This document shows, piece by piece, positions 1-64,000 of a stretch of 64,000 bases of DNA. This DNA is from Beijerinckiaceae bacterium (lineage in GTDB: Bacteria; Pseudomonadota; Alphaproteobacteria; Rhizobiales; Beijerinckiaceae), in the NCBI GenBank assembly GCA_004564215.1, contig CP024846.1, positions 2,232,001 to 2,296,000 on the forward strand, read 5' to 3'. Positions within the stretch are counted from its first letter, which is position 1, and each line of letters opens with the position of its first letter. The position numbers and the translations under genes were made by a program. The notes under the pieces were generated by a model. It ran no database searches and was not told where the DNA came from. It saw nothing but the letters and a program-made list of their open reading frames with translations.

Positions 1-376
1 GCGAGACATCGACCGTGACGATGCCCTCGCCGACGATCGGGCTCTTATATTGTGAGATCTGATAGCCCTGAGGCAGATCGGGGTAGAAATAATTCTTGCG
101 GTCGAAGACCGAGCGGAGGTTGATTTTCGCCTTAAGACCCAGCCCCGTGCGCACCGCCTGCGCGACGCACTCTTCGTTGATGACCGGAAGCATGCCGGGC
201 ATGGCGGCGTCGACAAGCGAGACATTGGTGTTCGGTTCCTGGCCGAACTCGGTCGAGGCGCCGGAGAAAAGTTTCGAATGCGAGGTCACCTGGGCGTGGA
301 TCTCCATCCCGATCACGACTTCAAAGTCGCCGGTCGCGCCCTTGATGAGTTTGGAGGGTTTTGCATATGTGTTCAT
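1..376 (-). CDS. gatB: Aspartyl/glutamyl-tRNA amidotransferase subunit B (5' part only)
   Basis: Translating the reverse complement from the ATG at 376 gives [20 protein letters not shown] and continues with the characteristic GatB N-terminus ([50 protein letters not shown]). GatB binds misacylated Glu-tRNA(Gln) or Asp-tRNA(Asn), and together with GatA and GatC amidates it in the cytoplasm. Only about 125 residues are inside the window; the gene continues past its left edge. It lies downstream of gatC-gatA on the same strand, but a decayed gene separates it from gatA, so it may need its own promoter or depend on read-through. Confidence 0.93.
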
Positions 377-430
377 GATCGTCCTTCCCCACCCGTCAGC
401 GAAGCCGGGCTTCGCTGACCCCCCCCCCTT

Positions 431-795
431 TCAGGGGAGGGATTGTTCGACCCCGCGCCGCGCCTGGGCCTCGTGATAGATCGTTTCAACGACACCATTC
501 AGATTTTCATTCACTTCATTATTCCAGAACGCGGAGCACTTTGAAGCCGGCAGCTGCTAGTTTCGCATCCCGTTCCGTATCCCGATGAAGATGGCCGTCC
601 TCGCCATGCTGAGCGCCATCTATTTCGATAACCAGCCACGACTTCAGACAGGCGAAGTCAACGATGAAGCCCTCGCGCGGCACTTGCCGACGAAAGTGCA
701 GACCCTGATCCTAAAGCCCGCAGATGAACCCAAAGCTTTACCTCTTGCGGTGTCATCGTCTTGCGTAACCGCCGAGCAATCTCATTGGCCAGAAC
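431..795 (-). pseudogene. Broken DUF559 (endonuclease-related) gene between gatA and gatB
   Basis: The reverse complement reads as a DUF559-type protein in three successive frames: first ANEIARRLRK.MTPQEVKLW, then GLHFRRQVPREGFIVDF with LVIEIDGAQHGED and RDAERD-like stretches, then NNEVNENLNGVVETIY. The first frame change falls near 705 and the second near 525, where one extra base turns an expected FWNNE into VLE-stop. No good start codon remains. DUF559 proteins are small proteins related to very short patch repair and restriction endonucleases. The motif order is intact, so this looks like a recently inactivated copy. It interrupts what would otherwise be a compact gatCAB operon. Confidence 0.75.
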
Positions 796-862
796 TCATC
801 CATATAGGCAATCCCTCCCCGGTACGGGGAGGGTGGCGGCGAAGCCGACGGGTCGGGCGTGA

Positions 863-2374
863 TTACGCCCACCATTTCGGCGGCAGATCCAATTTGGGTG
901 CCGAGTCCTCGATGGTTTGCGCGGCCGCAAACAATGTTTCTTCGTCAAAAGCGCGGCCGATCAGCTGAAGCCCCAAGGGCAGGCCCTCGGCCGACAGTCC
1001 CGCCGGAACCGCGATGGCAGGCAGCCCCGCCATGTTCACGGTGACGGTAAAAATATCATTCAGATACATCTCGACCGGATCGACGGACCCCTTCTCGCCA
1101 AGACCGAAGGCGGCGGAGGGGGTCGCGGGGGTCAAGATTGCGTCGATGCCATCGGCGAAGGCGGTCTCGAAATCGCGCTTGATCAAGGTTCTGATCTTCT
1201 GCGCCCTTACATAATAAGCATCGTAGTAACCGGCCGAGAGCACATAAGTGCCGATCATGATGCGCCGGCGGACTTCCTTGCCAAAACCCGCCGCCCGGGT
1301 CTTTTCATACATGTCGGCGATGTCCTTGCCCGGGACGCGCAGACCGTAGCGGACACCATCGTAGCGCGCGAGGTTCGAGGACGCCTCTGCCGGCGCCACT
1401 ATATAATATGCAGGCAAGGCAAAACGCGTATGGGGAAGCGAGATCTCGACAATCGAGGCGCCCGCCGCTTTCATCCATTCAATTCCCTGCGCCCAGAGCG
1501 CTTCGATTTCACCAGGCATGCCCTCGCGGCGATATTCCTTCGGAATGCCTATCGTCAGGCCTTTGACGCCGCGCCCAACGGCAGCTTCGAAATCCGGCAC
1601 TGGAATATCGACCGATGTCGTATCCTTGGGATCATGGCCCGCCATCGAGCCCAGCATAATTGCGGAATCGCGCACCGTCCGGGCGATCGGACCGGCCTGA
1701 TCGAGCGAGGAGGCAAAGGCCACAATGCCCCAACGCGAGCAGCGGCCATAGGTCGGTTTGATCCCCACCGTTCCGGTAAATGCCGCAGGCTGCCGGATCG
1801 ACCCGCCTGTATCGGTGGCCGTCGCGCCGAAACAGAGCCGCGCGGCGACGGCCGCCGCCGAGCCGCCGGATGAGCCGCCCGGAACCAGCGCGGTGTTCGA
1901 GGCCCCATTGGGTCCTTTTCGCTGCCAGGGCGAAATCACCGGGCCGTAATAAGATGTTTCGTTCGACGACCCCATGGCGAATTCGTCGAGATTAAGTTTT
2001 CCGAGCATCACCGCGCCGTCGCGCCAGAGATTGGCGGTGACAGTCGATTCATAAGGCGGCACGAAGCCCTCGAGAATATGGCTGCCCGCCGTCGTCTGCA
2101 CACCTTCGGTACAATAGAGATCCTTGATGCCGAGCGGAATTCCTTCCAGCGGTCCGGCTTCGTGTTTCGCGAGCCGAGCATCCGCCATCTTCGCCATGGC
2201 GAGCGCCTTTTCCGGCGTCTCGACGATGAACGCATTCAGCGGGCGGGCTTTTTCGATTTCGGCGATATGGGCCTTCGCGAGTTCGACAGCCGAGATTTTT
2301 TTCTCTCTCAAAGCGTCGCGCGCCTCGGCGAGCGTCAGCTCGGTGGGGTCGGTCAAAGCCATGTCCGCTCTCAT
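863..2374 (-). CDS. gatA: Glutamyl-tRNA(Gln)/aspartyl-tRNA(Asn) amidotransferase subunit A
   Basis: This is the amidase-signature glutaminase subunit, which releases ammonia from glutamine and passes it to GatB for tRNA-dependent Gln/Asn formation. The Ser-cisSer-Lys machinery is visible as GIKDLYC (Lys) and the [13 protein letters not shown] block followed by [11 protein letters not shown]. The reading frame stays open far upstream but overlaps gatC there. Two credible starts are the ATG at 2374, which overlaps the gatC stop as ATGA (503 aa), and the ATG at 2362 (MALTDPTEL, 499 aa), which has a GAGAG-like site before it. Length and motifs are normal for the family. Confidence 0.95.
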
Positions 2375-2658
2375 TCCACCACTTTGGGCACGACGAAGAA
2401 ATGATCGTCCGAGACCGGCGCGTTGGCGATAATCTTGTCCGCGATGGCGCCGTCGGTCACGGCATCGGTCCGTTTCTTCATTGGCATCGGCATCACAGAT
2501 GTCATCGGTTCGACGCCGTCGACATCGGCGCCCGCCAGTTCCTCGACGAAGGCGAGAATGGCGTTGAGCTCGCTTTGCAGATGCGGCACGTCGTCCTCGC
2601 TGACCTTGATCCGCGCCAGATGCGCGATACGCCGCACGGTCGCCTGATCGACGGACAT
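2371..2658 (-). CDS. gatC: Glutamyl-tRNA(Gln)/aspartyl-tRNA(Asn) amidotransferase subunit C
   Basis: This 95-residue protein begins [19 protein letters not shown] and carries the typical GatC pattern ([21 protein letters not shown], then a C-terminal segment ending FFVVPKVVE). GatC is the small clamp that wraps around the GatA-GatB interface. Its stop overlaps the first possible gatA start as ATGA, which implies translational coupling. It is the first gene of the minus-strand gat cluster, and its promoter should lie in the 189-bp divergent gap shared with the TPR glycosyltransferase gene at 2848. Confidence 0.95.
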
Positions 2659-2847
2659 GACGTCTCCCTGGGTTTGGGCTGAAGCAAGGGGAGGCTATAG
2701 CACCGGGGCTGCCGCCGGGGCAATGCATGAGCGTCGTTTATCGGACTGCAAGCGTTGCGGAGATTTGCGGGCGCCGGGCGGTCGGCTTGGCGCAAGGGCG
2801 CGCCTCTACTCTGGGGGCATGCCCTTATCTCCACAGAAGAGATTTTT

Positions 2848-5800
2848 ATGACTGTTTTGACGAGTGGGAACAGGCTCGAAGCTACGGATCCCGCGGCCGA
2901 GCAGGCCGCACTCCAATGGGCGGACGCGGATCTGCTCGCAAACGCGCTCGAATATTTCCGCGCCGGCCGCTATGCCGAGGCGGAGGCGAGCTATACGACC
3001 ATCCTCAGCCATGAGCCCGATCATTTTATTTGCTTGCATCATTTGGGCCTGATTGCCCACCGGCAAGGCGACCATGCGGCCGCGGTAAAGCTTATAGAAC
3101 AGGCAATCGTGATCAAACCGGATTATATTGAAGCTCTATCCAATCTTGGGGCGGTCCATCGCGCTCTCGGCAATACCGAGGCAGCCCTCGCCGTGACGCA
3201 GCAAGCGATCGCTTTGGCGCCGGAATTTGCGCAGGCCCATTCCAATCTCGGCAACGCCCTTGAAGACCAGGGCCTTCTCGATGCCGCGCTCGCGGCCTAC
3301 CAAAAAGCCGCCAGCCTCAACCATGGTTTCGTCGAGGCCCACACCAATTGCGCCAATGTGCTGCGCAAACTCGGCAAGTGTGAGGAAGCGCTTGCGGTCT
3401 GCGAGGATATTATCGCCCATCGGCCCGATTCTGCCGAACCCTATTTCAGTCTCGGCAATATTTTGAGGGAGCTGAGCCAACCCGGAGAGGCCGTGCGCGC
3501 CTATCGACGGGCGCTCGAGCTTCGGCCGAATTTCGCCGAGGTCTATACCAATCTGGGGAATATTTTGCAGGGCCAGGAAGCGTTCGAGGAGGCGGTCGCC
3601 GCCTATCGCGAAGCCGTCGCGCTGCGTCCAGATCTTGCCGACGCGCATGCCAATATGGGCGCGGCGCTCGAAAGCCTCGGCCGTCTTCCAGAGGCCATCG
3701 ACTCCTATCGCACCGCGATCGCACTCAATCCGAAATTTTTGGCGACTCGCGGTTGGCTGCATCACAAGCGGCGTCTGATCTGCGACTGGGATCAAATCGA
3801 GGCCGAAGAAACCGAGCTTCGCACCCTCATGGCCTCGGCGCCGCAACGGCAGCCCGTGCATCCGTTCCCGGTCCTCAGCATGGCGGTGAGCGGGGCCGAA
3901 CAATTGCATGTCTCGGAAGCCTTTGCGGCACATTTCACGGCGGGTGTCGAGGTATTCGAGCATCGGCGGGAAGATTTCGCGGCTGGCCGGAAGCTCAAAA
4001 TCGGCTATCTGTCGGCCGATTTTTGCCGTCACGCGACGGCGCATCTGATGGCGGAACTGTTCGAGCGTCACGACAAGTCGAATTTCGAAATTCTTGCCTA
4101 TTCGCATGGGCCGGACGATCGGAGTGAACTCGGCGCGCGTTTGCACGATGCATTCGACGCTTTCATCGATCTTCGCGGGATGACCGACGACGAAGCCGCC
4201 CGCCGCATCCATTCCGACAGGATCGATGTTCTGATCGAGCTGAAAGGCTACACCAAAGGCGCGCGCACTGGGATTTCCGCCAGACGACCGGCTCCGGTTC
4301 AGGCAAGCTTCGTCGGTTTTCCCGGAACCTTGGGCGCCGACTTTATAGATTATGTCATCGCCGATCCCTTTGTGCTGCCGATGGATCAGCAGCACTTATA
4401 TCGCGAGAAAATCGTCCATCTGCCGCATTGCTATCAGCCGAACGACAGCCGCCGGCTGATCGGAGAGATCACGCCCACCCGCGCCGAATGCGGTCTGCCC
4501 GAACAGGGATTTGTTTTCTGTTCGTTCAACAATAGCTATAAAATTACGCCCGCGTTTTTCGATATTTGGATGCGTCTTTTGACGGCGATACCGGGCAGCG
4601 TGCTTTGGCTGCTGGACGCCAACGCGCTCGTCAAGGACAATCTCCGCAAGGAGGCCGTCAAGCGCGGCGTCGCGCCGGAGCGCCTCGTTTTCGCACCAAA
4701 ATGCTCGTCGCCTGAACATCTTGCCCGACATCGGCTCGCGGATCTGTTTCTCGACACCTTGCCTTACAATGCGCATACGACGGCGAGCGATGCCTTATGG
4801 GCGGGGCTACCGGTTCTGACCTGCGCCGGGGACCGATTTGCTGGCCGCGTCGCGGGCAGCCTGTTGCAGGCGATCGGTCTGCCCGAACTCGTAACTTTTT
4901 CGCCTGCCGACTATGAATCGCAGGCGTTGCGGCTTGCCCGCGAACCATCCATGCTGCAAGGCCTGCGGCACAGACTGGTCGGGAACCGGCTGAGCACGCC
5001 TTTGTTCGATATCGAGCGCTATACCCGCCATTACGAATCCGCGCTCACCCAAATGTGGGAAAATTGGGCGAATGGTCACGAGCCGCAAGGCTTTGCCATT
5101 GCATCTTCGCTCGAACGCGAGCGGCATGCCAACGCCGCGCCGACCGTCGAAAGGGTCGCCTATCGCGCTTGTCCGCTGTGCGGAAGCCATGAATTTCCGG
5201 CGGTGCTCGGGGCCGATTGCTCGAAACATCCGATCTATCACCCATCCCTTCCGCCGGTCATGAACTGGCACGAATGCCGCGCCTGTGGCCATGTTTTCAC
5301 CGAAGGCTATTTTGACGCGGATGCCGCGTCGATCGTGTTCGCCAAAACCCACCCCAATCAGACCGTCGGTTACGACATGGAACGCCAGCGCCCGGTCTCG
5401 GCAAAAATTGTCGAGCGGGTCGCGCGCCGGGCGCCGGAGGGGCGCTGGCTCGATGTCGGTTTCGGCAATGGGTCCCTGCTGTTTACGGCGGAGGAATGGG
5501 GATTTTTGCCAGTCGGGCTTGATCTTCGTAAGGACAATGTCCGCTCGCTCAATGTTCTCGGCTACGAGGCGCATTGCCTGTCCATCGAGGACCTCGGCGA
5601 CGATGGGCGATATAGCGTCATCAGCATGGCCGATGTTCTGGAACATTTACCGTTCCCAAAGGCCGGGCTTGCTGCCGCCCATCGGCTGCTTCGTCCGGGA
5701 GGTGTGCTTTTCCTCTCGATGCCGAATATGGAGAACATGGTCTGGAAGCTGCTGCACGCCAACAAAGTCAATCCCTATTGGGGCGAGATCGAGCATTATC

Positions 5801-5922
5801 ACAATTTTTCCCGCAAGCGTCTTTATGCACTCTTGCAAGAACATGGATTTGTGCCGGTCGAGTATAATGTCAGCGAACGCTACCGGATCTGCATGGAGGT
5901 GATTGCGGTGAAGCAGGGGTAA
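2848..5922 (+). CDS. TPR / O-GlcNAc-transferase-like / SAM-methyltransferase fusion protein
   Basis: The predicted protein has 1024 residues in three parts. Residues about 30-320 are roughly eight to nine tetratricopeptide repeats (repeated patterns such as EALSNLGAVHRALG and AEVYTNLGNILQ). Residues about 400-745 match the SPINDLY/OGT family (GT41): LKIGYLSADFCRHA, QASFVGFPGTLGADFIDY, FCSFNNSYKI and DTLPYNAHTTASDALWAG. Residues about 795-1024 hold a Cys-rich zinc-ribbon-like segment (CPLCGSHEF, CRACGHVF) and a class I methyltransferase with the SAM loop LDVGFGNGSLL and ISMADVLEHL. GT41 enzymes transfer sugars to Ser/Thr, so this may glycosylate and modify proteins or glycans; the substrate is unknown. 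The ATG at 2848 follows AGAAGAG; an upstream in-frame start at 2755 is less likely. Confidence 0.85.
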   Translation: MTVLTSGNRLEATDPAAEQAALQWADADLLANALEYFRAGRYAEAEASYTTILSHEPDHFICLHHLGLIAHRQGDHAAAVKLIEQAIVIKPDYIEALSNLGAVHRALGNTEAALAVTQQAIALAPEFAQAHSNLGNALEDQGLLDAALAAYQKAASLNHGFVEAHTNCANVLRKLGKCEEALAVCEDIIAHRPDSAEPYFSLGNILRELSQPGEAVRAYRRALELRPNFAEVYTNLGNILQGQEAFEEAVAAYREAVALRPDLADAHANMGAALESLGRLPEAIDSYRTAIALNPKFLATRGWLHHKRRLICDWDQIEAEETELRTLMASAPQRQPVHPFPVLSMAVSGAEQLHVSEAFAAHFTAGVEVFEHRREDFAAGRKLKIGYLSADFCRHATAHLMAELFERHDKSNFEILAYSHGPDDRSELGARLHDAFDAFIDLRGMTDDEAARRIHSDRIDVLIELKGYTKGARTGISARRPAPVQASFVGFPGTLGADFIDYVIADPFVLPMDQQHLYREKIVHLPHCYQPNDSRRLIGEITPTRAECGLPEQGFVFCSFNNSYKITPAFFDIWMRLLTAIPGSVLWLLDANALVKDNLRKEAVKRGVAPERLVFAPKCSSPEHLARHRLADLFLDTLPYNAHTTASDALWAGLPVLTCAGDRFAGRVAGSLLQAIGLPELVTFSPADYESQALRLAREPSMLQGLRHRLVGNRLSTPLFDIERYTRHYESALTQMWENWANGHEPQGFAIASSLERERHANAAPTVERVAYRACPLCGSHEFPAVLGADCSKHPIYHPSLPPVMNWHECRACGHVFTEGYFDADAASIVFAKTHPNQTVGYDMERQRPVSAKIVERVARRAPEGRWLDVGFGNGSLLFTAEEWGFLPVGLDLRKDNVRSLNVLGYEAHCLSIEDLGDDGRYSVISMADVLEHLPFPKAGLAAAHRLLRPGGVLFLSMPNMENMVWKLLHANKVNPYWGEIEHYHNFSRKRLYALLQEHGFVPVEYNVSERYRICMEVIAVKQG

Positions 5923-6020
5923 AGGGAAAAGGCCGCCGGGGCCAACTCAAGCTTGTCCGCGGCCCGAGCGAATTGCCGGGATGATCCGGCTCCCGGATGG
6001 AAACGCGATATGCGCCTGGC

Positions 6021-6350
6021 TCATTCGAAATAGATGAGCTTTGCATCGGTCAGGGCTTCGGTGCATTCGGCCCGCTTGCCTTCGGCATCGAACTTCTTGG
6101 CTCGTGCCAAGATTGCCGCAAATCCCGCGCGGGCCCGCTGTTCGGCCTGCTTTACCGATTCTGCCGTCGGCTGATGGCTGAGTTGCGCTCCGATCGATTG
6201 GGGCGCGCTCGGTCCTGCGCCCGGCCCAGCCTCCTGGATGGACTTCTCGAACTTTTCAATCTCCGCGGTGCACGGCCCGGCATGGGCAGAAGCGATGGGA
6301 AAACCGAAAATCCCGGCAAGGATCAATGCGGCGGCCAATTTGCAGGTCAT
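6021..6350 (-). CDS. Small secreted protein of unknown function
   Basis: The ATG at 6350 has a good AGAGGG ribosome site. It begins a 109-residue protein with a clear signal peptide (MTCKLAAALILAGIFGFP, cleavage likely after SAHA). The mature part is helical and charged, with a single Cys pair (PCTAEIEKFEKS near the N-terminus and RAECTEAL near the C-terminus) that could form a disulphide in the periplasm. The longer upstream reading frame has no signal sequence and a poor start. I do not recognise the family. It stands alone between the TPR fusion gene and bdhA. Confidence 0.7.
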   Translation of the reverse strand: MTCKLAAALILAGIFGFPIASAHAGPCTAEIEKFEKSIQEAGPGAGPSAPQSIGAQLSHQPTAESVKQAEQRARAGFAAILARAKKFDAEGKRAECTEALTDAKLIYFE

Positions 6351-6495
6351 GGCGAACCCTCTTCGGTGGGACTTAAAATTCGCGGGCGTGGGCGAGCGTC
6401 GATACCCAGATGCCCCGAAGATGGGCCGCCACGCCCTCTCATTCAAGATCGCGAAACGACTGTCAACGGAGCAAACAAAGGCACTGGCCCATCGC

Positions 6496-7275
6496 TTATT
6501 CCATGAACCAACCATGGCTGACAATCAGGGATTGGCCGGTCAGCGCATTGGATTTGAACGAAGCGAAAAACAAGGCGACCTCGGCGACATCCTCGACCGT
6601 GGTGAACTCGCCGTCCACGGTTTCCTTCAGCATCACATTCTTGATGACCTCCTGCTCCGTAATTCCGAGCTCTTTGGCCTGCTCGGGGATCTGCTTGTCC
6701 ACGAGCGGCGTGCGAACGAAACCGGGGCAGATCACATTGGCGCGAACGCCATGCGCCGCGCCTTCCTTGGCCACGACTTTTGCGAGGCCGATCAGGCCGT
6801 GCTTGGCCGTGACATAAGGCGCCTTCAATACGGAGGCTTCCTTCGAGTGTACCGAGCCCATGTAGATGATGCTGCCGCTGTTCTGCTTGTACATATGCCG
6901 CAGCGCTGCGCGAGTCGTTAAAAACGCTCCGTCAAGATGAATCGCAAGCAGCTTTTTCCATTTGGCGAAGTCGAAATCGACGAGGGGCGAAACGATTTGA
7001 ATCCCGGCATTGCTGATGAGGATATCGAGCGCGCCAAATCGCTCGAAGGCTTTGTCGATCCCAAGGTTCACTTGCTCTTCGTCGGCGACATCCATGGCGA
7101 CGCCCATCGCCCGCGCCCCGGACGGGTCGATTTCGGCGGCGGTGGCGTCGGCGGCCTTTTGGTCAAGATCGGCGATGACGACCTTGGCGCCCTCGCGGGC
7201 GAAAATGATCGCAATCTCCTTGCCTATCCCGCTGGCGGCGCCGGTAATGACGGCGACCTTATCCTTCAATTGCAT
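6496..7275 (-). CDS. bdhA: 3-hydroxybutyrate dehydrogenase (SDR family)
   Basis: From the ATG at 7275 this gives 259 residues, typical for a classical short-chain dehydrogenase. The NAD loop is TGAASGIG and the NAG motif is SNAGIQ. The Ser and Tyr-x-x-x-Lys are seen in GSVHSKEA and [24 protein letters not shown] matches the bacterial D-3-hydroxybutyrate dehydrogenase subgroup, which interconverts 3-hydroxybutyrate and acetoacetate with NAD. It lies just downstream of adc and a patatin gene on the same strand, a set that fits polyhydroxybutyrate/ketone-body turnover. The exact substrate is inferred from the subfamily motifs and neighbours. Confidence 0.88.
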
Positions 7276-7310
7276 CGGACGCTCCGCTCCAAATCCAACT
7301 CGTTTCGTAC

Positions 7311-8063
7311 TCAGGCCAAATAGTCGAACACCACCTCGCCGAGCCCCAGCGTCAGGTCGGTGACGAAATGACTGGCGGAGACCACCTCGCGCACGGGCAG
7401 CCGGGCGACATCGCACATGGCATGTTCGAAAAGTTGAATGGCGGCGGGACCCGACCAAGCACCTTTCAGCGTCACATCCTCGCAATAATAGCGCACGAGT
7501 TCGCAGATCCGCGGCGTGCAATCCACATGCGGGATGATCTTGATCATGAAGTTGGGCTTTGCGAGGCTTTTCAGCAAAGGCCCCGGGTCAAGCTCATGAT
7601 GCTTGTAGCCCATGGTGGCGGAAACGCAGAGCACCGAACCATAGTGCAGGGTGCAGACCAAAGTCTCGCTCTCGTGGCGGATTTCCGGGCTGGCAAGCTT
7701 TTTGGGAAAGCCCCAGATTTCCCGCCCGCCGGCGATCGGAGAATTATCGTCGAGATACATGGCGTGCACATAGCCGCCTTCTTGCACCGAGCCGTCGGCG
7801 GCGCGAAACCGTACCGGAATAACCTGCCCCGTCTCGGTATAGTCGCCAAAGCCGGTCGAGTCCGGCATGCGGATGAATTCATAGTTGACGATATCGCCGA
7901 CGACCTCCAGAGGTTCGGGCACCACGGCGCGCAAGACCTCTGGATCCGTCCGGTAGCTGATCACGACAAATTCGCGGTTGTAAAATTTATACGGACCGCG
8001 TGGGTAGGCGGGGTCGGTCAAAGGCATAGCGAAGGCTTTTTTGGCGACATCCGCGAGCTTCAT
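7311..8063 (-). CDS. adc: Acetoacetate decarboxylase
   Basis: The product has 250 residues starting [20 protein letters not shown]. The adjacent-lysine active site of the family is present in EIWGFPKKL (Lys121/Lys122, equivalent to the Schiff-base lysine pair). The flanking blocks are [19 protein letters not shown] and [18 protein letters not shown]. The enzyme converts acetoacetate to acetone and CO2. It sits between a patatin gene (43 bp upstream) and bdhA (35 bp downstream) on one strand, so 3-hydroxybutyrate released from PHB could be oxidised to acetoacetate and then decarboxylated. The longer upstream frame overlaps the patatin gene and was rejected. Confidence 0.92.
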
Positions 8064-8106
8064 TTGGGTCTCCTGATCAGCTATTCTGGTGGGTCCTGCG
8101 CGCGGA

Positions 8107-9294
8107 CTATTCCCGTCCGTCTCGCGCGAGGTCAAAAGTGAAAACGCCTTCATTATTGTCGGGGCGCTGCAAGACCTCCGGGTGACGCAGGGTGCGCACC
8201 GCATCATTGTAGCCCGCCAGCCAATGCTCCTCCATCGTCCGCCGCGAAAACTCGTAGTCTTTGGAGGTCCCTTCGTAGTTTTGGGCGTGATAGATGAGAT
8301 TGATGATGTTGTAGGCCTTCTCGTCCGCTTCGCCGGCGAGAAGATTGGCCTGCGGCAGCTGGCGCAATTCGTCGGGAAGCCGTTCAAGCAAATGATGGAC
8401 CGCCCGGCGCATGAGCTGCTCTCTCTTGAACTGGTCGGTCGCCGCCCGCGTGCGGCTCGAATATCGGATTTCCTTGAGGCGCAATTCGGCCTCGATCAGA
8501 TTTCGAGGCAGTTGGCCGCGCGCGCTCCAGAGATCGACTTGAAAGGCGAGCGTGTGAAGGCGCGGCCTGTCGGCAAGGACCCATTGCAGCGGCGTGTTCG
8601 AAACAAGTCCGCCGTCCCAATATTGCTCACCTTGGATTTCCGTAGCCGGCAGGCCCGGCGGCAAGGAGCCGCTCGCCATGACATGCTCGGGGCCAATCAC
8701 ATGCGTGTTGTTGTCGAAATAGACGAAATTTCCGGTGCGCACATTCACCGCGCCGACACTGAAGCGGGTGACTCCCTTGTTGATCAGGTCGAAGTCCACA
8801 AGGCGCTCAAGCGTCGCTTTCAAAGGCGCGGTATCATAATAGCTGAGTTCGTCGGGACCGCCGGACGTGAGGGGCAGGGGCGGCGGCATGCGCGGTTCGA
8901 AGAATCCCGGCACGCCTCCGATCATTATATTGAACGAGCGCAGCTGATTGACGATTCGGCGCGTAAACTCGTCCTTGATCTGGACGTCCGAGAAATAAGG
9001 AATGCCAAAAGGAGACGTGCTGACGGTTTCCCAGAACTCGCGCAGGCGCTCGACCCGCCTTTCGGGAGGATTGCCGGCAACCAAAGCGGAATTGACTGCG
9101 CCGATCGAAATACCGGCGACCCAGTCGGGGTGCAGATTTGCCTCCGCCAGCGCTTGATAGACGCCGGCCTGATAGGCACCGAGGGCGCCGCCGCCTTGCA
9201 GGATCAGAGCGATCCGTTCGAAGGGAGGACGCTGCGCTAGCTTGTGAGTCTTACGGTTGATTGCATGCGGGCCCTCGGTGTCCGACTTGGTCAT
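8107..9294 (-). CDS. Patatin-like phospholipase with C-terminal DUF3734-type region
   Basis: A 395-residue cytoplasmic protein. The oxyanion loop is [13 protein letters not shown], the nucleophile elbow is GISIG (GxSxG) and the catalytic Asp lies in [12 protein letters not shown], the complete Ser-Asp dyad of patatins. The C-terminal part (about residues 280-395) is the extension seen in patatins encoded with PHB-metabolism genes. It is the first gene of the minus-strand set patatin-adc-bdhA. A role in lipid or PHB-granule hydrolysis is plausible from context, but the sequence only shows a hydrolase fold. The ATG at 9294 is the natural start. Confidence 0.85.
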
Positions 9295-9467
9295 GCAAAA
9301 GCAACCCTCTCAAAAGCTCGGCCCACAAATCTGCGTCCGGAGCACGATCCATTCGGTGATGTCGGGCGGCGCTCAAATTTTCTCTGCCGCATGGGTCTTG
9401 TACTATCCGGCTTCTTTGTTGCCCCGCGCTGATCGCTGATCCATTTCCGATGGAAGGGCCTGCCAGA

Positions 9468-10358
9468 CTAGCCGCCTTTTTTGACAGATTTATCTTGGCG
9501 GTCCGCTCTGCCGCGTTCGGTATTATTTTCCTCGATCACCGCCGCGTGATACTTGCGGCGAATCTCGGCAAGATCAACGGAGGGTTTTGGAAAGGACATG
9601 CGAAGCTCTTCCATCGTATCGGCAACGATTTGCGACACCGCCAAATTGCGAAACCATTTATGGTTGCCGGGAATTACATACCAAGGCGCTTCCGGCGTGC
9701 TGGTTGCCGGAAGGGCATCCTCGAACGCCTTCATATACTTATCCCATAGCGCCCGCTCGGAATAGTCCGATTCGCTGATTTTCCAATTCCGCGCCGGATC
9801 GTCGAGCCGCTGCTCGAAGCGCCCGAGCTGTTCCTCTTTGCCGATATGCAAGAAAAACTTCAAGATCGTCGTTCCGCTGTCCGCGAGGCCTCGTTCGAAG
9901 GCGCGGATCTGCTCGTAGCGCTCGCTGCAGGTCTGCTTGTCCACTAATTTGTGAACCCTCGCAGCCAGGACATCCTCGTAATGAGAGCGGTTGAAAATGG
10001 AGACCCATCCTTTTTCCGGCGCATGGGGATGGACGCGCCAAAGGAAGTCATGCGCTAGTTCGATCGGGGTCGGCTGCTTGAAATTTGTGACCGATGCACC
10101 GAGCGGATTGAAGGCCGCGAACACATGATCGATCGTGCCGTCCTTGCCTCCGGCGTCCATCGCCTGGATGACAATCAAGAGCGAGTATTTCTTCCCGGCA
10201 TACAAGAGGCTTTGCATATGGCCGAGCTTCTTGCAGTAGTGGTCCAAATCCTGTGCCGCCGCTTCGGACGTTTCGTGGCGACCCTTGAAGCTCGGATCTT
10301 GGTCTTCAAGACGGAGCTTTTTGCCGGGCTTGACGAGCATTGTTTTGCGGTAGTCCAC
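9468..10358 (-). CDS. ppk2: Polyphosphate kinase 2 family protein
   Basis: About 296 residues from a GTG at 10358, which is preceded by GAAGAG at suitable spacing and gives the usual DYRKT N-terminus; an ATG 18 bases later has no ribosome site. The Walker A is AMDAGGKDGTI, the lid/Walker B region is IFNRSHYEDVL, and WYVIPGNHKWFRN is diagnostic. PPK2 enzymes move phosphate between polyphosphate and nucleoside di- or monophosphates in the cytoplasm. The C-terminus is a charged tail (NNTERGRADRQDKSVKKGG) that may be disordered. It appears to be a single-gene unit. Confidence 0.9.
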   Translation of the reverse strand: MDYRKTMLVKPGKKLRLEDQDPSFKGRHETSEAAAQDLDHYCKKLGHMQSLLYAGKKYSLLIVIQAMDAGGKDGTIDHVFAAFNPLGASVTNFKQPTPIELAHDFLWRVHPHAPEKGWVSIFNRSHYEDVLAARVHKLVDKQTCSERYEQIRAFERGLADSGTTILKFFLHIGKEEQLGRFEQRLDDPARNWKISESDYSERALWDKYMKAFEDALPATSTPEAPWYVIPGNHKWFRNLAVSQIVADTMEELRMSFPKPSVDLAEIRRKYHAAVIEENNTERGRADRQDKSVKKGG

Positions 10359-10743
10359 GGCATTTGTCTCTTCTGGGTGGACCTCGAACCCATGCCCGGG
10401 ATGAGCGCGCTTCGGTCCAGGCCTGTTTGATTGAAGTCTTTGGCAGAGATTAAAACGGCAGGCGCGAGATCGCATCAATAAGGCGCCTCGCCGCCCAGCT
10501 TTGCCGTTGGCGTAGTAAAACTCCACATCTACGGCCGAGTTCCATCGCCCCGAAGGCCCTCCCGTTGGTGAGACCTTTTTGCAGCAGTGAGGCGCAATTC
10601 GTCAGCCATCGCGCGCAACGTGCCGCCGATTCATTGGCGCGCGATCAATCGCCGCTGCGCGGCCCAACTTTGGCCTCAAAACTTAAAAGGAATAGCGCCT
10701 CGTTTTATCCAGCTTTTATCACCGAAAGGACTCAGGGACACCA
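10359..10743. other. Divergent intergenic region between ppk2 and the L,D-transpeptidase gene
   Basis: This 385-base stretch must carry the promoters for ppk2 (minus) and the transpeptidase gene (plus). I see no convincing conserved ORF, hairpin or riboswitch in it. Confidence 0.5.
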
Positions 10744-11355
10744 ATGGTCCGGATAACTGCCCTTCCCAGGCTCTTCCTCGCGCTTTTCCTCATTCAATTG
10801 AGCGGAACGTCGGCCTTCGCTTTCAAAAATCCACTGGCGGGGGTGCAACTGGCTGGCTTCAATCCCCTTGAACGCGGTCCGCTGGCTGATTTTCTCAATA
10901 TATTCAGTGAGCAGGCGATCCCGCGCCGGATCGTCGCCTGGGACCGCGGCTATAAGCCGGGGACGGTCGTGATCTCGACCAGCGAGCGCCGGCTCTATTA
11001 TGTCCTCGGGCATGGGGAAGCGATCCAATATGGCGTTGGCGTCGGCCGGCAAGGCTTCACCTGGTCCGGCGTGAAGACCGTGACGATGAAACGCGAATGG
11101 CCGGATTGGACCCCGCCGTCGCAAATGATCAAGCGCCGCCCCGACCTGCCGCGCCATATGCCTGGCGGCATAAACAACCCCCTTGGCGCGCGCGCTCTCT
11201 ACCTCGGCTCCAGCATGTATCGCATCCATGGGTCGAATGAGCCCGATACGATCGGGGCCGCCGTGTCGTCCGGCTGCATTCGGATGACCAACCGGGACGT
11301 CGTCGATCTTTCCGATCGGGTCAAGGTCGGCACCAAGGTCGTCGTGCTTCGATAA
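10744..11355 (+). CDS. L,D-transpeptidase (YkuD domain), exported
   Basis: A 203-residue protein with an N-terminal signal sequence (LPRLFLALFLIQLSGTSAFA). The YkuD catalytic signature is seen as RIHGSNEPDTIGAAVSSGCIRM, with the conserved His, Ser, the nucleophilic Cys and Arg. These enzymes form 3-3 (meso-DAP to meso-DAP) peptidoglycan cross-links or attach lipoproteins in the periplasm, a strategy common in Hyphomicrobiales. The block QYGVGVGRQGFTWSG is typical of the short alphaproteobacterial ErfK/YbiS subgroup, usually present in several copies per genome. It is monocistronic and followed by tRNA-Leu on the opposite strand. Confidence 0.93.
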   Translation: MVRITALPRLFLALFLIQLSGTSAFAFKNPLAGVQLAGFNPLERGPLADFLNIFSEQAIPRRIVAWDRGYKPGTVVISTSERRLYYVLGHGEAIQYGVGVGRQGFTWSGVKTVTMKREWPDWTPPSQMIKRRPDLPRHMPGGINNPLGARALYLGSSMYRIHGSNEPDTIGAAVSSGCIRMTNRDVVDLSDRVKVGTKVVVLR

Positions 11356-11389
11356 GGGCGTCGGGGCCTGAATGGGGCGATCAGGCTGT

Positions 11390-11475
11390 TGGTGCGGACG
11401 ACGGGAGTCGAACCCGTATGACCAAAGGTCGAGGGATTTTAAGTCCCTTGCGTCTACCTGTTTCGCCACGTCCGC
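11390..11475 (-). tRNA. tRNA-Leu (anticodon UAA)
   Basis: The 86-nt minus-strand sequence begins GCGGACGTGGCGAAA and ends CGTCCGCACCA. It forms a 7-bp acceptor stem, has the anticodon stem/loop GGGACTTAAAATCCC (UAA), a long class II variable arm, the TTCGACT T-loop and an encoded CCA. Confidence 0.95.
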
Positions 11476-11578
11476 ACGCGACTGAAAGGATCATGCTCTA
11501 GCGTTGTGCGGCCTCTTGCACAAGCGATCGGCCTGCCTCGTCCGCCGAACCGGGGAGGCGGTCGCAAACGCGGGTGGG

Positions 11579-12094
11579 TCAGCCGTCTCCCGACTCGGAG
11601 ATGGGCGCCTGAAAGCTCAAACCGAGGTCCCAAGGGAAGTAGATCCAGGTATCCTGGGAAACCTCGGTAATGAAAGTGTCGACAAGCGGTCGGCCGAGAG
11701 GCTTTGCGTAGACCGTGGCGACATGCGCCTTTGGCAATAGGCTGCGGATGATCTTGACCGTCGCGCCGGTGTCCGCGAGGTCATCGACAATCAGCAGACC
11801 TTCGCCGCCGTCGCGCCCGATCTCCGGCGAAACCCCCTTCAGGATCTTGACCTCGCCTTGGACTTTTTCACGGGCGTAGCTGACGACGCAGAATGTGTCG
11901 ATGATCCGCATGTCGAGTTCCCGCGCGACGATTGCGGCGGGCACCAGGCCGCCGCGGGTAACGGCCACTATCCCGGAAAAACGGCCGACCGCGCTTAACC
12001 GCCAGGCGAGCGCCCGCGCATCGCGGTGGAACTGATCCCAGGAAACATGAAAGGACTTTTCGCCCAGGAGGTTTTTGACGGGAGGGATCGCCAT
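11579..12094 (-). CDS. gpt: Xanthine (guanine) phosphoribosyltransferase
   Basis: 171 residues, the usual length. The PRPP-binding loop is [15 protein letters not shown] and the family motifs [20 protein letters not shown] and IYFPWDLGL are present. The enzyme salvages xanthine and guanine by transferring phosphoribose from PRPP. The gene starts six bases after the stop of the CinA-domain gene on the same strand, so the two are almost certainly one transcript; the pairing joins purine salvage with a MoaB-like domain protein. Confidence 0.93.
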
Positions 12095-12100
12095 TCAGAT

Positions 12101-12844
12101 TCAGGCCTGCTCTTTGAGACGCGCCATCGACACCCGGATGGTGGCGGCCGCGGCGGCAACTTTTGTTTCGTCCTTACCGCGTACCACGATTTCATTGTGG
12201 AAAGCGCCGTCATGAAACGAGGGATAGGAGCCGATCGAAACATCCGGGTTCGCGGCGGCGATTTCGCTGAGCGCCCCCGCATAAGTCCCCTCCGCCAGAT
12301 TGCCGACGTGAATCGTCTCGGCGATCGTTTGGGCGCCGGTCGTGAGCCGCGGGCCGATTTCATCGAGCATGGCTTGCATGACCGCCGGGATGCCCGCCAT
12401 CACAATGACATTGGCAATCCAGAAGCCGGGCGCCTTCGAGACTTTGTTCTTGACCAGTTCGGCGCCATGCGGAACCCGCGCCATCCGCCGCCGGGCTTCA
12501 TTCAATTTCGCCGGCGTGAAGATCTCGAGCAATGATTTGATGGCCTCGGGGTCTTCCGAGATTCCGACGCCAAAAGCCGCGGCGACCGCATCGGCGGTGA
12601 TGTCATCGTGGGTCGGGCCGATTCCGCCGGTTGTGAAAACATAATTGTAGCGCGGCCGAAGCGCGTTGATGGCCGCGATAATCTCGGATGCGACATCGGG
12701 AACGACCCTGACTTCGCGCAGATCGATGCCGATCTTGGTCAGGTAATTGGCAACATAGCCGATATTCTGGTCTCTCGTGCGCCCGGAAAGAATTTCGTCG
12801 CCGATGACGAGGAGCGCCGCGGTGACCGATGCAGCTTGCGTCAT
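12101..12844 (-). CDS. CinA N-terminal (molybdopterin-binding/COG1058) domain protein
   Basis: 247 residues containing only the MoCF-type domain: VIGDEILSGRTRDQN, VPDVASEIIAAINAL and the ligand loop TTGGIGPTHDDITADAVA. Full CinA has an extra C-terminal nicotinamide-nucleotide amidohydrolase domain, which is absent here; in many proteobacteria that domain is encoded separately. Members hydrolyse ADP-ribose-type pyrophosphates or take part in NAD recycling, but activity cannot be read from this sequence. It is cotranscribed with gpt six bases downstream. The ATG at 12844 follows a GGGGAGAGG stretch that serves as the ribosome site. Confidence 0.85.
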   Translation of the reverse strand: MTQAASVTAALLVIGDEILSGRTRDQNIGYVANYLTKIGIDLREVRVVPDVASEIIAAINALRPRYNYVFTTGGIGPTHDDITADAVAAAFGVGISEDPEAIKSLLEIFTPAKLNEARRRMARVPHGAELVKNKVSKAPGFWIANVIVMAGIPAVMQAMLDEIGPRLTTGAQTIAETIHVGNLAEGTYAGALSEIAAANPDVSIGSYPSFHDGAFHNEIVVRGKDETKVAAAAATIRVSMARLKEQA

Positions 12845-13035
12845 GTTCCTCTCCCCGCCTGGTTGCTAGCATGATTGCCGAAAATGCACGACTTTTTTGG
12901 AGCGCCGGGGGCGCCCCCGCTTGGTGACGCCCAGGCCACACGGCCGGTTTGCCTGCTCTGCGCAAGAGCCAAGGTCCGGGCCGGAACAACAACCCTTGGC
13001 GCAAAGGGTTTGAAGGCGAGCGTTAATGTCCCGCT

Positions 13036-13533
13036 TCACTCGCGCCCTTGACGCTCGGCCAGCAGATCCAGCGGATAGCCGCGAAACGTCTTGTCCAGGG
13101 CCAGAACCACATGGCCGTGGAATTTCTCGATGCCCAATTCGCCGCGGCTCATAAAGTCGCTGAGTTCGTTATAATGATCGATGTCGCGGCAGACCACCCG
13201 CATCAGATAGTCGATCCGGCCTCCGATTTTGTAGCATTCCAGCACTTCATCGCGTTTGCGGATGGCACCGAGAAAACGCTCGAAATCGGCTTCCCGATGG
13301 TTTTCGAGAACGACTTCGACCAGCAGCATCACGCTGCTGCAGATCTTTGCCAGATCGAAGTCGGCGATGTAGCGCCGGATCAAGGCATCCCGTTCGAGCG
13401 CCCTCACGCGCTCAAGGCAGGCGCTTGGCGACAGATGCACCGCGTCGGCCAGATGCACATTGCTGATCCGCGCGTCGAGCTGAAGCCGGTTCATGATTTT
13501 ACGGTCCATTTCATCGACGATGTGTCGGGCCAC
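13036..13533 (-). CDS. Lrp/AsnC-family transcriptional regulator
   Basis: I place the start at the GTG at 13533 because it follows a strong GGAGG ribosome site; this gives 165 residues (ARHIVDEMDRKIMNRLQLDA). The N-terminal helix-turn-helix is ISNVHLADAVHLSPSACLERVRALE and the C-terminal RAM effector domain includes VLECYKIGGRIDYLMRVV. It is divergent from rocD (ornithine aminotransferase). Lrp/AsnC proteins commonly control adjacent amino-acid catabolic genes, so it probably regulates rocD in response to an amino acid such as ornithine or arginine (inference). Confidence 0.9.
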   Translation of the reverse strand: MARHIVDEMDRKIMNRLQLDARISNVHLADAVHLSPSACLERVRALERDALIRRYIADFDLAKICSSVMLLVEVVLENHREADFERFLGAIRKRDEVLECYKIGGRIDYLMRVVCRDIDHYNELSDFMSRGELGIEKFHGHVVLALDKTFRGYPLDLLAERQGRE

Positions 13534-13738
13534 GATGCGCCTCCGGCTTCGCCCAAGTCCCTGGCTGTTGGACCCGCGCCAGCTTGAGGCCGAGCGCGAA
13601 TCGAGTCTGCGCATTTTCGCGCGTGGAAACAGGGTTGTCGCGGAGATTCTGCGCTGAAAACGGCTGATTTCCGGGACAAGCGCGTTGCTCTTCATGCGAT
13701 AATTCGCATCGGCGAAGTTTTTTCAAAAAGGGTGCACC

Positions 13739-15067
13739 ATGACCGTTCACGTTCCGGTGGCGCTGCCGGGCATTGTCGCTCGGGAAGCCCGCTTCGGCGC
13801 AAAAAATTATGCCCCGATGCCGGTCGTCCTCGCCCGGGGGCAGGGCGCCTATGTGTTCGACGCGGAGGGCCGACGTTATATCGATATGATGGGCGCCTAT
13901 TCGGCGGCAAGTTTCGGCCATTTGCACCCACGGCTCGTCCAGGCCCTGAAGCGTCAGCTGGGGCGCCTCGATCTTTGTTCGCGCGCCTATTATTCCGACA
14001 ATCTTGGTTTTTTCTGTCAGGAGCTCGCGGAACTCGCCGGCTTGGATGCTTGCCTGCCGATGAACACAGGTGCGGAGGCCGTCGAGACCGCGATCAAAGC
14101 CGCGCGGCGGTATGGCTACGACCAGCTTTCCATTCCGGACGGCCAAGCCGAAATCATCGTTGCCGAAGGCAATTTTCACGGCCGAACGACCACCATTATC
14201 GGCTTTTCCAGCGATCCGGCGACGCGGCGCGGTTTTGGGCCCTTCGCGCCGGGCTTCGTCAAAGTGCCGTTCGGGAAGGCGGATGCGCTGGAGGCGGCGA
14301 TCGGGCCGTGCACGGCTGCCGTTTTGATTGAGCCCATTCAGGGCGAAGCCGGCATCATCGTACCCCCGGAGGGGTATTTGGCGGAGCTGAGGCGGATCTG
14401 CGACCGGCGTGGAATCCTTCTGATTTTTGATGAGGTCCAATCTGGCTTCGGGCGCGCCGGTTGGAATTTCTGCTTTCAACACGAAAATGCGCGGCCCGAT
14501 GGCTTGGTCGTCGGCAAAGCCCTCGGCGGCGGATTGCTGCCGGTTTCCGCCTTTGTCGCGCGGCGCGGTCTGATGGACGTTTTCGATCCAGGCAGTCATG
14601 GCTCGACTTTCGGCGGCAACCCGCTGGCCGCGGCGGTGGCCCGCGAGGCGATCCGCGTCCTTCAGGAGGAAGACCTCGCGATGCGCAGCAGGGTGCTCGG
14701 CAAGACCTTGCGCGATGCGCTTGCGAGCTTCGACCATCCGGGAATTGTCGAGGTTCGGGGCAAAGGGCTTTGGGCCGGCGTCGAACTCGATCCGAACTGC
14801 GTCAAGGCAAAGGAAGTCTGTCTTGCCATGCTCCGGCGCGGGGTGCTCACGAAGGAAACCCACGAGACGGTGATCCGCTTTGCGCCGCCCCTCATCATCG
14901 AGGAAACCGATCTATTGCACGCGGTCGAGGTGTTCCAGGACGCCCTCGAGGATGTCGTCTCGGCACGCGGGTGGCCCGGAAAATTTTTAAAATCCCGCCC
15001 GCTCTCCGATGACGCGCGACGTCACAGGCCGGGCGCTCTAAACTTTTGGAATCGATCACGTTCATGA
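13739..15067 (+). CDS. rocD: Ornithine-oxo-acid transaminase
   Basis: A 442-residue class III aminotransferase. Landmarks are MNTGAEAVETAIKAAR, EGNFHGRTTTIIGFS, IEPIQGEAGI, LIFDEVQSGFGR, the PLP lysine in VVGKALGGG and GSHGSTFGGNPL. The enzyme converts ornithine and 2-oxoglutarate to glutamate semialdehyde and glutamate. It is divergent from an Lrp-type regulator. The last 40 or so residues (after EVFQDALEDVV) exceed the normal family end, and the final ones are encoded by a dispersed palindrome (15036-15103). The stop therefore lies inside the repeat, suggesting that repeat insertion altered the original C-terminus. Confidence 0.92.
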   Translation: MTVHVPVALPGIVAREARFGAKNYAPMPVVLARGQGAYVFDAEGRRYIDMMGAYSAASFGHLHPRLVQALKRQLGRLDLCSRAYYSDNLGFFCQELAELAGLDACLPMNTGAEAVETAIKAARRYGYDQLSIPDGQAEIIVAEGNFHGRTTTIIGFSSDPATRRGFGPFAPGFVKVPFGKADALEAAIGPCTAAVLIEPIQGEAGIIVPPEGYLAELRRICDRRGILLIFDEVQSGFGRAGWNFCFQHENARPDGLVVGKALGGGLLPVSAFVARRGLMDVFDPGSHGSTFGGNPLAAAVAREAIRVLQEEDLAMRSRVLGKTLRDALASFDHPGIVEVRGKGLWAGVELDPNCVKAKEVCLAMLRRGVLTKETHETVIRFAPPLIIEETDLLHAVEVFQDALEDVVSARGWPGKFLKSRPLSDDARRHRPGALNFWNRSRS

Positions 15068-15103
15068 TTTGGATTGAGTCGATCCAAAATCATCGTGATC
15101 TAG
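15036..15103. repeat. Dispersed palindromic repeat, copy 1
   Basis: The sequence around GGAATCGATCACG...GATTTGGATTGAGTCGATCCAAAATC...CGTGATCTAG is a long imperfect palindrome. A closely similar copy is at 50825-50889. It overlaps the 3' end of rocD and may also act as its terminator. Confidence 0.75.
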
Positions 15104-15166
15104 CCTTCCGCTTGCCGCCAAGCCCCGCTCAGGATATGCCGTTTCGATCCGGTTTCCGTCTTGTTC

Positions 15167-15256
15167 GGAAGGGTGGCCGAGTGGTTTAAGGCAGCGGTCT
15201 TGAAAACCGCCGTAGGTGCAAGCCTACCGTGGGTTCGAATCCCACCCCTTCCGCCA
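15167..15256 (+). tRNA. tRNA-Ser (anticodon UGA)
   Basis: 90 nt from GGAAGGGTGGCCGAG to CCCTTCCGCCA. It has a 7-bp acceptor stem, the anticodon loop CTTGAAA (UGA), a long class II variable arm and an encoded CCA. Gene remnants and an accessory region follow directly, so it may mark an integration boundary. Confidence 0.96.
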
Positions 15257-15416
15257 CGCCTCAACAATAAGCACGTGAAGTATCAATAATTTTTAGGGAC
15301 GCTTGATGAGCTTCCCTAGCACTATCCCTGGCAGCAAGCGCTGAACAGTAGCGGACAACGAAAAACATCGACGGTCGGTTCAGGAGGATATATGGGCCTG
15401 AGGTTCTTGTTAGGAC

Positions 15417-15599
15417 TTGATCCAGACAAGCGGAGACCTTCTACAAAACATAAACTTTGCCTTGAAGGCTTCGATTATTGCATCTTTCCTCGATATCAAC
15501 GGGATCAAATACACGCTCGGTTCGGCTACATCGGCCTTGAAGCCAGAAGAACTCGCCGATCAGGCGAAGTCCATGAGCGTGTTCATATTGTGCAAATAA
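15417..15599 (+). pseudogene. C-terminal remnant resembling a trypsin-like peptidase protein
   Basis: The frame contains QNINFALKASIIASFLDING and ends LADQAKSMSVFILCK. That pattern is like the C-terminal end of secreted trypsin-like peptidase proteins common in Rhizobiales (QNVNFAIKAS ... AERAKAFTV). Only about 60 residues are present, beginning at a TTG, with no protease domain upstream. I read it as a decayed fragment left at the tRNA-Ser junction. The family assignment is from memory of the motif and is tentative. Confidence 0.45.
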
Positions 15600-15762
15600 A
15601 ATCTTTACGCTTCGTACTCGGGAGTGTTTAGGATTCGGCCCGCGCGGAGCGACGCGGGACGTGCAGTAGGACTGGAACTGCGTCGACTATCTCAATTCCC
15701 GCGAAGCTCCACAATCATCCGCGAGAAGTCATCATTTTTCTTTAGATTGATAGGGTCCCACC

Positions 15763-15831
15763 ATGTGTGGACGCTTCACTCAAAGCTACACGCGGCGCGA
15801 ACGGGTCGAGCACCCTCGAAAGAGAACGTGA
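15763..15831 (+). pseudogene. 5' fragment of a SRAP (YedK-type) gene
   Basis: The ATG at 15763 starts MCGRFTQSYTRRE, the invariant N-terminus of SOS-response-associated peptidases, where Cys2 covalently captures abasic DNA sites. The frame then diverges and stops after 22 codons. Only the first dozen or so codons match, so this is a truncated remnant. The break point probably marks the left edge of the inserted efflux region. Confidence 0.6.
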
Positions 15832-15888
15832 CCTGGGCGTAAACGGATAAACCTTCCCAGGCGGTGGAAATTGTGAAATCATGAGCGC

Positions 15889-16239
15889 GTGAAGATCTGG
15901 TCTCTGCTCCATCGCCTGCTCCCGATTCTTGCGATCGTGGGCCTTGCTATTGGGCCGCTTGCTGCCACGTTCACGGCTGCCGGCACGCTGACGGCTGCCT
16001 CCATGACGGTGATGGGCGACGATCCGCCATGCTGTTCACACGAAAAATCCACATTGCCGGACTGTCAGAAGACATGCCCTCTGATGGCGACATGCATGAC
16101 CAGCTGCGCTTTGAGTGCCCCCATCGTCTCCGTGTCGGCGTTCACTTTGGGAACATCGGCTGACCGGATGATTCCGCGCGACGATTGGGGACGCGACGGC
16201 TTGGGCGAAGTCCCCCCTATCCGACCTCCACGAACCTAA
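15889..16239 (+). CDS. Cys-rich exported protein preceding the Cu/Ag efflux operon
   Basis: 116 residues from a GTG. A hydrophobic N-terminal segment (LLPILAIVGLAIGPLAATF) is followed by a Cys/Met cluster (DDPPCCSHEK, DCQKTCPLMATCMTSC). The spacing of cysteines, a histidine and methionines suggests a periplasmic metal-binding role or a DUF2946-like protein. It lies upstream of the CusB/CusA-type genes, which supports involvement in copper or silver handling; no enzyme motif is visible. A smaller ORF (16371) and about 130 bases separate it from cusB. Confidence 0.55.
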   Translation: MKIWSLLHRLLPILAIVGLAIGPLAATFTAAGTLTAASMTVMGDDPPCCSHEKSTLPDCQKTCPLMATCMTSCALSAPIVSVSAFTLGTSADRMIPRDDWGRDGLGEVPPIRPPRT

Positions 16240-16370
16240 GTTCATCGCCGGCGTCCCGCGCCGGCTGCCACGCGGCGCTCTTCAGCTGCCCTGCGGCACC
16301 CTCATGGCTTCGGCCATGAATTGGCACGCGTGAAGCGTGGCCGAACGACGGTTCCAGGATCAAATAGACG

Positions 16371-16466
16371 ATGAACCAATTCCGCAAAATGTGCCGCGCG
16401 GCCGCGGCGCTGATCGGTCTCAGTGTCTCCACAGCCCATGCCTCAAAGATACGAGCTTGGGTATGA
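16371..16466 (+). CDS. 31-aa ORF with signal-peptide-like sequence, coupled to cusB
   Basis: The ATG at 16371 begins a 31-codon ORF whose product is almost entirely a signal sequence (MNQFRKMCRAAAALIGLSVS, then TAHASKIRAWV). Its stop overlaps the cusB start as ATGA. It could be a real leader peptide, or the stump of an outer-membrane (CusC/TolC) gene that normally precedes cusB and has been deleted internally. No TolC-like gene is present in the operon. Confidence 0.4.
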   Translation: MNQFRKMCRAAAALIGLSVSTAHASKIRAWV

Positions 16467-17719
16467 GCAAGATCGGCTTGGCAAGCGTCACCCTCGCCGC
16501 CGTTCTGACGGCAGGCGGAGGAGGCTATTGGGTGGGATATCATCGCGTCGGGGAGCTCGGCTTTTCCCGCCTTGGCAAAGGCTTGAGCATCGCAGACCAG
16601 CCGCCAAAGGCTCAGAAACCCGAGGCTGGCAATGGCAAAGGGCGCATCCTCTATTATCGTAATCCGATGGGCCTGCCGGATACCTCGGCGGTGCCCAAGA
16701 AAGATTCGATGGAGATGGATTATATCCCGGTCCTTGAAGACGAAGACGAAGACGGCTCCATCATTAGGGTTTCACCCGGCAAGCTGCAACGCATAGGCGT
16801 GCGCTCAGAGACGGTCGCCAAACATGTGATTGTCCGACTATTGCGTGTGCCGGGTACGGTGAAACTCGACGAGCGGCGCATTTCGCTGGTTTCAACAAGG
16901 TCTGATGCCTTCATCGACCAAGTCGAAAATGTCACCACTGGCGATCGGGTCCGCAAGGGGCAGGTGCTCATGCATCTGCATTCTCCGGAAATTCTGTCGG
17001 CATCGGCTCAGTTTGTCGCCAACAGCGGGTACGAAGGCGCCCGGCGCCGTCTTGAAAATCTGAATGTTTCGGAGGAAGCGATCGCGGACATGGAGCGGAC
17101 GCATAAGGTTGCTCATTCGATCGCCTGGACCGCGCCGCGCGATGGCGTCGTACTCGAGCGCAACGCCATCGAGGGCATGAAGGCTGCTCCAGGGGACGTG
17201 CTTTTCCGCCTCGCTGATATTTCGACGGTCTGGGTCCTGGCGGATGTGCCCGAATATGATTTGGGGATGGTTCTCCCTGGCGCCTCGGTGGCTATCCGGG
17301 TGCGGAGCCTACCGGGCCGGACATTCAGCGGCCGCGTTGGCCTGGTCTATCCCCAGGTCAGCAGCGCAACGCGCACGACACGCGTGCGTGTCGAAATCGC
17401 CAACCCGGACGGCCTCTTGCTGCCGGACATGTATGCCGACGTCGAGATCGCGACCGGGGATGCCAAGCCCGTTGTGACCGTGCCCGACAGTGCCGTAATC
17501 GACACGGGTACGCGGCAGGTCGCCCTCCTCGACAAGGGCGAGGGCCGTTTCGAGCCGCGAGAGGTGAAGATCGGGCGGCGCGGCGCGGGGCTCACCGAGA
17601 TCACGGACGGCCTCGCCGAGGGCGACAAGGTTGTCGTCGCAGCGAACTTCCTGATCGATGCGGAAAGCAACCTGAAGGCGGCGCTCCGCGGACTAACGAC
17701 CGGGGAGGCCGGGCCATGA
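16463..17719 (+). CDS. cusB: CusB-like RND efflux periplasmic adaptor (Cu/Ag type)
   Basis: 418 residues from the ATG at 16463. An N-terminal membrane/signal segment (IGLASVTLAAVLTAGGGGYW) is followed by the heavy-metal-binding domain motif ILYYRNPMGLPDTS with MEMDYIPV. The barrel-sandwich hybrid and helical hairpin (DRVRKGQVLMHLHSPEIL) and the beta-barrel/MP domains (GLTEITDGLAEGDKVVVAANFLID) come next. The adaptor links the inner-membrane RND pump to an outer-membrane channel. Its stop overlaps the next gene as ATGA, so adaptor and pump are translationally coupled. A longer GTG-initiated frame from 16337 lacks a signal sequence and was rejected. Confidence 0.9.
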   Translation: MSKIGLASVTLAAVLTAGGGGYWVGYHRVGELGFSRLGKGLSIADQPPKAQKPEAGNGKGRILYYRNPMGLPDTSAVPKKDSMEMDYIPVLEDEDEDGSIIRVSPGKLQRIGVRSETVAKHVIVRLLRVPGTVKLDERRISLVSTRSDAFIDQVENVTTGDRVRKGQVLMHLHSPEILSASAQFVANSGYEGARRRLENLNVSEEAIADMERTHKVAHSIAWTAPRDGVVLERNAIEGMKAAPGDVLFRLADISTVWVLADVPEYDLGMVLPGASVAIRVRSLPGRTFSGRVGLVYPQVSSATRTTRVRVEIANPDGLLLPDMYADVEIATGDAKPVVTVPDSAVIDTGTRQVALLDKGEGRFEPREVKIGRRGAGLTEITDGLAEGDKVVVAANFLIDAESNLKAALRGLTTGEAGP

Positions 17720-20700
17720 TCGCCCGTCTCATCGCATGGTCCGCCCGCAACCTCGTCCTGATCCTTGTGGGGACCGCTTTCGCGGTCGCGGCCGGCCTCT
17801 ATGCACTCCGCACGCTCCCGCTCGACGCCATTCCAGATCTCTCGGATGTTCAGGTCATCGTCTACACTGAATTTCCAGGCCAGGCCCCGCAGGTCGTCGA
17901 GGATCAGGTCACCTACCCGCTGACCACATCCATGCTGACTGTACCCCGCTCCAAGGTGGTGCGAGGCTTCTCGTTCTTCGGCGTCTCGTTCGTCTACGTG
18001 ATCTTTGAAGATGGCACCGACCCCTATTGGGCGCGGAGCCGAGTGCTGGAATATCTCAATGCCGTGGCACAGCGCCTGCCGGTAGGAGTCACACCGGGCC
18101 TCGGACCCGATGCGACCGGCGTCGGCTGGGTCTATCAATATGCCGTCGTTGCCAAGGACATGACCTTGGCCGAATTGCGTTCGCTGCAAGACTGGGTGGT
18201 CCGCTATGCCGTCTCTAAAGCCGAGGGCGTGGCGGAGGTCGCAAGCGTCGGCGGCTTCGTCAAGCAATATAACGTCGTGGTCGACCCGGTCCGCCTACGT
18301 GCGCAGGGCATTCCTTTGTCGAAGATCCGGGATGCGGTGCGCACCAGCAATATGGATGTCGGCGGGCGTACCGTCGAACTGTCCGAGTTCGAGTTCATGG
18401 TCCGTGGCCGCGGCTACTTCAAGAACGCGGCCGATATCGAAGACATTGTGCTGAAGACCGATCAAGGCACCCCATTGCGTCTCAAGGATGTCGCGTGGGT
18501 CGAGATCGGCCCCGGCGAACGCCGCGGCATCACCGAGCTCAATGGCGAGGGTGAAGTCGCAAGCGGCATCGCGCTGCAACGGTTCGGCGCTAACGCGCTT
18601 ACGGTTATCGAGAACGTCAAGGCGCGCCTATCGGAAATAGCCGCCAGCCTGCCGAAAGGCGTCGAGATCATCCCGGTCTATGACCGTTCGCAACTCATCC
18701 AAGCCGCGATTGAAACGCTCCGCGGCACATTGACCGAGGAGAGCATCATCGTCGCGCTGGTCTGCATCGTCTTCTTGCTCCACCTGCGCAGCGCACTGGT
18801 AGCCATCCTCATGCTCCCGGTCGGCATCCTGATGGCCTTCGCCGCCATGCGGCTGATCGGGCTTGGTGCCAACATCATGAGCCTCGGCGGCATCGCCATC
18901 GCGGTCGGTGCCATGATCGATGCCGCCATCGTCATGATCGAGAACGCCCACAAGCATCTCGAACGCGCACCGAAGGACAAGCCCCGCGTCGAGGTTCTGG
19001 TGGAAGCGGCGGCCGCAGTCGGCCCGGCCTTGTTCTTCAGCCTCCTCGTCATCACGGTGTCCTTTCTGCCGATCTTTACGCTCGAGTCACAGGAGGGACG
19101 GTTGTTCGGCCCGCTCGCCTTCACGAAGACCTTCGCGATGGCCGCGGCGGCGCTGCTCTCGGTGACGCTGGTTCCAGCTTTGATGGTCGTTTTCGTGCGC
19201 GGGAAGATCATTCCGGAGCATAAGAACCCCATCAACCGGTTTCTGATCTGGATCTATCGGCCCGTCATCCGAGGTGTTCTGAAAGCGAAGGCCGCCACAA
19301 TCATCTTTGCACTCATCATCGTTGGCGTGAGCATTTGGCCGGCTCGTCAGCTCGGCTCCGAGTTCATGCCGCCCTTGAACGAGGGGACGCTCATGTATAT
19401 GCCGACAACCCTGCCGGGACTGTCGGTAACTAAGGCGGCGGAACTCCTGCAGATGCAGGATCGGATCATCAAATCCTTCCCGGAAGTCGCCTCGGTCTAC
19501 GGCAAGGCTGGGCGAGCGTTGACGGCGACCGATCCGGCCCCGACCGAAATGTCCGAGACGATCATCAACCTGAAGCCCAAGTCCGCGTGGCGACCTGGCG
19601 TCAGCGTCGACAGCCTTAGGGCGCAGATGGACAAAGCCTTGCAGTTCCCCGGTGTCTCGAACGCATGGACCATGCCGATCCGGGCACGTATCGACATGCT
19701 CTCGACCGGCATCCGCACGCCGGTCGGTGTCAAGGTCTATGGAACCGACCTTGCCGAGATGGAGAAAGTCGCGCGCCGCATCGAGGGGATCTTGAAGGCG
19801 GTGCCGGGCACCTCCAGCGTCTATGCCGAGCGGGTGATCGGGGGCTATTACCTCGATATCACGCCAGACCGCGAGGCGTTGGGACGCTATGGTCTCGCCG
19901 TTGGCGACGTGCAAGACGTGATCGCGACGGCGCTTGGTGGCGAGACCGTGACGACAACCGTCGAGGGACGCGAGCGCTATGCCGTCAATGTGCGCTATCC
20001 GCGCGAGTTGCGCAGCAATCCCCAGGCGATCGCCACCGAGGTCCAGGTGCCGCTCCCCGGCGGCGGAACCGTGCCGCTCGGCGAGGTGGCGAAGGTTCAA
20101 CTCACGCGCGGCGCGACTTCGATCCGCACCGAGAACGGCCAGCTCGCCGTATACATCTTCGTCGATATCAATGGCCGAGATCTTGGAGGCTATGTCAACG
20201 AGGCACGGCACGCGGTCGCGAACGAAGTTAAGTTGCCGCCGGGCTATTCCGTCAGTTGGAGTGGGCAGTTCGAATATTTAGAGCGGGCGAAAGCACGTTT
20301 GAAGCTCGTCGTTCCGCTCACATTGCTCATCATTTTCCTGCTGCTCTATCTCAACTTCCGCGCTCTCACCGAAACACTGATCGTCATGCTGTCACTGCCG
20401 TTCGCGTTGGTAGGTGGGATCTGGTTGATGTGGTGGCTCGGCTTCAACGTGTCGGTCGCGGTCGCGGTCGGTTTCATCGCGCTCGCCGGCGTCGCCGCCG
20501 AGACTGGCGTGGTAATGCTGATCTACCTCGATCAGGCCATGAGGGAGCTGAAGGAAGAACGGTCAGCACAGGGTCGTCCCTTTACGCGCGCAGATCTTTA
20601 CGAAGCGATCATGCGCGGCGCTGTCGAGCGGGTACGGCCGAAGATGATGACGGTCGTGGCCATCATGGCTGGCCTGGTCCCCATTCTTTGGAGCACTGGC

Positions 20701-20892
20701 GCGGGCTCTGAAATCATGCAGCGCATCGCCGTTCCAATGATCGGAGGAATGCTGTCGTCCACGGTGCTGACCCTTGTCGTGATCCCAGCCATCTATGGTC
20801 TTATCAAAGGATGGAATCTATCGGACAGGGGCACCATGGTAGAGATAGCACCCGAAGCGAGTTGGACCAGGCCCAAGGCTGCTGCCGAATAA
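17716..20892 (+). CDS. cusA: CusA-like heavy-metal efflux RND transporter
   Basis: 1058 residues, the normal length for HME-RND pumps with twelve membrane helices and two large periplasmic loops. The diagnostic segments are GAMIDAAIVMIENAHKHLE in TM4 and LDAIPDLSDVQVIVYTEFPG. The three porter-domain methionine motifs known from E. coli CusA are all present: LMYMPTTLPG, PAPTEMSETI and RIDMLSTGIRTP. This strongly suggests Cu(I)/Ag(I) rather than Zn/Co/Cd specificity. It is encoded directly after the adaptor with an ATGA overlap and followed by a small membrane peptide; no outer-membrane component gene is nearby. Confidence 0.94.
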   Translation: MIARLIAWSARNLVLILVGTAFAVAAGLYALRTLPLDAIPDLSDVQVIVYTEFPGQAPQVVEDQVTYPLTTSMLTVPRSKVVRGFSFFGVSFVYVIFEDGTDPYWARSRVLEYLNAVAQRLPVGVTPGLGPDATGVGWVYQYAVVAKDMTLAELRSLQDWVVRYAVSKAEGVAEVASVGGFVKQYNVVVDPVRLRAQGIPLSKIRDAVRTSNMDVGGRTVELSEFEFMVRGRGYFKNAADIEDIVLKTDQGTPLRLKDVAWVEIGPGERRGITELNGEGEVASGIALQRFGANALTVIENVKARLSEIAASLPKGVEIIPVYDRSQLIQAAIETLRGTLTEESIIVALVCIVFLLHLRSALVAILMLPVGILMAFAAMRLIGLGANIMSLGGIAIAVGAMIDAAIVMIENAHKHLERAPKDKPRVEVLVEAAAAVGPALFFSLLVITVSFLPIFTLESQEGRLFGPLAFTKTFAMAAAALLSVTLVPALMVVFVRGKIIPEHKNPINRFLIWIYRPVIRGVLKAKAATIIFALIIVGVSIWPARQLGSEFMPPLNEGTLMYMPTTLPGLSVTKAAELLQMQDRIIKSFPEVASVYGKAGRALTATDPAPTEMSETIINLKPKSAWRPGVSVDSLRAQMDKALQFPGVSNAWTMPIRARIDMLSTGIRTPVGVKVYGTDLAEMEKVARRIEGILKAVPGTSSVYAERVIGGYYLDITPDREALGRYGLAVGDVQDVIATALGGETVTTTVEGRERYAVNVRYPRELRSNPQAIATEVQVPLPGGGTVPLGEVAKVQLTRGATSIRTENGQLAVYIFVDINGRDLGGYVNEARHAVANEVKLPPGYSVSWSGQFEYLERAKARLKLVVPLTLLIIFLLLYLNFRALTETLIVMLSLPFALVGGIWLMWWLGFNVSVAVAVGFIALAGVAAETGVVMLIYLDQAMRELKEERSAQGRPFTRADLYEAIMRGAVERVRPKMMTVVAIMAGLVPILWSTGAGSEIMQRIAVPMIGGMLSSTVLTLVVIPAIYGLIKGWNLSDRGTMVEIAPEASWTRPKAAAE

Positions 20893-20904
20893 AAGGAGAA
20901 AGCT

Positions 20905-21024
20905 ATGATGCAGGATATGATGGGCGGCTGGATGGGGTGGAGCATGGGCCTTTCTGGCCTAGCCATTATTGTTGTGCTGGTGCTCGTTGTGGCCGCCCTC
21001 GTCAAATACGTATTCTTCCGGTGA
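20905..21024 (+). CDS. 39-aa Met-rich single-pass membrane peptide of the efflux operon
   Basis: A strong AAGGAG site at 20893-20898 precedes an ATG at 20905. The 39-residue product has a Met/Trp-rich N-terminus (MMQDMMGGWMGWSMG), a single hydrophobic helix (LAIIVVLVLVVAALVKYVFF) and ends in Arg. The gene starts 12 bases after cusA, so it is part of the operon. The methionines suggest Cu(I)/Ag(I) contact or assembly with the pump. It is below usual gene-calling length and I know no assigned function. Confidence 0.75.
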   Translation: MMQDMMGGWMGWSMGLSGLAIIVVLVLVVAALVKYVFFR

Positions 21025-21217
21025 GGGGATCAAGCAGTCCTTCTATCACCAGCTCCCGGTAGGTGGTGCCAATTCAATGCTATCGGCAAGCGCGGGCAAT
21101 GGGCTTGCTACTTTGTGTCTCTGCGGAGAATCTGCTCGTCTGAGCTCTCTCTTGCGAAGGCCTAAGCGAACAGAATTGTGATAGTCTCCAGGCTCAAAGC
21201 TACGCACGAGGCAACTA

Positions 21218-21514
21218 TTGCTTAACCCCCACCTATTATTATGCTTTGACTTTCCCAAACTGGTGGGCAAGCAACCTTCCAAAATCGGAATGGATTGGAG
21301 AATCTTCGTGTCTATAGCGACGCGTATATCCGGGACATTGCCGTACGTTGTGCAACGGTTATTTGACGTCGTACGCGGACCTCAAGCGCCTCGCCCTGAT
21401 AGTTCTGATCCGCGCGAGATAGACAAATTTTACCGTGAGCATTATTCCCCACGGAGAAAAATTGGCGCGTCAAATTCGGCGATGCCGATACCCCGCCTAC
21501 GTGATCCTGTTTGA
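21218..21514 (+). CDS. Uncertain small ORF in the gap between the efflux and hyf-like operons
   Basis: The 599-base gap from 21025 to 21623 contains no recognised gene. The best frame encodes up to 98 residues; an internal ATG at 21290 gives MDWRIFVSIATRISGTLPYV followed by SSDPREIDKFYREHYSP. It has a plausible composition but no good ribosome site and no recognised domain. It may be a remnant. Confidence 0.25.
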   Translation: MLNPHLLLCFDFPKLVGKQPSKIGMDWRIFVSIATRISGTLPYVVQRLFDVVRGPQAPRPDSSDPREIDKFYREHYSPRRKIGASNSAMPIPRLRDPV

Positions 21515-21623
21515 TCTTACAGTAACAAGTTGGTTGTACGGGCCGAAGGCGAAGGTGCGGGGCGGGGCATGAATCCACCGCGGCTAGTCCAGCTTGAAAA
21601 AGGCGTAATGTCGACAAATGCAC

Positions 21624-22151
21624 TCACCGGGCACGATTGTCAGTGTTCAGATTCCGAAGCAGCGCAAGTAACCCTTGTAGAATTTCAGTCGGCGATGGCG
21701 GGCAGCCTGGGATGTGGAGATCGACTGGGACGACCTCGGAGACCCCTCCTATGACGGCATAGCTGCCGGCAAAGCAGCCACCATCAAAAGCGCAGCTGCC
21801 GAGACTGACGACCCATTTGGGATTGGGAGTCGCATCGTAGGTCCGCCGTAATGCTTCGCGCATGTTTTTTGTGACTGGACCGGTGACGAGCAAGACATCG
21901 GCATGCCGCGGCGAGGCGACAAATCGCATGCCAAAACGCTCGATGTCATAGAAGGCATTGCCGAGGGCGTGAATTTCCAGCTCACAGCCGTTGCACGAAC
22001 CAGCGTCGACTTGGCGGATCGACAGACTGCGTCCGAGTTTTGCGCGGGCGGCATGGTCCAGCTTTGTCGCGAGTGCGGCAAATTCGGTGTCCGCCGGGGC
22101 CCGTTCCGTGAGGGGAGCTTTCAGCAAACCTTTGAGCAGAGTTTTTCGCAT
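21624..22151 (-). CDS. hyfI: Hydrogenase-4/complex I small subunit-like Fe-S protein (HyfI/NuoB family)
   Basis: 175 residues. The [4Fe-4S] ligands of the NuoB/hydrogenase small subunit are intact: Cys53 and Cys56 in GSCNGCELE, Cys120 in SLGSCA and Cys150 in PGCPPSP, with ADVLLVTGPVTKNM between them. In the family this cluster is the terminal electron carrier next to the catalytic or quinone site in the large subunit. It is the last gene of the minus-strand operon, nine bases after the large-subunit gene. Because the partner lacks NiFe ligands, electrons from this cluster must go somewhere other than to a NiFe site. Confidence 0.88.
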   Translation of the reverse strand: MRKTLLKGLLKAPLTERAPADTEFAALATKLDHAARAKLGRSLSIRQVDAGSCNGCELEIHALGNAFYDIERFGMRFVASPRHADVLLVTGPVTKNMREALRRTYDATPNPKWVVSLGSCAFDGGCFAGSYAVIGGVSEVVPVDLHIPGCPPSPTEILQGLLALLRNLNTDNRAR

Positions 22152-22160
22152 AGCACCGGC

Positions 22161-23705
22161 TTAAAGATCATGGCCAGAGTAGGAGCAGTTAAACGACTTG
22201 TTGCAGAGGGGGAAGTCAGCGACGATGTTCCCCTCGATCGCGGCCTCAATCAAGGGCCACTGGAACCAGGAGGGATCGCGCAAGTGGCACCGCTCGATGC
22301 GCGCATCAGAGCCAAGGCGGACCCAGGCTAAAACGTCGCCGCGAAATCCTTCGACCACGGCCAAGCCCTCACCAGAACCGCCCGTCCCGCTTACCGGGAC
22401 ACGGGTCGCCTCTTGCGCAGGAATGCGGGCGAGGATCAGTTCGACGAGCGCAAGGCTCTGGGCCACTTCACGGATGCGAATCCAGATTCGTGCATTGACA
22501 TCGCCCTCCGTGAGCAACGGCACGTCGTAATTAAAAAGCAATGCATCATATGGCGGGTAGGCGAGCTGAAGGCGGGCATCGAACGCGCGCCCCGACGCTC
22601 GGCCGACAATGCCTCCGCTGCCATACTGCTGGGCGAGGGCTGGATGCACGATTCCGGTGCCGACGGTCCGATCCTGGAGCGAGGCGGTATTGTCGTAAAG
22701 CTCGACCAGCGGAGGGAAGGCTCTGCTGACCGTTCCAACCAATTCCCGGATCTGCTCGAAGCCCCGCGATGTGAGGTCGATGCCAACCCCACCCGGCACG
22801 ATGCAGTCCATCATTAAGCGATGCCCGAAGCATGCCGCCGAAGTGCGCAGGACGCGTTCACGCAGGACCCCGCAATAGGCGTGCATCATCGCGAAAGCCG
22901 CGTCGTTGCAAATCGCGCCGATATCACCGAAGTGATTGGCGAGGCGTTCGAGTTCTGCCATCAGAGCGCGCAACCAAACGGCGCGCGGAGGAACCTCGAT
23001 ATCAAGCGCCGCCTCGACTGCGCGGGCGAAAGCAAAGGCGTAGGCGACTGTGCTATCGCCCGACGCACGTCCGGCAAGACGTGCGGCCCCATCAATGGAC
23101 GCGCCACGCATCAGGGACTCTATGCCCTTGTGGACGTAACCGAGCCGTTCTTCGAGCCGCACCACCGTCTCGCCGCTGGCGGTGAAACGGAAATGACCAG
23201 GTTCGATGATGCCCGCATGGACTGGGCCGACTGGGATTTGGTGCAAGCCCTCGCCGTCGGACGCAAGAAATTCGTAAGGGGACGCGGATTGACGTACCTC
23301 TGCCTGCCTTCCGAGCGGATGGCGCAGGCCCCAATGGCCATGGTCGAGCCACGGACGCGGATCGGGCAGTCCCATGGGCTCAAGGCCGAAAAGGTCACGA
23401 ATCGCGCGCTCCGGACGAATGGCGGGAGGATGGAGTCGCCCGACGGAGGGAAAGCTCCCCTTAGGACATTCATGGGTAACGACCGCGACCTGGGCCGCCG
23501 CATCGTCGAGAATGGCCATGTGAACCGCGCCCGTGTCTCCCCACAGGCCAAACAATGTCCATCGCCCCTCGGCAATTTGTTGCGCGAGCGATTGCCAGAG
23601 ATCGCCGTCCACGACGCGACGCGGCCATGGGCGATGGTCTGGCATGGCCCGTCCGGATTCGATGGTGTCGATCAGCAGTGGCATGTCTTGCCTCTCCGCA
23701 TTCAT
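22161..23705 (-). CDS. hyfG: Hydrogenase-4 large subunit-like protein lacking [NiFe] ligands (HyfG/NuoCD-like)
   Basis: 514 residues combining an N-terminal NuoC-like domain (about 1-140; PERAIRDLFGLEPMGLPDPR) with a NuoD/hydrogenase large-subunit domain (VGPVHAGIIEPGHFRF, EERLGYVHKGIESLM). Active group 4 hydrogenases have RxCGxC after this region; here residues 213-218 are RASGDS, both Cys replaced by Ser. The C-terminal DPCxxC is replaced by SFNCSYSGHD (residues 504-513), so the two C-terminal ligands are also gone. The protein cannot bind a normal NiFe centre. It matches the idea of energy-converting-hydrogenase-related (Ehr) complexes. The start overlaps the hyfF stop as ATGA. Confidence 0.88.
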   Translation of the reverse strand: MNAERQDMPLLIDTIESGRAMPDHRPWPRRVVDGDLWQSLAQQIAEGRWTLFGLWGDTGAVHMAILDDAAAQVAVVTHECPKGSFPSVGRLHPPAIRPERAIRDLFGLEPMGLPDPRPWLDHGHWGLRHPLGRQAEVRQSASPYEFLASDGEGLHQIPVGPVHAGIIEPGHFRFTASGETVVRLEERLGYVHKGIESLMRGASIDGAARLAGRASGDSTVAYAFAFARAVEAALDIEVPPRAVWLRALMAELERLANHFGDIGAICNDAAFAMMHAYCGVLRERVLRTSAACFGHRLMMDCIVPGGVGIDLTSRGFEQIRELVGTVSRAFPPLVELYDNTASLQDRTVGTGIVHPALAQQYGSGGIVGRASGRAFDARLQLAYPPYDALLFNYDVPLLTEGDVNARIWIRIREVAQSLALVELILARIPAQEATRVPVSGTGGSGEGLAVVEGFRGDVLAWVRLGSDARIERCHLRDPSWFQWPLIEAAIEGNIVADFPLCNKSFNCSYSGHDL

Positions 23706-25150
23706 CCGAGCAGACGAGCAACATGCTGGAACCAGGCGACCAGCGGCGGCGGCAAATAAATACCCGCCATCAGCACCAGGCTCAGGTGGGCGCCGATCGG
23801 CAGAAAGGATGCTCGCACCGGTCCGGTGCCGCCTTTCGGTGCACCGAATGCAAGTTGGTGAACCCGCAGGAAAAGCGCGCCGAAGGCGATGAGCAGACCG
23901 GCGACCAACGGCAGCGCTAGCAACGGTTCCCGCGCAAAGGTCGAGCTCACGACCAGAAACTCGCTCATGAAGATGCCGAGCGGCGGCATTCCGGCGATTG
24001 CAACGACTCCCAGGACGAGCCCCCAGCCGAGAAGCGGATGAGTGACCGTCAGGCCGCGAATGTCACTAATTTTCTGGGTTCCCTTGACCTGAGCGATGTG
24101 GCCAACAGTGAAGAAGATCGCCGATTTGGTCAGGCTGTGCATGGTCATGTGCAAAAGGCCGGCGAAATTGGCAAGCGGTCCGCCCATGCCGAAGGCGAAA
24201 ACGATAATACCCATGTGCTCGATCGACGAGTAACCGAACAAGCGCTTGATGTCGTCGCTGCGGTACAGCATGAAACCCGCAAAAATCAGCGAGCCTAGCC
24301 CCATTGTTGCCATCAGCGGCCCCGGCGCTATCGCAGCGGAATTGGCCGCGAGCAGCAGCTTGAAGCGCAACACGGCGTAGAGGGCGACGTTAAGCAGCAG
24401 GCCGGAAAGCACGGCCGAGATCGGCGTCGGACCCTCGGCATGTGCGTCCGGCAACCAGGCGTGGAGCGGGGCGAGGCCAACCTTGGTGCCGTAGCCAAGC
24501 AGCAGGAAGACAAAAGCGACATTGAGCAGCGCCGGATCGAAAGCCGATACCCGCTTGATCAGCACCGTCCAAAGCATGCCATCGAGCCCTTCGCCAACGA
24601 CCGGAGTGGCGGCCATGTAGACGAGGATCGTCCCAAACAGGGCCAACGCGATGCCGACGCTGCCCAGGATGAAATATTTCCAGGCCGCCTCGATCGCCTC
24701 GCGCGTGCGGTAGATGCCGACCATAAGCACCGTGGTTAGAGTCGCCAGTTCGATTGCCACCCACATCAGGCCGATGTTGTTGGCGACCAGTGCGAGGTTC
24801 ATCGCGAACAACAGCACCTGGTACATGGCGTGGTAGAAGCGGAGGTGAGCCGGAGTGAGGCGACCAGCCTCCAGCTCATGGGCGATGTAGCTGGCGCTGA
24901 AGACACTGGTGGTGAAGCCGACAAAATTGTTGAGAACGACGAAGACGACGTTGAGATCGTCGACCAGGAAGTAGGGGCCGGGTTCTGGCTTCCAGATGAA
25001 CAGCGATAGTGAGGCAAGGAGCGTCAGAAAAGCCGAGAGCACATTGAGTTGGGCAGACAGGCGGTAGCCGGGAAGCAGCGCGAGCAGGGCGGCGGTCACT
25101 GCCGGAATCGCCAGGATTAGCGTAACCCCATTCAAGGAAAACGTGTTCAT
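23702..25150 (-). CDS. hyfF: Hydrogenase-4 component F-like, antiporter (NuoN/M/Mrp-type) membrane subunit
   Basis: 482 residues with about 14 predicted membrane helices. Conserved features of proton-translocating antiporter-type subunits are present: the TM5 Glu in WVAIELATLTTVLMVG, TM7-8 lysine regions (GYGTKVGLAPLHAWLPDAHAEG) and HMTMHSLTKSAIFF. The LPDAH motif and KRLFGYSSIEHMGI are typical of HyfF. It probably couples electron transfer in the Fe-S/large-subunit module to H+ or Na+ movement across the inner membrane. ATGA overlaps link it to both neighbours. Confidence 0.9.
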   Translation of the reverse strand: MNTFSLNGVTLILAIPAVTAALLALLPGYRLSAQLNVLSAFLTLLASLSLFIWKPEPGPYFLVDDLNVVFVVLNNFVGFTTSVFSASYIAHELEAGRLTPAHLRFYHAMYQVLLFAMNLALVANNIGLMWVAIELATLTTVLMVGIYRTREAIEAAWKYFILGSVGIALALFGTILVYMAATPVVGEGLDGMLWTVLIKRVSAFDPALLNVAFVFLLLGYGTKVGLAPLHAWLPDAHAEGPTPISAVLSGLLLNVALYAVLRFKLLLAANSAAIAPGPLMATMGLGSLIFAGFMLYRSDDIKRLFGYSSIEHMGIIVFAFGMGGPLANFAGLLHMTMHSLTKSAIFFTVGHIAQVKGTQKISDIRGLTVTHPLLGWGLVLGVVAIAGMPPLGIFMSEFLVVSSTFAREPLLALPLVAGLLIAFGALFLRVHQLAFGAPKGGTGPVRASFLPIGAHLSLVLMAGIYLPPPLVAWFQHVARLLG

Positions 25151-25809
25151 CGGCGCTCTCCCTGGAATCGGTCGAGCGCTTCGACGTCGACGGTGTCGAA
25201 GCGCTCGCGAATGCGAAACAGGAGAGTACCAATGACGATGAAGGCAATGAGGACTGAAAAGGCGACGCTGATCTCGACCACAAGCGGCATGCCCTTGGCC
25301 CCGGTGGCGGCTAATATCAGCCCGTTTTCAAGAGACATGAAGCCGACGATCTGACTCACCGCATTGCTTCGCGTCACCATCATGAGAAGGCCGAGTAAAA
25401 TCACGGAGAGGGCAAAGGCTAGGTCCTCGCGCGCCAGCGGGTAAGCGTCAGCGGTCACCCTGAGCATCACCACCATGGAAAGCGCGACAAGCCCCATGCC
25501 CGCCAGCATTGTGGGACCGATGCTGACGACGTTCTCGACTTCCCGATGGATGCCGAGGCGAGCGATAATGCGATGCAGCGCCACAGGGATGATGATAGCC
25601 TTGAAGAAGAGGGCTATCGCGGCCGTGACATAGAGGTGCGGCGCGCCTTGCACATAAGCTTGCCACGCGACCGATAGCGCGAGAACCACGGCTTGCAACG
25701 CAAAGACGTTAAGGAGTGCGTAAAGGCGATCCTGATAGAGGAGCATAAAGCTCACGAGCACGAGGCAACCGGCGAAAAGATGAGCGACGTCGAATGCAAG
25801 ATGGCCCAT
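25147..25809 (-). CDS. hyfE: Hydrogenase-4 component E-like membrane subunit
   Basis: 220 residues from the ATG at 25809, chosen over an upstream TTG because GGAG lies eight bases before it and it starts one base after the hyfC stop. Six to seven hydrophobic helices include LFAGCLVLVSFMLLYQDRLY and a NuoK-like C-terminal half (VTRSNAVSQIVGFMSLENGL, with the family Glu). HyfE proteins resemble NuoK joined to extra helices and form part of the ion channel of group 4 complexes. The stop overlaps the hyfF start as ATGA. Confidence 0.87.
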   Translation of the reverse strand: MGHLAFDVAHLFAGCLVLVSFMLLYQDRLYALLNVFALQAVVLALSVAWQAYVQGAPHLYVTAAIALFFKAIIIPVALHRIIARLGIHREVENVVSIGPTMLAGMGLVALSMVVMLRVTADAYPLAREDLAFALSVILLGLLMMVTRSNAVSQIVGFMSLENGLILAATGAKGMPLVVEISVAFSVLIAFIVIGTLLFRIRERFDTVDVEALDRFQGERR

Positions 25810-25810
25810 C

Positions 25811-26767
25811 TCAAAGACTCCGTGACACAAACAGGAGCAGCATTCCGAGCAAGCCGAGCATCAATGCAGCGCCAAGGAATTCGGAAATTCGAAAAATGCG
25901 CATTTTGGCGACCGTCACTTCGAATAACCCCAGCAGAAAACCGCCGATCGCAAGCTTGATGATATAGGTCACGAAACCTTGCAGCGCGGCGCCAGCGCGC
26001 GCGTCGGGCGGCGCCAGGCCCCATGGGAAGAACACGCAGGCAATGAGCGACATATAGAGCAAAAGCTTCAGTGCAGCCGCGAGTTCTATTAATGCGAGAT
26101 GACGCCCTGAATACTCCAAAACCATGGCTTCATGCACCATGGTGAGTTCTAAGTGGGTCGCCGGATTGTCTACCGGAATACGAGCGTTTTCCGCGATGCC
26201 GACCATCACGAGTGCGACGAGCGCCAATCCTGCCGAAACTCGCAGACCGACTCCCGACGACAACATAAATCCGGCAAGGCTCGAAAGTTGGGTCGATCCC
26301 GCGAGCAGCGCGATGGTGAAAACGATCATTATCATCGCGGGTTCGGCAAGAGTCGCGATCATCGCCTCTCGACTCGAGCCGATGCCACCAAAGCTGGTCC
26401 CCACGTCCATTCCGGCAAGCACAAGAAAAAAGCGCGCGCTGCCGAGGAGCGCGATGATCGCGATGAGGTCGGCGGACCAGCTGAAAAGAAGGCCGGTCCC
26501 GAAAGTCGGAACGAGCGCCGCAGCCACCCAGGTCGTGGCGAAGATCAGATAAGGAGCCACGCGGAACAGCCAAGAGGCATTTTCGGCGAGAACGACTTCC
26601 TTGCGCAGGAGCCGCAGAAGGTCGCGATAGGGTTGCAGGAGCGGTGGCCCCCGGCGTCGTAAAAGGCGCGCCTTGACCTTACGCACCAAGCCGGTGAGCA
26701 GAGGCGCCAGCAGAAGCACCAGGAGCATCTGCGCATTTTGAATTGCGAGGTCAAATATCAGGGCCAC
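25811..26767 (-). CDS. hyfC: Hydrogenase-4 component C-like (NuoH-type) membrane subunit
   Basis: 318 residues from a GTG at 26767. NuoH/HycD hallmarks are present: GLVRKVKARLLRRRGPPLLQ at the N-terminus, the acidic loop VDNPATHLELTMVHEAMVLE and SGRHLALIELAAALKL. This subunit anchors the peripheral Fe-S module and lines the proton or quinone pathway. The gene overlaps the end of hyfB by ten bases and precedes hyfE by one base, so the operon is tightly packed. Confidence 0.9.
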   Translation of the reverse strand: MALIFDLAIQNAQMLLVLLLAPLLTGLVRKVKARLLRRRGPPLLQPYRDLLRLLRKEVVLAENASWLFRVAPYLIFATTWVAAALVPTFGTGLLFSWSADLIAIIALLGSARFFLVLAGMDVGTSFGGIGSSREAMIATLAEPAMIMIVFTIALLAGSTQLSSLAGFMLSSGVGLRVSAGLALVALVMVGIAENARIPVDNPATHLELTMVHEAMVLEYSGRHLALIELAAALKLLLYMSLIACVFFPWGLAPPDARAGAALQGFVTYIIKLAIGGFLLGLFEVTVAKMRIFRISEFLGAALMLGLLGMLLLFVSRSL

Positions 26768-28773
26768 AGGGCGAGCACTACCAATAGAAATACAAGGGCA
26801 CCGAAGACAATGCTAAGATAGCGGCGAATCGTCAGGAACTGGAGGTATTCGAGCTTTCCTCCTACGAACGAGACAGCAGCCGTGACTGGTGTGTAGACGA
26901 GCTCCCAGGCGGGGTCGTGCATTTCTACGTCGATCCGCGCGGGGCGCAGCTCGCCGGGCGCCGGCATTTCAACATGCTCACGAGCGCGGAAAACGAAGGT
27001 GCCGAAGACCTGTCGAATCGGCTGCGCGAAGCTGGTCGCCGTATACTGCGTCGCCGGACTAGGATCTGGAAAACCGCAGTCCCAGGCTGGGGCACGGCGG
27101 ATAGCATGTGATGCCAGACGGTGAATGACGTAGGCCGCTAAAGAAGCCGAGGCGGCGATAAACAGGAAAACGAGAAGGCCATTATACGAACTGCGACTTT
27201 CTGCAATCGGTACGATCGAAAGCCATTTTATGCTCTCTTGCGTCGGCATCCGGGCGCTGGTGACCGCTTGAACAACGGATCCGATGCCGTCGATCACGAA
27301 ACCGGGTACGATACCGGCAATGACACAGAGAGCGGCGAGTCCGGCCATCGCGCCGAGCGACCAACGATCGATCTCGACAGCGCGTTCTGCGGCTAATGTG
27401 CGGGGCCGCCCGAGGAAGACGACACCGAATGCTCGAGCGAAGCACGCCGCTGCGAGCGCCGCCGATAAGGCTATCAGCGCGCCGACGGCGGGAACCAGGA
27501 GCTTCAACCCCCAGTGTGGAAGCTGGGGGCTTAATAGGATTGCCTGGAATAGCAGCCATTCGGAGACGAACCCATTCAGCGGAGGTAACGCCGAAATGGC
27601 GGCACAGGCCACCAGAAAGATAAAGCTCGTGACCGGCATGTGGTGGATGAGACCGCCGAGGCGGTCCATCTGCCGCTCACCAGTCGCCGTGAGTACGGCC
27701 CCCGCTCCGAAAAACAGGACGCTCTTAAAGAGCATGTGATTGAGGACGTGGAACAGTGCTGCCGTCAGCGCGAGGGCGCCTGCGGCACGCAAGCCGGCCG
27801 CGTCGAAGGCGAGAGCAAGACCGAGGCCGACGAAGATGAGGCCGATGTTCTCGATCGTGCTGTATGCGAGGACGCGCTTGAGATCCGTCTGCATCAGCGC
27901 GTAGAGAATGCCCATCACCGCAGTTCCACCCCCGGCGGCCAGGACAGGGACTCCCCACCACCAGGCCGGCGGACCAAGGAGGTCGAAGACGATGCGAATG
28001 AAGCCGTAGATTGCGACCTTGGTCATCACACCGCTCATCAGCGCCGAGACATGGCTCGGTGCGGCAGGATGAGCGAGCGGCAGCCAAACGTGGAGCGGCA
28101 CGAGACCCGCCTTCGATCCCGTGCCAAGAAGAACGAGACCGAGCAAAACTCCCGCCCACAGCGGGGATCGACTTTGGATTCGCATCGCATCGAAGGCATA
28201 ATTGCCATCGGGGCCAGCCAGAAGTCCGAACGCGAGTAGAAGTGCCAGGGTACCGAGGCTTGCCATGACGATATACACATAGCCCGCGCGGACGTTGTCC
28301 TCTTCGCGATGGTGCGCCATCACCAGCGCCCAAGAGGCGAGCGACATGAATTCCCACGACCACAGGAAGGTGAAAGCGTCATCTGCCAGAACTACCAAAT
28401 TCATCCCCGCAAGGAATGCCGGGAAAAACGGCAGCACACGCTGCGGCTCGGCCTCGTGCCGACCGTAGCCAATGCCGTAGAGACTTGCTGCCGCGCCCCC
28501 CAGATTAATAACGAGGAGAAAGAACGCAGCAAGCGCATCCAATCGGAAATGGGCGCCGAGCCAAGGCAATCCGAGCGGCAGCGTCAAATTCAAAGTTACA
28601 AAAGTGCCGCCAACAAAGTGGACCAGGACAGCGGTGAAAAGCAGGGCCGAGCTTGCCGACGCCGCACTGTAAATGATGGGCGTCGCCCTGTTCGTTCGGA
28701 CAATGGCGACAGCCAGCACGGCTGTTGCCAACTGTGCGGCGATCAACCACATGAGGAACGCCATGACCGACAT
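26758..28773 (-). CDS. hyfB: Hydrogenase-4 component B-like antiporter membrane subunit
   Basis: About 671 residues. The antiporter core (about 100-450) carries FLWSWEFMSLASWALVMAHH, LGTGSKAGLVPLHVWLPLAH, AYSTIENIGLIFVGLGLA and HVLNHMLFKSVLFFGAG. A long C-terminal extension with a DCGFPDPSPATQYTATSFAQP motif and a final helix is typical of HyfB/HycC. It is the first structural gene of the operon. The ATG at 28773 overlaps the XRE regulator stop (TGATG); a GTG one codon earlier also fits. It is a second ion-translocating subunit beside HyfF. The HyfD antiporter and the HyfA/HyfH ferredoxin subunits are absent. Confidence 0.9.
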   Translation of the reverse strand: MSVMAFLMWLIAAQLATAVLAVAIVRTNRATPIIYSAASASSALLFTAVLVHFVGGTFVTLNLTLPLGLPWLGAHFRLDALAAFFLLVINLGGAAASLYGIGYGRHEAEPQRVLPFFPAFLAGMNLVVLADDAFTFLWSWEFMSLASWALVMAHHREEDNVRAGYVYIVMASLGTLALLLAFGLLAGPDGNYAFDAMRIQSRSPLWAGVLLGLVLLGTGSKAGLVPLHVWLPLAHPAAPSHVSALMSGVMTKVAIYGFIRIVFDLLGPPAWWWGVPVLAAGGGTAVMGILYALMQTDLKRVLAYSTIENIGLIFVGLGLALAFDAAGLRAAGALALTAALFHVLNHMLFKSVLFFGAGAVLTATGERQMDRLGGLIHHMPVTSFIFLVACAAISALPPLNGFVSEWLLFQAILLSPQLPHWGLKLLVPAVGALIALSAALAAACFARAFGVVFLGRPRTLAAERAVEIDRWSLGAMAGLAALCVIAGIVPGFVIDGIGSVVQAVTSARMPTQESIKWLSIVPIAESRSSYNGLLVFLFIAASASLAAYVIHRLASHAIRRAPAWDCGFPDPSPATQYTATSFAQPIRQVFGTFVFRAREHVEMPAPGELRPARIDVEMHDPAWELVYTPVTAAVSFVGGKLEYLQFLTIRRYLSIVFGALVFLLVVLALWP

Positions 28774-29114
28774 CACGCGCGCGCCCGAATACCACGCGCG
28801 GCTTCCGCAGCCAGCTTATTTCCATGGTAAGGCTTGCGGCTATCGAACTCGCTTTTCAGCCGTACTCCCCGCCCACCAGATGGGCTGACCGTGCCCTCGT
28901 TGATGAGCTCGATGCCAGCGGCATCCAGGGCTGCAACAAGTTTCATCAGCGAGTCTACATTGCCGCGAATCACCGCTTCGCTGGCCTCCATGCGCTGGAT
29001 CGTTGGCACCGACAAGCCGGACATCTCCGCGAGTGCCCGTTGGTCTATGCAAAGAAGGGCTCTCGCGGCCCGTAGCTGTGTAGCGGTGATCACCGTCTGG
29101 CCATCCACTATCAT
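28773..29114 (-). CDS. XRE-family helix-turn-helix regulator leading the hyf-like operon
   Basis: 113 residues from the ATG at 29114 (MIVDGQTVITATQLRAARAL). The Cro/CI helix-turn-helix is LRAARALLCIDQRALAEMSGLSVPTIQRMEAS, followed by LMKLVAALDAAGIELI and a short C-terminus typical of small alphaproteobacterial XRE regulators (GRGVRLK). A GTG at 29141 is also in frame but would precede the predicted transcription start, so I prefer 29114. The stop overlaps the hyfB start, which makes the regulator the translationally coupled first gene of the operon and suggests autoregulation. Confidence 0.82.
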   Translation of the reverse strand: MIVDGQTVITATQLRAARALLCIDQRALAEMSGLSVPTIQRMEASEAVIRGNVDSLMKLVAALDAAGIELINEGTVSPSGGRGVRLKSEFDSRKPYHGNKLAAEAARGIRARA

Positions 29115-29120
29115 TGAAAC

Positions 29121-29131
29121 AATATGATATT
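29121..29131. promoter_or_regulatory. Candidate operator palindrome downstream of the XRE promoter
   Basis: AATATGATATT is a perfect 11-bp palindrome lying between the predicted -10 and the ATG at 29114. It is well placed for repression by the XRE protein; binding is inference. Confidence 0.4.
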
Positions 29132-29141
29132 TTAGCTTCAC

Positions 29142-29169
29142 AGAATAATAATTGAGCTGTCAATGTCAA
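29142..29169 (-). promoter_or_regulatory. Candidate sigma-70 promoter of the XRE-hyf operon
   Basis: On the minus strand a TTGACA (29169-29164) is followed after 16 bases by TATTCT (29147-29142), placing the transcription start near 29135. A second TTGACA lies in tandem six bases downstream. The region is AT-rich compared with its surroundings. Confidence 0.55.
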
Positions 29170-29186
29170 CTTGTGATGTATAAATT

Positions 29187-29198
29187 ATCAATATTGAT
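29187..29198. promoter_or_regulatory. Candidate operator palindrome upstream of the XRE promoter
   Basis: ATCAATATTGAT is a perfect 12-bp palindrome about 18 bases upstream of the -35. It shares the AATAT core with the site at 29121, as expected for two half-related operators. Confidence 0.4.
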
Positions 29199-29334
29199 GG
29201 CTAGAAAAGCGCGATAAAAAAGGATAGGCGTAATTATCGTTTTCTGCTGCGGGGCGTCGGGCGTGACAAATGGCTGCCGCGGCCCAAACTTCCTCACCTT
29301 CGGCGTGCGGCGTTTTGAAGATTGAGGAAAAAGT

Positions 29335-29369
29335 AGCCCCTGGTTTGACGTCCAGGGAAACCAGGGGCT
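29335..29369 (-). terminator. Strong hairpin followed by a T tract on the minus strand
   Basis: AGCCCCTGGTTT and AAACCAGGGGCT form a perfect 12-bp stem around an 11-base loop. On the minus strand the stem is followed by ACTTTTT, as in an intrinsic terminator. It lies about 320 bases downstream of the YqhA gene. The rest of 29199-29687 shows no gene I can support; one minus-strand frame (29188-29436) encodes a short PAAENDN-containing protein that spans the hairpin and is doubtful. Confidence 0.6.
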
Positions 29370-29687
29370 TCAGTTGGTTGACCGGGGAACAGGGTACGAC
29401 TCGACCCGGCCGGCTTAGATATCGCTTTGGCGGCAAAAAAGTTCCCGCGCCAAGTTTTCGACGGCAGTCATGAGAAAATTCGCCAATTGGCGAAGACGGG
29501 TTAGCCGGGAAATCCTCCCGAGCGGCCGGCGGGAACTTCAGTTTTGCCGCTACTGGTTATATGGCCGTGAGGGTAAATTGGTGCGTAAATCGTGTCCCGG
29601 CTGGGGTTCTTGCGGTCGCAGGGCCGGGGTCCGGTCATCTGATGCACGAGCCGGATCAACCGAAGCGCTTTGACAGCATCTGTCGGT

Positions 29688-30215
29688 TTAATGATCCTTG
29701 GGCGCGCCCCCACTGCTCACGCGGTCAGCGATTGCCAGCAAGAGCGTGGCAACTGCAAAGGCGATCAGGATGCCGACTACCCAGGCGAGTTTGGCGGTGT
29801 CGGCCTGTTTGTCGATGTGCATGAACCATTCCAGCACGTTGACCGACGTTATCGCCACGATTGAGCCGAGCAGCTTCTGCTTCAAGCCGGAAAATCCTAT
29901 CTTGATCAATCCATCCGGCCAGTTAGGATGGTCCGTCGCGTTGATCGGTCTCACAAAATTCTCATAACTCGAGCAGATCACAATTAAGATGAGGTTGGCG
30001 GTAAGGGAGAGATCGATGAGGCTGAGGATGCCGACGATCACCTCTGAATCGTGGGCCGCGCTCACTTGCGATACGAATTCGGCGAGCTTGACGACAAACT
30101 TATAAAGCAGCCCAGCCAATCCAACGACGAGCCCGAAAAGAAACGGCGCCACCAACCAGCGGCTGTTGAAGATGATCGCCTCGATGCCACGTTCTATTCG
30201 GTTCATGTCCGCCAT
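29688..30215 (-). CDS. YqhA/UPF0114 family membrane protein
   Basis: 175 residues with four predicted helices (WLVAPFLFGLVVGLAGLLYK, VGILSLIDLSLTANLILIVI, LGSIVAITSVNVLEWFMHI, VVGILIAFAVATLLLAIAD). The internal motif SSYENFVRP with HPNWPDGLIKIGFSGLKQKL identifies UPF0114. These are inner-membrane proteins of unclear biochemical role. Two ATGs nine bases apart (30215 and 30206) share a GAGGAA upstream. It forms a single-gene minus-strand unit within the accessory region. Confidence 0.88.
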   Translation of the reverse strand: MADMNRIERGIEAIIFNSRWLVAPFLFGLVVGLAGLLYKFVVKLAEFVSQVSAAHDSEVIVGILSLIDLSLTANLILIVICSSYENFVRPINATDHPNWPDGLIKIGFSGLKQKLLGSIVAITSVNVLEWFMHIDKQADTAKLAWVVGILIAFAVATLLLAIADRVSSGGAPKDH

Positions 30216-30581
30216 TTCCTCATTTCCGCTTTCCCTTCGACTTTCTGAGCCTCACTCCGGTTTATCGTGCCTGCCATTCTCGTCGACGCGGCGCGATTTG
30301 TCCCGCGTCCAACGAACACTCACGATATTATAGGTTTCCCGAGACGCGGAAGAGCAATAATCGGAATCGGACGACGGTGCTAAAGCAGGAGCTGCTATTA
30401 TCCTAGAAGGCAGACCTCTTCCTCAAGCCGGTTAGCATTTAGTGGTTACGCTTCCAATGCAGAGCGAAAATTGTTCTAAAATACCTCAACGAAGGCCCGC
30501 GCCGTCTGCGGGATGGAGCTTGCTTTTGCCTAACGCAAAGAGTTTGCCGGCGGTATCCCTCGTATTGCGCCAGCTCAGTTC
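30216..30581. other. Divergent intergenic region between yqhA-like and patatin genes
   Basis: 366 bases with no supported ORF. They should contain divergent promoters for the YqhA-like and RssA-like genes. I see no strong palindrome. Confidence 0.4.
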
Positions 30582-31535
30582 ATGAAAACAGAAACTGTGT
30601 CAACCAGGGCTGGTCGTCGCCCCAAGATCGGTTTAGCACTTGGCAGCGGTTCGGCGCGCGGGTGGGCTCATATTGGTATTCTTGAAGCCCTAGATGAAGA
30701 GGGCATCCGGCCGGACGTTGTTAGTGGCTGTTCGATAGGTGCCCTGGTTGGCGCGTCCTACGTTGTCGGTCGGCTGCGCGATTTGAAGCAGTGGGCGGAG
30801 GCCCTCACATGGTATGAGATCATCGGCCTGGTAGACGTCAGCTTCAATTCGGGCGGCCTTATCAGCGGCAGTCACATCCGCTCTGCTTTGACAAAACTGG
30901 GAATTGGCGGACCTATAGAGAGCTATGCGACCCGTTTCGTTGCGATCGCAACCGATCTTTCGACCGGCCGAGAGGTCTGGCTCGAGAGAGGAGCGATTGA
31001 TGAGGCGGTCCGCGCGTCGATCGCACTACCCGGCCTCCTGAATCCGTATCCATCAGAAGGCGGATGGCTCGTTGACGGTGGCCTCGTCAATCCGGTTCCG
31101 GTGTCCCCTTGTAGGGCATTCGGTGCCGAAATCACGATCGCGGTCAATCTCAATGGCGATTTGGTCGGCCGTCGTGGTGCCGGCTGGAGCGTAGCGAACG
31201 ACGTCGCCACTCCGACCAAAGAGAAGTTGGAAGCCTTGAACCGTTTCGCCGGCGAGCTGCCGGACGCACTGCGCGAGCCGATTATACGATTCGTGACACG
31301 ACTTTTGCGCCCGGGTCCTCACGCCCCCGGCTATTTCGACGTTCTGACGAATTCAGTCAACATCATGCAGGACCGAATAACCCGCAGCCGTCTGGCCGCC
31401 GAGCCGCCCGATCTATTGCTGTTGCCAAGGTTAGCAGGCTTCAATCTGATGGATTTTACTCGGGCGGGAGAAGCGGCTGCTGAGGGGCGACGTTGCGTGC
31501 GTGAGTCTTTGTCAGCAATCCGCAATTTGCTTTGA
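30582..31535 (+). CDS. RssA-like patatin family hydrolase
   Basis: 317 residues. The patatin dyad is complete: GLALGSGSARGWAHIGI (oxyanion loop), GCSIGALVGASY (GxSxG nucleophile) and VDGGLVNPVPV (Asp). The GSARG variant of the glycine loop and the length place it with RssA/NTE-type bacterial patatins, probably a cytosolic or membrane-associated lysophospholipase. It differs from the DUF3734-type patatin at 8107. No clear ribosome site precedes the ATG. It is monocistronic, ending before a dispersed inverted repeat. Confidence 0.85.
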   Translation: MKTETVSTRAGRRPKIGLALGSGSARGWAHIGILEALDEEGIRPDVVSGCSIGALVGASYVVGRLRDLKQWAEALTWYEIIGLVDVSFNSGGLISGSHIRSALTKLGIGGPIESYATRFVAIATDLSTGREVWLERGAIDEAVRASIALPGLLNPYPSEGGWLVDGGLVNPVPVSPCRAFGAEITIAVNLNGDLVGRRGAGWSVANDVATPTKEKLEALNRFAGELPDALREPIIRFVTRLLRPGPHAPGYFDVLTNSVNIMQDRITRSRLAAEPPDLLLLPRLAGFNLMDFTRAGEAAAEGRRCVRESLSAIRNLL

Positions 31536-31595
31536 CCACGTCCGTCCTACTAGAACGCGAGGCTAAACCGATAAGGTCTTCAAGCAAGAGTTGGC

Positions 31596-31711
31596 TAGAG
31601 CATGTTCCGAAAAAGTTGACCGACTTTTTCGATCAGAACATGCTCCAACTCGTTGAACTTGAGCGTTTCCTTTTCGATCAGATGATTCCATCTGAGCGGG
31701 AAAAGCTCTAG
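31596..31711. repeat. 115-bp dispersed repeat, left copy (inverted relative to 38248-38363)
   Basis: The segment from CTAGAGCATGTTCCGAAAAAG to GGGAAAAGCTCTAG contains nested palindromes. It is nearly identical to the reverse complement of 38248-38363. The copies bracket the ABC exporter and the gene at 37470. A doubtful 72-aa frame lies between this repeat and the HlyD gene. Confidence 0.85.
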
Positions 31712-31942
31712 AGCGAGGTCAGTATGAACGAGGTGCACCGTTGGTCATCTGACGCTGTTGGCCTGTTCCTCGAAAATAGTGCAAATCGACTTCATGCGCG
31801 CGGATCAAGCTGCCCGGAGCGCCTCTCGCTTGACCCAATTGCATACCTTACGCCGTCCGCATTCTACGCGGGCGAAATGGAAGCAGTGATGTCATGCTCT
31901 ATGCTTAAGTTTGGGATACATCACGCCTCGAGGACACCTTAA

Positions 31943-33031
31943 ATGTCTCTTCGTCTGCCCGCCTTTCTGCTGGCGTCTGCTCTTAGTGTGGGCGCGTCGC
32001 CCATGATGGGATCGGTCGGTCGATCGTCTTACGAAAATATGATTATTTCAATTGCGCGGGCCGAATCACCGGCGCAAAGCCCCGCCGCGCGGGCTAAATC
32101 AGCGGTGCAATCCCTCATCACCCGCCTGCGCGGCCGCAGGATGCCGGAGGGGATCGTGAAATCGAACGGCCGCATCGAAGCCACGCAGGTCGACGTTGCG
32201 GCAAAATACGCGGGCCGGATTGCGACGATGACGGTGGAGGAGGGCGACGAGGTCACGGCTGGACAGGTCGTCGCCACCATCTCATCGCCGGAATATGAAG
32301 CCCAGCTCAGAGGTGCGCAGGCCCAGGTGCTGCGCGCCAAACAGGCATTGGCGGAATCTGTTGCGCTCATCGCCCAGCGCAACAGCGATTTGACCTTCGC
32401 CAGAACCGACTTGGAACGCGGCAAGAGCCTGTTGGAGCGGGGGAATATTACCCAGCAGGTTGTCGATCAGCGACGTAACAAGTTCGAAGCGGCCGATGCC
32501 GCATATCTTGCGGCCACCGCCCAGCGCGATCAGGCCCAATTCGCAATCAAGGCGGCCGAGGCCGATGTCGAACGACTCGAGTCGATTCTGGTTGATCTGG
32601 TGCTCGTTTCCCCGAGGAGCGGACGCGTGCAATACAGGCTCGCCCGCGCCGGCGAGGTGGTCGCCGCGGGCCAGCGCGTTCTGACAATCCTTGACCTGAA
32701 CGATGTCTATATGACGATCTACCTTCCAGCCGATGATGCAGGAAAGCTCGCTCTCGGCGACGAGGCTCGCATCATTGCCGACCCCATTCCAGAATATGTC
32801 ATCCCCGCGACAGTCAGCTTCGTCGCGACCGATGCGCAGTTCACGCCAAAGAGCGTCGAAACTGCCGAGGAGCGTCAGAAACTGATGTTTCGTGTCAAGC
32901 TCCAGGTGGATCCCAAGGTTCTGGGAAAATACCACCGGCAGGTGAAGACGGGCGTCCGCGGCATCGGCTTCGCTCGCACCGATCCCTCGATCGCATGGCC
33001 GGATGATCTCGTGGTGAAGCTTCCAGAATGA
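31943..33031 (+). CDS. HlyD-family membrane-fusion/adaptor protein of an ABC exporter
   Basis: 362 residues with an N-terminal hydrophobic segment (LPAFLLASALSVGASPMMG). The lipoyl/barrel halves are VDVAAKYAGRIATMTVEEGD and VSPRSGRVQYRLARAGEV, and they flank a coiled-coil hairpin (about 110-215). This is the YhiI/YbhG type that pairs with RbbA-like or YbhFSR ABC exporters. A GAGGAC site precedes the ATG. The stop overlaps the next gene as ATGA, so the adaptor, ATPase and permease form one operon. The substrate is unknown; drug, metal or envelope stress roles are known for relatives. Confidence 0.9.
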   Translation: MSLRLPAFLLASALSVGASPMMGSVGRSSYENMIISIARAESPAQSPAARAKSAVQSLITRLRGRRMPEGIVKSNGRIEATQVDVAAKYAGRIATMTVEEGDEVTAGQVVATISSPEYEAQLRGAQAQVLRAKQALAESVALIAQRNSDLTFARTDLERGKSLLERGNITQQVVDQRRNKFEAADAAYLAATAQRDQAQFAIKAAEADVERLESILVDLVLVSPRSGRVQYRLARAGEVVAAGQRVLTILDLNDVYMTIYLPADDAGKLALGDEARIIADPIPEYVIPATVSFVATDAQFTPKSVETAEERQKLMFRVKLQVDPKVLGKYHRQVKTGVRGIGFARTDPSIAWPDDLVVKLPE

Positions 33032-35760
33032 CGGATCCCATCGCCCGGCTCAAGCGCGTAACGCACCGATACGGGGCAACATACGCGCTCGATCACGTAA
33101 CCATCGACATTCCCGCGCGCTGCATGGTGGGAATGATCGGGCCGGACGGTGTCGGTAAATCCACGCTGCTCGCGCTGGTGTCCGGGGTGCGCAAGATCCA
33201 GGCCGGGCAAGTAACCGTCTTCGATGGAGACATGGCGAATGCCGCTTACCGCAGGATGAATTGCGCTCGCATCGCCTACATGCCGCAAGGGCTTGGCCGC
33301 AATCTCTATCCGACGCTCAGCGTTTTTGAGAATATCGACTTCTTCGGCCGTTTGTTTGGCCAGTCAGAGGCGGAGCGCCGCGCGCGCATCGATGAACTAT
33401 TGAAGGCAACCGCACTCGATCCCTTCGGGGATCGCCCGGCCGGCAAGCTGTCTGGCGGCATGAAGCAGAAACTCAGCCTGTGCTGCGCGCTGATGCATGA
33501 CCCGGACTTGCTCATTCTCGACGAGCCGACGACCGGCGTCGATCCGCTCTCGCGCGGCCAGTTCTGGGACCTCATCGATTCGATCCGGGCCCGGCGTCCG
33601 CAGATGAGCGTGATCGTGGCGACCGCCTATATGGAGGAGGCCGAGCGGTTCGACTGGCTTGCCGCCATGGACGATGGCAAGGTGATCGCGCGCGGAGCAC
33701 CAAAGGACATCCTAAAGCAGGCGAACGAGACCTCCTTGGAAGGCGCCTTTATCGCGCTCCTGCCGCAAGACAAGCGTGCCCAGCATCAAAAGGTCGTCGT
33801 GCGCCCGCGCGTGGCTAGCGCCGACGAAATCCCCGCGATCGAGGCGGTGGGGCTGACCCGCCGCTTTGGCGATTTCGTCGCCGTGGACAATGTGAGTTTC
33901 CGCATCGGGCGCGGCGAGATTTTTGGCTTCCTCGGCTCTAATGGCTGCGGCAAGACGACCACTATGAAAATGCTGACGGGGCTACTGCAGGCGAGCGAAG
34001 GCTGGGCAAAGCTATTCGGAAAGCCGATAGGCTCGGACAATATGCAGATGCGCCGCAACGTCGGCTATATGTCCCAGGCATTTTCCCTCTACACCGAACT
34101 CACTGTCCGGCAGAATCTCGATCTGCACGCGCATCTTTACCATCTACCGCCCCGGCAGATCGAAGGCCGCATTGAGGAATTGCTACAGCGCTACGATCTG
34201 AAAGAGGTGGCCGCCGCCCGGCCGGAAGGCTTGCCGCTCGGTATCAAGCAAAGGCTGCAGCTCGCCGTGGCAGTGCTGCATAAGCCGGCCATCCTCATTC
34301 TTGACGAGCCGACGTCGGGCGTCGATCCGATCGCCCGCGACGCTTTCTGGCGTACACTGATCGACCTGTCGCGGGACGACGGCGTCACCATTTTCCTTTC
34401 AACTCACTTCATGAATGAAGCCGAGCGTTGCGACCGTATCTCGCTGATGCATGCAGGCAAGGTGCTTGCGGTTGGAACGCCGCAGGATCTTGTCAAGGAA
34501 CGAGGCAGCGATTCGCTCGAAGATGCCTTCATCAGCTATCTCGTCGATGCGGCCGGTATCGACAGGCCGCAGAAGTCCGGACCGCCAGCGCCGGACGTCG
34601 CCGCCGCGGGCGATCATGCGATCGTGTCGAAACGGTTCGATCCGGAGCGACTCTGGGCCTATGCCCGGCGCGAAGCCATGGAGCTGCTGCGCGATCCCAT
34701 CCGTCTGAGTTTCGCCTTCCTTGGTCCTCTCATTTTGATGATCGCCTTCGGCTACGGCATTTCCTTCGATGTCGAGAATCTGAAATACGCGGCCTTCGAT
34801 CAGGACCAGACGCCGGAAAGCCGCGCGCTGCTCGAAAGCTTCGCGGGTTCGCGGTATTTTTCCGAACAGCCACCAGTCGGCACAACGGCGGAGATGGACG
34901 CTCGGTTCAGAAGCGGCGAACTGAGCCTTGTCATCGAAATCCCATCCGGTTTCGGCCGCGATCTCGAAAATTTACATTCGCCGGAAGTTGCTGTCTGGAT
35001 CGACGGTGCCATGCCGTTTCGGGGTGAAACCGCGCGGAGCTATGTTTCCGGGATCGCCCTGCAATATGCGAAGGATCGCGCCGTGGAGCGTCTCGGCCCT
35101 AATGCGGCCCTGAGCTCGGTCAATGTGGAAACACGCTTCCGCTACAACCAATCCTTCAAGAGCGTCAACGCCATGGTTCCAGGCGTCATTGTGTTGATGC
35201 TTATCCTTATTCCAGCCATCATGTCGGCCATCGCTGTGGTGCGCGAGAAGGAAACCGGCTCCATCGCCAATTTCCGTTCGACGCCTATCAGCAAATTCGA
35301 GTTCCTCTTCGGCAAGCAGCTTCCCTATATAGCGGTCGCGATGGCGAGCTTTATCCTTCTGCTGCTTCTCGCCATCGTTGTGTTCGGCGTGCCGGTCAAG
35401 GGGTCTTTCGCCACGCTCGCGCTTGGGACGTTGCTTTACGTGTTCGCGACGACAGGCTTCGGTCAGCTCATCTCGACCTTCACCCGCACGCAGGTCGCAG
35501 CCGTGTTTGCGACCGCCATCCTCTCAGTGGTCCCGGCCGTGAACTTTTCCGGTCTGCTCGTGCCGGTGTCGTCCCTATCCGGTGGGGCGAGGTTTCTCGG
35601 CCTGACATTCCCGTCGGCCTGGTATCAGCCGATTAGCGTCGGCACCTTCACCAAGGCGCTCGGCTTGTCCGATTTGTGGTTCAATATATTTATCCTTGCC
35701 GGCTTCGCCGTAGCCTACCTTATCGCCGCGCAATTGTTGCTACGGAAACAGGAAGCATAA
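33028..35760 (+). CDS. rbbA: RbbA-like ABC protein: two ATPase domains fused to an ABC-2 permease
   Basis: 910 residues. ABC domain 1 has Walker A GPDGVGKSTL, signature LSGGMKQKL and Walker B LLILDEPTTGVDP. Domain 2 has GSNGCGKTTTMKML, a degenerate signature (LPLGIKQRL) and ILILDEPTSGVDP. The last 380 or so residues form an ABC-2 membrane domain with an N-terminal helix (LSFAFLGPLILMIAFGYGI), a large periplasmic loop and five helices. This architecture and length match E. coli RbbA/YhiH. The partner permease follows after one base. It likely exports an unknown compound through the HlyD adaptor. Confidence 0.92.
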   Translation: MTDPIARLKRVTHRYGATYALDHVTIDIPARCMVGMIGPDGVGKSTLLALVSGVRKIQAGQVTVFDGDMANAAYRRMNCARIAYMPQGLGRNLYPTLSVFENIDFFGRLFGQSEAERRARIDELLKATALDPFGDRPAGKLSGGMKQKLSLCCALMHDPDLLILDEPTTGVDPLSRGQFWDLIDSIRARRPQMSVIVATAYMEEAERFDWLAAMDDGKVIARGAPKDILKQANETSLEGAFIALLPQDKRAQHQKVVVRPRVASADEIPAIEAVGLTRRFGDFVAVDNVSFRIGRGEIFGFLGSNGCGKTTTMKMLTGLLQASEGWAKLFGKPIGSDNMQMRRNVGYMSQAFSLYTELTVRQNLDLHAHLYHLPPRQIEGRIEELLQRYDLKEVAAARPEGLPLGIKQRLQLAVAVLHKPAILILDEPTSGVDPIARDAFWRTLIDLSRDDGVTIFLSTHFMNEAERCDRISLMHAGKVLAVGTPQDLVKERGSDSLEDAFISYLVDAAGIDRPQKSGPPAPDVAAAGDHAIVSKRFDPERLWAYARREAMELLRDPIRLSFAFLGPLILMIAFGYGISFDVENLKYAAFDQDQTPESRALLESFAGSRYFSEQPPVGTTAEMDARFRSGELSLVIEIPSGFGRDLENLHSPEVAVWIDGAMPFRGETARSYVSGIALQYAKDRAVERLGPNAALSSVNVETRFRYNQSFKSVNAMVPGVIVLMLILIPAIMSAIAVVREKETGSIANFRSTPISKFEFLFGKQLPYIAVAMASFILLLLLAIVVFGVPVKGSFATLALGTLLYVFATTGFGQLISTFTRTQVAAVFATAILSVVPAVNFSGLLVPVSSLSGGARFLGLTFPSAWYQPISVGTFTKALGLSDLWFNIFILAGFAVAYLIAAQLLLRKQEA

Positions 35761-35761
35761 G

Positions 35762-36946
35762 ATGTCCCCGGCTGGCCCGGTTTCAGGACGGCAGAAAGCG
35801 CAAGCGGATGGGCTTGGCCTTAGCGCTCATCTCGCCAATATCTATCGGCTCGTAATCAAAGAGCTGAGGAGTATTCGGGCGGACCCCATTATGCTGGTCC
35901 TCGTCGTATTTGCGTTCAGCGTCTTCGTCTACACCGTGGCGACCGGAGCCTCGCTGGAAGCAACCAATCTTGCCATCGGCATCGTGGATGAAGACCACTC
36001 CGACCTATCACGCCAAATTGCGGATGGCTTGACCCCGCCGCTCTTCAGACCTGCCGTAGACATCGCAGCGACGGACATCGATTCGGCGATGGATGCGGGG
36101 CATCTCGTCTTCGTCGTCGAAATCCCGCCGAAATTCCAGGCCGATGTCCTCTCCGGGCGGCAAACATCGGTCCAGGTGAACGTGGACGCCACGGCCATCA
36201 CGCAGGCCGGGAACGGTACCATCTATGTCCAGAGCATCATCGCCAACGCCGTCGCTGCCTTCAAGGCGGGGCGCGAAGGAGCCTCCGAGATCCCCGTCAA
36301 TGTGGTGGTCCGCGCAAAATTCAATCCGAACTTGAAGTCGAGCTGGTTTACCTCGGTGATGCAGGTCATCAACAACATCACTCTGTTGACTGTGATCCTG
36401 ACCGGCGCGGCGCTCATTCGCGAGCGCGAGCAGGGCACGGTCGAGCATCTCCTGGTGATGCCCGTGGTCCCTTCCGAGATCATGCTGGCGAAGATCCTGG
36501 CCAATGGCCTCGTCACCCTTGCGGCAGCCGGGCTTTCATTAGTTCTCGTGGTGGAATGGTGGCTCCAGGTCCCGATCGCCGGGTCGATCCTGCTGTTTCT
36601 TGGCGGTTCATGCTTTTATGTGTTTACCGTCGCGGCGCTCGGCATTCTTCTCGGCACGATCGCAAACAATATGGGGCAGTTCGGACTGCTTGCGATCCCC
36701 GTATTGTTGGTCATGGAGCTGCTTTCTGGAAGCGCCACCCCCATGGAAAGCATGCCGGTCTGGCTGCAATATCTGATGCAGACGGTCAGCCCGACGCCGC
36801 ATTTCGTCCTTTTCGCTCAGGCGGTGCTCTATCGCGGCGCGGATCTTCTCGTCGTGTGGCCGCAGCTTGTGGCGATGGCTGCCATCGGCGCGGTTTATTT
36901 CATGTTCGCTCTCTATCGCTTCCGCCGAGTCATTTTCGGCGCCTGA
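35762..36946 (+). CDS. ABC-2 type transporter permease (YhhJ/YbhR-like)
   Basis: 394 residues with an N-terminal helix (MLVLVVFAFSVFVYTVATGA), a periplasmic domain (about 60-190) and a C-terminal set of five helices. LIREREQGTVEHLLVMPV and LLSGSATPMESMPVWLQYL are typical ABC-2 motifs. It starts two bases after the RbbA-like stop. Together with the membrane half of that protein it should form the heterodimeric channel. A short CGTCCC/GGGACG hairpin follows immediately after the stop. Confidence 0.92.
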   Translation: MSPAGPVSGRQKAQADGLGLSAHLANIYRLVIKELRSIRADPIMLVLVVFAFSVFVYTVATGASLEATNLAIGIVDEDHSDLSRQIADGLTPPLFRPAVDIAATDIDSAMDAGHLVFVVEIPPKFQADVLSGRQTSVQVNVDATAITQAGNGTIYVQSIIANAVAAFKAGREGASEIPVNVVVRAKFNPNLKSSWFTSVMQVINNITLLTVILTGAALIREREQGTVEHLLVMPVVPSEIMLAKILANGLVTLAAAGLSLVLVVEWWLQVPIAGSILLFLGGSCFYVFTVAALGILLGTIANNMGQFGLLAIPVLLVMELLSGSATPMESMPVWLQYLMQTVSPTPHFVLFAQAVLYRGADLLVVWPQLVAMAAIGAVYFMFALYRFRRVIFGA

Positions 36947-37469
36947 ACGTCCCTGTTGGGACGGAACAGGAAATCGTCATCCCCGGCGCTCGTGGTCGGT
37001 AATACAGCCGAGGATGTCAGCTAGGCTGCGGCCCCTCGGGAACCTCGTCCGGTCTCTGGCTGAGCGTCGGCGCACCCACGTCGCCACCTGAACTCGGGCA
37101 GTTTGGGCTGATCGTTTTCCGTCGACAAATTTTGAAGGCTGATCCCCTAAAAACAACAGCTTGGTGAACTTATCACCATAGTTATGGGATGTGCAAAACC
37201 GCGGGCTCCGGTGCATTTTCCAACCGCGGCGTCTTCATCCGCGTCTTCGGCCTGTTTCTTGCCTGTTCCTGTCAACTTTGAAGATTTGTCCTAATGGCGA
37301 CGAGGCCGTTCGGGCGAAAAGTGCGGCTTGAGCGGCGCGGCATGGCATAGCTGCTGCTTCTCTCCGGCCACACCGGGTTGGGGCGTCCGCGGGCAAGTTT
37401 TGAAGTTCGGGCCCGCCGTGCGGATCGTTCGGCGTTGGAGCGATCGACGGGCACATCGAGGGATATTTT
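36947..37469. other. Intergenic region after the ABC exporter
   Basis: 523 bases. A small hairpin (36948-36963, six-base stem) follows the permease stop and may be a weak terminator. The rest shows no recognised gene on either strand; short frames here have no conserved motifs. Confidence 0.4.
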
Positions 37470-38219
37470 ATGGTGGACATGGCGGAATTGAAAAAACGCA
37501 AGGAGCCGCTCAATCTGGCGATTGTGCATGTCGATCCCGATGCGTTCATCGCAAATTTGATGGGCTGGCTGGAAATTACCGCATTTATTTCGGCGCAAAG
37601 GGCAGGCGAAGCGGAAATTCCCGCTGATGGGATAACCCCGAAACTGCCGCCGGAGAAGCTGAGAAACGGCGCGGTGCACAATGTTGGCAATGATGCGATC
37701 TTCGCATTCTGCATGACCGCGGCGATGAAAGGGGACAAGGCGGCCGTGGATAAGGTGGAGGCCGCACTCGCGGAGAGTATGGGGAAAGATTTCCCAGGCT
37801 CGTTCGGCTTATGGCATTTTCGCGGAACGATCGACGCTCCGACGACGCTGGAAGATTTTGTCGGCCAGGCCGGCAAGAAACTCCTGCTGGGCGACATCCC
37901 CCCGCCGCCGCTGCGCGCCAAGGAAAATTGGAACACGGGTCTGCGCTTCTTCGAGAAGGCCCGCAAATCCAATTTTATCCACGAGATTATGTATCCTTTG
38001 GCAAAATGGACCCGCGAGCGCGGGACGGAGACCTTGGAGAAAGGAGTGGCCTTCCTCCAGCATATCGAAGACAATGTCCCGGTCTTGCGCGAGGCCTTGG
38101 ATGATCCCCGCAATGATCAGCCCTTCATCGCGAATTTCCTTATGAAGTTGGCCCCGGCCGTGGACATGGAGCTGAACGAAGAATATCAGGGATTTTTGCG
38201 ATCCTTGGCACGCCGGTAG
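37470..38219 (+). CDS. Conserved-looking protein of unknown function (249 aa)
   Basis: The ATG at 37470 follows GAGGGAT at good spacing and starts MVDMAELKKRKEPLNLAIVH. The product is soluble, has no signal peptide, and is rich in charged helices (LEKGVAFLQHIEDNVPVLREAL, FIANFLMKLAPAVDMELNEE). I recognise no domain or catalytic motif. It lies inside the segment bounded by the two inverted 115-bp repeats, downstream of the exporter but separated from it by 523 bases, so it is probably transcribed independently. Confidence 0.65.
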   Translation: MVDMAELKKRKEPLNLAIVHVDPDAFIANLMGWLEITAFISAQRAGEAEIPADGITPKLPPEKLRNGAVHNVGNDAIFAFCMTAAMKGDKAAVDKVEAALAESMGKDFPGSFGLWHFRGTIDAPTTLEDFVGQAGKKLLLGDIPPPPLRAKENWNTGLRFFEKARKSNFIHEIMYPLAKWTRERGTETLEKGVAFLQHIEDNVPVLREALDDPRNDQPFIANFLMKLAPAVDMELNEEYQGFLRSLARR

Positions 38220-38247
38220 ACGGCTTGGACATAGCTCTCCCGCAGCC

Positions 38248-38363
38248 TAGAGCGCTTTCCGATCAGATGGAATCATCTGATCGAAAAGGAAACGCTCAAG
38301 TTCAACGAGTGGGAGCATGTTCTGATCGAAAAAGTCGGTCAACTTTTTCGGAACATGCTCTAG
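38248..38363. repeat. 115-bp dispersed repeat, right copy
   Basis: From CTAGAGCGCTTTCCGATCAG to TCGGAACATGCTCTAGG. Apart from a handful of bases it is the reverse complement of 31596-31711. It contains nested palindromes (GATGGAATCATC; AAAAAGTCGGTCAACTTTTT). Confidence 0.85.
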
Positions 38364-38409
38364 GAAAGCCAATATGCACGATCACTGTGATGAGTAACGC
38401 GAGGATCTA

Positions 38410-38646
38410 ATGCCGCTTTACGCCTACACTTGCCAAAACTGCAATGCAGACTTCGAGCTCTTGGTTCGCTCTTCCGACGTCCCAGCCTGTCCCTCCTGTG
38501 GCAGCGAGAAATTGCAACAGCAGGTGGCCAAGATCTGCGTCGATATAAAATATCCAGCCATAGCAAAATCATGGCGCCAGGCCGCGGCCAGGAGTGGAGA
38601 TCTCTCCAATTTCAGCAAGCAAGAGCTGCAAACGAAGAAGAGCTAA
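38410..38646 (+). CDS. FmdB-family zinc-ribbon protein
   Basis: 78 residues: MPLYAYTCQNCNADFELLVR then VPACPSCGSEKLQQQ. The two CxxC pairs (Cys8/11 and Cys27/30) form the small zinc ribbon called FmdB/CxxC_CXXC_SSSS, first noticed as a possible regulator in formamidase/acetamidase loci of methylotrophs. It precedes the TrpC-like gene by 47 bases on the same strand, so they are likely cotranscribed. Function is probably protein or nucleic-acid binding (inference). Confidence 0.85.
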   Translation: MPLYAYTCQNCNADFELLVRSSDVPACPSCGSEKLQQQVAKICVDIKYPAIAKSWRQAAARSGDLSNFSKQELQTKKS

Positions 38647-38692
38647 AGATGATGTGGACGTCGCACCTCACGCCAACAGCGCGTGCCGCTTG

Positions 38693-39520
38693 ATGAAGCT
38701 ACCCGAAGGGAGTCTTCTCAGGCCTTTCCTTGCACAGCGTCTCGGCGAGGTGACGAAAGCGAAGGCAAAGCGTTCGCTCGGCCAGCTTCAGGGGAAGATT
38801 GGCGAATTGCCGATGGCGCGTGGTTTTCAAGGCGCGTTGGCGGCGCAATTCAAGGCGTCTGGCAAGCCGGGAGTGATCGCCGAATTGAAAGGCGGCTCTC
38901 CCTTCGATACATCGTTCCGAAGAATCGTTCCCTATAAGGCGCTTGCCGAGGATTTCGAAGCGGTCGGTGCGACTTGCCTGTCCGTTGCCGTCGATCGGCG
39001 CTCGTTTCAGGGATCCTTTTCCGATCTCGCGACGGTGCATCGCGCAGTCCAAATCCCCGTCATCGCGCAGGACATTGTGGCCGATGTCTATCAGCTGCTC
39101 GAGGCCCGTTTGGCCGGCGCGGATGCGGTGATCTTGTCGGTTGGCCTACTTGGCGAACAGCTTGGCGAATTTATCGAGCGTGCGACAGCTATTGCGCTTG
39201 ACGCATTGGTCCAAGTCCACACCGAAGCCGAACTCGATCATGCGCTTGCGGCTGGCGCCGAATTCATCTGCGTCACCAATCGCAATATTCATAGCTTTGC
39301 GCTCAAGCCCGGGACCTGCGAGGCGCTGCTGCCGGCGATCGCTGGAGACAAGATTCTGTCCGTGGCCGAGGGCGGATTTGGCACCGCCGAGGATCTGGAG
39401 CGCATGGGGGAAGCCGGCGCAAAGGCGGTCCTGATGGGCACCGCCCTCATGAAAGACCGGGATCCCGCCGGCGTTCTCGAACGCGTCCTCGGCGTCGAAA
39501 CCTCGGAGGAGCTGGAATAG
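38693..39520 (+). CDS. TrpC-like (indole-3-glycerol-phosphate synthase fold) protein with altered active site
   Basis: 275 residues from the ATG at 38693 with an overall TrpC barrel: VIAELKGGSP, LSVAVDRRSFQGSFSDL, DVYQLLEARLAGADAVILSV, VTNRNIHSF and AEGGFGTAEDLERM. Authentic TrpC has Lys in the KDF motif and Glu in VEVH; here those positions are Gln126 (AQDIV) and Gln174 (VQVH), and the phosphate-binding ESG loop is EGG. Lys66 and Glu64 remain. This argues that it is a paralogue with a different substrate, not the tryptophan-pathway enzyme. No trp genes are nearby; the partner is an FmdB-type gene. Confidence 0.75.
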   Translation: MKLPEGSLLRPFLAQRLGEVTKAKAKRSLGQLQGKIGELPMARGFQGALAAQFKASGKPGVIAELKGGSPFDTSFRRIVPYKALAEDFEAVGATCLSVAVDRRSFQGSFSDLATVHRAVQIPVIAQDIVADVYQLLEARLAGADAVILSVGLLGEQLGEFIERATAIALDALVQVHTEAELDHALAAGAEFICVTNRNIHSFALKPGTCEALLPAIAGDKILSVAEGGFGTAEDLERMGEAGAKAVLMGTALMKDRDPAGVLERVLGVETSEELE

Positions 39521-39558
39521 CAACCCAAGGTGTGGCGCTGCGGCGCCACACCGGGTTG
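39521..39558. terminator. Large hairpin between convergent genes
   Basis: CAACCC...GGTGTGGCGC / GCGCCACACC...GGGTTG forms a 16-bp interrupted stem. It lies between the trpC-like stop (plus) and the end of the small membrane gene at 39578 (minus), well placed as a shared terminator, although no T tract is evident. Confidence 0.6.
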
Positions 39559-39577
39559 CCAGATCCGCCGAACAAAC

Positions 39578-39793
39578 CTAGCCGAAGTGCAAGCCGCCAA
39601 GTGCCACGAGCCCGACGAGCACCACGACAAAGCCGCCGATGACCGCAATCATCCCGCTTCGGCCATAGAGTCGGCCGGTAAAATAGGCCGCTCCGCCAAA
39701 ACACAGGATCAAGGCGATCAGGATCACAAGGCTCGCCCCGCTGCCTTCGGCGGTATTAATTGCACCAGTTGCCGCAGATGTCACAACAGCCAT
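39578..39793 (-). CDS. 71-aa two-helix membrane protein, paralogue A
   Basis: The ATG at 39793 is preceded by GGGAGGT. The protein has two hydrophobic helices (GASLVILIALILCFGGAAYF and MIAVIGGFVVVLVGLVALGG) joined by the basic loop TGRLYGRSG. A close paralogue of the same length is at 41080-41295 (about 80% identical by eye). I know no function. Each copy has a strong ribosome site and a GC-rich hairpin downstream, so both look actively expressed. Confidence 0.75.
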   Translation of the reverse strand: MAVVTSAATGAINTAEGSGASLVILIALILCFGGAAYFTGRLYGRSGMIAVIGGFVVVLVGLVALGGLHFG

Positions 39794-40083
39794 TGTCTAC
39801 CTCCCTCGAAACAGCGTTATGAGATGTCCGGCCGGTTTACCCGGGCGCAAAATCGGCGTCGGAGAAAACCGAAGCCGAACTTTTATAAACTTAGATCTGG
39901 CCCCCAAAGTTTCACGCGCGGGAAGGAAAGCAGCGTTTTCCGCGCCACGGTCACGCTTAAACATCCGCGCGGGAAGGTGCGGTTGGCCGGCTCTCTAATA
40001 ATTATGCAAGGTTCACCGATCGCGTGAGTAACCACGATACATGACCGCGGGCTTTTGCCGCGTGGTGCGGGATCCAATGGCCT

Positions 40084-40560
40084 CTATTTGTCGGAGGGCG
40101 CGACTTCGCAGAAGGCTGCATCTTCGGCACAGCTTGGGGTCGGTATCGGCTCCTGCGGCTGGGTTGGATTTGAGGCGCGCTTCCGGCGTTTCGGCCTAGC
40201 GGGCTCTTGCCCATTTGGCTCCGGCGTACCCTGCTCTTCCACGTAAGGGGACGGAGTGAGGTAATACTCAGGCGCGGGCGGGTAGGCATATGGATAGGGA
40301 TAAACCGGCGCTAGGCCACCGCTAAAAAGACCGCCGAAAAGCGTGTCGAACAGGCCTAGGGGCGGACCATAGTAAGCCCCGGTCGGCGGTCCGTCGATCT
40401 CAGGGATATAAGGCCGCAGCGATCCGTCCGGCATGACGCGACTGTTCGTAAAGGGCACGAACCCGCCGCGTCCGTCCGGGATCACCTGAGAATGCGCTGG
40501 AAATGCGAGAAGGCATGCCAGGGCCGCGATCGCGATGAGTGGGCGATTCCGGCAATTCAT
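40084..40560 (-). CDS. Pro/Tyr-rich exported protein of unknown function
   Basis: 158 residues with a signal peptide (LIAIAALACLLAFPAHS). The mature part has repeats of the type PDGRGGFVPF/MPDGSLRPYIP, then a low-complexity Pro/Tyr segment (APVYPYPYAYPPAPEYYLTP), a basic patch (RPKRRKR) and two C-terminal Cys. It is probably a periplasmic or surface structural protein. It lies between the two paralogous 71-aa membrane genes, all three on the minus strand. Confidence 0.7.
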   Translation of the reverse strand: MNCRNRPLIAIAALACLLAFPAHSQVIPDGRGGFVPFTNSRVMPDGSLRPYIPEIDGPPTGAYYGPPLGLFDTLFGGLFSGGLAPVYPYPYAYPPAPEYYLTPSPYVEEQGTPEPNGQEPARPKRRKRASNPTQPQEPIPTPSCAEDAAFCEVAPSDK

Positions 40561-41032
40561 TTGTGCGGGTTCTCCAATTCAGCTTCACGTTCTAACTTCA
40601 ATCGCTCACACAAGTCCTTCCCTGCCGCGACAGATTTGCGCAATTCTGTTCACGCTTTTTCCAGGCAGCTTGAATGCAATTAGTTGCCTTTCTTGGGATT
40701 GGTAGGGGCGCCCTACTCCAGGACCGCCCTTCCGGCGATGAGCTCCCAATCGACGGCAAGGAGCCTCGACGAACGGGGCGTTCGCGCTTGGGATCCTGGC
40801 GCGATCCTTATTTTTGGAGATAGGGAAGCAGAAGCGGTCGGGGGCCAAGATCGGCCAGCCTCTGTCCCGCCATGGTTACAAGAGGAAGATGCGGCTCGCC
40901 GAGTCCACAGATCGCGGCAAAAAAACCTTTCGCCGTGATTCGAGCCATCCTGAGCAGAATTCTTGCCGGTGCGCGTTCACGGCCGGCCACACGCTGTTGC
41001 TGTTGATTTCATACAGCGCGGCAAACATCAAA
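40561..41032. other. Intergenic region between paralogue B and the Pro/Tyr-rich gene
   Basis: About 470 bases without a supported gene. Short overlapping frames exist on both strands but show neither conserved motifs nor good starts. Confidence 0.4.
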
Positions 41033-41058
41033 GCGTGGCGCGTTCCGCCGCGCCACGC
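41033..41058 (-). terminator. Hairpin downstream of paralogue B
   Basis: GCGTGGCGCG / CGCGCCACGC is a perfect 10-bp stem with a six-base loop. On the minus strand it is followed by TTTGATGTTT. It lies 21 bases after the stop of the gene at 41080. Confidence 0.65.
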
Positions 41059-41079
41059 CCATTACGGACCGATTGATCG

Positions 41080-41295
41080 TTAGCCGAAGCTTATGCCCCC
41101 GAGCGCGAAGAGCCCGATGAGAACCACGAAAAACCCAGCGATCACGGCGATCATTCCGGTCCGGCCATACAAGCGGCCGGTGAAATAGGCAGCCGTACCG
41201 AAAAGAATAATCATCGCAATCAGAATGACCAAGCTCGCACCGCTGCCTTCGGTTGCACCAATCGAGCTCGTCGCCGCGGAATTCACAACGGCCAT
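41080..41295 (-). CDS. 71-aa two-helix membrane protein, paralogue B
   Basis: The ATG at 41295 follows GGGGAGGT. The sequence parallels the gene at 39578 almost residue for residue (EGSGASLVILIAMIILFGTA, then TGRLYGRTGMIAVIAGFFVV). A longer upstream frame to 41556 is open but unsupported. The pair probably arose by local duplication, and the Pro/Tyr-rich secreted gene lies between the copies. The 339 bases upstream (41296-41634) contain the promoters for this gene and the GlcG-family gene; I see nothing else there. Confidence 0.75.
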   Translation of the reverse strand: MAVVNSAATSSIGATEGSGASLVILIAMIILFGTAAYFTGRLYGRTGMIAVIAGFFVVLIGLFALGGISFG

Positions 41296-41634
41296 TTTCA
41301 ACCTCCCCTTTTTTAGTCCTACCTTTAGGATCCGGTCGGCGCGCACCATGCCAAGGCGTTCTGCGCGACGACCCGGCGAACAAAATCTACGCCAAGACGA
41401 TGACTGCCTCATGAAATGAGTGCGACAGGTCATCGCGCTTGACGCAATTACGCAGCGCGATAAGCCGTAGCGAAAGCTCAAGCCTGTGCATCCGGCAGGG
41501 TCGGATGGAAGGGGGCCGAAGTTGGAGGAGTTCAAGGGGTCGGCGCGACTCGACAAGGGGCTCGGGCGACCGTCAATTGCGTGATTCGGGTTCAGCGGGA
41601 AATGCTGCGCAAACTGTCAGAGTAAGGAAAAAAA

Positions 41635-42042
41635 ATGTACACAAAGAAAGCTCTAAGCCTCGCCGATGCCAGGCAGATCGCAGCGGCTGCCGAAGCTGAA
41701 GCGGTCAGCAACAAGTGGACTGTGACGATTGCCGTGCTCGATGACGGCGGCAATCTTCTTTATCTGCAGCGCATGGATGAGGCGCCCTTGGGTTCGGTCC
41801 TCGTCGCGCAGAAAAAGGCGCGGACCGCGGTTTTGTTCAAGCGGCCGACGAAAAGCCTCGAGGAGATCGTCGCGGGCGGCCGCGCGGTCATGCTGACCCT
41901 CCCCGGAGCGACGCCGATCGAAGGCGGCTTGCCGCTCATGAACGATGGCCGTGTCGTCGGCGCCATCGGCGTCTCCGGCGTGCAATCCTCGCAGGATGGA
42001 CAAATCGCGCAGGCGGGGGTCGAAGTTGCGGCGAAACTGTGA
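41635..42042 (+). CDS. GlcG/HbpS-family heme-binding-like protein
   Basis: 135 residues beginning MYTKKALSLADARQIAAAAE. The family blocks are WTVTIAVLDDGGNLLYLQRMD, RTAVLFKRPTKSLEE, PIEGGLPLMNDGRVVGAIGV and SGVQSSQDGQIAQAGV. GlcG/HbpS proteins bind heme or act in glycolate loci as accessory proteins; no catalytic role is established. There is no signal peptide. A purine-rich ribosome site (AAGGA) precedes the ATG. It appears monocistronic. Confidence 0.9.
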   Translation: MYTKKALSLADARQIAAAAEAEAVSNKWTVTIAVLDDGGNLLYLQRMDEAPLGSVLVAQKKARTAVLFKRPTKSLEEIVAGGRAVMLTLPGATPIEGGLPLMNDGRVVGAIGVSGVQSSQDGQIAQAGVEVAAKL

Positions 42043-42185
42043 AGGGGCCGGTGCCGGTTGATGTCCGGGGGGTGTCGCCGCTTCATTAATCGGACTAACC
42101 CACAGCCACTCCGCTCCGCTGCCTTGCGCCAGGGGTTCCCTTCGTTTATGCCGCTGCCTTCGCCGCGAAACCTGTAGGCCGTCAT

Positions 42186-42683
42186 TTGTCCGTTGCAAAA
42201 AAGCCCGTCGCCATCATCATGGGCAGCGACTCGGATTGGGAGACGATGCGCCACGCCGCCTCCCTTCTCGACGACCTCAAGGTCGGCTTTGCGCCGCTGA
42301 TCGTGTCGGCTCATCGCACGCCCGACAGGCTCGTGGCATTTGCCAAAGGCGCCAAGGCGGCGGGATATAAGGTCATCATCGCGGGGGCCGGCGGGGCCGC
42401 GCATCTTCCGGGCATGACCGCGGCCATGACGCTGCTGCCGGTTTTGGGCGTGCCGGTCGATAATACCGCATTGGGTGGACAGGATTCCCTTTTCTCGATC
42501 GTGCAGATGCCGGCGGGTATTCCGGTCGGCACCCTGGCGATCGGCAAGGCGGGCGCGGTCAATGCGGCGCTTCTGGCGGCGTCGATCCTTGCTTTGAGCG
42601 ACCCCGAACTTGAGACGCGGCTCGCCGCCTGGCGGGCGGCGCAAACCAAAGCGGTCGCCGAACGGCCTTCGGGGAAGAGCTGA
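42186..42683 (+). CDS. purE: N5-carboxyaminoimidazole ribonucleotide mutase
   Basis: 165 residues from a TTG at 42186 ([20 protein letters not shown]); no upstream ATG is in frame. Class I PurE motifs are [33 protein letters not shown] and LGVPV. The enzyme converts N5-CAIR to CAIR in de novo purine synthesis. purK follows after three bases, forming the classical purEK operon. The TTG start would give low initiation, or the true start may have been altered. Confidence 0.94.
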
Positions 42684-42686
42684 TCC

Positions 42687-43805
42687 ATGGCGTTTGAAAT
42701 TTCTCCCGGAACGACGATCGGAATCTTGGGTGGCGGCCAATTGGGGCGCATGCTCGCGGTCGCGGCCGCCAAACTCGGGTTGAGAGCGCATATTTATGCG
42801 CCCGATCCGGAAAGTCCGGCGTTCGACGTCTGCAGCGCGCGGACGCTGGCGTCCTACCAGGACGAGCAGGCCCTGACGGAGTTTGCCTCAAGGGTCGGGT
42901 TGATCACCTATGAATTCGAGAATGTTCCGGCCCGGACCGCTTCGATCCTAGCCGATTCCTGCGCCGTGCGGCCGGGTCCCGAGGCGTTGGCCGTTTGCCA
43001 GGACCGCCTGGCCGAAAAGGAGTTTTTAACGGCGGCCGGGATCAAGGCGGCGCCTTATATGCGGGTCGACGATGCCGGAGCGCTCGCCCGCGCCGTTGCT
43101 CAGATCGGCCGCCCCTCGATCCTGAAAACGCGGCGTTTTGGCTATGACGGAAAGGGCCAGGTGCTGGTCCGGGAAGGGGCCGATCTGGCGGTGACGTTCC
43201 GAACGCTCGGCGGCAAGCCGGCGATCCTGGAAGGCATTGTGCCCTTCGCCAAGGAAATCTCGGTCGTGGCCGCGCGGGGCTTGGGCGGCGAATTCGCGGC
43301 CTATGATGTTTGCGAGAACGTCCACGAAAACCACATTCTGAAAACCACCCGCGCGCCCGCGCGACTCGAACCGGGGACAGCCGCCGAGGCCATTCGGATC
43401 ACCAAGGTCATTGCCGACGCGCTCGACTATTGCGGGGTCCTCGCGGTGGAGATGTTCGCGGTCGACTCCAGTGGAGGAGATGGCACCGGGCCGCTTGAGC
43501 TTTGCGTCAATGAAATTGCGCCGCGGGTCCATAATTCCGGTCATTGGACCCTCGACGGCGCGATCACGTCGCAATTCGAACAGCACATCAGGGCCATTGC
43601 CGGCTGGCCGCTGGGGATGACGACCCGCCACGGCGAGCAAATCGGCGGCTATGCCGAGATGCAGAATCTGATCGGCGAGGAAGTTCGGGCGTGGGACCAG
43701 ATTTTGCACGAGCCGGGCGCCAATCTGCATCTTTATGGCAAGGCGGAAGCGCGGGCGGGGCGTAAAATGGGGCATGTCACCCGCATTCTGTCCGCCCCGA
43801 AATAA
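42687..43805 (+). CDS. purK: N5-carboxyaminoimidazole ribonucleotide synthase
   Basis: 372 residues with the ATP-grasp fold. The N-terminal motif is IGILGGGQLGRMLAVAA, and later ITYEFENVPA, ILKTRRFGYDGKGQ, CVNEIAPRVHNSGHWT and SQFEQHIRAI are characteristic. It carboxylates AIR to N5-CAIR with ATP and bicarbonate, the step before PurE. The ATG follows the purE stop by three bases. Confidence 0.96.
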   Translation: MAFEISPGTTIGILGGGQLGRMLAVAAAKLGLRAHIYAPDPESPAFDVCSARTLASYQDEQALTEFASRVGLITYEFENVPARTASILADSCAVRPGPEALAVCQDRLAEKEFLTAAGIKAAPYMRVDDAGALARAVAQIGRPSILKTRRFGYDGKGQVLVREGADLAVTFRTLGGKPAILEGIVPFAKEISVVAARGLGGEFAAYDVCENVHENHILKTTRAPARLEPGTAAEAIRITKVIADALDYCGVLAVEMFAVDSSGGDGTGPLELCVNEIAPRVHNSGHWTLDGAITSQFEQHIRAIAGWPLGMTTRHGEQIGGYAEMQNLIGEEVRAWDQILHEPGANLHLYGKAEARAGRKMGHVTRILSAPK

Positions 43806-44049
43806 TCCCCGTGTCCAATGGGACCGGATTTTAGGATCGGCGTTTGTGGGGAGTGGGCGGCGAGTACCCCCTGATCGTCTCGGGAAATCGTGAGGCCGGG
43901 GCCGCGATGTCTCTGGACAGGGAAGGCTGATTCTGGTATCGCCACTTCTTCGTCGTCCGGGTGCTTCTGCACCGGGCCCATTATATTTGTCTTTTAGTCA
44001 GATTCGTCGCGTCACGCGATGGAGTGGCGCCATATCCAAGGACTCCTGC

Positions 44050-44295
44050 GTGCAAGTTCTCGTTCGCGACAATAATGTTGACCAGGCGCTTAAGGCGCTG
44101 AAGAAAAAGATGCAGCGTGAGGGCATTTTCCGCGAAATGAAGCTTCGCGGACATTATGAAAAGCCTTCGGAAAAGCGAGCTCGGGAAAAGGCCGAAGCGG
44201 TGCGCCGGGCTCGCAAGCTTGCCCGCAAGAAGTTGCAGCGCGAAGGTCTTTTGCCGATGCGGCCCAAGCCCGTCGTGGGCGCGGCGGGCCGCTGA
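44050..44295 (+). CDS. rpsU: 30S ribosomal protein S21
   Basis: 81 residues from a GTG at 44050 preceded by AAGGA at seven bases; the upstream open frame is not conserved. The sequence [20 protein letters not shown] followed by [19 protein letters not shown] and a basic tail is typical alphaproteobacterial S21. The protein binds the small subunit near the anti-Shine-Dalgarno end. It appears to be a single-gene unit. Confidence 0.95.
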
Positions 44296-44479
44296 GACGG
44301 CGAAATAAGGGCATGATCGCAAGTCATGCTCTGCAATGGAAAGATTGGCCGGAGGGTCGCGGCCGGGTGGAAAGCGTCCGTTTTGAACCGATGTCTTTTC
44401 ATTTTATTGCACATAATCAAGAAGCGCCAACTCGCCTGAGGGCGGAGGCGCCCCGTGGAAGCCGGACAAGGATGACCGG

Positions 44480-45355
44480 ATGATGGTTTTCACGTCTTTG
44501 GCCCAAAACACAAAAACGGGGCGGGCTGGTTCTTTTGCCCTGCTGCTTGTCGCCCCCTTGGCGCTCGCCGGCTGCGAGACGGCCACGAACATGATGGGGC
44601 GGCAGGGGACCGGTGTCGCCGAAGTCGCCAATCAGTCGCCGCAGGAAGCCACCGCCAATATTGCTTCGCTGACCGAGGTGGTCCAGCGCAATCCGTCCAG
44701 CGCCGAGGCCTATAATACGCGGGGTGTCGCTTACGCGAAGATCGGCAAGTTTCAGGAAGCCATCGCGGACTTCAGCCAGTCGCTCAAGCTCGATCCGAAC
44801 AATGCCGCCTCTCTGACCAACCGGGCCCTGGCTTTCCGGCAGATCAATCGCAACGATGCCGCGCTCGCCGATTTCAATCGGGCGGTTGAGGCAAATCCAA
44901 ACCACGCCCCAGCCTATCTCGGCCGCGCCAATCTCTTGCGGGTGCAAGGCAAGCTCGACGACGCGCGCGCCGACCTCGACCAGGCGATCAAGCTAAATCC
45001 CGAAAACGCCCAGGCGTTTCACGCAAGAGGGCTGATCTATCAACGGGAAGGCCTGCACGACCAGGCGATTACCGATTTCGATAATGCGATCGATCGAGAT
45101 CCTTTCGCCGGCGCTCCCTATCAGGCGCGCGGTCAAAGCCTGATTGCCATCGGCAAGAACGACAAGGCGATCGAGGATTTCAACGCCGCGCTCAATGTCG
45201 ACAACAAGAACGCCGATGCCTGGGCGGGTCTCGGTCTCGCCTATGAAAAATCGGGCAATCGCGCCAAGGCCATCGAATCCTACCAGCGCGCGCTGGTCTT
45301 CGATCCGAACAGCCAAATCGCCAAGGAAGGCGTCGCGCGCATCGGACGGGCTTAG
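44480..45355 (+). CDS. TPR-repeat lipoprotein
   Basis: 291 residues. A lipoprotein signal ends in the lipobox LALAGC (Cys about residue 33). Residues about 60-290 are six or seven tetratricopeptide repeats (AEAYNTRGVAYAKIGKFQEA, AWAGLGLAYEKSGNRAKAIE and similar). Such NlpI-like proteins act as scaffolds in the cell envelope. Two ATGs lie adjacent at 44480 and 44483. It ends in a convergent arrangement with the gene at 45497. Confidence 0.85.
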   Translation: MMVFTSLAQNTKTGRAGSFALLLVAPLALAGCETATNMMGRQGTGVAEVANQSPQEATANIASLTEVVQRNPSSAEAYNTRGVAYAKIGKFQEAIADFSQSLKLDPNNAASLTNRALAFRQINRNDAALADFNRAVEANPNHAPAYLGRANLLRVQGKLDDARADLDQAIKLNPENAQAFHARGLIYQREGLHDQAITDFDNAIDRDPFAGAPYQARGQSLIAIGKNDKAIEDFNAALNVDNKNADAWAGLGLAYEKSGNRAKAIESYQRALVFDPNSQIAKEGVARIGRA

Positions 45356-45458
45356 ACGCTCCGCCCAGTCTGCCCACGCCTGTTGCGGGCTCACGCACTT
45401 TGAGCGTGCGCTCTAGGCGCGCAATTGCATTTTATCGCTTAGAAGATTCGGAGCGGGC

Positions 45459-45487
45459 GCGTGATCCAGAGTCGATCCGGATCACGC
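45459..45487. terminator. Hairpin between convergent genes
   Basis: GCGTGATCC / GGATCACGC forms a 9-bp stem around an 11-base loop between the TPR lipoprotein gene (plus) and the secreted protein gene (minus). It could be a bidirectional terminator or a short dispersed palindrome. Confidence 0.45.
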
Positions 45488-45496
45488 GAAGGGTGC

Positions 45497-45853
45497 TCAA
45501 TCGATATAGGTGGGCGTTGCGAATTCGAAGATCGGCTGCGGGCGGCCTGGAACTTCGAGCGGCGCGGGCAGGGTCTCGTTGCCGAATTGAGACTTCAGGA
45601 ACACCTGATCGGGCGTCCGATTGAAGATCGTGTTGGCGGTCACGTAATTCGACATGCTTCCGACCGGAACGACCGGGCCGGGATCGAGGAAGCTGCGCTG
45701 ATTGACGGTGAGCGGCGGCCGTTCATCATAATAGCGCTGAGCGACTTGCTGCGGATAGCGGTGGTGCCGCGCCTTGGCTTGCGCCGGGGCGGAGGCTGTC
45801 AGAGCGGCCACAGCGGCGGCGGCTATCATGATCGTTGCCGTATTGCGAAACAT
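45497..45853 (-). CDS. Small exported protein of unknown function
   Basis: 118 residues with a signal peptide (TIMIAAAAVAALTASAPAQA). The mature part starts KARHHRYPQQVAQRYYDERP and contains FLDPGPVVPVGSMSNYV and TIFNRTPDQVFLKSQFGNE. I do not recognise a family. It is probably periplasmic. The gene ends convergently with the TPR lipoprotein gene. Confidence 0.7.
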   Translation of the reverse strand: MFRNTATIMIAAAAVAALTASAPAQAKARHHRYPQQVAQRYYDERPPLTVNQRSFLDPGPVVPVGSMSNYVTANTIFNRTPDQVFLKSQFGNETLPAPLEVPGRPQPIFEFATPTYID

Positions 45854-45952
45854 TGTAAACTCCTGGGCTTCTAACGCTAGAACGCAACGGCAGCGTTTTG
45901 GTTCACGCCGAAACCATAATATTTGCAGGGCTTTTGCCCAGATGTGAGGTCG

Positions 45953-46744
45953 CTAGCTCTTGCTGAGACGTCGCATCGGCGGAAGCGTGGCTTCCCGGCA
46001 GGTTAAAGCGCTGTTTGCCTGCGGTGCGCCGAAGAACGCGATGAGATCGCCGTCCGCGACGAGCGTGGCAAGGCCGATCCGGTCAATGAGGCAGGCCAAG
46101 CCTGATCGAGAGGTGACGCCGCCGCAGGCGAAGCCTGAAATCCGGAGATTGGGGGCCGAGCTGGCAAATCGAAATCCGAAACAGTCCCTCCCGGAGCCGC
46201 CGTCTCGAGCTAAGGTCAGATCAGCAGCCTCGAAGGCCCCGAACCTAGTGACGAGCGCTGCCGGCTGGGTCGCCCGCGTGATCGCGCGCCCGGTTTCAGC
46301 TGCCCGCCGCGCGAGTTCGACGAAAAACGAAGAGCTTGGCGCGGCTTCCTGTCCCGGTTGGTAGACGATCAGGCGTAACAGGGCGGTATCGTCCGATCCT
46401 CCATACCCGAACACATCTTGCCGGCCGCCGCCGGCGCGGTGGTGCCGGGCCTCGTAATAGCCTGTCGCCCCAACGAATTCGGGAGCTTCGAGTCGAAAAA
46501 TCTGGCGCGGATTTTGAACTTCAATCCAGGCCGGGGCGGGCGCCTGCTGCGCACTCTTACGGCCGGGGGCGTGGTCGGCTCCATGCAAGATCATGAATCC
46601 ATAGCCAAGCAGCAGAAGCAGGGCCGTCAGCAGGCCAAGGCGCCACTGGCCAAGCCAAACCCACCGCGCTCTCTGCGGACCTTTCCCAAACCGGGCGTGC
46701 ACGGTGCGGGGCGGGCTTGAAATCGTCAGACTTTTCCCACCCAT
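45953..46744 (-). CDS. Single-pass membrane protein of unknown function
   Basis: 263 residues from the ATG at 46744 (MGGKSLTISSPPRTVHARFG). One transmembrane helix (WRLGLLTALLLLLGYGFMIL, about residues 35-54) precedes a large domain that should be periplasmic, with four or five Cys (GRDCFGFRF, GFACGGV, LACLIDRIG, ALTCREA). Motifs are unfamiliar. The 275-base gap to asd carries the divergent promoters. Confidence 0.65.
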   Translation of the reverse strand: MGGKSLTISSPPRTVHARFGKGPQRARWVWLGQWRLGLLTALLLLLGYGFMILHGADHAPGRKSAQQAPAPAWIEVQNPRQIFRLEAPEFVGATGYYEARHHRAGGGRQDVFGYGGSDDTALLRLIVYQPGQEAAPSSSFFVELARRAAETGRAITRATQPAALVTRFGAFEAADLTLARDGGSGRDCFGFRFASSAPNLRISGFACGGVTSRSGLACLIDRIGLATLVADGDLIAFFGAPQANSALTCREATLPPMRRLSKS

Positions 46745-47019
46745 GCCTTTGCCCTTGATCCCCGCGCCCTCTAAAGCCCTTTGGGCCAAGGCAAAATACG
46801 CCGGGAAGGTTGGGCGAGCGTTACCGGCCGCAACCGGTTGCAAACAGCGTCAACGCCGCGTTTATGAAGCGGAGGCCCCGTTAATCATGTTGGGCGCGGG
46901 GTCTCGTTCGGCATCCTACCCGCCAGCGAACCCTTCGTTGCGATGCGGCACGACATGGCTTATGCAAGGGCCTCTGCCGGAAATCCCAAAACTCAACTTG
47001 TCCATGGAGAATAAAAGCG

Positions 47020-48054
47020 ATGGGTTTTAAGGTCGCCGTTGTCGGCGCGACGGGCAATGTTGGGCGGGAAATGCTCGATATTCTCGCTGAACGCCGTTTC
47101 CCAGTCGATGAAATCGTGGCGCTCGCCTCGTCGCGTTCGATCGGCACGGAGGTTTCCTTCGGCGACAAGATCCTCAAATGCAAATCGCTTGAAAATTTTG
47201 ATTTTGGCGGAATCGACATTTGCCTGATGTCGGCCGGCGGAACAATTTCCAAAGAATGGTCGCCGAAGATCGCAGCGCAAGGCTGCGTGGTCATCGATAA
47301 TTCGTCGGCCTGGCGCTATGATTCTGAAGTTCCGTTGATCGTCCCGGAGGTAAATGCCGACGCGATCGCGGGTTTTTCCAAGAAGAACATCATCGCCAAC
47401 CCGAATTGCTCGACCGCGCAGCTTGTCGTCGCCCTGAAGCCGCTCCACGACAAGGCCAAGATTCTGCGGGTCGTGGTTTCGACCTATCAATCCGTCTCGG
47501 GCGCCGGCAAGCAGGCGATGGACGAGCTGTTTGCACAGACGCGCGCCATCTTCGTGTCCGATAGCGTTGAAACCAAGAACTTCCCCAAGCGGATCGCCTT
47601 CAACGTCATTCCCGAAATCGACGTCTTCATGGAGGATGGCTACACCAAGGAAGAATGGAAGATGATGGCGGAGACCAAAAAGATTCTTGATCCCAAAATC
47701 AAGCTGACCGCGACCTGCGTGCGCGTGCCGGTTTTCATCGGCCATTCCGAGGCCGTCCATATCGAGTTCGAAAATCCGATCAGCGCGGACGAGGCGCGGG
47801 ATATTTTGCGCGAAGCCCCGGGGTGTTTGGTCATCGATAAGCGCGAGCGCGGGGGCTACATTACGCCGCATGAAGCGGCGGGCGAGGATGCGACCTATAT
47901 TTCCCGCATCCGCGAGGATGCCACGGTCGAAAACGGTCTCGTTCTTTGGTGCGTGGCCGATAATTTGCGCAAGGGTGCGGCGCTCAATGCGATTCAAATC
48001 GCCGAAACGCTGATCAATCGCAAATTGATCACGCCGAAGAAAAAAGCCGCGTAA
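47020..48054 (+). CDS. asd: Aspartate-semialdehyde dehydrogenase
   Basis: 344 residues. The NADP loop is VVGATGNVGREML, the catalytic Cys is in NPNCSTAQLVVAL, and YQSVSGAGKQAMDEL, RVPVFIGHSEAVHIEF and NLRKGAALNAIQIAE follow. It reduces aspartyl phosphate to aspartate semialdehyde for lysine/DAP, threonine and methionine synthesis. It is monocistronic. Confidence 0.97.
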   Translation: MGFKVAVVGATGNVGREMLDILAERRFPVDEIVALASSRSIGTEVSFGDKILKCKSLENFDFGGIDICLMSAGGTISKEWSPKIAAQGCVVIDNSSAWRYDSEVPLIVPEVNADAIAGFSKKNIIANPNCSTAQLVVALKPLHDKAKILRVVVSTYQSVSGAGKQAMDELFAQTRAIFVSDSVETKNFPKRIAFNVIPEIDVFMEDGYTKEEWKMMAETKKILDPKIKLTATCVRVPVFIGHSEAVHIEFENPISADEARDILREAPGCLVIDKRERGGYITPHEAAGEDATYISRIREDATVENGLVLWCVADNLRKGAALNAIQIAETLINRKLITPKKKAA

Positions 48055-48142
48055 AAGCGCTCTGCGTTCTGGAGTCGTACTCGCCGAAGTCGTCGCGGCC
48101 CACCTCACTTGCGTGGGGCTCCGCCAGCAATGCCGGCGCCGC

Positions 48143-49063
48143 TTAGTCGTGAAGCAGACTCGCCAGATAGTCCAAATAATCAGCGATATTTGCAACCGGA
48201 CTTGCCCCCGCTAAACTATCGAACTGAAATTGTTTGTAACCAATGGAAATTGTCCGATGGGTAAAATCATTCGGCCATTCCACTTTGGATACTCCAGACA
48301 ATTGCAGCCGCCATAATATTTCGCCTTCGATGGCGCGGGCTCGCGGTGCTAAATTAGTATCAAATTCATGTTTTTTTTCGATTATTAGTTTTCCGTATTC
48401 CGAAATAGTTGCGTCGGAATCCTGTTTAATTTGCTCAGCGCTTCTAGTGTCGGATGGTTTCGAACGCGAAAAAAGGTCAGAACGTTTTTTATCATGGATC
48501 GTTTCAAATTGCCTCATACGGCCAGTAAATTCTGCGATAGCTTTTTTTAATTCTGTATTTGAAACACCAATAAATTCTATATTTTGCTGTGCTTTTGGCT
48601 CTGGTACTTTATCAATAACCTCGTTTCCTCGAACTATTGTCGTTTCCTTACCTTGAATATTAAATGCTTTTCTATTTCCAACGTCGCCAACTATTCTATT
48701 GTTCTCAACTGTGGTATGTTTTGCGCCGCCAATCTCAAATATTGCATCGGAGGCGTCACGCTGCGGCGCGTCTTGCGTGGGTGACCAAAAATACCAAGCA
48801 GCGCCCCCACAAAATATCATAAGGCCGATTGCCATCGTGATAATAGGCCACATCACTTTTGGTCGTTTCCTTTCATCGTGGATAGAAAGGCTAGCTACTA
48901 CAACAATTGTCACGAGGAAGACAGCGATGCCGCCCCAAAACAAAACACCGGATAACGGCGGTTGTAATCTAAGATAATTTGGGGCGGCCATCATTATGAT
49001 GCCGATAGCTGGCGCGGCAATCCAGCCAGCCCAAATTGAAATTTGGCGATCAATGTGCTGCAT
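48143..49063 (-). CDS. AT-rich gene for a membrane protein of unknown function
   Basis: 306 residues from the ATG at 49063 (MQHIDRQISIWAGWIAAPAI). Three N-terminal membrane helices lie before residue 100, including VLFWGGIAVFLVTIVVVASL and WPIITMAIGLMIFCGGAAWY. They are followed by a soluble region with a beta-rich part (TTVENNRIVGDVGNRKAFNI) and a coiled-coil-like part (TELKKAIAEFTGRMRQFETI). Codon use and base composition are clearly more AT-rich than in neighbouring genes, suggesting horizontal acquisition. No domain recognised. Confidence 0.65.
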   Translation of the reverse strand: MQHIDRQISIWAGWIAAPAIGIIMMAAPNYLRLQPPLSGVLFWGGIAVFLVTIVVVASLSIHDERKRPKVMWPIITMAIGLMIFCGGAAWYFWSPTQDAPQRDASDAIFEIGGAKHTTVENNRIVGDVGNRKAFNIQGKETTIVRGNEVIDKVPEPKAQQNIEFIGVSNTELKKAIAEFTGRMRQFETIHDKKRSDLFSRSKPSDTRSAEQIKQDSDATISEYGKLIIEKKHEFDTNLAPRARAIEGEILWRLQLSGVSKVEWPNDFTHRTISIGYKQFQFDSLAGASPVANIADYLDYLASLLHD

Positions 49064-49211
49064 TGGACGAATACTGACTTCCCTTTGTGAAAGTCGCAAC
49101 TGTTAATGAATAATGCACACCCCGCGGCCCACTTTGCTTTACGCCTCCTTTCGGAGATGTGAGTAAGAGCCCGCTAAACGGCTTTTGGTGTTTGCGCCAT
49201 AAGTACCTGCT

Positions 49212-49991
49212 TCAAGGCACGACGTCCGGCGTTTGCCAGGCGAGATGCTGTCCGGCGTCGACGGCGATCATCTGGCCGGTGACATTGCGGGCGGTGGCAA
49301 GATAAAGCACCGCGTCGGCAATGTCGTCGGGGGCAATTGCGCGCCCGAGCGGTACTCCCGCGACTTCCTGCGCAAATCCAGCTTCGCCTTGGTTGAAATT
49401 CGGCGAGACCGGTCCCGGTCCAACCCCATTCACGCGGATGCCGAGCGGGGCAAAAGCTTGCGCCATCGTTCGGGTCGCCGCCCAGAGCGCCGCCTTGCTC
49501 AGGCTATAGGTGAAGAATTGGGGCGTCGGCCGAAACACTCTCTGATCGATGATGTTGACGATTGCGCCCTCGGTTCCTGCTGGCAATTGGCAGGCAAAGT
49601 CGCGGGAGAGAACAGCTGGCGCTTTGAGATTGATCGAAAAATGCCGGTCCCATCGCTCCAGATCGAACGAGATCGCGTCGTCGGCCTCGAAGAGCGCGGC
49701 ATTGTTGACGAGCAGAGTCAGCGGCCCAAAAAGCGCGCTCGCTTCGCGGGTCATTCGGGTAAGCGCTGCGGGATCGCTTAGATCGAGCGCCAACACCGAA
49801 ACCTTGCATCCTTGCAGCGTCATCGCCGCCGCCGCCGTTTCGGCCTGCGCGCGCGAGGCCTCGCTGCAGTGCAAAACAACAGGATAGCCGGCTAGGGCGA
49901 GACGTTCAGCAATCCGCAGTCCGATTCGCTTTGCCGCCCCGGTTACAAGCGCCGCGCCCGGTCTCACCCCCAAACCTGATCCGCTGATCAT
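49212..49991 (-). CDS. SDR-family oxidoreductase (pteridine reductase-like)
   Basis: 259 residues from the ATG at 49991. The cofactor loop is VTGAAKRIGLRIAE, a TGxxxRxG variant typical of pteridine reductase/FolM-type SDRs that use NADPH; NNAALFEAD, the Tyr-x-x-x-Lys YSLSKAALW and RVNGVGPGPVSP follow. The substrate cannot be fixed from sequence. An upstream extension of the frame is less likely. It is a monocistronic minus-strand gene. Confidence 0.85.
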   Translation of the reverse strand: MISGSGLGVRPGAALVTGAAKRIGLRIAERLALAGYPVVLHCSEASRAQAETAAAAMTLQGCKVSVLALDLSDPAALTRMTREASALFGPLTLLVNNAALFEADDAISFDLERWDRHFSINLKAPAVLSRDFACQLPAGTEGAIVNIIDQRVFRPTPQFFTYSLSKAALWAATRTMAQAFAPLGIRVNGVGPGPVSPNFNQGEAGFAQEVAGVPLGRAIAPDDIADAVLYLATARNVTGQMIAVDAGQHLAWQTPDVVP

Positions 49992-50271
49992 ACCCTCGTT
50001 CCCCAAGCGTGCACGGGAACGCCCGCCCGTCGCGCCCCACGCAGCGAATCTGACGCCCCCCAATCATATGATTTTGCATCATCTTATCGCAAAGATGAGG
50101 ACAACTTTCGCGGCTCATGGCGTAGCAAATCAATTTGATGGTGTTTCTTCACCGTTTTGTTAAGGTTCTTCAAACGGATCGCGCGGCGAACAACGACCGT
50201 GCAGCGTTGCATAACAAGAACGGGACTTTGCGAAGAACAATAATGCAAAAAACCTGAGGGAGGAGTAGGCG

Positions 50272-50640
50272 ATGGGCCTTTTGAGTTTCGTCAAAAAGAT
50301 TTTTGGTACGCCTCAAAGCGACGCGGCCCCGCCTGATCGGCTGGAACAGGAAATCGAAGAGCACGGGATCGATGTCTCCCAAAACGACGATTGGGTCGAG
50401 GAAAAAGAAATAGTCGTCGCGGCACAGGACGAAGTTTTGACCGTCGTGACGCTCCGGGATGAACTCGCGTCCTCGGATAGCGCGCCCGAGGGCGAGACCG
50501 CCGGCGAAGCCGAACTTAACGAACCGGGCCCCGCTTCCGAAGAAGCCGAGAGAACGGCCCCTGAGTCCCTCGACAATTTTCCCATCGTTGACGACGCAAA
50601 GGCGGACCCGGCTTCGACCGGTCAGGAGCCTGAGTCATAA
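50272..50640 (+). CDS. Small acidic protein of unknown function
   Basis: 122 residues following a strong GGGAGGAG site. The N-terminus MGLLSFVKKIFGTPQ could be an amphipathic membrane-contact helix; the rest is very acidic and likely disordered (ELASSDSAPEGETAGEAELN). No family recognised. It stands alone upstream of a repeat and tRNA-Pro. Confidence 0.6.
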   Translation: MGLLSFVKKIFGTPQSDAAPPDRLEQEIEEHGIDVSQNDDWVEEKEIVVAAQDEVLTVVTLRDELASSDSAPEGETAGEAELNEPGPASEEAERTAPESLDNFPIVDDAKADPASTGQEPES

Positions 50641-50774
50641 GCCTAAGATACCGAACTGAGATTTGCTTTAAGAACGGGGAGCCGCGCTATCGGACTGGTT
50701 TCAGGCTCTCGAAGCCTTGAAGACGGTTGCTTTCACTTGTGGCGGTGAATGTGCCCCCGGCATATTGAGGCATC

Positions 50775-50889
50775 TTAGAGCGGGATGAGGAAAAGTGGAA
50801 ACCGGTTTTCCGTCGGCATCCCGCTCTAAGCTTTTGGAATCGATCACGATGATTTTGGATTGAGTCAATCCAAAATCATCGTGATCTAG
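50775..50889. repeat. Composite dispersed repeat: GC palindrome plus copy 2 of the rocD-end repeat
   Basis: Positions 50775-50828 form AGAGCGGGATGAGG...GCATCCCGCTCT, a palindrome class common in Rhizobiales genomes. It joins directly to 50825-50889 (TTTTGGAATCGATCACGATG ... CATCGTGATCTAG), which matches 15036-15103. The two modules share the CTCTAA junction. Confidence 0.75.
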
Positions 50890-51005
50890 TGATACTAAAG
50901 ACACAGCTCGAGATGCATCAAGCTGACGGCTCTTGCGGGCACGAGCAGCCACCGCTATAAGATCGTGTCGGCAAGGTGCGGCGAGCAAAAGGTTCGGCGT
51001 CACAT

Positions 51006-51082
51006 CGGAGTGTAGCGCAGCCTGGTAGCGCACCTCGTTCGGGACGAGGGGGTCGGAGGTTCGAATCCTCTCACTCCGACCA
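51006..51082 (+). tRNA. tRNA-Pro (anticodon CGG)
   Basis: 77 nt from CGGAGTGTAGCGCAG to CACTCCGACCA. It has a 7-bp acceptor stem, the anticodon loop GTTCGGGAC (CGG), a GGTTCGAATCC T-arm and an encoded CCA. Confidence 0.97.
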
Positions 51083-51133
51083 TTGTTATTAATAGAGATT
51101 GCGTAAGCAGCATCCCATTGGGGGGCTCAGGGG

Positions 51134-51502
51134 ATGGGGAGGTTTCGGCAGGGATCGCTCGCAAGACGCGTCGCCATTAGTGCGATCGCGCTCTACGCGC
51201 TTTTGCTGCAGGGCTTTCTCGCTGCCTCGGCGCCGGCCGCAGCGCTCGACTTCCCCGGCGGCATCAGTTGCGCCATCGATGGAGCCGGAACGCCCGGCGG
51301 AGATCCTGCGCGTCATCACGGTCTTTGCTGCATCCTCGCCTGCGCCGCCGTTGGCGGCGCCTATGTTGCCTCGGTTTCGACGCTCACGTTTTTCGTGCCC
51401 CGCGTCGCTTCCGCCTTCGAATTTGCGCCGGCACCAGGGCTGTCTGCCCGGCCGCCGCTCAAATATTATTTTACCGCGCGCGGCCCTCCGATCAGCCTCT
51501 GA
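51134..51502 (+). CDS. DUF2946-like exported small protein
   Basis: 122 residues. The N-terminal signal/anchor is [20 protein letters not shown], followed by a His/Cys segment ([18 protein letters not shown]), a second hydrophobic stretch and an amphipathic tail ([20 protein letters not shown]). The arrangement resembles DUF2946 proteins, often found near TonB receptors and copper genes, but the match is by pattern only. It starts 51 bases after tRNA-Pro. The 294-base stretch that follows has no gene I can support. Confidence 0.5.
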
Positions 51503-51796
51503 TCGCGCCCACGCTGCCCGGTTTATTCCGGCTCCCCTCAGCGGTCCAATCGCTATTGGCGTGATTTCCCTGTCCTTGTCGCGCAACCCCGCAGCGCTTG
51601 CCGCCAACTCGTGCGGCAAAGCTCTCCGGTCCAGGCGCAGGAACGGGTAAATCGGGCCGGGACCCAGAGCCTCGATCTCAAAACGGCACGTGCGGCGTCG
51701 GCGCCCCCATGAGGGAGCGTCCGTGTACGAGCGCTTTTTCGTTTGCTTGGCCGGCGTGAGCCTTTGCGGCCCCCGGTCCTCGTTTGAGGTCAACTC

Positions 51797-51901
51797 ATGT
51801 TCCATTTCGACATCGGCATCGCCGCCTCGGCGTTTGCCCTGATTTGCACCTGGTTTTCGCATCGTCCTCAACCCCCGGAGGCAGTTCATGTCCGCCTCTG
51901 A
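51797..51901 (+). CDS. 34-aa small ORF overlapping the sigma-factor start
   Basis: The ATG at 51797 encodes MFHFDIGIAASAFALICTWF followed by SHRPQPPEAVHVRL. It is one hydrophobic helix with a polar tail, and its stop lies 12 bases inside the ECF sigma gene in another frame. It may be a leader that couples translation of the sigma factor. No clear ribosome site. Confidence 0.3.
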   Translation: MFHFDIGIAASAFALICTWFSHRPQPPEAVHVRL

Positions 51902-52400
51902 CGGTGTACTCGCGGGCCTCTATCAGGCCCATGCTCATGAATTGCAGGGGTTTGCCCGGCGTCGGGTCGGGCGCCAGGAAGCGGAGGATGTCGTGCAAGA
52001 CACCTACCTCCATTTGCTGCAACGCGGCGCCGCGGCCACCCTTGAACATCCGCGTGCCTATCTGTTTCGCATTGCCGCCAATCTCGCTGTGGATTTGACG
52101 CGCAAGACCAAGATCAGATCGCGCTATGCGGGCGACAATATCGATCTCGAACAACTGTCCGGAAATTCCGGAAGTCCTGAAGCGGCGAGCGAAGGCGCGA
52201 TGGAACTGCGGCGGCTGCAAGCCGCGCTTGCGGAACTTCCGCCACTCTGCCGCGCGGCCTTTTTGCTGAACCGGATCGATGGTCTGACCTATGCCGAGAT
52301 CGGGGAACGGCTGGGCCTGTCGGTTCGCACGATCGACCGCTACATGGTCCGGGCGTGGAGCCATGTGCGCGGCCAGGTTGGTCGCGGATTGGACGCTTGA
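51888..52400 (+). CDS. ECF-family RNA polymerase sigma factor (FecI-like)
   Basis: 170 residues. The sigma region 2 helix is FARRRVGRQEAEDVVQDTYL with LEHPRAYLFRIAANLAVDLT, and region 4 is LPPLCRAAFLLNRIDGLTYA with GLSVRTIDRYMVRAW. The sequence is of the FecI type, but no FecR anti-sigma or TonB receptor gene follows; only a hairpin and the convergent bglX gene. A CGGAGG site precedes the ATG. How its activity is controlled is not visible here. Confidence 0.9.
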   Translation: MSASDGVLAGLYQAHAHELQGFARRRVGRQEAEDVVQDTYLHLLQRGAAATLEHPRAYLFRIAANLAVDLTRKTKIRSRYAGDNIDLEQLSGNSGSPEAASEGAMELRRLQAALAELPPLCRAAFLLNRIDGLTYAEIGERLGLSVRTIDRYMVRAWSHVRGQVGRGLDA

Positions 52401-52437
52401 ACCGGTCCTGAGGTCGAGTCGCCTCGCATAAGACAGA

Positions 52438-52468
52438 GGGGGAGGGCGCCGTGAGGTGCCCTCCCCTT
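52438..52468 (+). terminator. Intrinsic terminator of the ECF sigma gene
   Basis: GGGGGAGGGCGCC and GGTGCCCTCCCC pair in a roughly 12-bp stem with a GTGA loop, followed by TTCTGTTTT. It lies about 40 bases after the sigma stop and can also serve the convergent bglX gene. Confidence 0.75.
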
Positions 52469-52501
52469 CTGTTTTGGTGCTGCATTTTGGGTGGAACGCG
52501 T

Positions 52502-54652
52502 TCAGCCGGGCAAAGCCCAGACGCTGATCGAAAGCAGGCCGCCAGGATCGGCGCTGGGTCCGACGAGAATTTGAAACTCCCCCGGTTCCAGAACAGGCTT
52601 TAGGTCTGCCCCCAAAAAACAAAGTTCAGCGCCGGAAAGGAGAAAGCGGACGGTTCCGGCTTCTCCCGGCCCCAGCGCGATTTTGGCGACACCCTTGAGT
52701 TCAAGGAGCGGCGGTGCCACGCTTGCCACCATATCTCGCGAAAACATGAACACCGTCTGCTCGCCCGCAACCGCGCTTTCGTTGGTGACGTCGGCTTCGA
52801 CGGTGAATTGATCGCCCCGCCGGAATTCTTTCGTGCTCGCCCGCGGATTGGCGATCGTAAAACGGCTGTAACCGAGGCCATGTCCGAACCAAAATTGCGG
52901 CTCGACCGGCATGTCGAGATATTTGCTGGTGTAGGGATCGTCCGGATTGGCCGGCCGCCCGGACGGACGCACGGCGAAATAAATCGGCACTTGGCCGACA
53001 CTGCGCGGCCAGGTGACGGGAAGCCGGCCGGTCGGATTGAATTTGCCGGTCAGCACGTCGGCGATGGCATGGCCCGCTTGTGCCCCGAGAAACCAGGTTG
53101 CGACGACGGCCCCCGCTCGTTCAACAATGTCCGGGATCATCAGCGGACGGCCTGAAGAAATCAGAGCGACAACCGGTTTGCCCAAGTCGAACATGGCTTG
53201 CGCCAGAGCGCTCTGGGCTCCCGGCAAATCGGGGTTCGCCCGGCTCGCGGCTTCGCCGCTCATCGCCGCAGCTTCGCCAAGACTTAACAGGATCAGATCG
53301 GCGCCACGGCAAAGCTCGCAGGCGGCGGCAATGCTGGTCGTATCCGGCTCGGCGATCGAAACGCCCGGCGCATAGACGATTTCGATGCCGGGCAGCGCGC
53401 CGGCAAGCCCTTCGCGGATCGAAACGGAATTGGAAACGGCGCCGGCGGCGGTCCAGGGGCCGCACATTTGCGCCGATGCGTCCGCGAGAGGCCCGACAAG
53501 GGCGATGCGCCGCACCTGTGGAGAAATCGGCAAAATGTCGCGATTGGAAAGAAGAACAATGCAGCGTCGGGCGATATCGCGGGCAAACTCAAGCCGGGCT
53601 TTTAGGACACTTGGATCGACGGTCTTTGCGGAGCCGCGCCGATAGGGGTCAGCGAAAAGACCGAGGCGCTCCTTCAACTCCAGTACACGGCGTACCGCCG
53701 TATCGATTTGGTCGATCGAGACGAGACCGCGCGCGATGGCCGGGGGCAAACCCCGGCTGTAGGCACCGCCCATCATGTCGATGTCGACTTCGGCCGTAAG
53801 CGCCGCGGCGGCGGCCTCGGCGATATCGGCCACAACCCCGTGGCGCAGCAGTTCGCTGATCGCATTATAATCGCTGACGACGATGCCTTGGAAGCCCAGC
53901 TCTTGGCGCAGCCAGTCGCGGAGCAGCGGGATATGCGCGGTCATCGGAATGCCGTTCACGTCGTTGAAAGCCGGCATGATCGCGGCACAGCCGGCTTCGA
54001 CCGCGGCGGCAAAAGGTGGCATATAAATTTCGCGCAACATCCGTTCGGAGACATCCGCCGAAGCATAATCGCGCCCGGCGAGGGCGGCGCCATAGGCGCA
54101 AACATGCTTGGCCGTGGCGGCCACGGCGTCGGCGCGGGCCAAACCGTCGGGTAAGTCCGTTGCCTGGAAGCCGCGGACCTTGGCCGCGGCAAACAGCGAG
54201 GCAATGAGGGGATCTTCGCCCGGTCCCTCGGCGATGCGGCCCCAGCGCGGATCCCGCGCAATATCGATCATGGGTGCGAAGATCAGGTTTAGGCCGTCTT
54301 CTGCTGCCTCAATCGCTGCTTCACGGGCGCTGCGTTCCCATAATGATGGCTCAAACGAAGCCGCTTCGGCAAGTGGAATGGGAAAGATCGTTTTATGACC
54401 ATGCAGCACATCGAAGCCAAACAGCAGCGGAATCCCAAGCCGGCTCTTTTCCACCGCGATTTTTTGGATCGCGAAAACGTCTTGCGCACCCCAAAGGTTT
54501 AGTATGCTCCCAATCGTCCCGGCCGCAACGCCCTTGGTCACGTCGCCCGCCAGCACCGGTCCAGTAATGGCATATCCGGCCGCGACCATATTGAGTTGAC
54601 CGATTTTTTCGTCGATGGTCATCGCCGCGAGGAGTTTATCGATCCTTTTCAT
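52502..54652 (-). CDS. bglX: Glycoside hydrolase family 3 beta-glucosidase
   Basis: 716 residues with the GH3 N-terminal barrel (PLLFGFDVLHGHKTIFPIPL, RDPRWGRIAEGPGED, AKHVCAYGA), the nucleophile Asp261 in VSDYNA, the C-terminal alpha/beta domain (VALISSGRPL, GQAGHAIADVLTGK) and a fibronectin III-like domain (about 590-716). No signal peptide is visible, unlike periplasmic BglX of E. coli, so it probably acts in the cytoplasm on imported or internal oligosaccharides. It is divergent from a transporter/glycosidase operon, which suggests a shared role and promoter region. Confidence 0.95.
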   Translation of the reverse strand: MKRIDKLLAAMTIDEKIGQLNMVAAGYAITGPVLAGDVTKGVAAGTIGSILNLWGAQDVFAIQKIAVEKSRLGIPLLFGFDVLHGHKTIFPIPLAEAASFEPSLWERSAREAAIEAAEDGLNLIFAPMIDIARDPRWGRIAEGPGEDPLIASLFAAAKVRGFQATDLPDGLARADAVAATAKHVCAYGAALAGRDYASADVSERMLREIYMPPFAAAVEAGCAAIMPAFNDVNGIPMTAHIPLLRDWLRQELGFQGIVVSDYNAISELLRHGVVADIAEAAAAALTAEVDIDMMGGAYSRGLPPAIARGLVSIDQIDTAVRRVLELKERLGLFADPYRRGSAKTVDPSVLKARLEFARDIARRCIVLLSNRDILPISPQVRRIALVGPLADASAQMCGPWTAAGAVSNSVSIREGLAGALPGIEIVYAPGVSIAEPDTTSIAAACELCRGADLILLSLGEAAAMSGEAASRANPDLPGAQSALAQAMFDLGKPVVALISSGRPLMIPDIVERAGAVVATWFLGAQAGHAIADVLTGKFNPTGRLPVTWPRSVGQVPIYFAVRPSGRPANPDDPYTSKYLDMPVEPQFWFGHGLGYSRFTIANPRASTKEFRRGDQFTVEADVTNESAVAGEQTVFMFSRDMVASVAPPLLELKGVAKIALGPGEAGTVRFLLSGAELCFLGADLKPVLEPGEFQILVGPSADPGGLLSISVWALPG

Positions 54653-54759
54653 CGGCGCGACCTGGTCCTATGAGGGTGCGCCCGGTGCCTTATGGCGCTA
54701 TCTTCGCTAAACTAACCCTTATGCTATGGACGTTGGTAGGGAAATGGAACCAAAGGCAA

Positions 54760-56565
54760 ATGGCAGATCCCGTTAAAAAATCCGAACCAAAGCCGGCAGC
54801 CGAAAAGCTCGTGCTGCAGCTGCAGATGATGGCTCGGACCTTTCTCGATTCGCCCGCCCGTAACGCAATCATCGCCCTCGGCATTGCAATTGTTGTTGTC
54901 GTCTCATTGACCGCGTTTGGCCAAATCAAACTCAACGCCTGGAACAAGCCGTTTTATAATGCGCTCTCGCGCAAGGATTTTGCCGAATTCTCCTATCAGC
55001 TCGTGGTGTTTGCAATTATTGCCGGCGTTCTCCTGGTTTTAAACGTCGCGCAGGCCTGGCTCCGCGAAATGAGCAAATTGAAGCTGCGCGAAGGGCTTTC
55101 GCGGGATCTCTTCGATCAATGGCTGACGCCCAAGCGCGCGTTCCGGCTTTCCGGCGCCGGCGAAATCGGCGTGAATCCGGACCAACGCATTCACGAGGAT
55201 GCCCGTCACCTGGTGGATCTCTCGACGGATCTCGGAGTTGGCTTGCTCCAGGCGACGATTCTTCTCGGGAGTTTTGTCACCGTTTTATGGAGCATTTCGG
55301 AAACCATAAGCTTTTCCATCGATGGAATGGGCTTTACCATTCCCGGATACATGGTGTGGTGCGCGCTGATCTATGCCGGAATTGCCTCCGTTGTAAGCTG
55401 GCGGGTCGGTCGTCCGCTCATCGACTTGAATGCCGAACGTTATGCGCGCGAAGCCGATCTGCGTTTCGCGCTGGTGCGAGTCAATGAACGCACCGAGTCC
55501 ATTGCGCTCTATGGGGGAGAGAAGGACGAAAAGGACCATTTGCAGCGCGAGCTCGATCAGGTCCTTTTGATGATGCGGCGGCTAGTCAGCGGCGTCACGC
55601 AATTGACCTGGGTGACTGCGGGCTACGGATGGTTTGCCATCGTGGCCCCCTTCATCGTTGCGGCGCCCGGCTATTTCTTCAACCACATGTCGCTCGGCGG
55701 TTTGATGGTGGCGGTCGGGGCTTTCAATCAGGTCCAGCAGGCGCTGCGTTGGTTCGTCGACAATTTCAGTCAAATTGCCGATTGGCGGGCGACGCTCTTG
55801 CGCGTCTCAAGTTTCCGGCTGGCCTTGGTTGAGATGGACAGGCTCGGCCGGGAGTCGAACCAGATCGAGCTTGTGCCCACGGCCGACGACAGGCTCGCCT
55901 TCGACGATGTGGGGATTGCCTCGCCGGCCGGCTGCACAATGCTCAGCGAGAAGCGGGTTCTGGTCAATCCGGGCGAGCGCATTTTGATCATTGGCAAACC
56001 GCGGGGCGGAAAGACCAGTTTCTTTAGCGCGATTGCGGGACTATGGCCTTGGGGAAGCGGACGCATTTTGCTGCCGCCCGTGCAAACCATGATGTTTATT
56101 TCGCAGCGCCATTATATCCCGCCCGGCACTTTGCGCGGCGCACTCGCCTATCCGGCACCTGCAACCCAATTCGCGGAGCAGGATTTTAAGGCCGCGCTGG
56201 AACGGTTGGGGCTTGAGAATTTGTCACCGCAGCTTGACCGTATCGCCCGCTGGGACCGCGAACTGACCGGCGATGAGCAACAAAGGCTCGCCTTCGCGCG
56301 GCTCTTGCTGCACAAACCGCGCTGGGTGATTCTGGACGAAGCCATTGATCATCTGGATGACGATACGCGTTCCCTGGTCTTTGATATTTTTGGCCAGGAA
56401 TTGGCGGATGCGGCGATTGTCAATATCGGCCGGGCGGATACGCATGGTGGCTTTTATACGCGTATTCTCCACCTCATAGCGGATCCGGAAGGTCAGCGCT
56501 TGGCACCTTGCGCCAGCAATTCGACGTCCGGGGAGCCAGCCAAACAAAAAGCTACAGTGGTCTGA
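54760..56565 (+). CDS. COG4178/SbmA-type ABC transporter, fused membrane and ATPase domains
   Basis: About 601 residues from the ATG at 54760 (MADPVKKSEPKP), although an earlier in-frame start at 54670 or 54721 cannot be excluded. The SbmA/BacA-like membrane domain (about 50-370) has LNAWNKPFYNALSRKDF and QRIHEDARHLVDLSTDLGV. The ATPase part has Walker A GKPRGGKTSFF, an unusual signature LTGDEQQRLAFAR (usually LSLGEQQR) and Walker B WVILDEAIDHLDD. Relatives handle peptides, cobalamin or glycans. It heads the plus-strand operon with two glycosidases, so an oligosaccharide substrate is possible here. Confidence 0.9.
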   Translation: MADPVKKSEPKPAAEKLVLQLQMMARTFLDSPARNAIIALGIAIVVVVSLTAFGQIKLNAWNKPFYNALSRKDFAEFSYQLVVFAIIAGVLLVLNVAQAWLREMSKLKLREGLSRDLFDQWLTPKRAFRLSGAGEIGVNPDQRIHEDARHLVDLSTDLGVGLLQATILLGSFVTVLWSISETISFSIDGMGFTIPGYMVWCALIYAGIASVVSWRVGRPLIDLNAERYAREADLRFALVRVNERTESIALYGGEKDEKDHLQRELDQVLLMMRRLVSGVTQLTWVTAGYGWFAIVAPFIVAAPGYFFNHMSLGGLMVAVGAFNQVQQALRWFVDNFSQIADWRATLLRVSSFRLALVEMDRLGRESNQIELVPTADDRLAFDDVGIASPAGCTMLSEKRVLVNPGERILIIGKPRGGKTSFFSAIAGLWPWGSGRILLPPVQTMMFISQRHYIPPGTLRGALAYPAPATQFAEQDFKAALERLGLENLSPQLDRIARWDRELTGDEQQRLAFARLLLHKPRWVILDEAIDHLDDDTRSLVFDIFGQELADAAIVNIGRADTHGGFYTRILHLIADPEGQRLAPCASNSTSGEPAKQKATVV

Positions 56566-56593
56566 CGCTTTATAACCAGGAATTATCCTTCCA

Positions 56594-57868
56594 ATGCCGG
56601 CCTCCCTTTCAGAAAAAACCAAGCCGCATGCGAACTTGTCGGATGAGGCGCTCATTAACCTCGTCCAGCGTCAAACCTTCCGTTATTTTTGGGAGGGCGC
56701 GCATCCGGTCTGTGGCCTCGCGCGTGACCGCACCGGGCTTGTGGCCGACGCCGATGACGATCTCGTCAGCATCGGCGGCTCCGGCTTTGCGGTGATGGCG
56801 ATCATCGTCGCGGCCGAGCGCGGCTGGGTTTCGCGGGAGGAAGCTGGCGCCCGACTTGCCCTCATGCTCGGCTTCCTGGAGCGGGCGCCCTGCTACCACG
56901 GTGTTTTTCCCCATTACATGAACGGCCGCACGGGGATGCCGATTCGGTTTGGCCGCAAGGACGATGGCGGCGATATCGTCGAGACCGGGTTTTTGTTTCA
57001 AGGGCTTTTATGTGCGCGGCAATATTTCAATGCCGATACCCAATCCGAAAAAAGCTTGCGCGACCAGATCACCTGGTTGTGGCTTGACGTGGAATGGAGC
57101 TGGCACGCGCGGCAAGATCGCGAGGTGCTGACCTGGCACTGGAGTCCCAACAATGGCTGGGCCAATGGCCACGACATTCGCGGGTGGAACGAATGCCTCA
57201 TCACTTATGTGCTCTCCGCGGCGTCGCCGCGCTACCCGATCGCCCCAAGTGTTTATCACAATGGCTTTGCGCAGAGCCGCACCTTCATCAACCGCCGGCG
57301 TTATTACGACATCGAACTTCCGCTTGGGCCGGATTTTGGTGGCCCCTTGTTCTTCTGCCATTTCTCCTTTTGCGGACTCGATCCGCGTGGATTGATCGAT
57401 GATTACGCGAATTATTTCGAACAAAATGTCCAGCATACTTTGATCAACTACGAACATTGCGTTCGCAACCCCAACCACTACAAAGGCTATGGCCCCTCGT
57501 GCTGGGGCTTGACGGCGAGCGACGATCCATCGGGCTATAGCGCGCACGCGCCGGACAATGACGATGGTGTCATTTCGCCAACTGCCGCGCTGTCGAGTTT
57601 TCCCTATGCCCCCAAACAGGCAATGCGTGCGATGCGCCATTTTTACGAAGTTCTAGGCGACCGGATTTGGGGCCGCTTCGGCTTCACCGATGCTTTCAGC
57701 GAGAGCGACAACTGGTATGCAAAGTCCTATCTTGCGATCGACCAGGGGCCTATTGTGAGCATGATCGAAAACTACCGATCCGGGCTGTTGTGGAAATTGT
57801 TCATGTCCGATCCCGATATAAAAAGCGGTTTGAAGCGCCTCGGATTCTTAAGCCCACATCTAGTTTAG
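56594..57868 (+). CDS. GH144-like glucanase (glucoamylase-domain, COG5368 family)
   Basis: 424 residues. The pattern QRQTFRYFWEGAHPVCGLAR with DRTG, VETGFLFQGLL, WHWSPNNGWANGHDIRGWNE, HFSFCGLDPRG, PTAALSSFPYAP and GRFGFTDAFSESDNWY is that of the COG5368/GH144 family, whose studied members cleave beta-1,2-glucans. No signal peptide is seen, although most relatives are periplasmic or lipidated. It lies 28 bases after the ABC gene and ten bases before GH15. Together with GH3 beta-glucosidase it could degrade sophoro-oligosaccharides or cyclic glucan (inference). Confidence 0.85.
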   Translation: MPASLSEKTKPHANLSDEALINLVQRQTFRYFWEGAHPVCGLARDRTGLVADADDDLVSIGGSGFAVMAIIVAAERGWVSREEAGARLALMLGFLERAPCYHGVFPHYMNGRTGMPIRFGRKDDGGDIVETGFLFQGLLCARQYFNADTQSEKSLRDQITWLWLDVEWSWHARQDREVLTWHWSPNNGWANGHDIRGWNECLITYVLSAASPRYPIAPSVYHNGFAQSRTFINRRRYYDIELPLGPDFGGPLFFCHFSFCGLDPRGLIDDYANYFEQNVQHTLINYEHCVRNPNHYKGYGPSCWGLTASDDPSGYSAHAPDNDDGVISPTAALSSFPYAPKQAMRAMRHFYEVLGDRIWGRFGFTDAFSESDNWYAKSYLAIDQGPIVSMIENYRSGLLWKLFMSDPDIKSGLKRLGFLSPHLV

Positions 57869-57877
57869 GAGCAGAGC

Positions 57878-59386
57878 ATGGGGGCCGGGTCAGTGAGCAC
57901 GTGCCGGCCTGCCGGCGGCGATGACCATCGCCTCTCCGATTGGATGGACCGCCAATTTCAGCTTTCCGCGGCTGCGATGCTGCGCTGCATTTCGGCAACC
58001 CATCTGGTCAAGGAGCGAGCGGGGTTCGGCCAAACGATCCGGCCGATCAAAGGCTCGATCCTCGCTTCGCCCGAACGCGCGTCCTGGGATCCAGATCCAG
58101 ATTATTTCTTTCATTGGCTGCGCGATTCGGCGGTCGTCATCGATGCCTTGCGGCATTTGATCGAGGAGGAGTACCGTCCAGACGAGGGTCTCGTCCATTG
58201 CCAGGATTTTGTCGCGTTCAGCTACCAGCTCAATCAGCTCGATGGCAAAAGGTTTCTCCGCCTGCATGGGGATTTTCGTCAACATGTAGAGCCGGCCTTT
58301 CTCCAATTCGTGCGCGACGATGCTGACCTACGCGGTATCACCGGCGATCATGTCCTGGGCGAACCGCGCTTCAATCCGGACGCGTCCCTTGACATCAGTA
58401 AATGGTCGCGTCCGCAACATGATGGTCCGGCGGTACGGGCGCTGGCGCTTCTGCGTTTTCGGCCGTTCGATGCATTCGACTCCACGACGCGCGATTCGAT
58501 TCAGGCGCTGATCGAGACCGATCTCAGTTTCGTTTACCGGCACTGGCGCGAGCCCTGTTTCGATATTTGGGAAGAAGAGTTCGGCCAGCATTATTATACC
58601 CATCTCGTGAATTTCGCGGCCCTTTCGGAGGGGACCAGATGGATGGAGGCGCGCGGCAACGCCGAAGAGGCGCAGGTCTTCCGGGCGGCAACAGAAGAGA
58701 TCGCCCGATTTCTCGACGCGTGTTGGGATCCTGTCAGAGGGTTTTATGTCAGCCGCCGCGACGTGGTGAACGGGGTGCCGGGTAAGGATCTGGATTTTGC
58801 AACCATCCTCGCCGTGATTCATGCAGGGCTGAAGGAAGGGGCGAACAGCTTCCTCGATCCCAAGGTCATGGCGACCTTGGCCAAGCTCGAAGCCTTGTTT
58901 GAAACGATTTACCCGATCAACCGGGGGCGTCCGGCAGACCAAGCCCCGGCGTTGGGGCGCTATGAAGGGGACAATTATTTCAGCGGCGGCGCTTATTATT
59001 TTTCCACGCTTGCCGCGGCCGAATTCTATTTTTCTTTGGCGGAAGCCGTGGCGGCCGGAACTCCACTTTCGGTGACGCCGGACAATCGGGAAGTTCTATC
59101 CCGGCTCGGTGGACTGGAGGCCGCTTTGAGGTCCGCAAATCCAGCAGATCGGAAAAATCTTGCCGATGCGCTGCTTCGGCGCGGCGATCAATTCATGGCA
59201 ATGGTCGCGGCCTATACGCCGGAGTCGGGCCAGCTCTCGGAGCAATTCGATCAGGCAACCGGGGTGCAGACCTCGGCGAAGACACTGGCCTGGAGCCATG
59301 CCGCCTTTATCACTGCCTTCGCGCGCCGGAAGGCCGCCCTGCGCGCGCGGGAAAAAGGGCTTCAACAAATTGGCGCGGAGCTGTGA
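57878..59386 (+). CDS. Glycoside hydrolase family 15 glucoamylase-like protein
   Basis: 502 residues with no obvious signal peptide (MGAGSVSTCRPAGGDDHRLS). GH15 features are DPDPDYFFHWLRDSAVVIDA near the N-terminus, a general-acid region FDIWEEEFGQHYYTHL, and YEGDNYFSGGAYYFSTLAAA with TLAWSHAAFITA near the C-terminus. The family releases glucose from alpha-glucans or related substrates. The stop overlaps the start of the LysR gene as GTGA, so the regulator is translationally coupled to this operon. Confidence 0.88.
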   Translation: MGAGSVSTCRPAGGDDHRLSDWMDRQFQLSAAAMLRCISATHLVKERAGFGQTIRPIKGSILASPERASWDPDPDYFFHWLRDSAVVIDALRHLIEEEYRPDEGLVHCQDFVAFSYQLNQLDGKRFLRLHGDFRQHVEPAFLQFVRDDADLRGITGDHVLGEPRFNPDASLDISKWSRPQHDGPAVRALALLRFRPFDAFDSTTRDSIQALIETDLSFVYRHWREPCFDIWEEEFGQHYYTHLVNFAALSEGTRWMEARGNAEEAQVFRAATEEIARFLDACWDPVRGFYVSRRDVVNGVPGKDLDFATILAVIHAGLKEGANSFLDPKVMATLAKLEALFETIYPINRGRPADQAPALGRYEGDNYFSGGAYYFSTLAAAEFYFSLAEAVAAGTPLSVTPDNREVLSRLGGLEAALRSANPADRKNLADALLRRGDQFMAMVAAYTPESGQLSEQFDQATGVQTSAKTLAWSHAAFITAFARRKAALRAREKGLQQIGAEL

Positions 59387-60282
59387 TCGACAAACTTGAA
59401 TTTCTGATCGCCTTGGCGCGCGAGCGCAACTTCAGCCGCGCCGCCGAAAGCTGCGGCGTGACTCAGCCAACCTTGTCGGCCGGGATCAAGCAGCTTGAAG
59501 ACACTTTGGGGGTGTTGCTCGTCAATCGAAGCTCGCGCTTTTACGGTCTAACCGCGGAAGGCGAACGGGTTCTGGAATGGGCACGGCGCATCGTTAGCGA
59601 TGCCCGCGCGATGCGCCAGGATCTCCATGCCTCCAAGACCGCTCTCGTCGGACATTTGAAGCTCGCCGCGGTGCCGACGGCCTTGCCGATGGTAGCGGAT
59701 CTTACGACGCCATTCCGGGCGAAACATCCGGACGTGCGGTTCACGGTTCTGTCATGTACATCGCGCGAAATCCTGTCGATGATCGACGATTTCCAGATCG
59801 ATGCCGGGCTGACCTATCTCGACAATGAGCCGCTTGGCGAACTCCACACGGTGCCGCTCTATCGCGAGCAGTACCGGCTGCTCACCTCGGTTGAGAGCCC
59901 TCTCGGGGACCGCGCGAGCGTGACTTGGGCGGAAGTCGGCCAGATTCCGCTCTGTCTATTGACCCCGGACATGCAGAACCGCCGCATCATCGACCGCCTG
60001 CTGGCCAAATCCGGCGGGCCACCCCCGCCGCTCGAATCCAACTCGATGCTGGTGTTGTTTTCCCATGTCCGGACCGGCCGATGGGCGTGTATCGTGCCGG
60101 AAAAGCTCGCCAATCTGCTTGGCATTGACGAACCTTTGCGGTCGATCCCGATCCTTGAGCCACGGGAATTTCACACGATGGGCCTCGTCACGCCGCACCG
60201 GGAGCCGGTTCCGCCGCTCACGCGCGCTCTCGTCGCTGAAGCCAGCAGACTTGCGATGCCTATTTTTGATATGGAATTATAA
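59383..60282 (+). CDS. fdsR: LysR-family regulator adjacent to formate dehydrogenase (FdsR-like)
   Basis: 299 residues from a GTG at 59383 (IDKLEFLIALARERNFSRAA follows). The helix-turn-helix is NFSRAAESCGVTQPTLSAGI with LEDTLGVLLVNRSSRFYGLT; the effector domain spans residues about 90-299. A LysR gene of this type commonly lies next to fds operons and senses formate. Here it is codirectional with fdsG, 124 bases away, and simultaneously overlaps the GH15 gene, linking the two units. A T-N11-A-like palindrome lies in the gap. Confidence 0.88.
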   Translation: MIDKLEFLIALARERNFSRAAESCGVTQPTLSAGIKQLEDTLGVLLVNRSSRFYGLTAEGERVLEWARRIVSDARAMRQDLHASKTALVGHLKLAAVPTALPMVADLTTPFRAKHPDVRFTVLSCTSREILSMIDDFQIDAGLTYLDNEPLGELHTVPLYREQYRLLTSVESPLGDRASVTWAEVGQIPLCLLTPDMQNRRIIDRLLAKSGGPPPPLESNSMLVLFSHVRTGRWACIVPEKLANLLGIDEPLRSIPILEPREFHTMGLVTPHREPVPPLTRALVAEASRLAMPIFDMEL

Positions 60283-60313
60283 CGCTCAATTGCCCGCTGC
60301 GGCGCTTTGATAG

Positions 60314-60324
60314 ATAGTTTCTAT
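60314..60324. promoter_or_regulatory. Candidate LysR operator upstream of fdsG
   Basis: ATAGTTTCTAT is an 11-bp perfect palindrome with the T/A spacing of LysR boxes, 83 bases before the fdsG ATG. The intervening sequence is AT-rich. Binding by the adjacent regulator is inference. Confidence 0.45.
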
Positions 60325-60406
60325 GAGTTTACGAGACTGGTTTATTGATCTTCGGGCGGCGAAGCCTCATAATTAAGAAGAAATATAAATAACAAATGGG
60401 GAACGC

Positions 60407-60883
60407 ATGCCTGAGGCCTCCGCCTGGAATGCCGCGCGCGCCAGGGAGATAATTGCCGAACATGCCTTGCTCGAAGGCCCCATGCTCCCGATCCTTCATG
60501 CTTTGCAGGAGGAATTTGGGCATGTTAGCGCTGACGCTGTGCCGCTCGTGGCCGACGCGCTGAATCTTTCGCGGGCCGAAGTTCATGGCGTCGTCTCTTT
60601 TTATCATGATTTTCGCGCCCATCCCTGTGGTTCCCATGTCTTGAAGCTCTGCCGCGGCGAGGCCTGCCAGAGCATGGGCAGCGAGGCTTTGGCGGAATCA
60701 GCGCTCGCAAAGCTGGGGGTCGGTTGGCATGGAACGACGCGGGACGGCGAATTGACGGTCGAGCCCGTCTACTGCCTTGGCCTGTGCGCGACGTCCCCAT
60801 CCGCACTTTTGGATGGCGAGCCGATCGGGCGCCTGGATGAGGCAAAGCTGGCCGAGGCCATCGAAGAGGTACGCGGCCGATGA
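60407..60883 (+). CDS. fdsG: NAD-dependent formate dehydrogenase gamma subunit
   Basis: 158 residues of the NuoE type with a thioredoxin-like fold. Two Cys pairs bind a [2Fe-2S] cluster: LCRGEACQSMGS and CLGLCATSPSALL. ILHALQEEFGHVSADAVPLV and VHGVVSFYHDFR are typical. It joins FdsB to form the diaphorase module of the cytosolic, oxygen-tolerant enzyme that oxidises formate to CO2 with NAD. Its stop overlaps fdsB as ATGA. It is the first gene of the fds operon. Confidence 0.96.
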   Translation: MPEASAWNAARAREIIAEHALLEGPMLPILHALQEEFGHVSADAVPLVADALNLSRAEVHGVVSFYHDFRAHPCGSHVLKLCRGEACQSMGSEALAESALAKLGVGWHGTTRDGELTVEPVYCLGLCATSPSALLDGEPIGRLDEAKLAEAIEEVRGR

Positions 60884-62430
60884 CCCGGATTTTCGTTCCC
60901 AAAGACGTTACGGCCCTGGCGCTTGGCGCCAACAAGCTTGTGGCAAAATTCGAGGCCGAGGCGCGCGCGCGCGGTCTTTCGATCGAAATCATCCGCACCG
61001 GCTCGCGCGGCATGTTCTTTTTGGAACCCTTGATCGAGGTCGAGACGGGCGAGGGCCGCATCGGCTATGGCCCGGTATCCTCCTCCGACGTGGTTTCTCT
61101 CTTCGACGCCGGCTTCTTGGCGGGAGGACCCCATGCCCTGCGGATCGGACGGCCGGAAGAGCATCCTTTTCTGGCCCGCCAGACACGGCTTACCTTCGCC
61201 CGCTGCGGCATTATCGATCCGCTTTCCCTCACCGATTATGCGGAGCATGACGGCTGGCGCGGCCTCGCCCGGGCCATCGAGATCGGTCCGGCGACAATTG
61301 TCGCCGAGGTCACGAAGTCCGGGTTGCGCGGCCGTGGCGGCGCGGGGTTTCCGACCGGCATCAAATGGAAGACCGTTGCCGATACGGTGGCCGACCGCCG
61401 CTATGTCGTCTGCAACGCCGATGAGGGCGACAGCGGCACATTCGCCGATCGCATGATCATGGAAGGCGATCCCTTCGCGCTGATCGAAGGGATGACCATC
61501 TGCGCCATCGGGGTCGGCGCGACCAAGGGCTATATCTACTGCCGTTCGGAATATCCGCATGCAGGAAAGACCTTTGCCGAGGCGATTCGGATTGCGCGCG
61601 AGGCTGGCTATCTCGGCCCTAACATAAAGGGCTCTCCCTATAGCTTCGAACTCGAAGTGCGGATGGGCGCCGGCGCCTATGTTTGCGGTGAAGAGACCGC
61701 CTTGCTTGAAAGCCTGGAAGGCAAGCGCGGAATCGTGCGGGCCAAGCCGCCGCTACCGGCGCATAAGGGTCTGTTTGCCCGGCCGACCGTCGTCAACAAT
61801 GTGTTGTCGCTCGTGGCGGTGCCGACCGTGCTCGACAAGGGCGCGGATTTCTATGCCGGCTTCGGTTTCGGACGTTCGCGCGGCACGATGCCCCTCCAGA
61901 TCGCGGGCAATGTCCGCTATGGCGGACTTTTCGAGACCGCGTTTGGGCTGTCGCTCGGCGAGATCGTGGATTCAATCGGCGGCGGCACGCTCAGCGGGCG
62001 CCCGGTGCGGGCCGTGCAATGCGGCGGACCGCTCGGGGCTTATTTTCCCCGCACACTGTTCGACACGCCCTATGATTACGAAGCGTTTGCGGCACGCGAC
62101 GGCTTGATCGGCCACGGCGGTATCGTGATTTTCGACGATACGGTCGACATGGCGAAAATGGCCCGTTTCGCAATGGAGTTCTGCGCCATCGAGAGTTGCG
62201 GCAAGTGCACCCCCTGCCGGATCGGCTCGACCCGGGGTGTCGAGGTCGTCGATCATGTGCTCAACGGTGTCAAGCCGGCGGAGAACATCGCGCTCCTCGA
62301 AGACCTTTGCAACACGATGAAATTCGGTTCACTCTGCGCGCTCGGAGGGTTCGCTCCCTATCCTGTGACGAGCGCTATTCGGCATTTCAGGGAAGATTTC
62401 GCGCCGCGCGTCCTCGCCGCCGCTGAATAA
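60880..62430 (+). CDS. fdsB: NAD-dependent formate dehydrogenase beta subunit
   Basis: 516 residues of the NuoF type. The N-terminal thioredoxin-like region is followed by the FMN/NADH site GLRGRGGAGFPTGIKWKT and YVVCNADEGDSGTFADR, then GAGAYVCGEETALLESLEGK, and the [4Fe-4S] motif ESCGKCTPCRIGSTRG near residue 450. It transfers electrons from the alpha subunit to NAD+. It overlaps fdsG by four bases and precedes fdsA by 11 bases with a GGAAGA site. Confidence 0.97.
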   Translation: MTRIFVPKDVTALALGANKLVAKFEAEARARGLSIEIIRTGSRGMFFLEPLIEVETGEGRIGYGPVSSSDVVSLFDAGFLAGGPHALRIGRPEEHPFLARQTRLTFARCGIIDPLSLTDYAEHDGWRGLARAIEIGPATIVAEVTKSGLRGRGGAGFPTGIKWKTVADTVADRRYVVCNADEGDSGTFADRMIMEGDPFALIEGMTICAIGVGATKGYIYCRSEYPHAGKTFAEAIRIAREAGYLGPNIKGSPYSFELEVRMGAGAYVCGEETALLESLEGKRGIVRAKPPLPAHKGLFARPTVVNNVLSLVAVPTVLDKGADFYAGFGFGRSRGTMPLQIAGNVRYGGLFETAFGLSLGEIVDSIGGGTLSGRPVRAVQCGGPLGAYFPRTLFDTPYDYEAFAARDGLIGHGGIVIFDDTVDMAKMARFAMEFCAIESCGKCTPCRIGSTRGVEVVDHVLNGVKPAENIALLEDLCNTMKFGSLCALGGFAPYPVTSAIRHFREDFAPRVLAAAE

Positions 62431-62441
62431 GGAAGACTGCC

Positions 62442-64000
62442 ATGGCACTTGTCACCGAGATCGATTACGGAACTCCCGCGGCGCGGTCGGAAAAAACCGT
62501 CACGCTGAGCATCGACGGCATCGAGGTGAGTGTGCCCGAAGGCACTTCCATCATGCGCGCGGCGATGGAAGTAGGCACGAAGATCCCGAAGCTCTGTGCG
62601 ACCGACATGCTTGAGGCATTCGGCTCCTGCCGCCTCTGTCTGGTCGAAATCCAAGGCCGCGCCGGGACGCCCGCCTCCTGCACGACGCCGGTTGCGCCTG
62701 GCATGGTCGTGCGCACCCAGACCGAGCGCCTGAAGTCTCTGCGCAAAGGCGTGATGGAACTTTACATTTCCGATCATCCGCTCGACTGCCTCACCTGCGC
62801 CGCCAACGGCAATTGCGAATTGCAAACCGAGGCGGGGGCGGTTGGGCTTCGCGACGTCCGTTATGGATATGAAGGCGCCAATCATCTCGCCGACAAAAAG
62901 GACGAATCCAACCCTTACTTCACCTATGATGCGTCAAAGTGCATTGTCTGTAATCGCTGCGTCCGTGCCTGCGAGGAAGTGCAGGGGACTTTTGCGCTGA
63001 CAATCGATGGCCGCGGCTTCGAGAGCCGGGTCTCGCCGGGTCAGGCGGAGCCTTTCTTGGAATCGGAATGCGTCTCGTGCGGCGCCTGCGTTCAGGCCTG
63101 CCCGACCGCGACACTGATCGAAAAATCGGTGATCGATATCGGCCAAGCCGAACATTCGCGCGTGACCACATGCGCTTATTGCGGCGTTGGCTGCACCTTC
63201 AAGGCGGAAATGCGCGGCGAGGAACTTGTCCGCATGGTTCCCTATAAGGACGGCAAGGCCAACCACGGCCATTCCTGCGTCAAGGGCCGTTTTGCCTGGG
63301 GCTATGCCACCCATCGGGACCGGATTCTAAAGCCCATGATCCGCGCCAAGGTCAGCGATCCTTGGAAGGAAGTGTCCTGGGATGAGGCCTTTGCCCATGC
63401 GGCTTCCGAATTCAAGCGCATCCAGGCGACCTACGGCAAGCAGTCCGTCGGCGGAATTACCTCCTCACGCTGCACCAATGAAGAGACTTATCTGATCCAG
63501 AAGCTGATCCGTGCCGGCTTCGGCAACAACAATGTCGATACTTGCGCGCGGGTCTGCCATTCCCCCACCGGCTATGGGCTGAAGACCGCCTTCGGGACCT
63601 CCGCCGGAACCCAGGATTTCGATTCGGTCGATGACTCCGATGTGATCCTGATCATCGGCGCCAATCCGACCGATGGCCATCCGGTCTTTGCGTCCCGGAT
63701 GAAAAAGCGACTGCGCGAAGGGGCAAAGCTGATCATTGTCGATCCCCGCCGCATCGATCTTGTCCGCACCCCGCATATTCAGGCCGATTATCATCTGCCT
63801 CTGCAACCTGGCACCAATGTCGCGGTCTTGACCGCGCTGGCCCATGTCATTGTGACCGAGGGGCTGGTCAATGAGGCGTTCGTGCGCGAGCGCTGCGATT
63901 GGTCGGAATTCCAGGATTGGGCGGAATTCGTTTCGGAACCGCGCCACAGCCCCGAGGCGGTCGAGAAATTCACCGGCGTTTCGGCGGATCTCATCCGCAA
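62442..64000 (+). CDS. fdsA: Formate dehydrogenase alpha subunit (5' part; gene continues)
   Basis: The ATG at 62442 starts MALVTEIDYGTP. The visible 519 residues contain a [2Fe-2S] domain (GSCRLCLVEIQGR), a His-Cys3 cluster (HPLDCLTCAANGNCEL), two [4Fe-4S] ferredoxin motifs (CIVCNRCVRACEEVQG; CVSCGACVQACPTATL), the molybdoenzyme [4Fe-4S] site (CAYCGVGCTFK) and the Mo-ligand Cys in ARVCHSPTGYGLK. These are all the expected features of the bis-MGD catalytic subunit. The C-terminal half and probably fdsC/fdsD lie beyond the window. Confidence 0.97.
   Translation, partial: MALVTEIDYGTPAARSEKTVTLSIDGIEVSVPEGTSIMRAAMEVGTKIPKLCATDMLEAFGSCRLCLVEIQGRAGTPASCTTPVAPGMVVRTQTERLKSLRKGVMELYISDHPLDCLTCAANGNCELQTEAGAVGLRDVRYGYEGANHLADKKDESNPYFTYDASKCIVCNRCVRACEEVQGTFALTIDGRGFESRVSPGQAEPFLESECVSCGACVQACPTATLIEKSVIDIGQAEHSRVTTCAYCGVGCTFKAEMRGEELVRMVPYKDGKANHGHSCVKGRFAWGYATHRDRILKPMIRAKVSDPWKEVSWDEAFAHAASEFKRIQATYGKQSVGGITSSRCTNEETYLIQKLIRAGFGNNNVDTCARVCHSPTGYGLKTAFGTSAGTQDFDSVDDSDVILIIGANPTDGHPVFASRMKKRLREGAKLIIVDPRRIDLVRTPHIQADYHLPLQPGTNVAVLTALAHVIVTEGLVNEAFVRERCDWSEFQDWAEFVSEPRHSPEAVEKFTGVSADLIR

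Follow-up and report, generated by a model that had tools for sequence, protein, structure and literature searches.

What does a membrane complex of the hydrogenase-4 type do once its large subunit has lost every cysteine that holds the nickel-iron (NiFe) centre? The question is raised by an operon of a Beijerinckiaceae bacterium, found in a 64,000-nucleotide stretch of contig CP024846.1 that we call the window. The encoded complex is a member of the already known Ehr family, which has been described from Geobacter, comammox Nitrospira and Margulisbacteria, its function being left open or merely proposed in the parts of those accounts consulted (PMC7894505, PMC10284858, PMC6349859). Ehr is also reported from ammonia-oxidising archaea, among others, with no established function in the excerpts available. 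Here we compare the window operon with its relatives and lean towards a reading in which the complex translocates ions, carries a rebuilt site that belongs neither to a hydrogenase nor, probably, to a quinone enzyme, and takes part in a response that SulP anion transport serves as well.

Samples

Residue and neighbourhood counts come from 157 Ehr rows or loci, the window included. Some genomes are counted twice across the two collections used (L027/L119, L072/L151, L037/L157), and the rows behind the HyfB, C, F, G and I residue columns are therefore not all independent. The reference sequences for the ligand alignment were HycE, HyfG and NuoCD of Escherichia coli MG1655. Neighbour genes at Ehr loci were called by a codon-usage caller, and the search around these loci reached a median of 4.3 kb upstream of hyfB and 8.7 kb downstream of hyfI. 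The regulator census covered 385 genomes, with an orthologue cut-off of at least 114 bits.

Gene layout

Six ORFs, overlapping or almost touching, occupy the minus strand at 21624-28776. Their positions, together with Pfam and NCBIfam matches, bear out the initial annotation of a HyfB-C-E-F-G-I operon: five match HyfB, NuoH, HyfF, NuoC+D/hydrogenase large subunit and NuoB models, and the sixth scores 84 bits against the HyfE model, under its cut-off of 136. In order of transcription they are the antiporter-like membrane subunit HyfB (26758..28776), the NuoH/HycD-like membrane anchor HyfC (25811..26767), the membrane subunit HyfE (25147..25830, for which an ATG at 25809 is a likelier start than that of the annotated ORF), a second antiporter-like subunit HyfF (23702..25150), the large subunit HyfG or EhrL (22161..23705) and the small subunit HyfI or EhrS (21624..22151).

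The extent first given was right for the six hyf genes and missed the true first gene of the operon, an XRE-type helix-turn-helix regulator at 28773..29141 on the same strand, which overlaps hyfB by 4 bases and whose true start, alignment with relatives suggests, is a GTG at 29093. Directly 5' of it is a sigma-70-like promoter matching the consensus (TTGACA-16-TATTCT, 29142..29169, minus strand), one of two such matches in the scanned kilobase where 0.7 would be expected. The -35 box is preceded, at a distance of a few bases, by an operator-like palindrome (29174..29190, minus strand), TGATAATTTATACATCA, with two mismatches to TGATGTNNNNNACATCA. At the other end, a short minus-strand ORF of unsure gene status (21312..21623) follows hyfI directly and starts with an RLFQAG motif, which occurs at the equivalent position after hyfI in 11 of 81 loci; a Pfam search of this ORF at E 0.1 gave no match. 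The UPF0114 gene at 29688-30215 was considered as an operon partner and rejected, being set apart by a terminator-like hairpin and absent near 80/80 and 37/37 further Ehr loci.

Kinship

The window operon combines a group 4-like large subunit free of NiFe cysteines with small, NuoL-like and HyfE-like subunits. The same set of subunits, including a large subunit without metal ligands, is described for Ehr of Geobacter (EhrA/C/L/S), comammox Nitrospira and Margulisbacteria in the parts of the accounts consulted. In a large-subunit tree that held no named Geobacter or Nitrospira Ehr, left out the NuoD of the window's own genome and had bootstraps that had not settled, a 100/100 branch splits 43 Ehr relatives from five Hyf/Hyc rows; with the loss of ligands in 157 rows, this supports the Ehr kinship suggested earlier. 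Ehr complexes are widespread: by our tally, 62 of the 398 genomes sampled from the phylum have a match of at least 427 bits.

Against known systems, the window's complex shares with E. coli hydrogenase-4/FHL-2 (HyfABCDEFGHIJ) the B-C-E-F-G-I order, the subunit families and the membrane charges, and differs in lacking HyfA, D, H and J, in having SSSG for CCCC and Asn at the HycE D529 column, in a HyfG without C-terminal extension and in two changed E-channel glutamates. With complex I (NuoB/CD/H/L/M) it has in common a homologous core, an N2-type cluster site and the antiporter Lys/Glu residues, but near the operon there is no NADH module or NuoI, the quinone His is missing and the canopy Asp is Asn. 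Another relative of group 4 without NiFe is the sulfane sulfur reductase MBS/Mbx of archaea (PDB 6u8y), which has NuoI-like and several Mrp-like subunits; its large and small subunits are related by sequence, at a greater distance than HycE (78 vs 188 bits). The Rv0081-Rv0087 'formate hydrogenlyase' locus of Mycobacterium tuberculosis likewise pairs a regulator gene with members of these six subunit families.

A rebuilt site in the large subunit

HycE C241, C244, C531 and C534 align with S215, S218, S508 and G511 of the window HyfG, and among the 157 Ehr rows these columns are Ser in 154, Ser in 144, Ser in 152 and Gly in 157. The alignment with HycE, HyfG and NuoCD and the family rows thus confirm that all four NiFe cysteines are missing, and the window HyfG lacks the group 4 [NiFe] signature (RxCGxC and DPCxxC). 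No equivalent cysteine was found at a shifted position: Cys507 of SFNCSYSGHD occupies the Pro column of DPCxxC and not a ligand column, so the objection that the ligands have merely moved does not hold. Cys507 (Cys in 138/157), C266, which is common to HycE (146/157), and the variable C501 (131/157) were weighed as replacement cysteines and rejected; no new four-cysteine site was seen across the 157-row alignment. HyfG stops at the ligand motif, without the C-terminal peptide for protease maturation. The same genome does encode a second, NiFe large subunit, at G000:C1:239844-241406, 2.0 Mb from the locus; judged by eye, that gene adjoins its own small-subunit gene and a HypD gene.

N506 and D217 of HyfG are invariant among the 157 rows. 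NuoD models score better than hydrogenase models against this subunit, which, with the retained HyfI cluster and pump residues, favours regarding the complex as a stripped-down complex I, where a soluble donor would reduce the HyfI cluster, quinone would accept the electrons in a HyfG/HyfC cavity and protons would be pumped. The third canopy column, Asn in 155/157 rows, points the same way, since NDUFS2 N185 is named as a canopy residue in the part of the source consulted (PMC9474812). However, the quinone-histidine column of complex I (beta1-beta2 loop) is Ile in 156/157 rows (I167 in the window), and the column of the canopy aspartate, described as strictly conserved in the same excerpt, is Asn in 157/157 (window N506, HycE D529), so that the window has neither of these quinone-site residues. 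In addition, IEYLGG of NuoCD is replaced by an SGDS-type motif, the HycE-type GPxHxxxxEPGHF loop is retained, and the tree separates Ehr from NuoCD, represented by one long-branched row. The Ile and Asn columns weaken quinone as the acceptor, and we judge a quinone-linked enzyme improbable. Of the interpretation in the initial annotation, then, the NiFe loss, the Ehr kinship and the ion-translocating arm stand, and the quinone acceptor has lost ground. Judged by its residues, the metal pocket appears rebuilt, leaving no place for nickel-iron and probably none for a quinone; as the AlphaFold model is poor exactly at this site (residues 134-193 and 490-514 below pLDDT 50), the pocket is read from sequence alone.

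Electron entry

The small subunit keeps its four [4Fe-4S] cysteines, as first described: HyfI C53, C56, C120 and C150 are kept in 79/79 and 145/145 rows. The gap from C to E is at most 150 bp in 139/143 Ehr loci vs about 1.46 kb in two Hyf controls, and that from G to I is below 350 bp in 150/152 vs 730-828 bp in three controls; HyfD and HyfH are therefore absent family-wide, and in the window operon hyfG and hyfI are not separated by a gene for the ferredoxin subunit HyfH, as they would be in a group 4 hydrogenase. Queries with E. coli HyfA, HycB and HyfH recovered matches in 3/3 Hyf controls. Near the 157 Ehr loci HyfH, FdhF and HycB matched at one locus each, NuoE, NuoF, NuoG and HyfA at none, and NuoI at no more than one; no NuoI-like gene is present in the window operon. 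Gap sizes and queries together uphold the reported absence of HyfA, HyfD and HyfH. Neighbour grouping and the E. coli queries revealed no conserved neighbouring redox partner across the 157 loci.

A redox pump linked to formate or ferredoxin, its donor enzyme encoded elsewhere, has been proposed for Margulisbacteria and Geobacter. In the parts of the sources consulted, an FDH-Ehr is put forward (PMC6349859) and Ehr subunits are more abundant on formate vs hydrogen-containing conditions (PMC7894505). The scarcity of FdhF, HycB and HyfH and the lack of NuoE/F/G and HyfA, counted in gene neighbourhoods only, speak against such a pump here, and we regard it as rather doubtful. The earlier remark that the partner is not obvious is right for a redox partner, each query matching near at most 1/157 loci; it overlooked a regulatory one, the XRE gene that ties the operon to SulP.

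Membrane arm

The antiporter-like subunits retain their charged residues: E134 (145/145), K223 (144/145) and E397 (144/145) in HyfF, and E142 (134/134), K222 (133/134), K253 (132/134) and E406 (133/134) in HyfB, the window included. HyfF has N254 at the NuoM K265 position; E. coli HyfF likewise has Asn there. In HyfC, the columns of HycD R108, E130, E138, E189, E203 and E206 are kept in 136-139 of 139 rows (window R112, E134, E142, E193, E207 and E213). The HycD E201 column is His in 136/139 and the E199 column Ala, Thr or Ser in 129/139, A203 and H205 of the window replacing these two E-channel glutamates, and Y102, which marks the channel's far end, is Ala or Gly in 139/139 (window A106); most of the channel is thus retained, though not all of it. 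Its mouth is altered family-wide while the antiporter Lys/Glu residues persist, and these residues support the proposed ion-translocating arm.

The same residues would also suit a complex whose cluster has a structural role, Ehr being just a multi-subunit ion antiporter that works much as Mrp does. The operon encodes neither a cofactor ligand nor a subunit for electron entry, and the SulP link described below concerns anion transport. Yet the conservation of the cluster cysteines (145/145 rows) and of pocket residues (as high as 157/157) goes beyond what a scaffold would seem to need, which makes a complex without redox function quite unlikely.

A regulator shared with SulP

The XRE gene and the palindromic operator at the head of the operon are new here. 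The published Ehr accounts, compared by description and in part, mention no XRE or SulP link (PMC7894505, PMC10284858, PMC6349859), whereas the window operon carries its own XRE gene. This regulator scores 154 bits, above a gap between 114 and 76 bits that parts orthologues from paralogues. The 385 genomes hold 40 orthologues of at least 114 bits, followed by Ehr in 11 cases, SulP in 26, neither in one and a contig end in two; 37 of the 38 that can be judged thus precede only Ehr or SulP. None of seven weaker paralogues (53-76 bits) adjoins Ehr or SulP within the stretch fetched. The palindromic pattern TGATGT-N5-ACATCA precedes the regulators of both operons, with at most two mismatches 5' of 39/66 Ehr and 23/26 SulP regulators in a cleaned set, vs 1.5% and 1.1% in shuffled sequences, for which the set still included some duplicates and regulators present in a second copy. 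By its score above the gap and its operator with two mismatches, the window's regulator belongs to this SulP-shared group.

The operator is absent in 50/50 regulator-less loci (47 Ehr, 3 Hyf). Control of Ehr in trans by a SulP-side regulator was considered and found no support: Ehr operons with no adjacent regulator have no operator, not even L144, L147, L152 and L154, whose genomes carry the regulator before SulP. In clade B an XRE-cupin gene stands instead in 15 loci, and neither regulator in at least nine. A scan of the window's genome with one mismatch allowed gave six sites vs one for the reversed pattern, the window's own operator, with two mismatches, not being among the six. Only one site is perfect (L212); it falls within a sulfatase-looking ORF of 601 residues and is probably due to chance.

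At all 29 regulator-SulP loci measured (25 from the class sample, four from the order sample) SulP follows the regulator in the same orientation at a distance of 4-151 bases, and Pfam confirms its identity at four of them. SulP also adjoins Ehr itself in 11/157 Ehr loci: nine Competibacteraceae, L047, where it sits between regulator and hyfB, and L117, where it lies 34 bases 5' of hyfB. Two other Competibacteraceae (L055, L062) have Ehr without SulP within the stretch examined. The comparison for co-occurrence of Ehr with regulator-SulP gives 6/32 vs 20/353 genomes (one-sided Fisher p 0.014; 6/21, p 0.0017, without the 11 regulator-Ehr genomes), a weak association because three of the six genomes come from one genus. 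Regulator-Ehr genomes do not significantly avoid SulP (4/11 vs 207/374, p 0.23). SulP is missing from the window's own genome and, by our reading, from 7 of the 11 genomes with regulator and Ehr, so it is no obligate partner. An exchange of SulP for Ehr at one site was rejected: of six pairs compared, five share the regulator stretch only and one nothing.

The link might instead reflect a mobile regulatory cassette, in which the XRE gene was shuffled, together with its operator, before functionally unrelated operons. The regulator also precedes DUF1275 genes in a few rhizobia and is thus not exclusive to Ehr and SulP; SulP is common (211/385 genomes), and the window's genome, without SulP, and the missing trans operators fit as well. 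Against this, 37/38 orthologues are confined to two partners, partner changes are recurrent (7-8 on a regulator tree whose bootstraps had not settled, at least two of them forced), and L117 has SulP beside Ehr without an XRE regulator of the window type. We consider a cassette possible, though on balance unlikely.

Proposed function

The reading towards which we lean, a shared response served by Ehr and SulP, would work as follows. The complex, six membrane-bound subunits whose closest kin within the complex I superfamily is the Hyf/FHL branch, would take electrons from a soluble low-potential donor directly at the HyfI cluster. The pocket of S215, D217, S218, R455, N506 and S508 may bind a small substrate, polar or anionic, or form a proton relay, rather than handle H2 or quinone, and turnover would drive or be driven by the passage of H+ or Na+ through HyfB, HyfF and HyfC. 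The XRE regulator would control its own operon, and a single response related to anions or pH would call on Ehr and SulP, either in turn or together. A bolder and unlikely form of this proposal makes Ehr an energised anion or inorganic-carbon/pH device: the former NiFe pocket, turned into a site of the oxyanion type (Ser, Ser, Ser, Asn, Arg), would be coupled to ion pumping through the changed E-channel, and Ehr would stand in for the non-homologous SulP-type transporters under one XRE regulator.

The common regulator and operator offer a specific cue-response pair as a lead to Ehr function, and the residue map points to N506, D217, S215/S218 and HyfC H205. Complex I-like membrane parts serve anion or CO2 handling in cyanobacterial NDH-1 CO2 uptake and in DAB-type systems; were Ehr an anion or inorganic-carbon device, it would be a third way of using them so. 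If the anion or pH reading is true, a hydrogenase scaffold would have been re-used without metal or quinone.

Operon, family and genome setting

The locus is a real, conserved, NiFe-free energy-converting hydrogenase-related (Ehr) operon of a known but unexplained kind; excerpts of PMC6349859, PMC10284858, PMC7894505 and PMC10432482 describe Ehr as a group 4 hydrogenase relative without metal ligands or an established role, and that of PMC7894505 refers, for Geobacter, to work by Coppi and colleagues. Six minus-strand ORFs, each with a family match (Pfam/NCBIfam-type), encode homologues of HyfB (26758-28776), HyfC (NuoH-type; 25811-26767), HyfE (25147-25830), HyfF (23702-25150), the large subunit HyfG (NuoC+D/HycE-type; 22161-23705) and the small subunit HyfI (NuoB/HyfI-type; 21624-22151), overlapping or nearly touching in the tight packing first described. 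They are preceded by an overlooked first gene on the same strand, an ORF for a short XRE protein (28773-29141) that overlaps hyfB by 4 bases. A terminator-like hairpin (29337-29358) sets apart the upstream gene for a UPF0114/YqhA-family membrane protein (29688-30215, minus strand), which turned up near the Ehr operon in none of 80 relatives. The locus is flanked by an ordinary efflux pair (CusB-type membrane fusion protein and AcrB-type pump, 16463-20892) and an equally ordinary HlyD-type protein (31943-33031). Directly 3′ of hyfI is a short minus-strand ORF (21312-21623) with an RLFQAG-like start. Such a start is conserved in the ORF at this place in 11 of 81 loci (also L005, L012, L018, L022, L027, L043, L049, L053, L064 and L066), followed by quite different proteins.

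The best solved relative of both subunits is E. coli FHL (7z0s; 188 bits for the large and 135 bits for the small subunit), then MBH, with complex I and MBS behind. Among the relatives compared, the nearest named HyfG is that of Methylocapsa (76%), with which the window protein also groups in a maximum-likelihood tree of 49 large subunits. There, a long branch with 100/100 support parts the 43 Ehr rows from NuoCD and five HycE/HyfG/Hyf rows. A second Ehr clade (clade B) has 15 rows, of which 14 fall together. In the host genome, one 3.3 Mb contig, complex I NuoD is encoded once (at 2683 kb), as is a separate NiFe hydrogenase large subunit (at 240 kb).

Ehr distribution is patchy. In the window's family, 9 of 60 genomes, this one included, match at E <1e-60, eight of them at Ehr score level, and the other genome sampled from the window's genus gave none; 32 of 385 genomes in the class sample match at E <1e-100. 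A Hyphomicrobium locus (L077:2859-6945) has hyfB-type genes doubled in tandem, with the regulator on one side and hyfC on the other.

Catalytic pocket and proton channel

Large subunits were aligned on E. coli MG1655 HycE, HyfG and NuoCD. The four NiFe ligand columns are all Cys (CCCC) in HycE, HyfG and three further Hyf proteins; the window protein has SSSG there, as do most of the 43 Ehr rows, which bears out the loss of cysteines proposed in the initial annotation. Across 157 rows (156 relatives and the window) the four columns give S 154, S 144, S 152 and G 157, with Cys left in two rows at each of columns 1 and 2.

The functional meaning of the canopy, loop and HycD positions is taken from the excerpt of PMC9474812, according to which the canopy aspartate appears strictly conserved, mutating either residue of the canopy pair impairs complex I quinone reduction, and NDUFS2 shares the Asn of the third canopy column. 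In all 157 Ehr rows the aspartate column (HycE D529) is Asn and the canopy arginine (R478) is retained; the third column (S283) is Asn in 155. In the beta1-beta2 loop, HycE E193 is retained in 156 rows, and the column beside it, His in NuoCD, is Ile in 156. An Asp at D217, found in neither HycE nor NuoCD, is invariant. This residue map, new here, argues against hydrogenase and against complex I chemistry alike.

Changes at HycD E199/E201/E203 lowered in vivo H2 production by 99% (PMC9474812, excerpt). Among 139 Ehr rows, the E199 column is Ala/Thr/Ser in 129 and the E201 column His in 136; at the channel's other end, the Y102 column is Ala/Gly in all. The columns of R108, E130, E138, E189, E203 and E206 are retained in 136-139 rows. 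Pocket and channel mouth are thus altered together, with much of the proton wiring kept. Antiporter residues of HyfB and HyfF, taken at the NuoL, NuoM and NuoN positions, are retained almost without exception.

Electron entry

The small subunit was said to keep its four [4Fe-4S] cysteines, and does so in 145 of 145 rows. The reported absences of HyfA, HyfH and HyfD hold across relatives: E. coli HyfA matched near 0/157 Ehr loci, E. coli HyfH near 1/157 versus 3/3 hydrogenase-4 (Hyf) control loci, and the C-E gap is too small for HyfD in 139 of 143. The G-I gap is too small for HyfH in 150 of 152 loci. In the two exceptions, L144 and L154, hyfI is divergent and placed upstream of hyfB; an acetyltransferase-like gene (judged by eye) occupies its usual place. 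Two clade B loci (L087 5756-6353 and L098 6121-6711, turned coordinates) have ∼590 bases from C to E with no gene called.

A called protein with a doubled CxxCxxCxxxC motif lies near 1/157 Ehr loci, versus 2/3 Hyf controls. E. coli NuoE, NuoF and NuoG queries matched near none of the 157, and an FdhF-like gene lies near one (L080), also the site of the sole HycB match.

Regulator and operator

A relative of the XRE regulator lies near 62 of 80 named Ehr loci, mostly just upstream of hyfB; in 16 of the other 18 loci the sequence stops short of the hyfB start. An XRE-cupin gene comes first instead in 15 clade B loci (Pfam check on L166), and at least nine of that clade have no called XRE gene at the operon start.

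The order sample (41 genomes) gave seven strong regulator matches, window included. Elsewhere the regulator precedes a gene of the SulP anion transporter family in L171, L173, L174 and L175 and Ehr in L172, and is convergent at the Ehr operon end in L170. The class sample gave 41 matches, spread over 38 genomes; one scores 76 bits and the other 40 score ≥114. Of these 40, hyfB follows directly in 11 and a SulP gene directly in 26, which are L174 and 25 of the 28 strong matches retrieved. The L185 copy has neither gene next to it, and the last two are truncated by contig ends. In 29 of 29 regulator-SulP loci measured, SulP shares the regulator's strand and lies 4-151 bases further downstream. 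In the stretches examined, neither partner adjoins the 76-bit match or six weaker ones of the order sample. On a regulator tree (73 rows), 7 to 8 partner changes are required, at least two of them by well supported branches, though resolution on its 82 columns is poor.

Among gapped palindromes upstream of regulators, variants of TGATGT-N5-ACATCA are the most frequent; 18 of 111 upstream regions (11 Ehr loci, seven others) carry the exact form. At ≤2 mismatches this operator precedes 39 of 66 Ehr regulators and, on the SulP side, 23 of 26, against a shuffled-sequence background of 1.5% of 1520 and 1.1% of 640; it occurs in 0/50 loci without the regulator (47 Ehr, three Hyf). The window copy (29174-29190, two mismatches) lies just before a sigma-70-like -35 box. 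A perfect copy elsewhere in this genome (G000:C1:2551856-2551872; L212:1501-1517), inside a long sulfatase-like ORF, was rejected as probably chance.

Other genes recur in this setting. In L007, L159, L005 and L012 the regulator recurs a few kb away from the Ehr genes, close to DUF1275 membrane proteins, and the operators of these second copies have 0-1 mismatches; DUF1275 proteins recur near both Ehr and SulP operons in a few loci. The L185 regulator is ∼1.1 kb upstream of succinate dehydrogenase-like genes (L185:298-4239). Kin of a methyltransferase there (weak spermidine-synthase match) recur beside regulator-Ehr and regulator-SulP loci, divergent from the regulator in several, and also near clade B Ehr (in all, L170, L184, L208, L007, L159, L087, L093, L130, L160).

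Link to SulP transporters

Pfam confirms SulP in L171, L173, L174, L175, L117, L047 and L040. SulP genes occur at 11 of 157 Ehr loci, namely nine of Competibacteraceae, where they lie downstream of hyfI (∼2.8 kb off in L059), L047, where the gene stands between the regulator and hyfB, and L117, from the window's family, where it precedes hyfB by 34 bases; the stretches examined at Competibacteraceae Ehr loci L055 and L062 have none. Different SulP branches are involved, because identity to regulator-linked SulPs is 38-47% for the Competibacter type and 26-31% for the L117 protein. The Competibacter-type protein (L040) scores above the cut-off of the NCBIfam model for the C4-dicarboxylate transporter DauA, which is also the best model, below cut-off, for the regulator-linked L171 protein. 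The best solved relatives are 5da0 for L040 and 6ki1 (BicA) for L174. A carbonic anhydrase gene stands divergent to the L171 regulator-SulP pair, and its product matches nothing in the 41 further loci searched with it. The cargo may be bicarbonate, sulfate or dicarboxylate.

The window's genome has no SulP gene, operators were absent where trans control had been expected, and Ehr/SulP co-occurrence statistics are weak; the link is therefore best described as 'same switch', not 'same complex'. Among the open-access literature matches listed (titles and abstract starts), none connected Ehr to SulP. The regulator and operator link of Ehr to SulP anion transport is, with the residue map, the new part.
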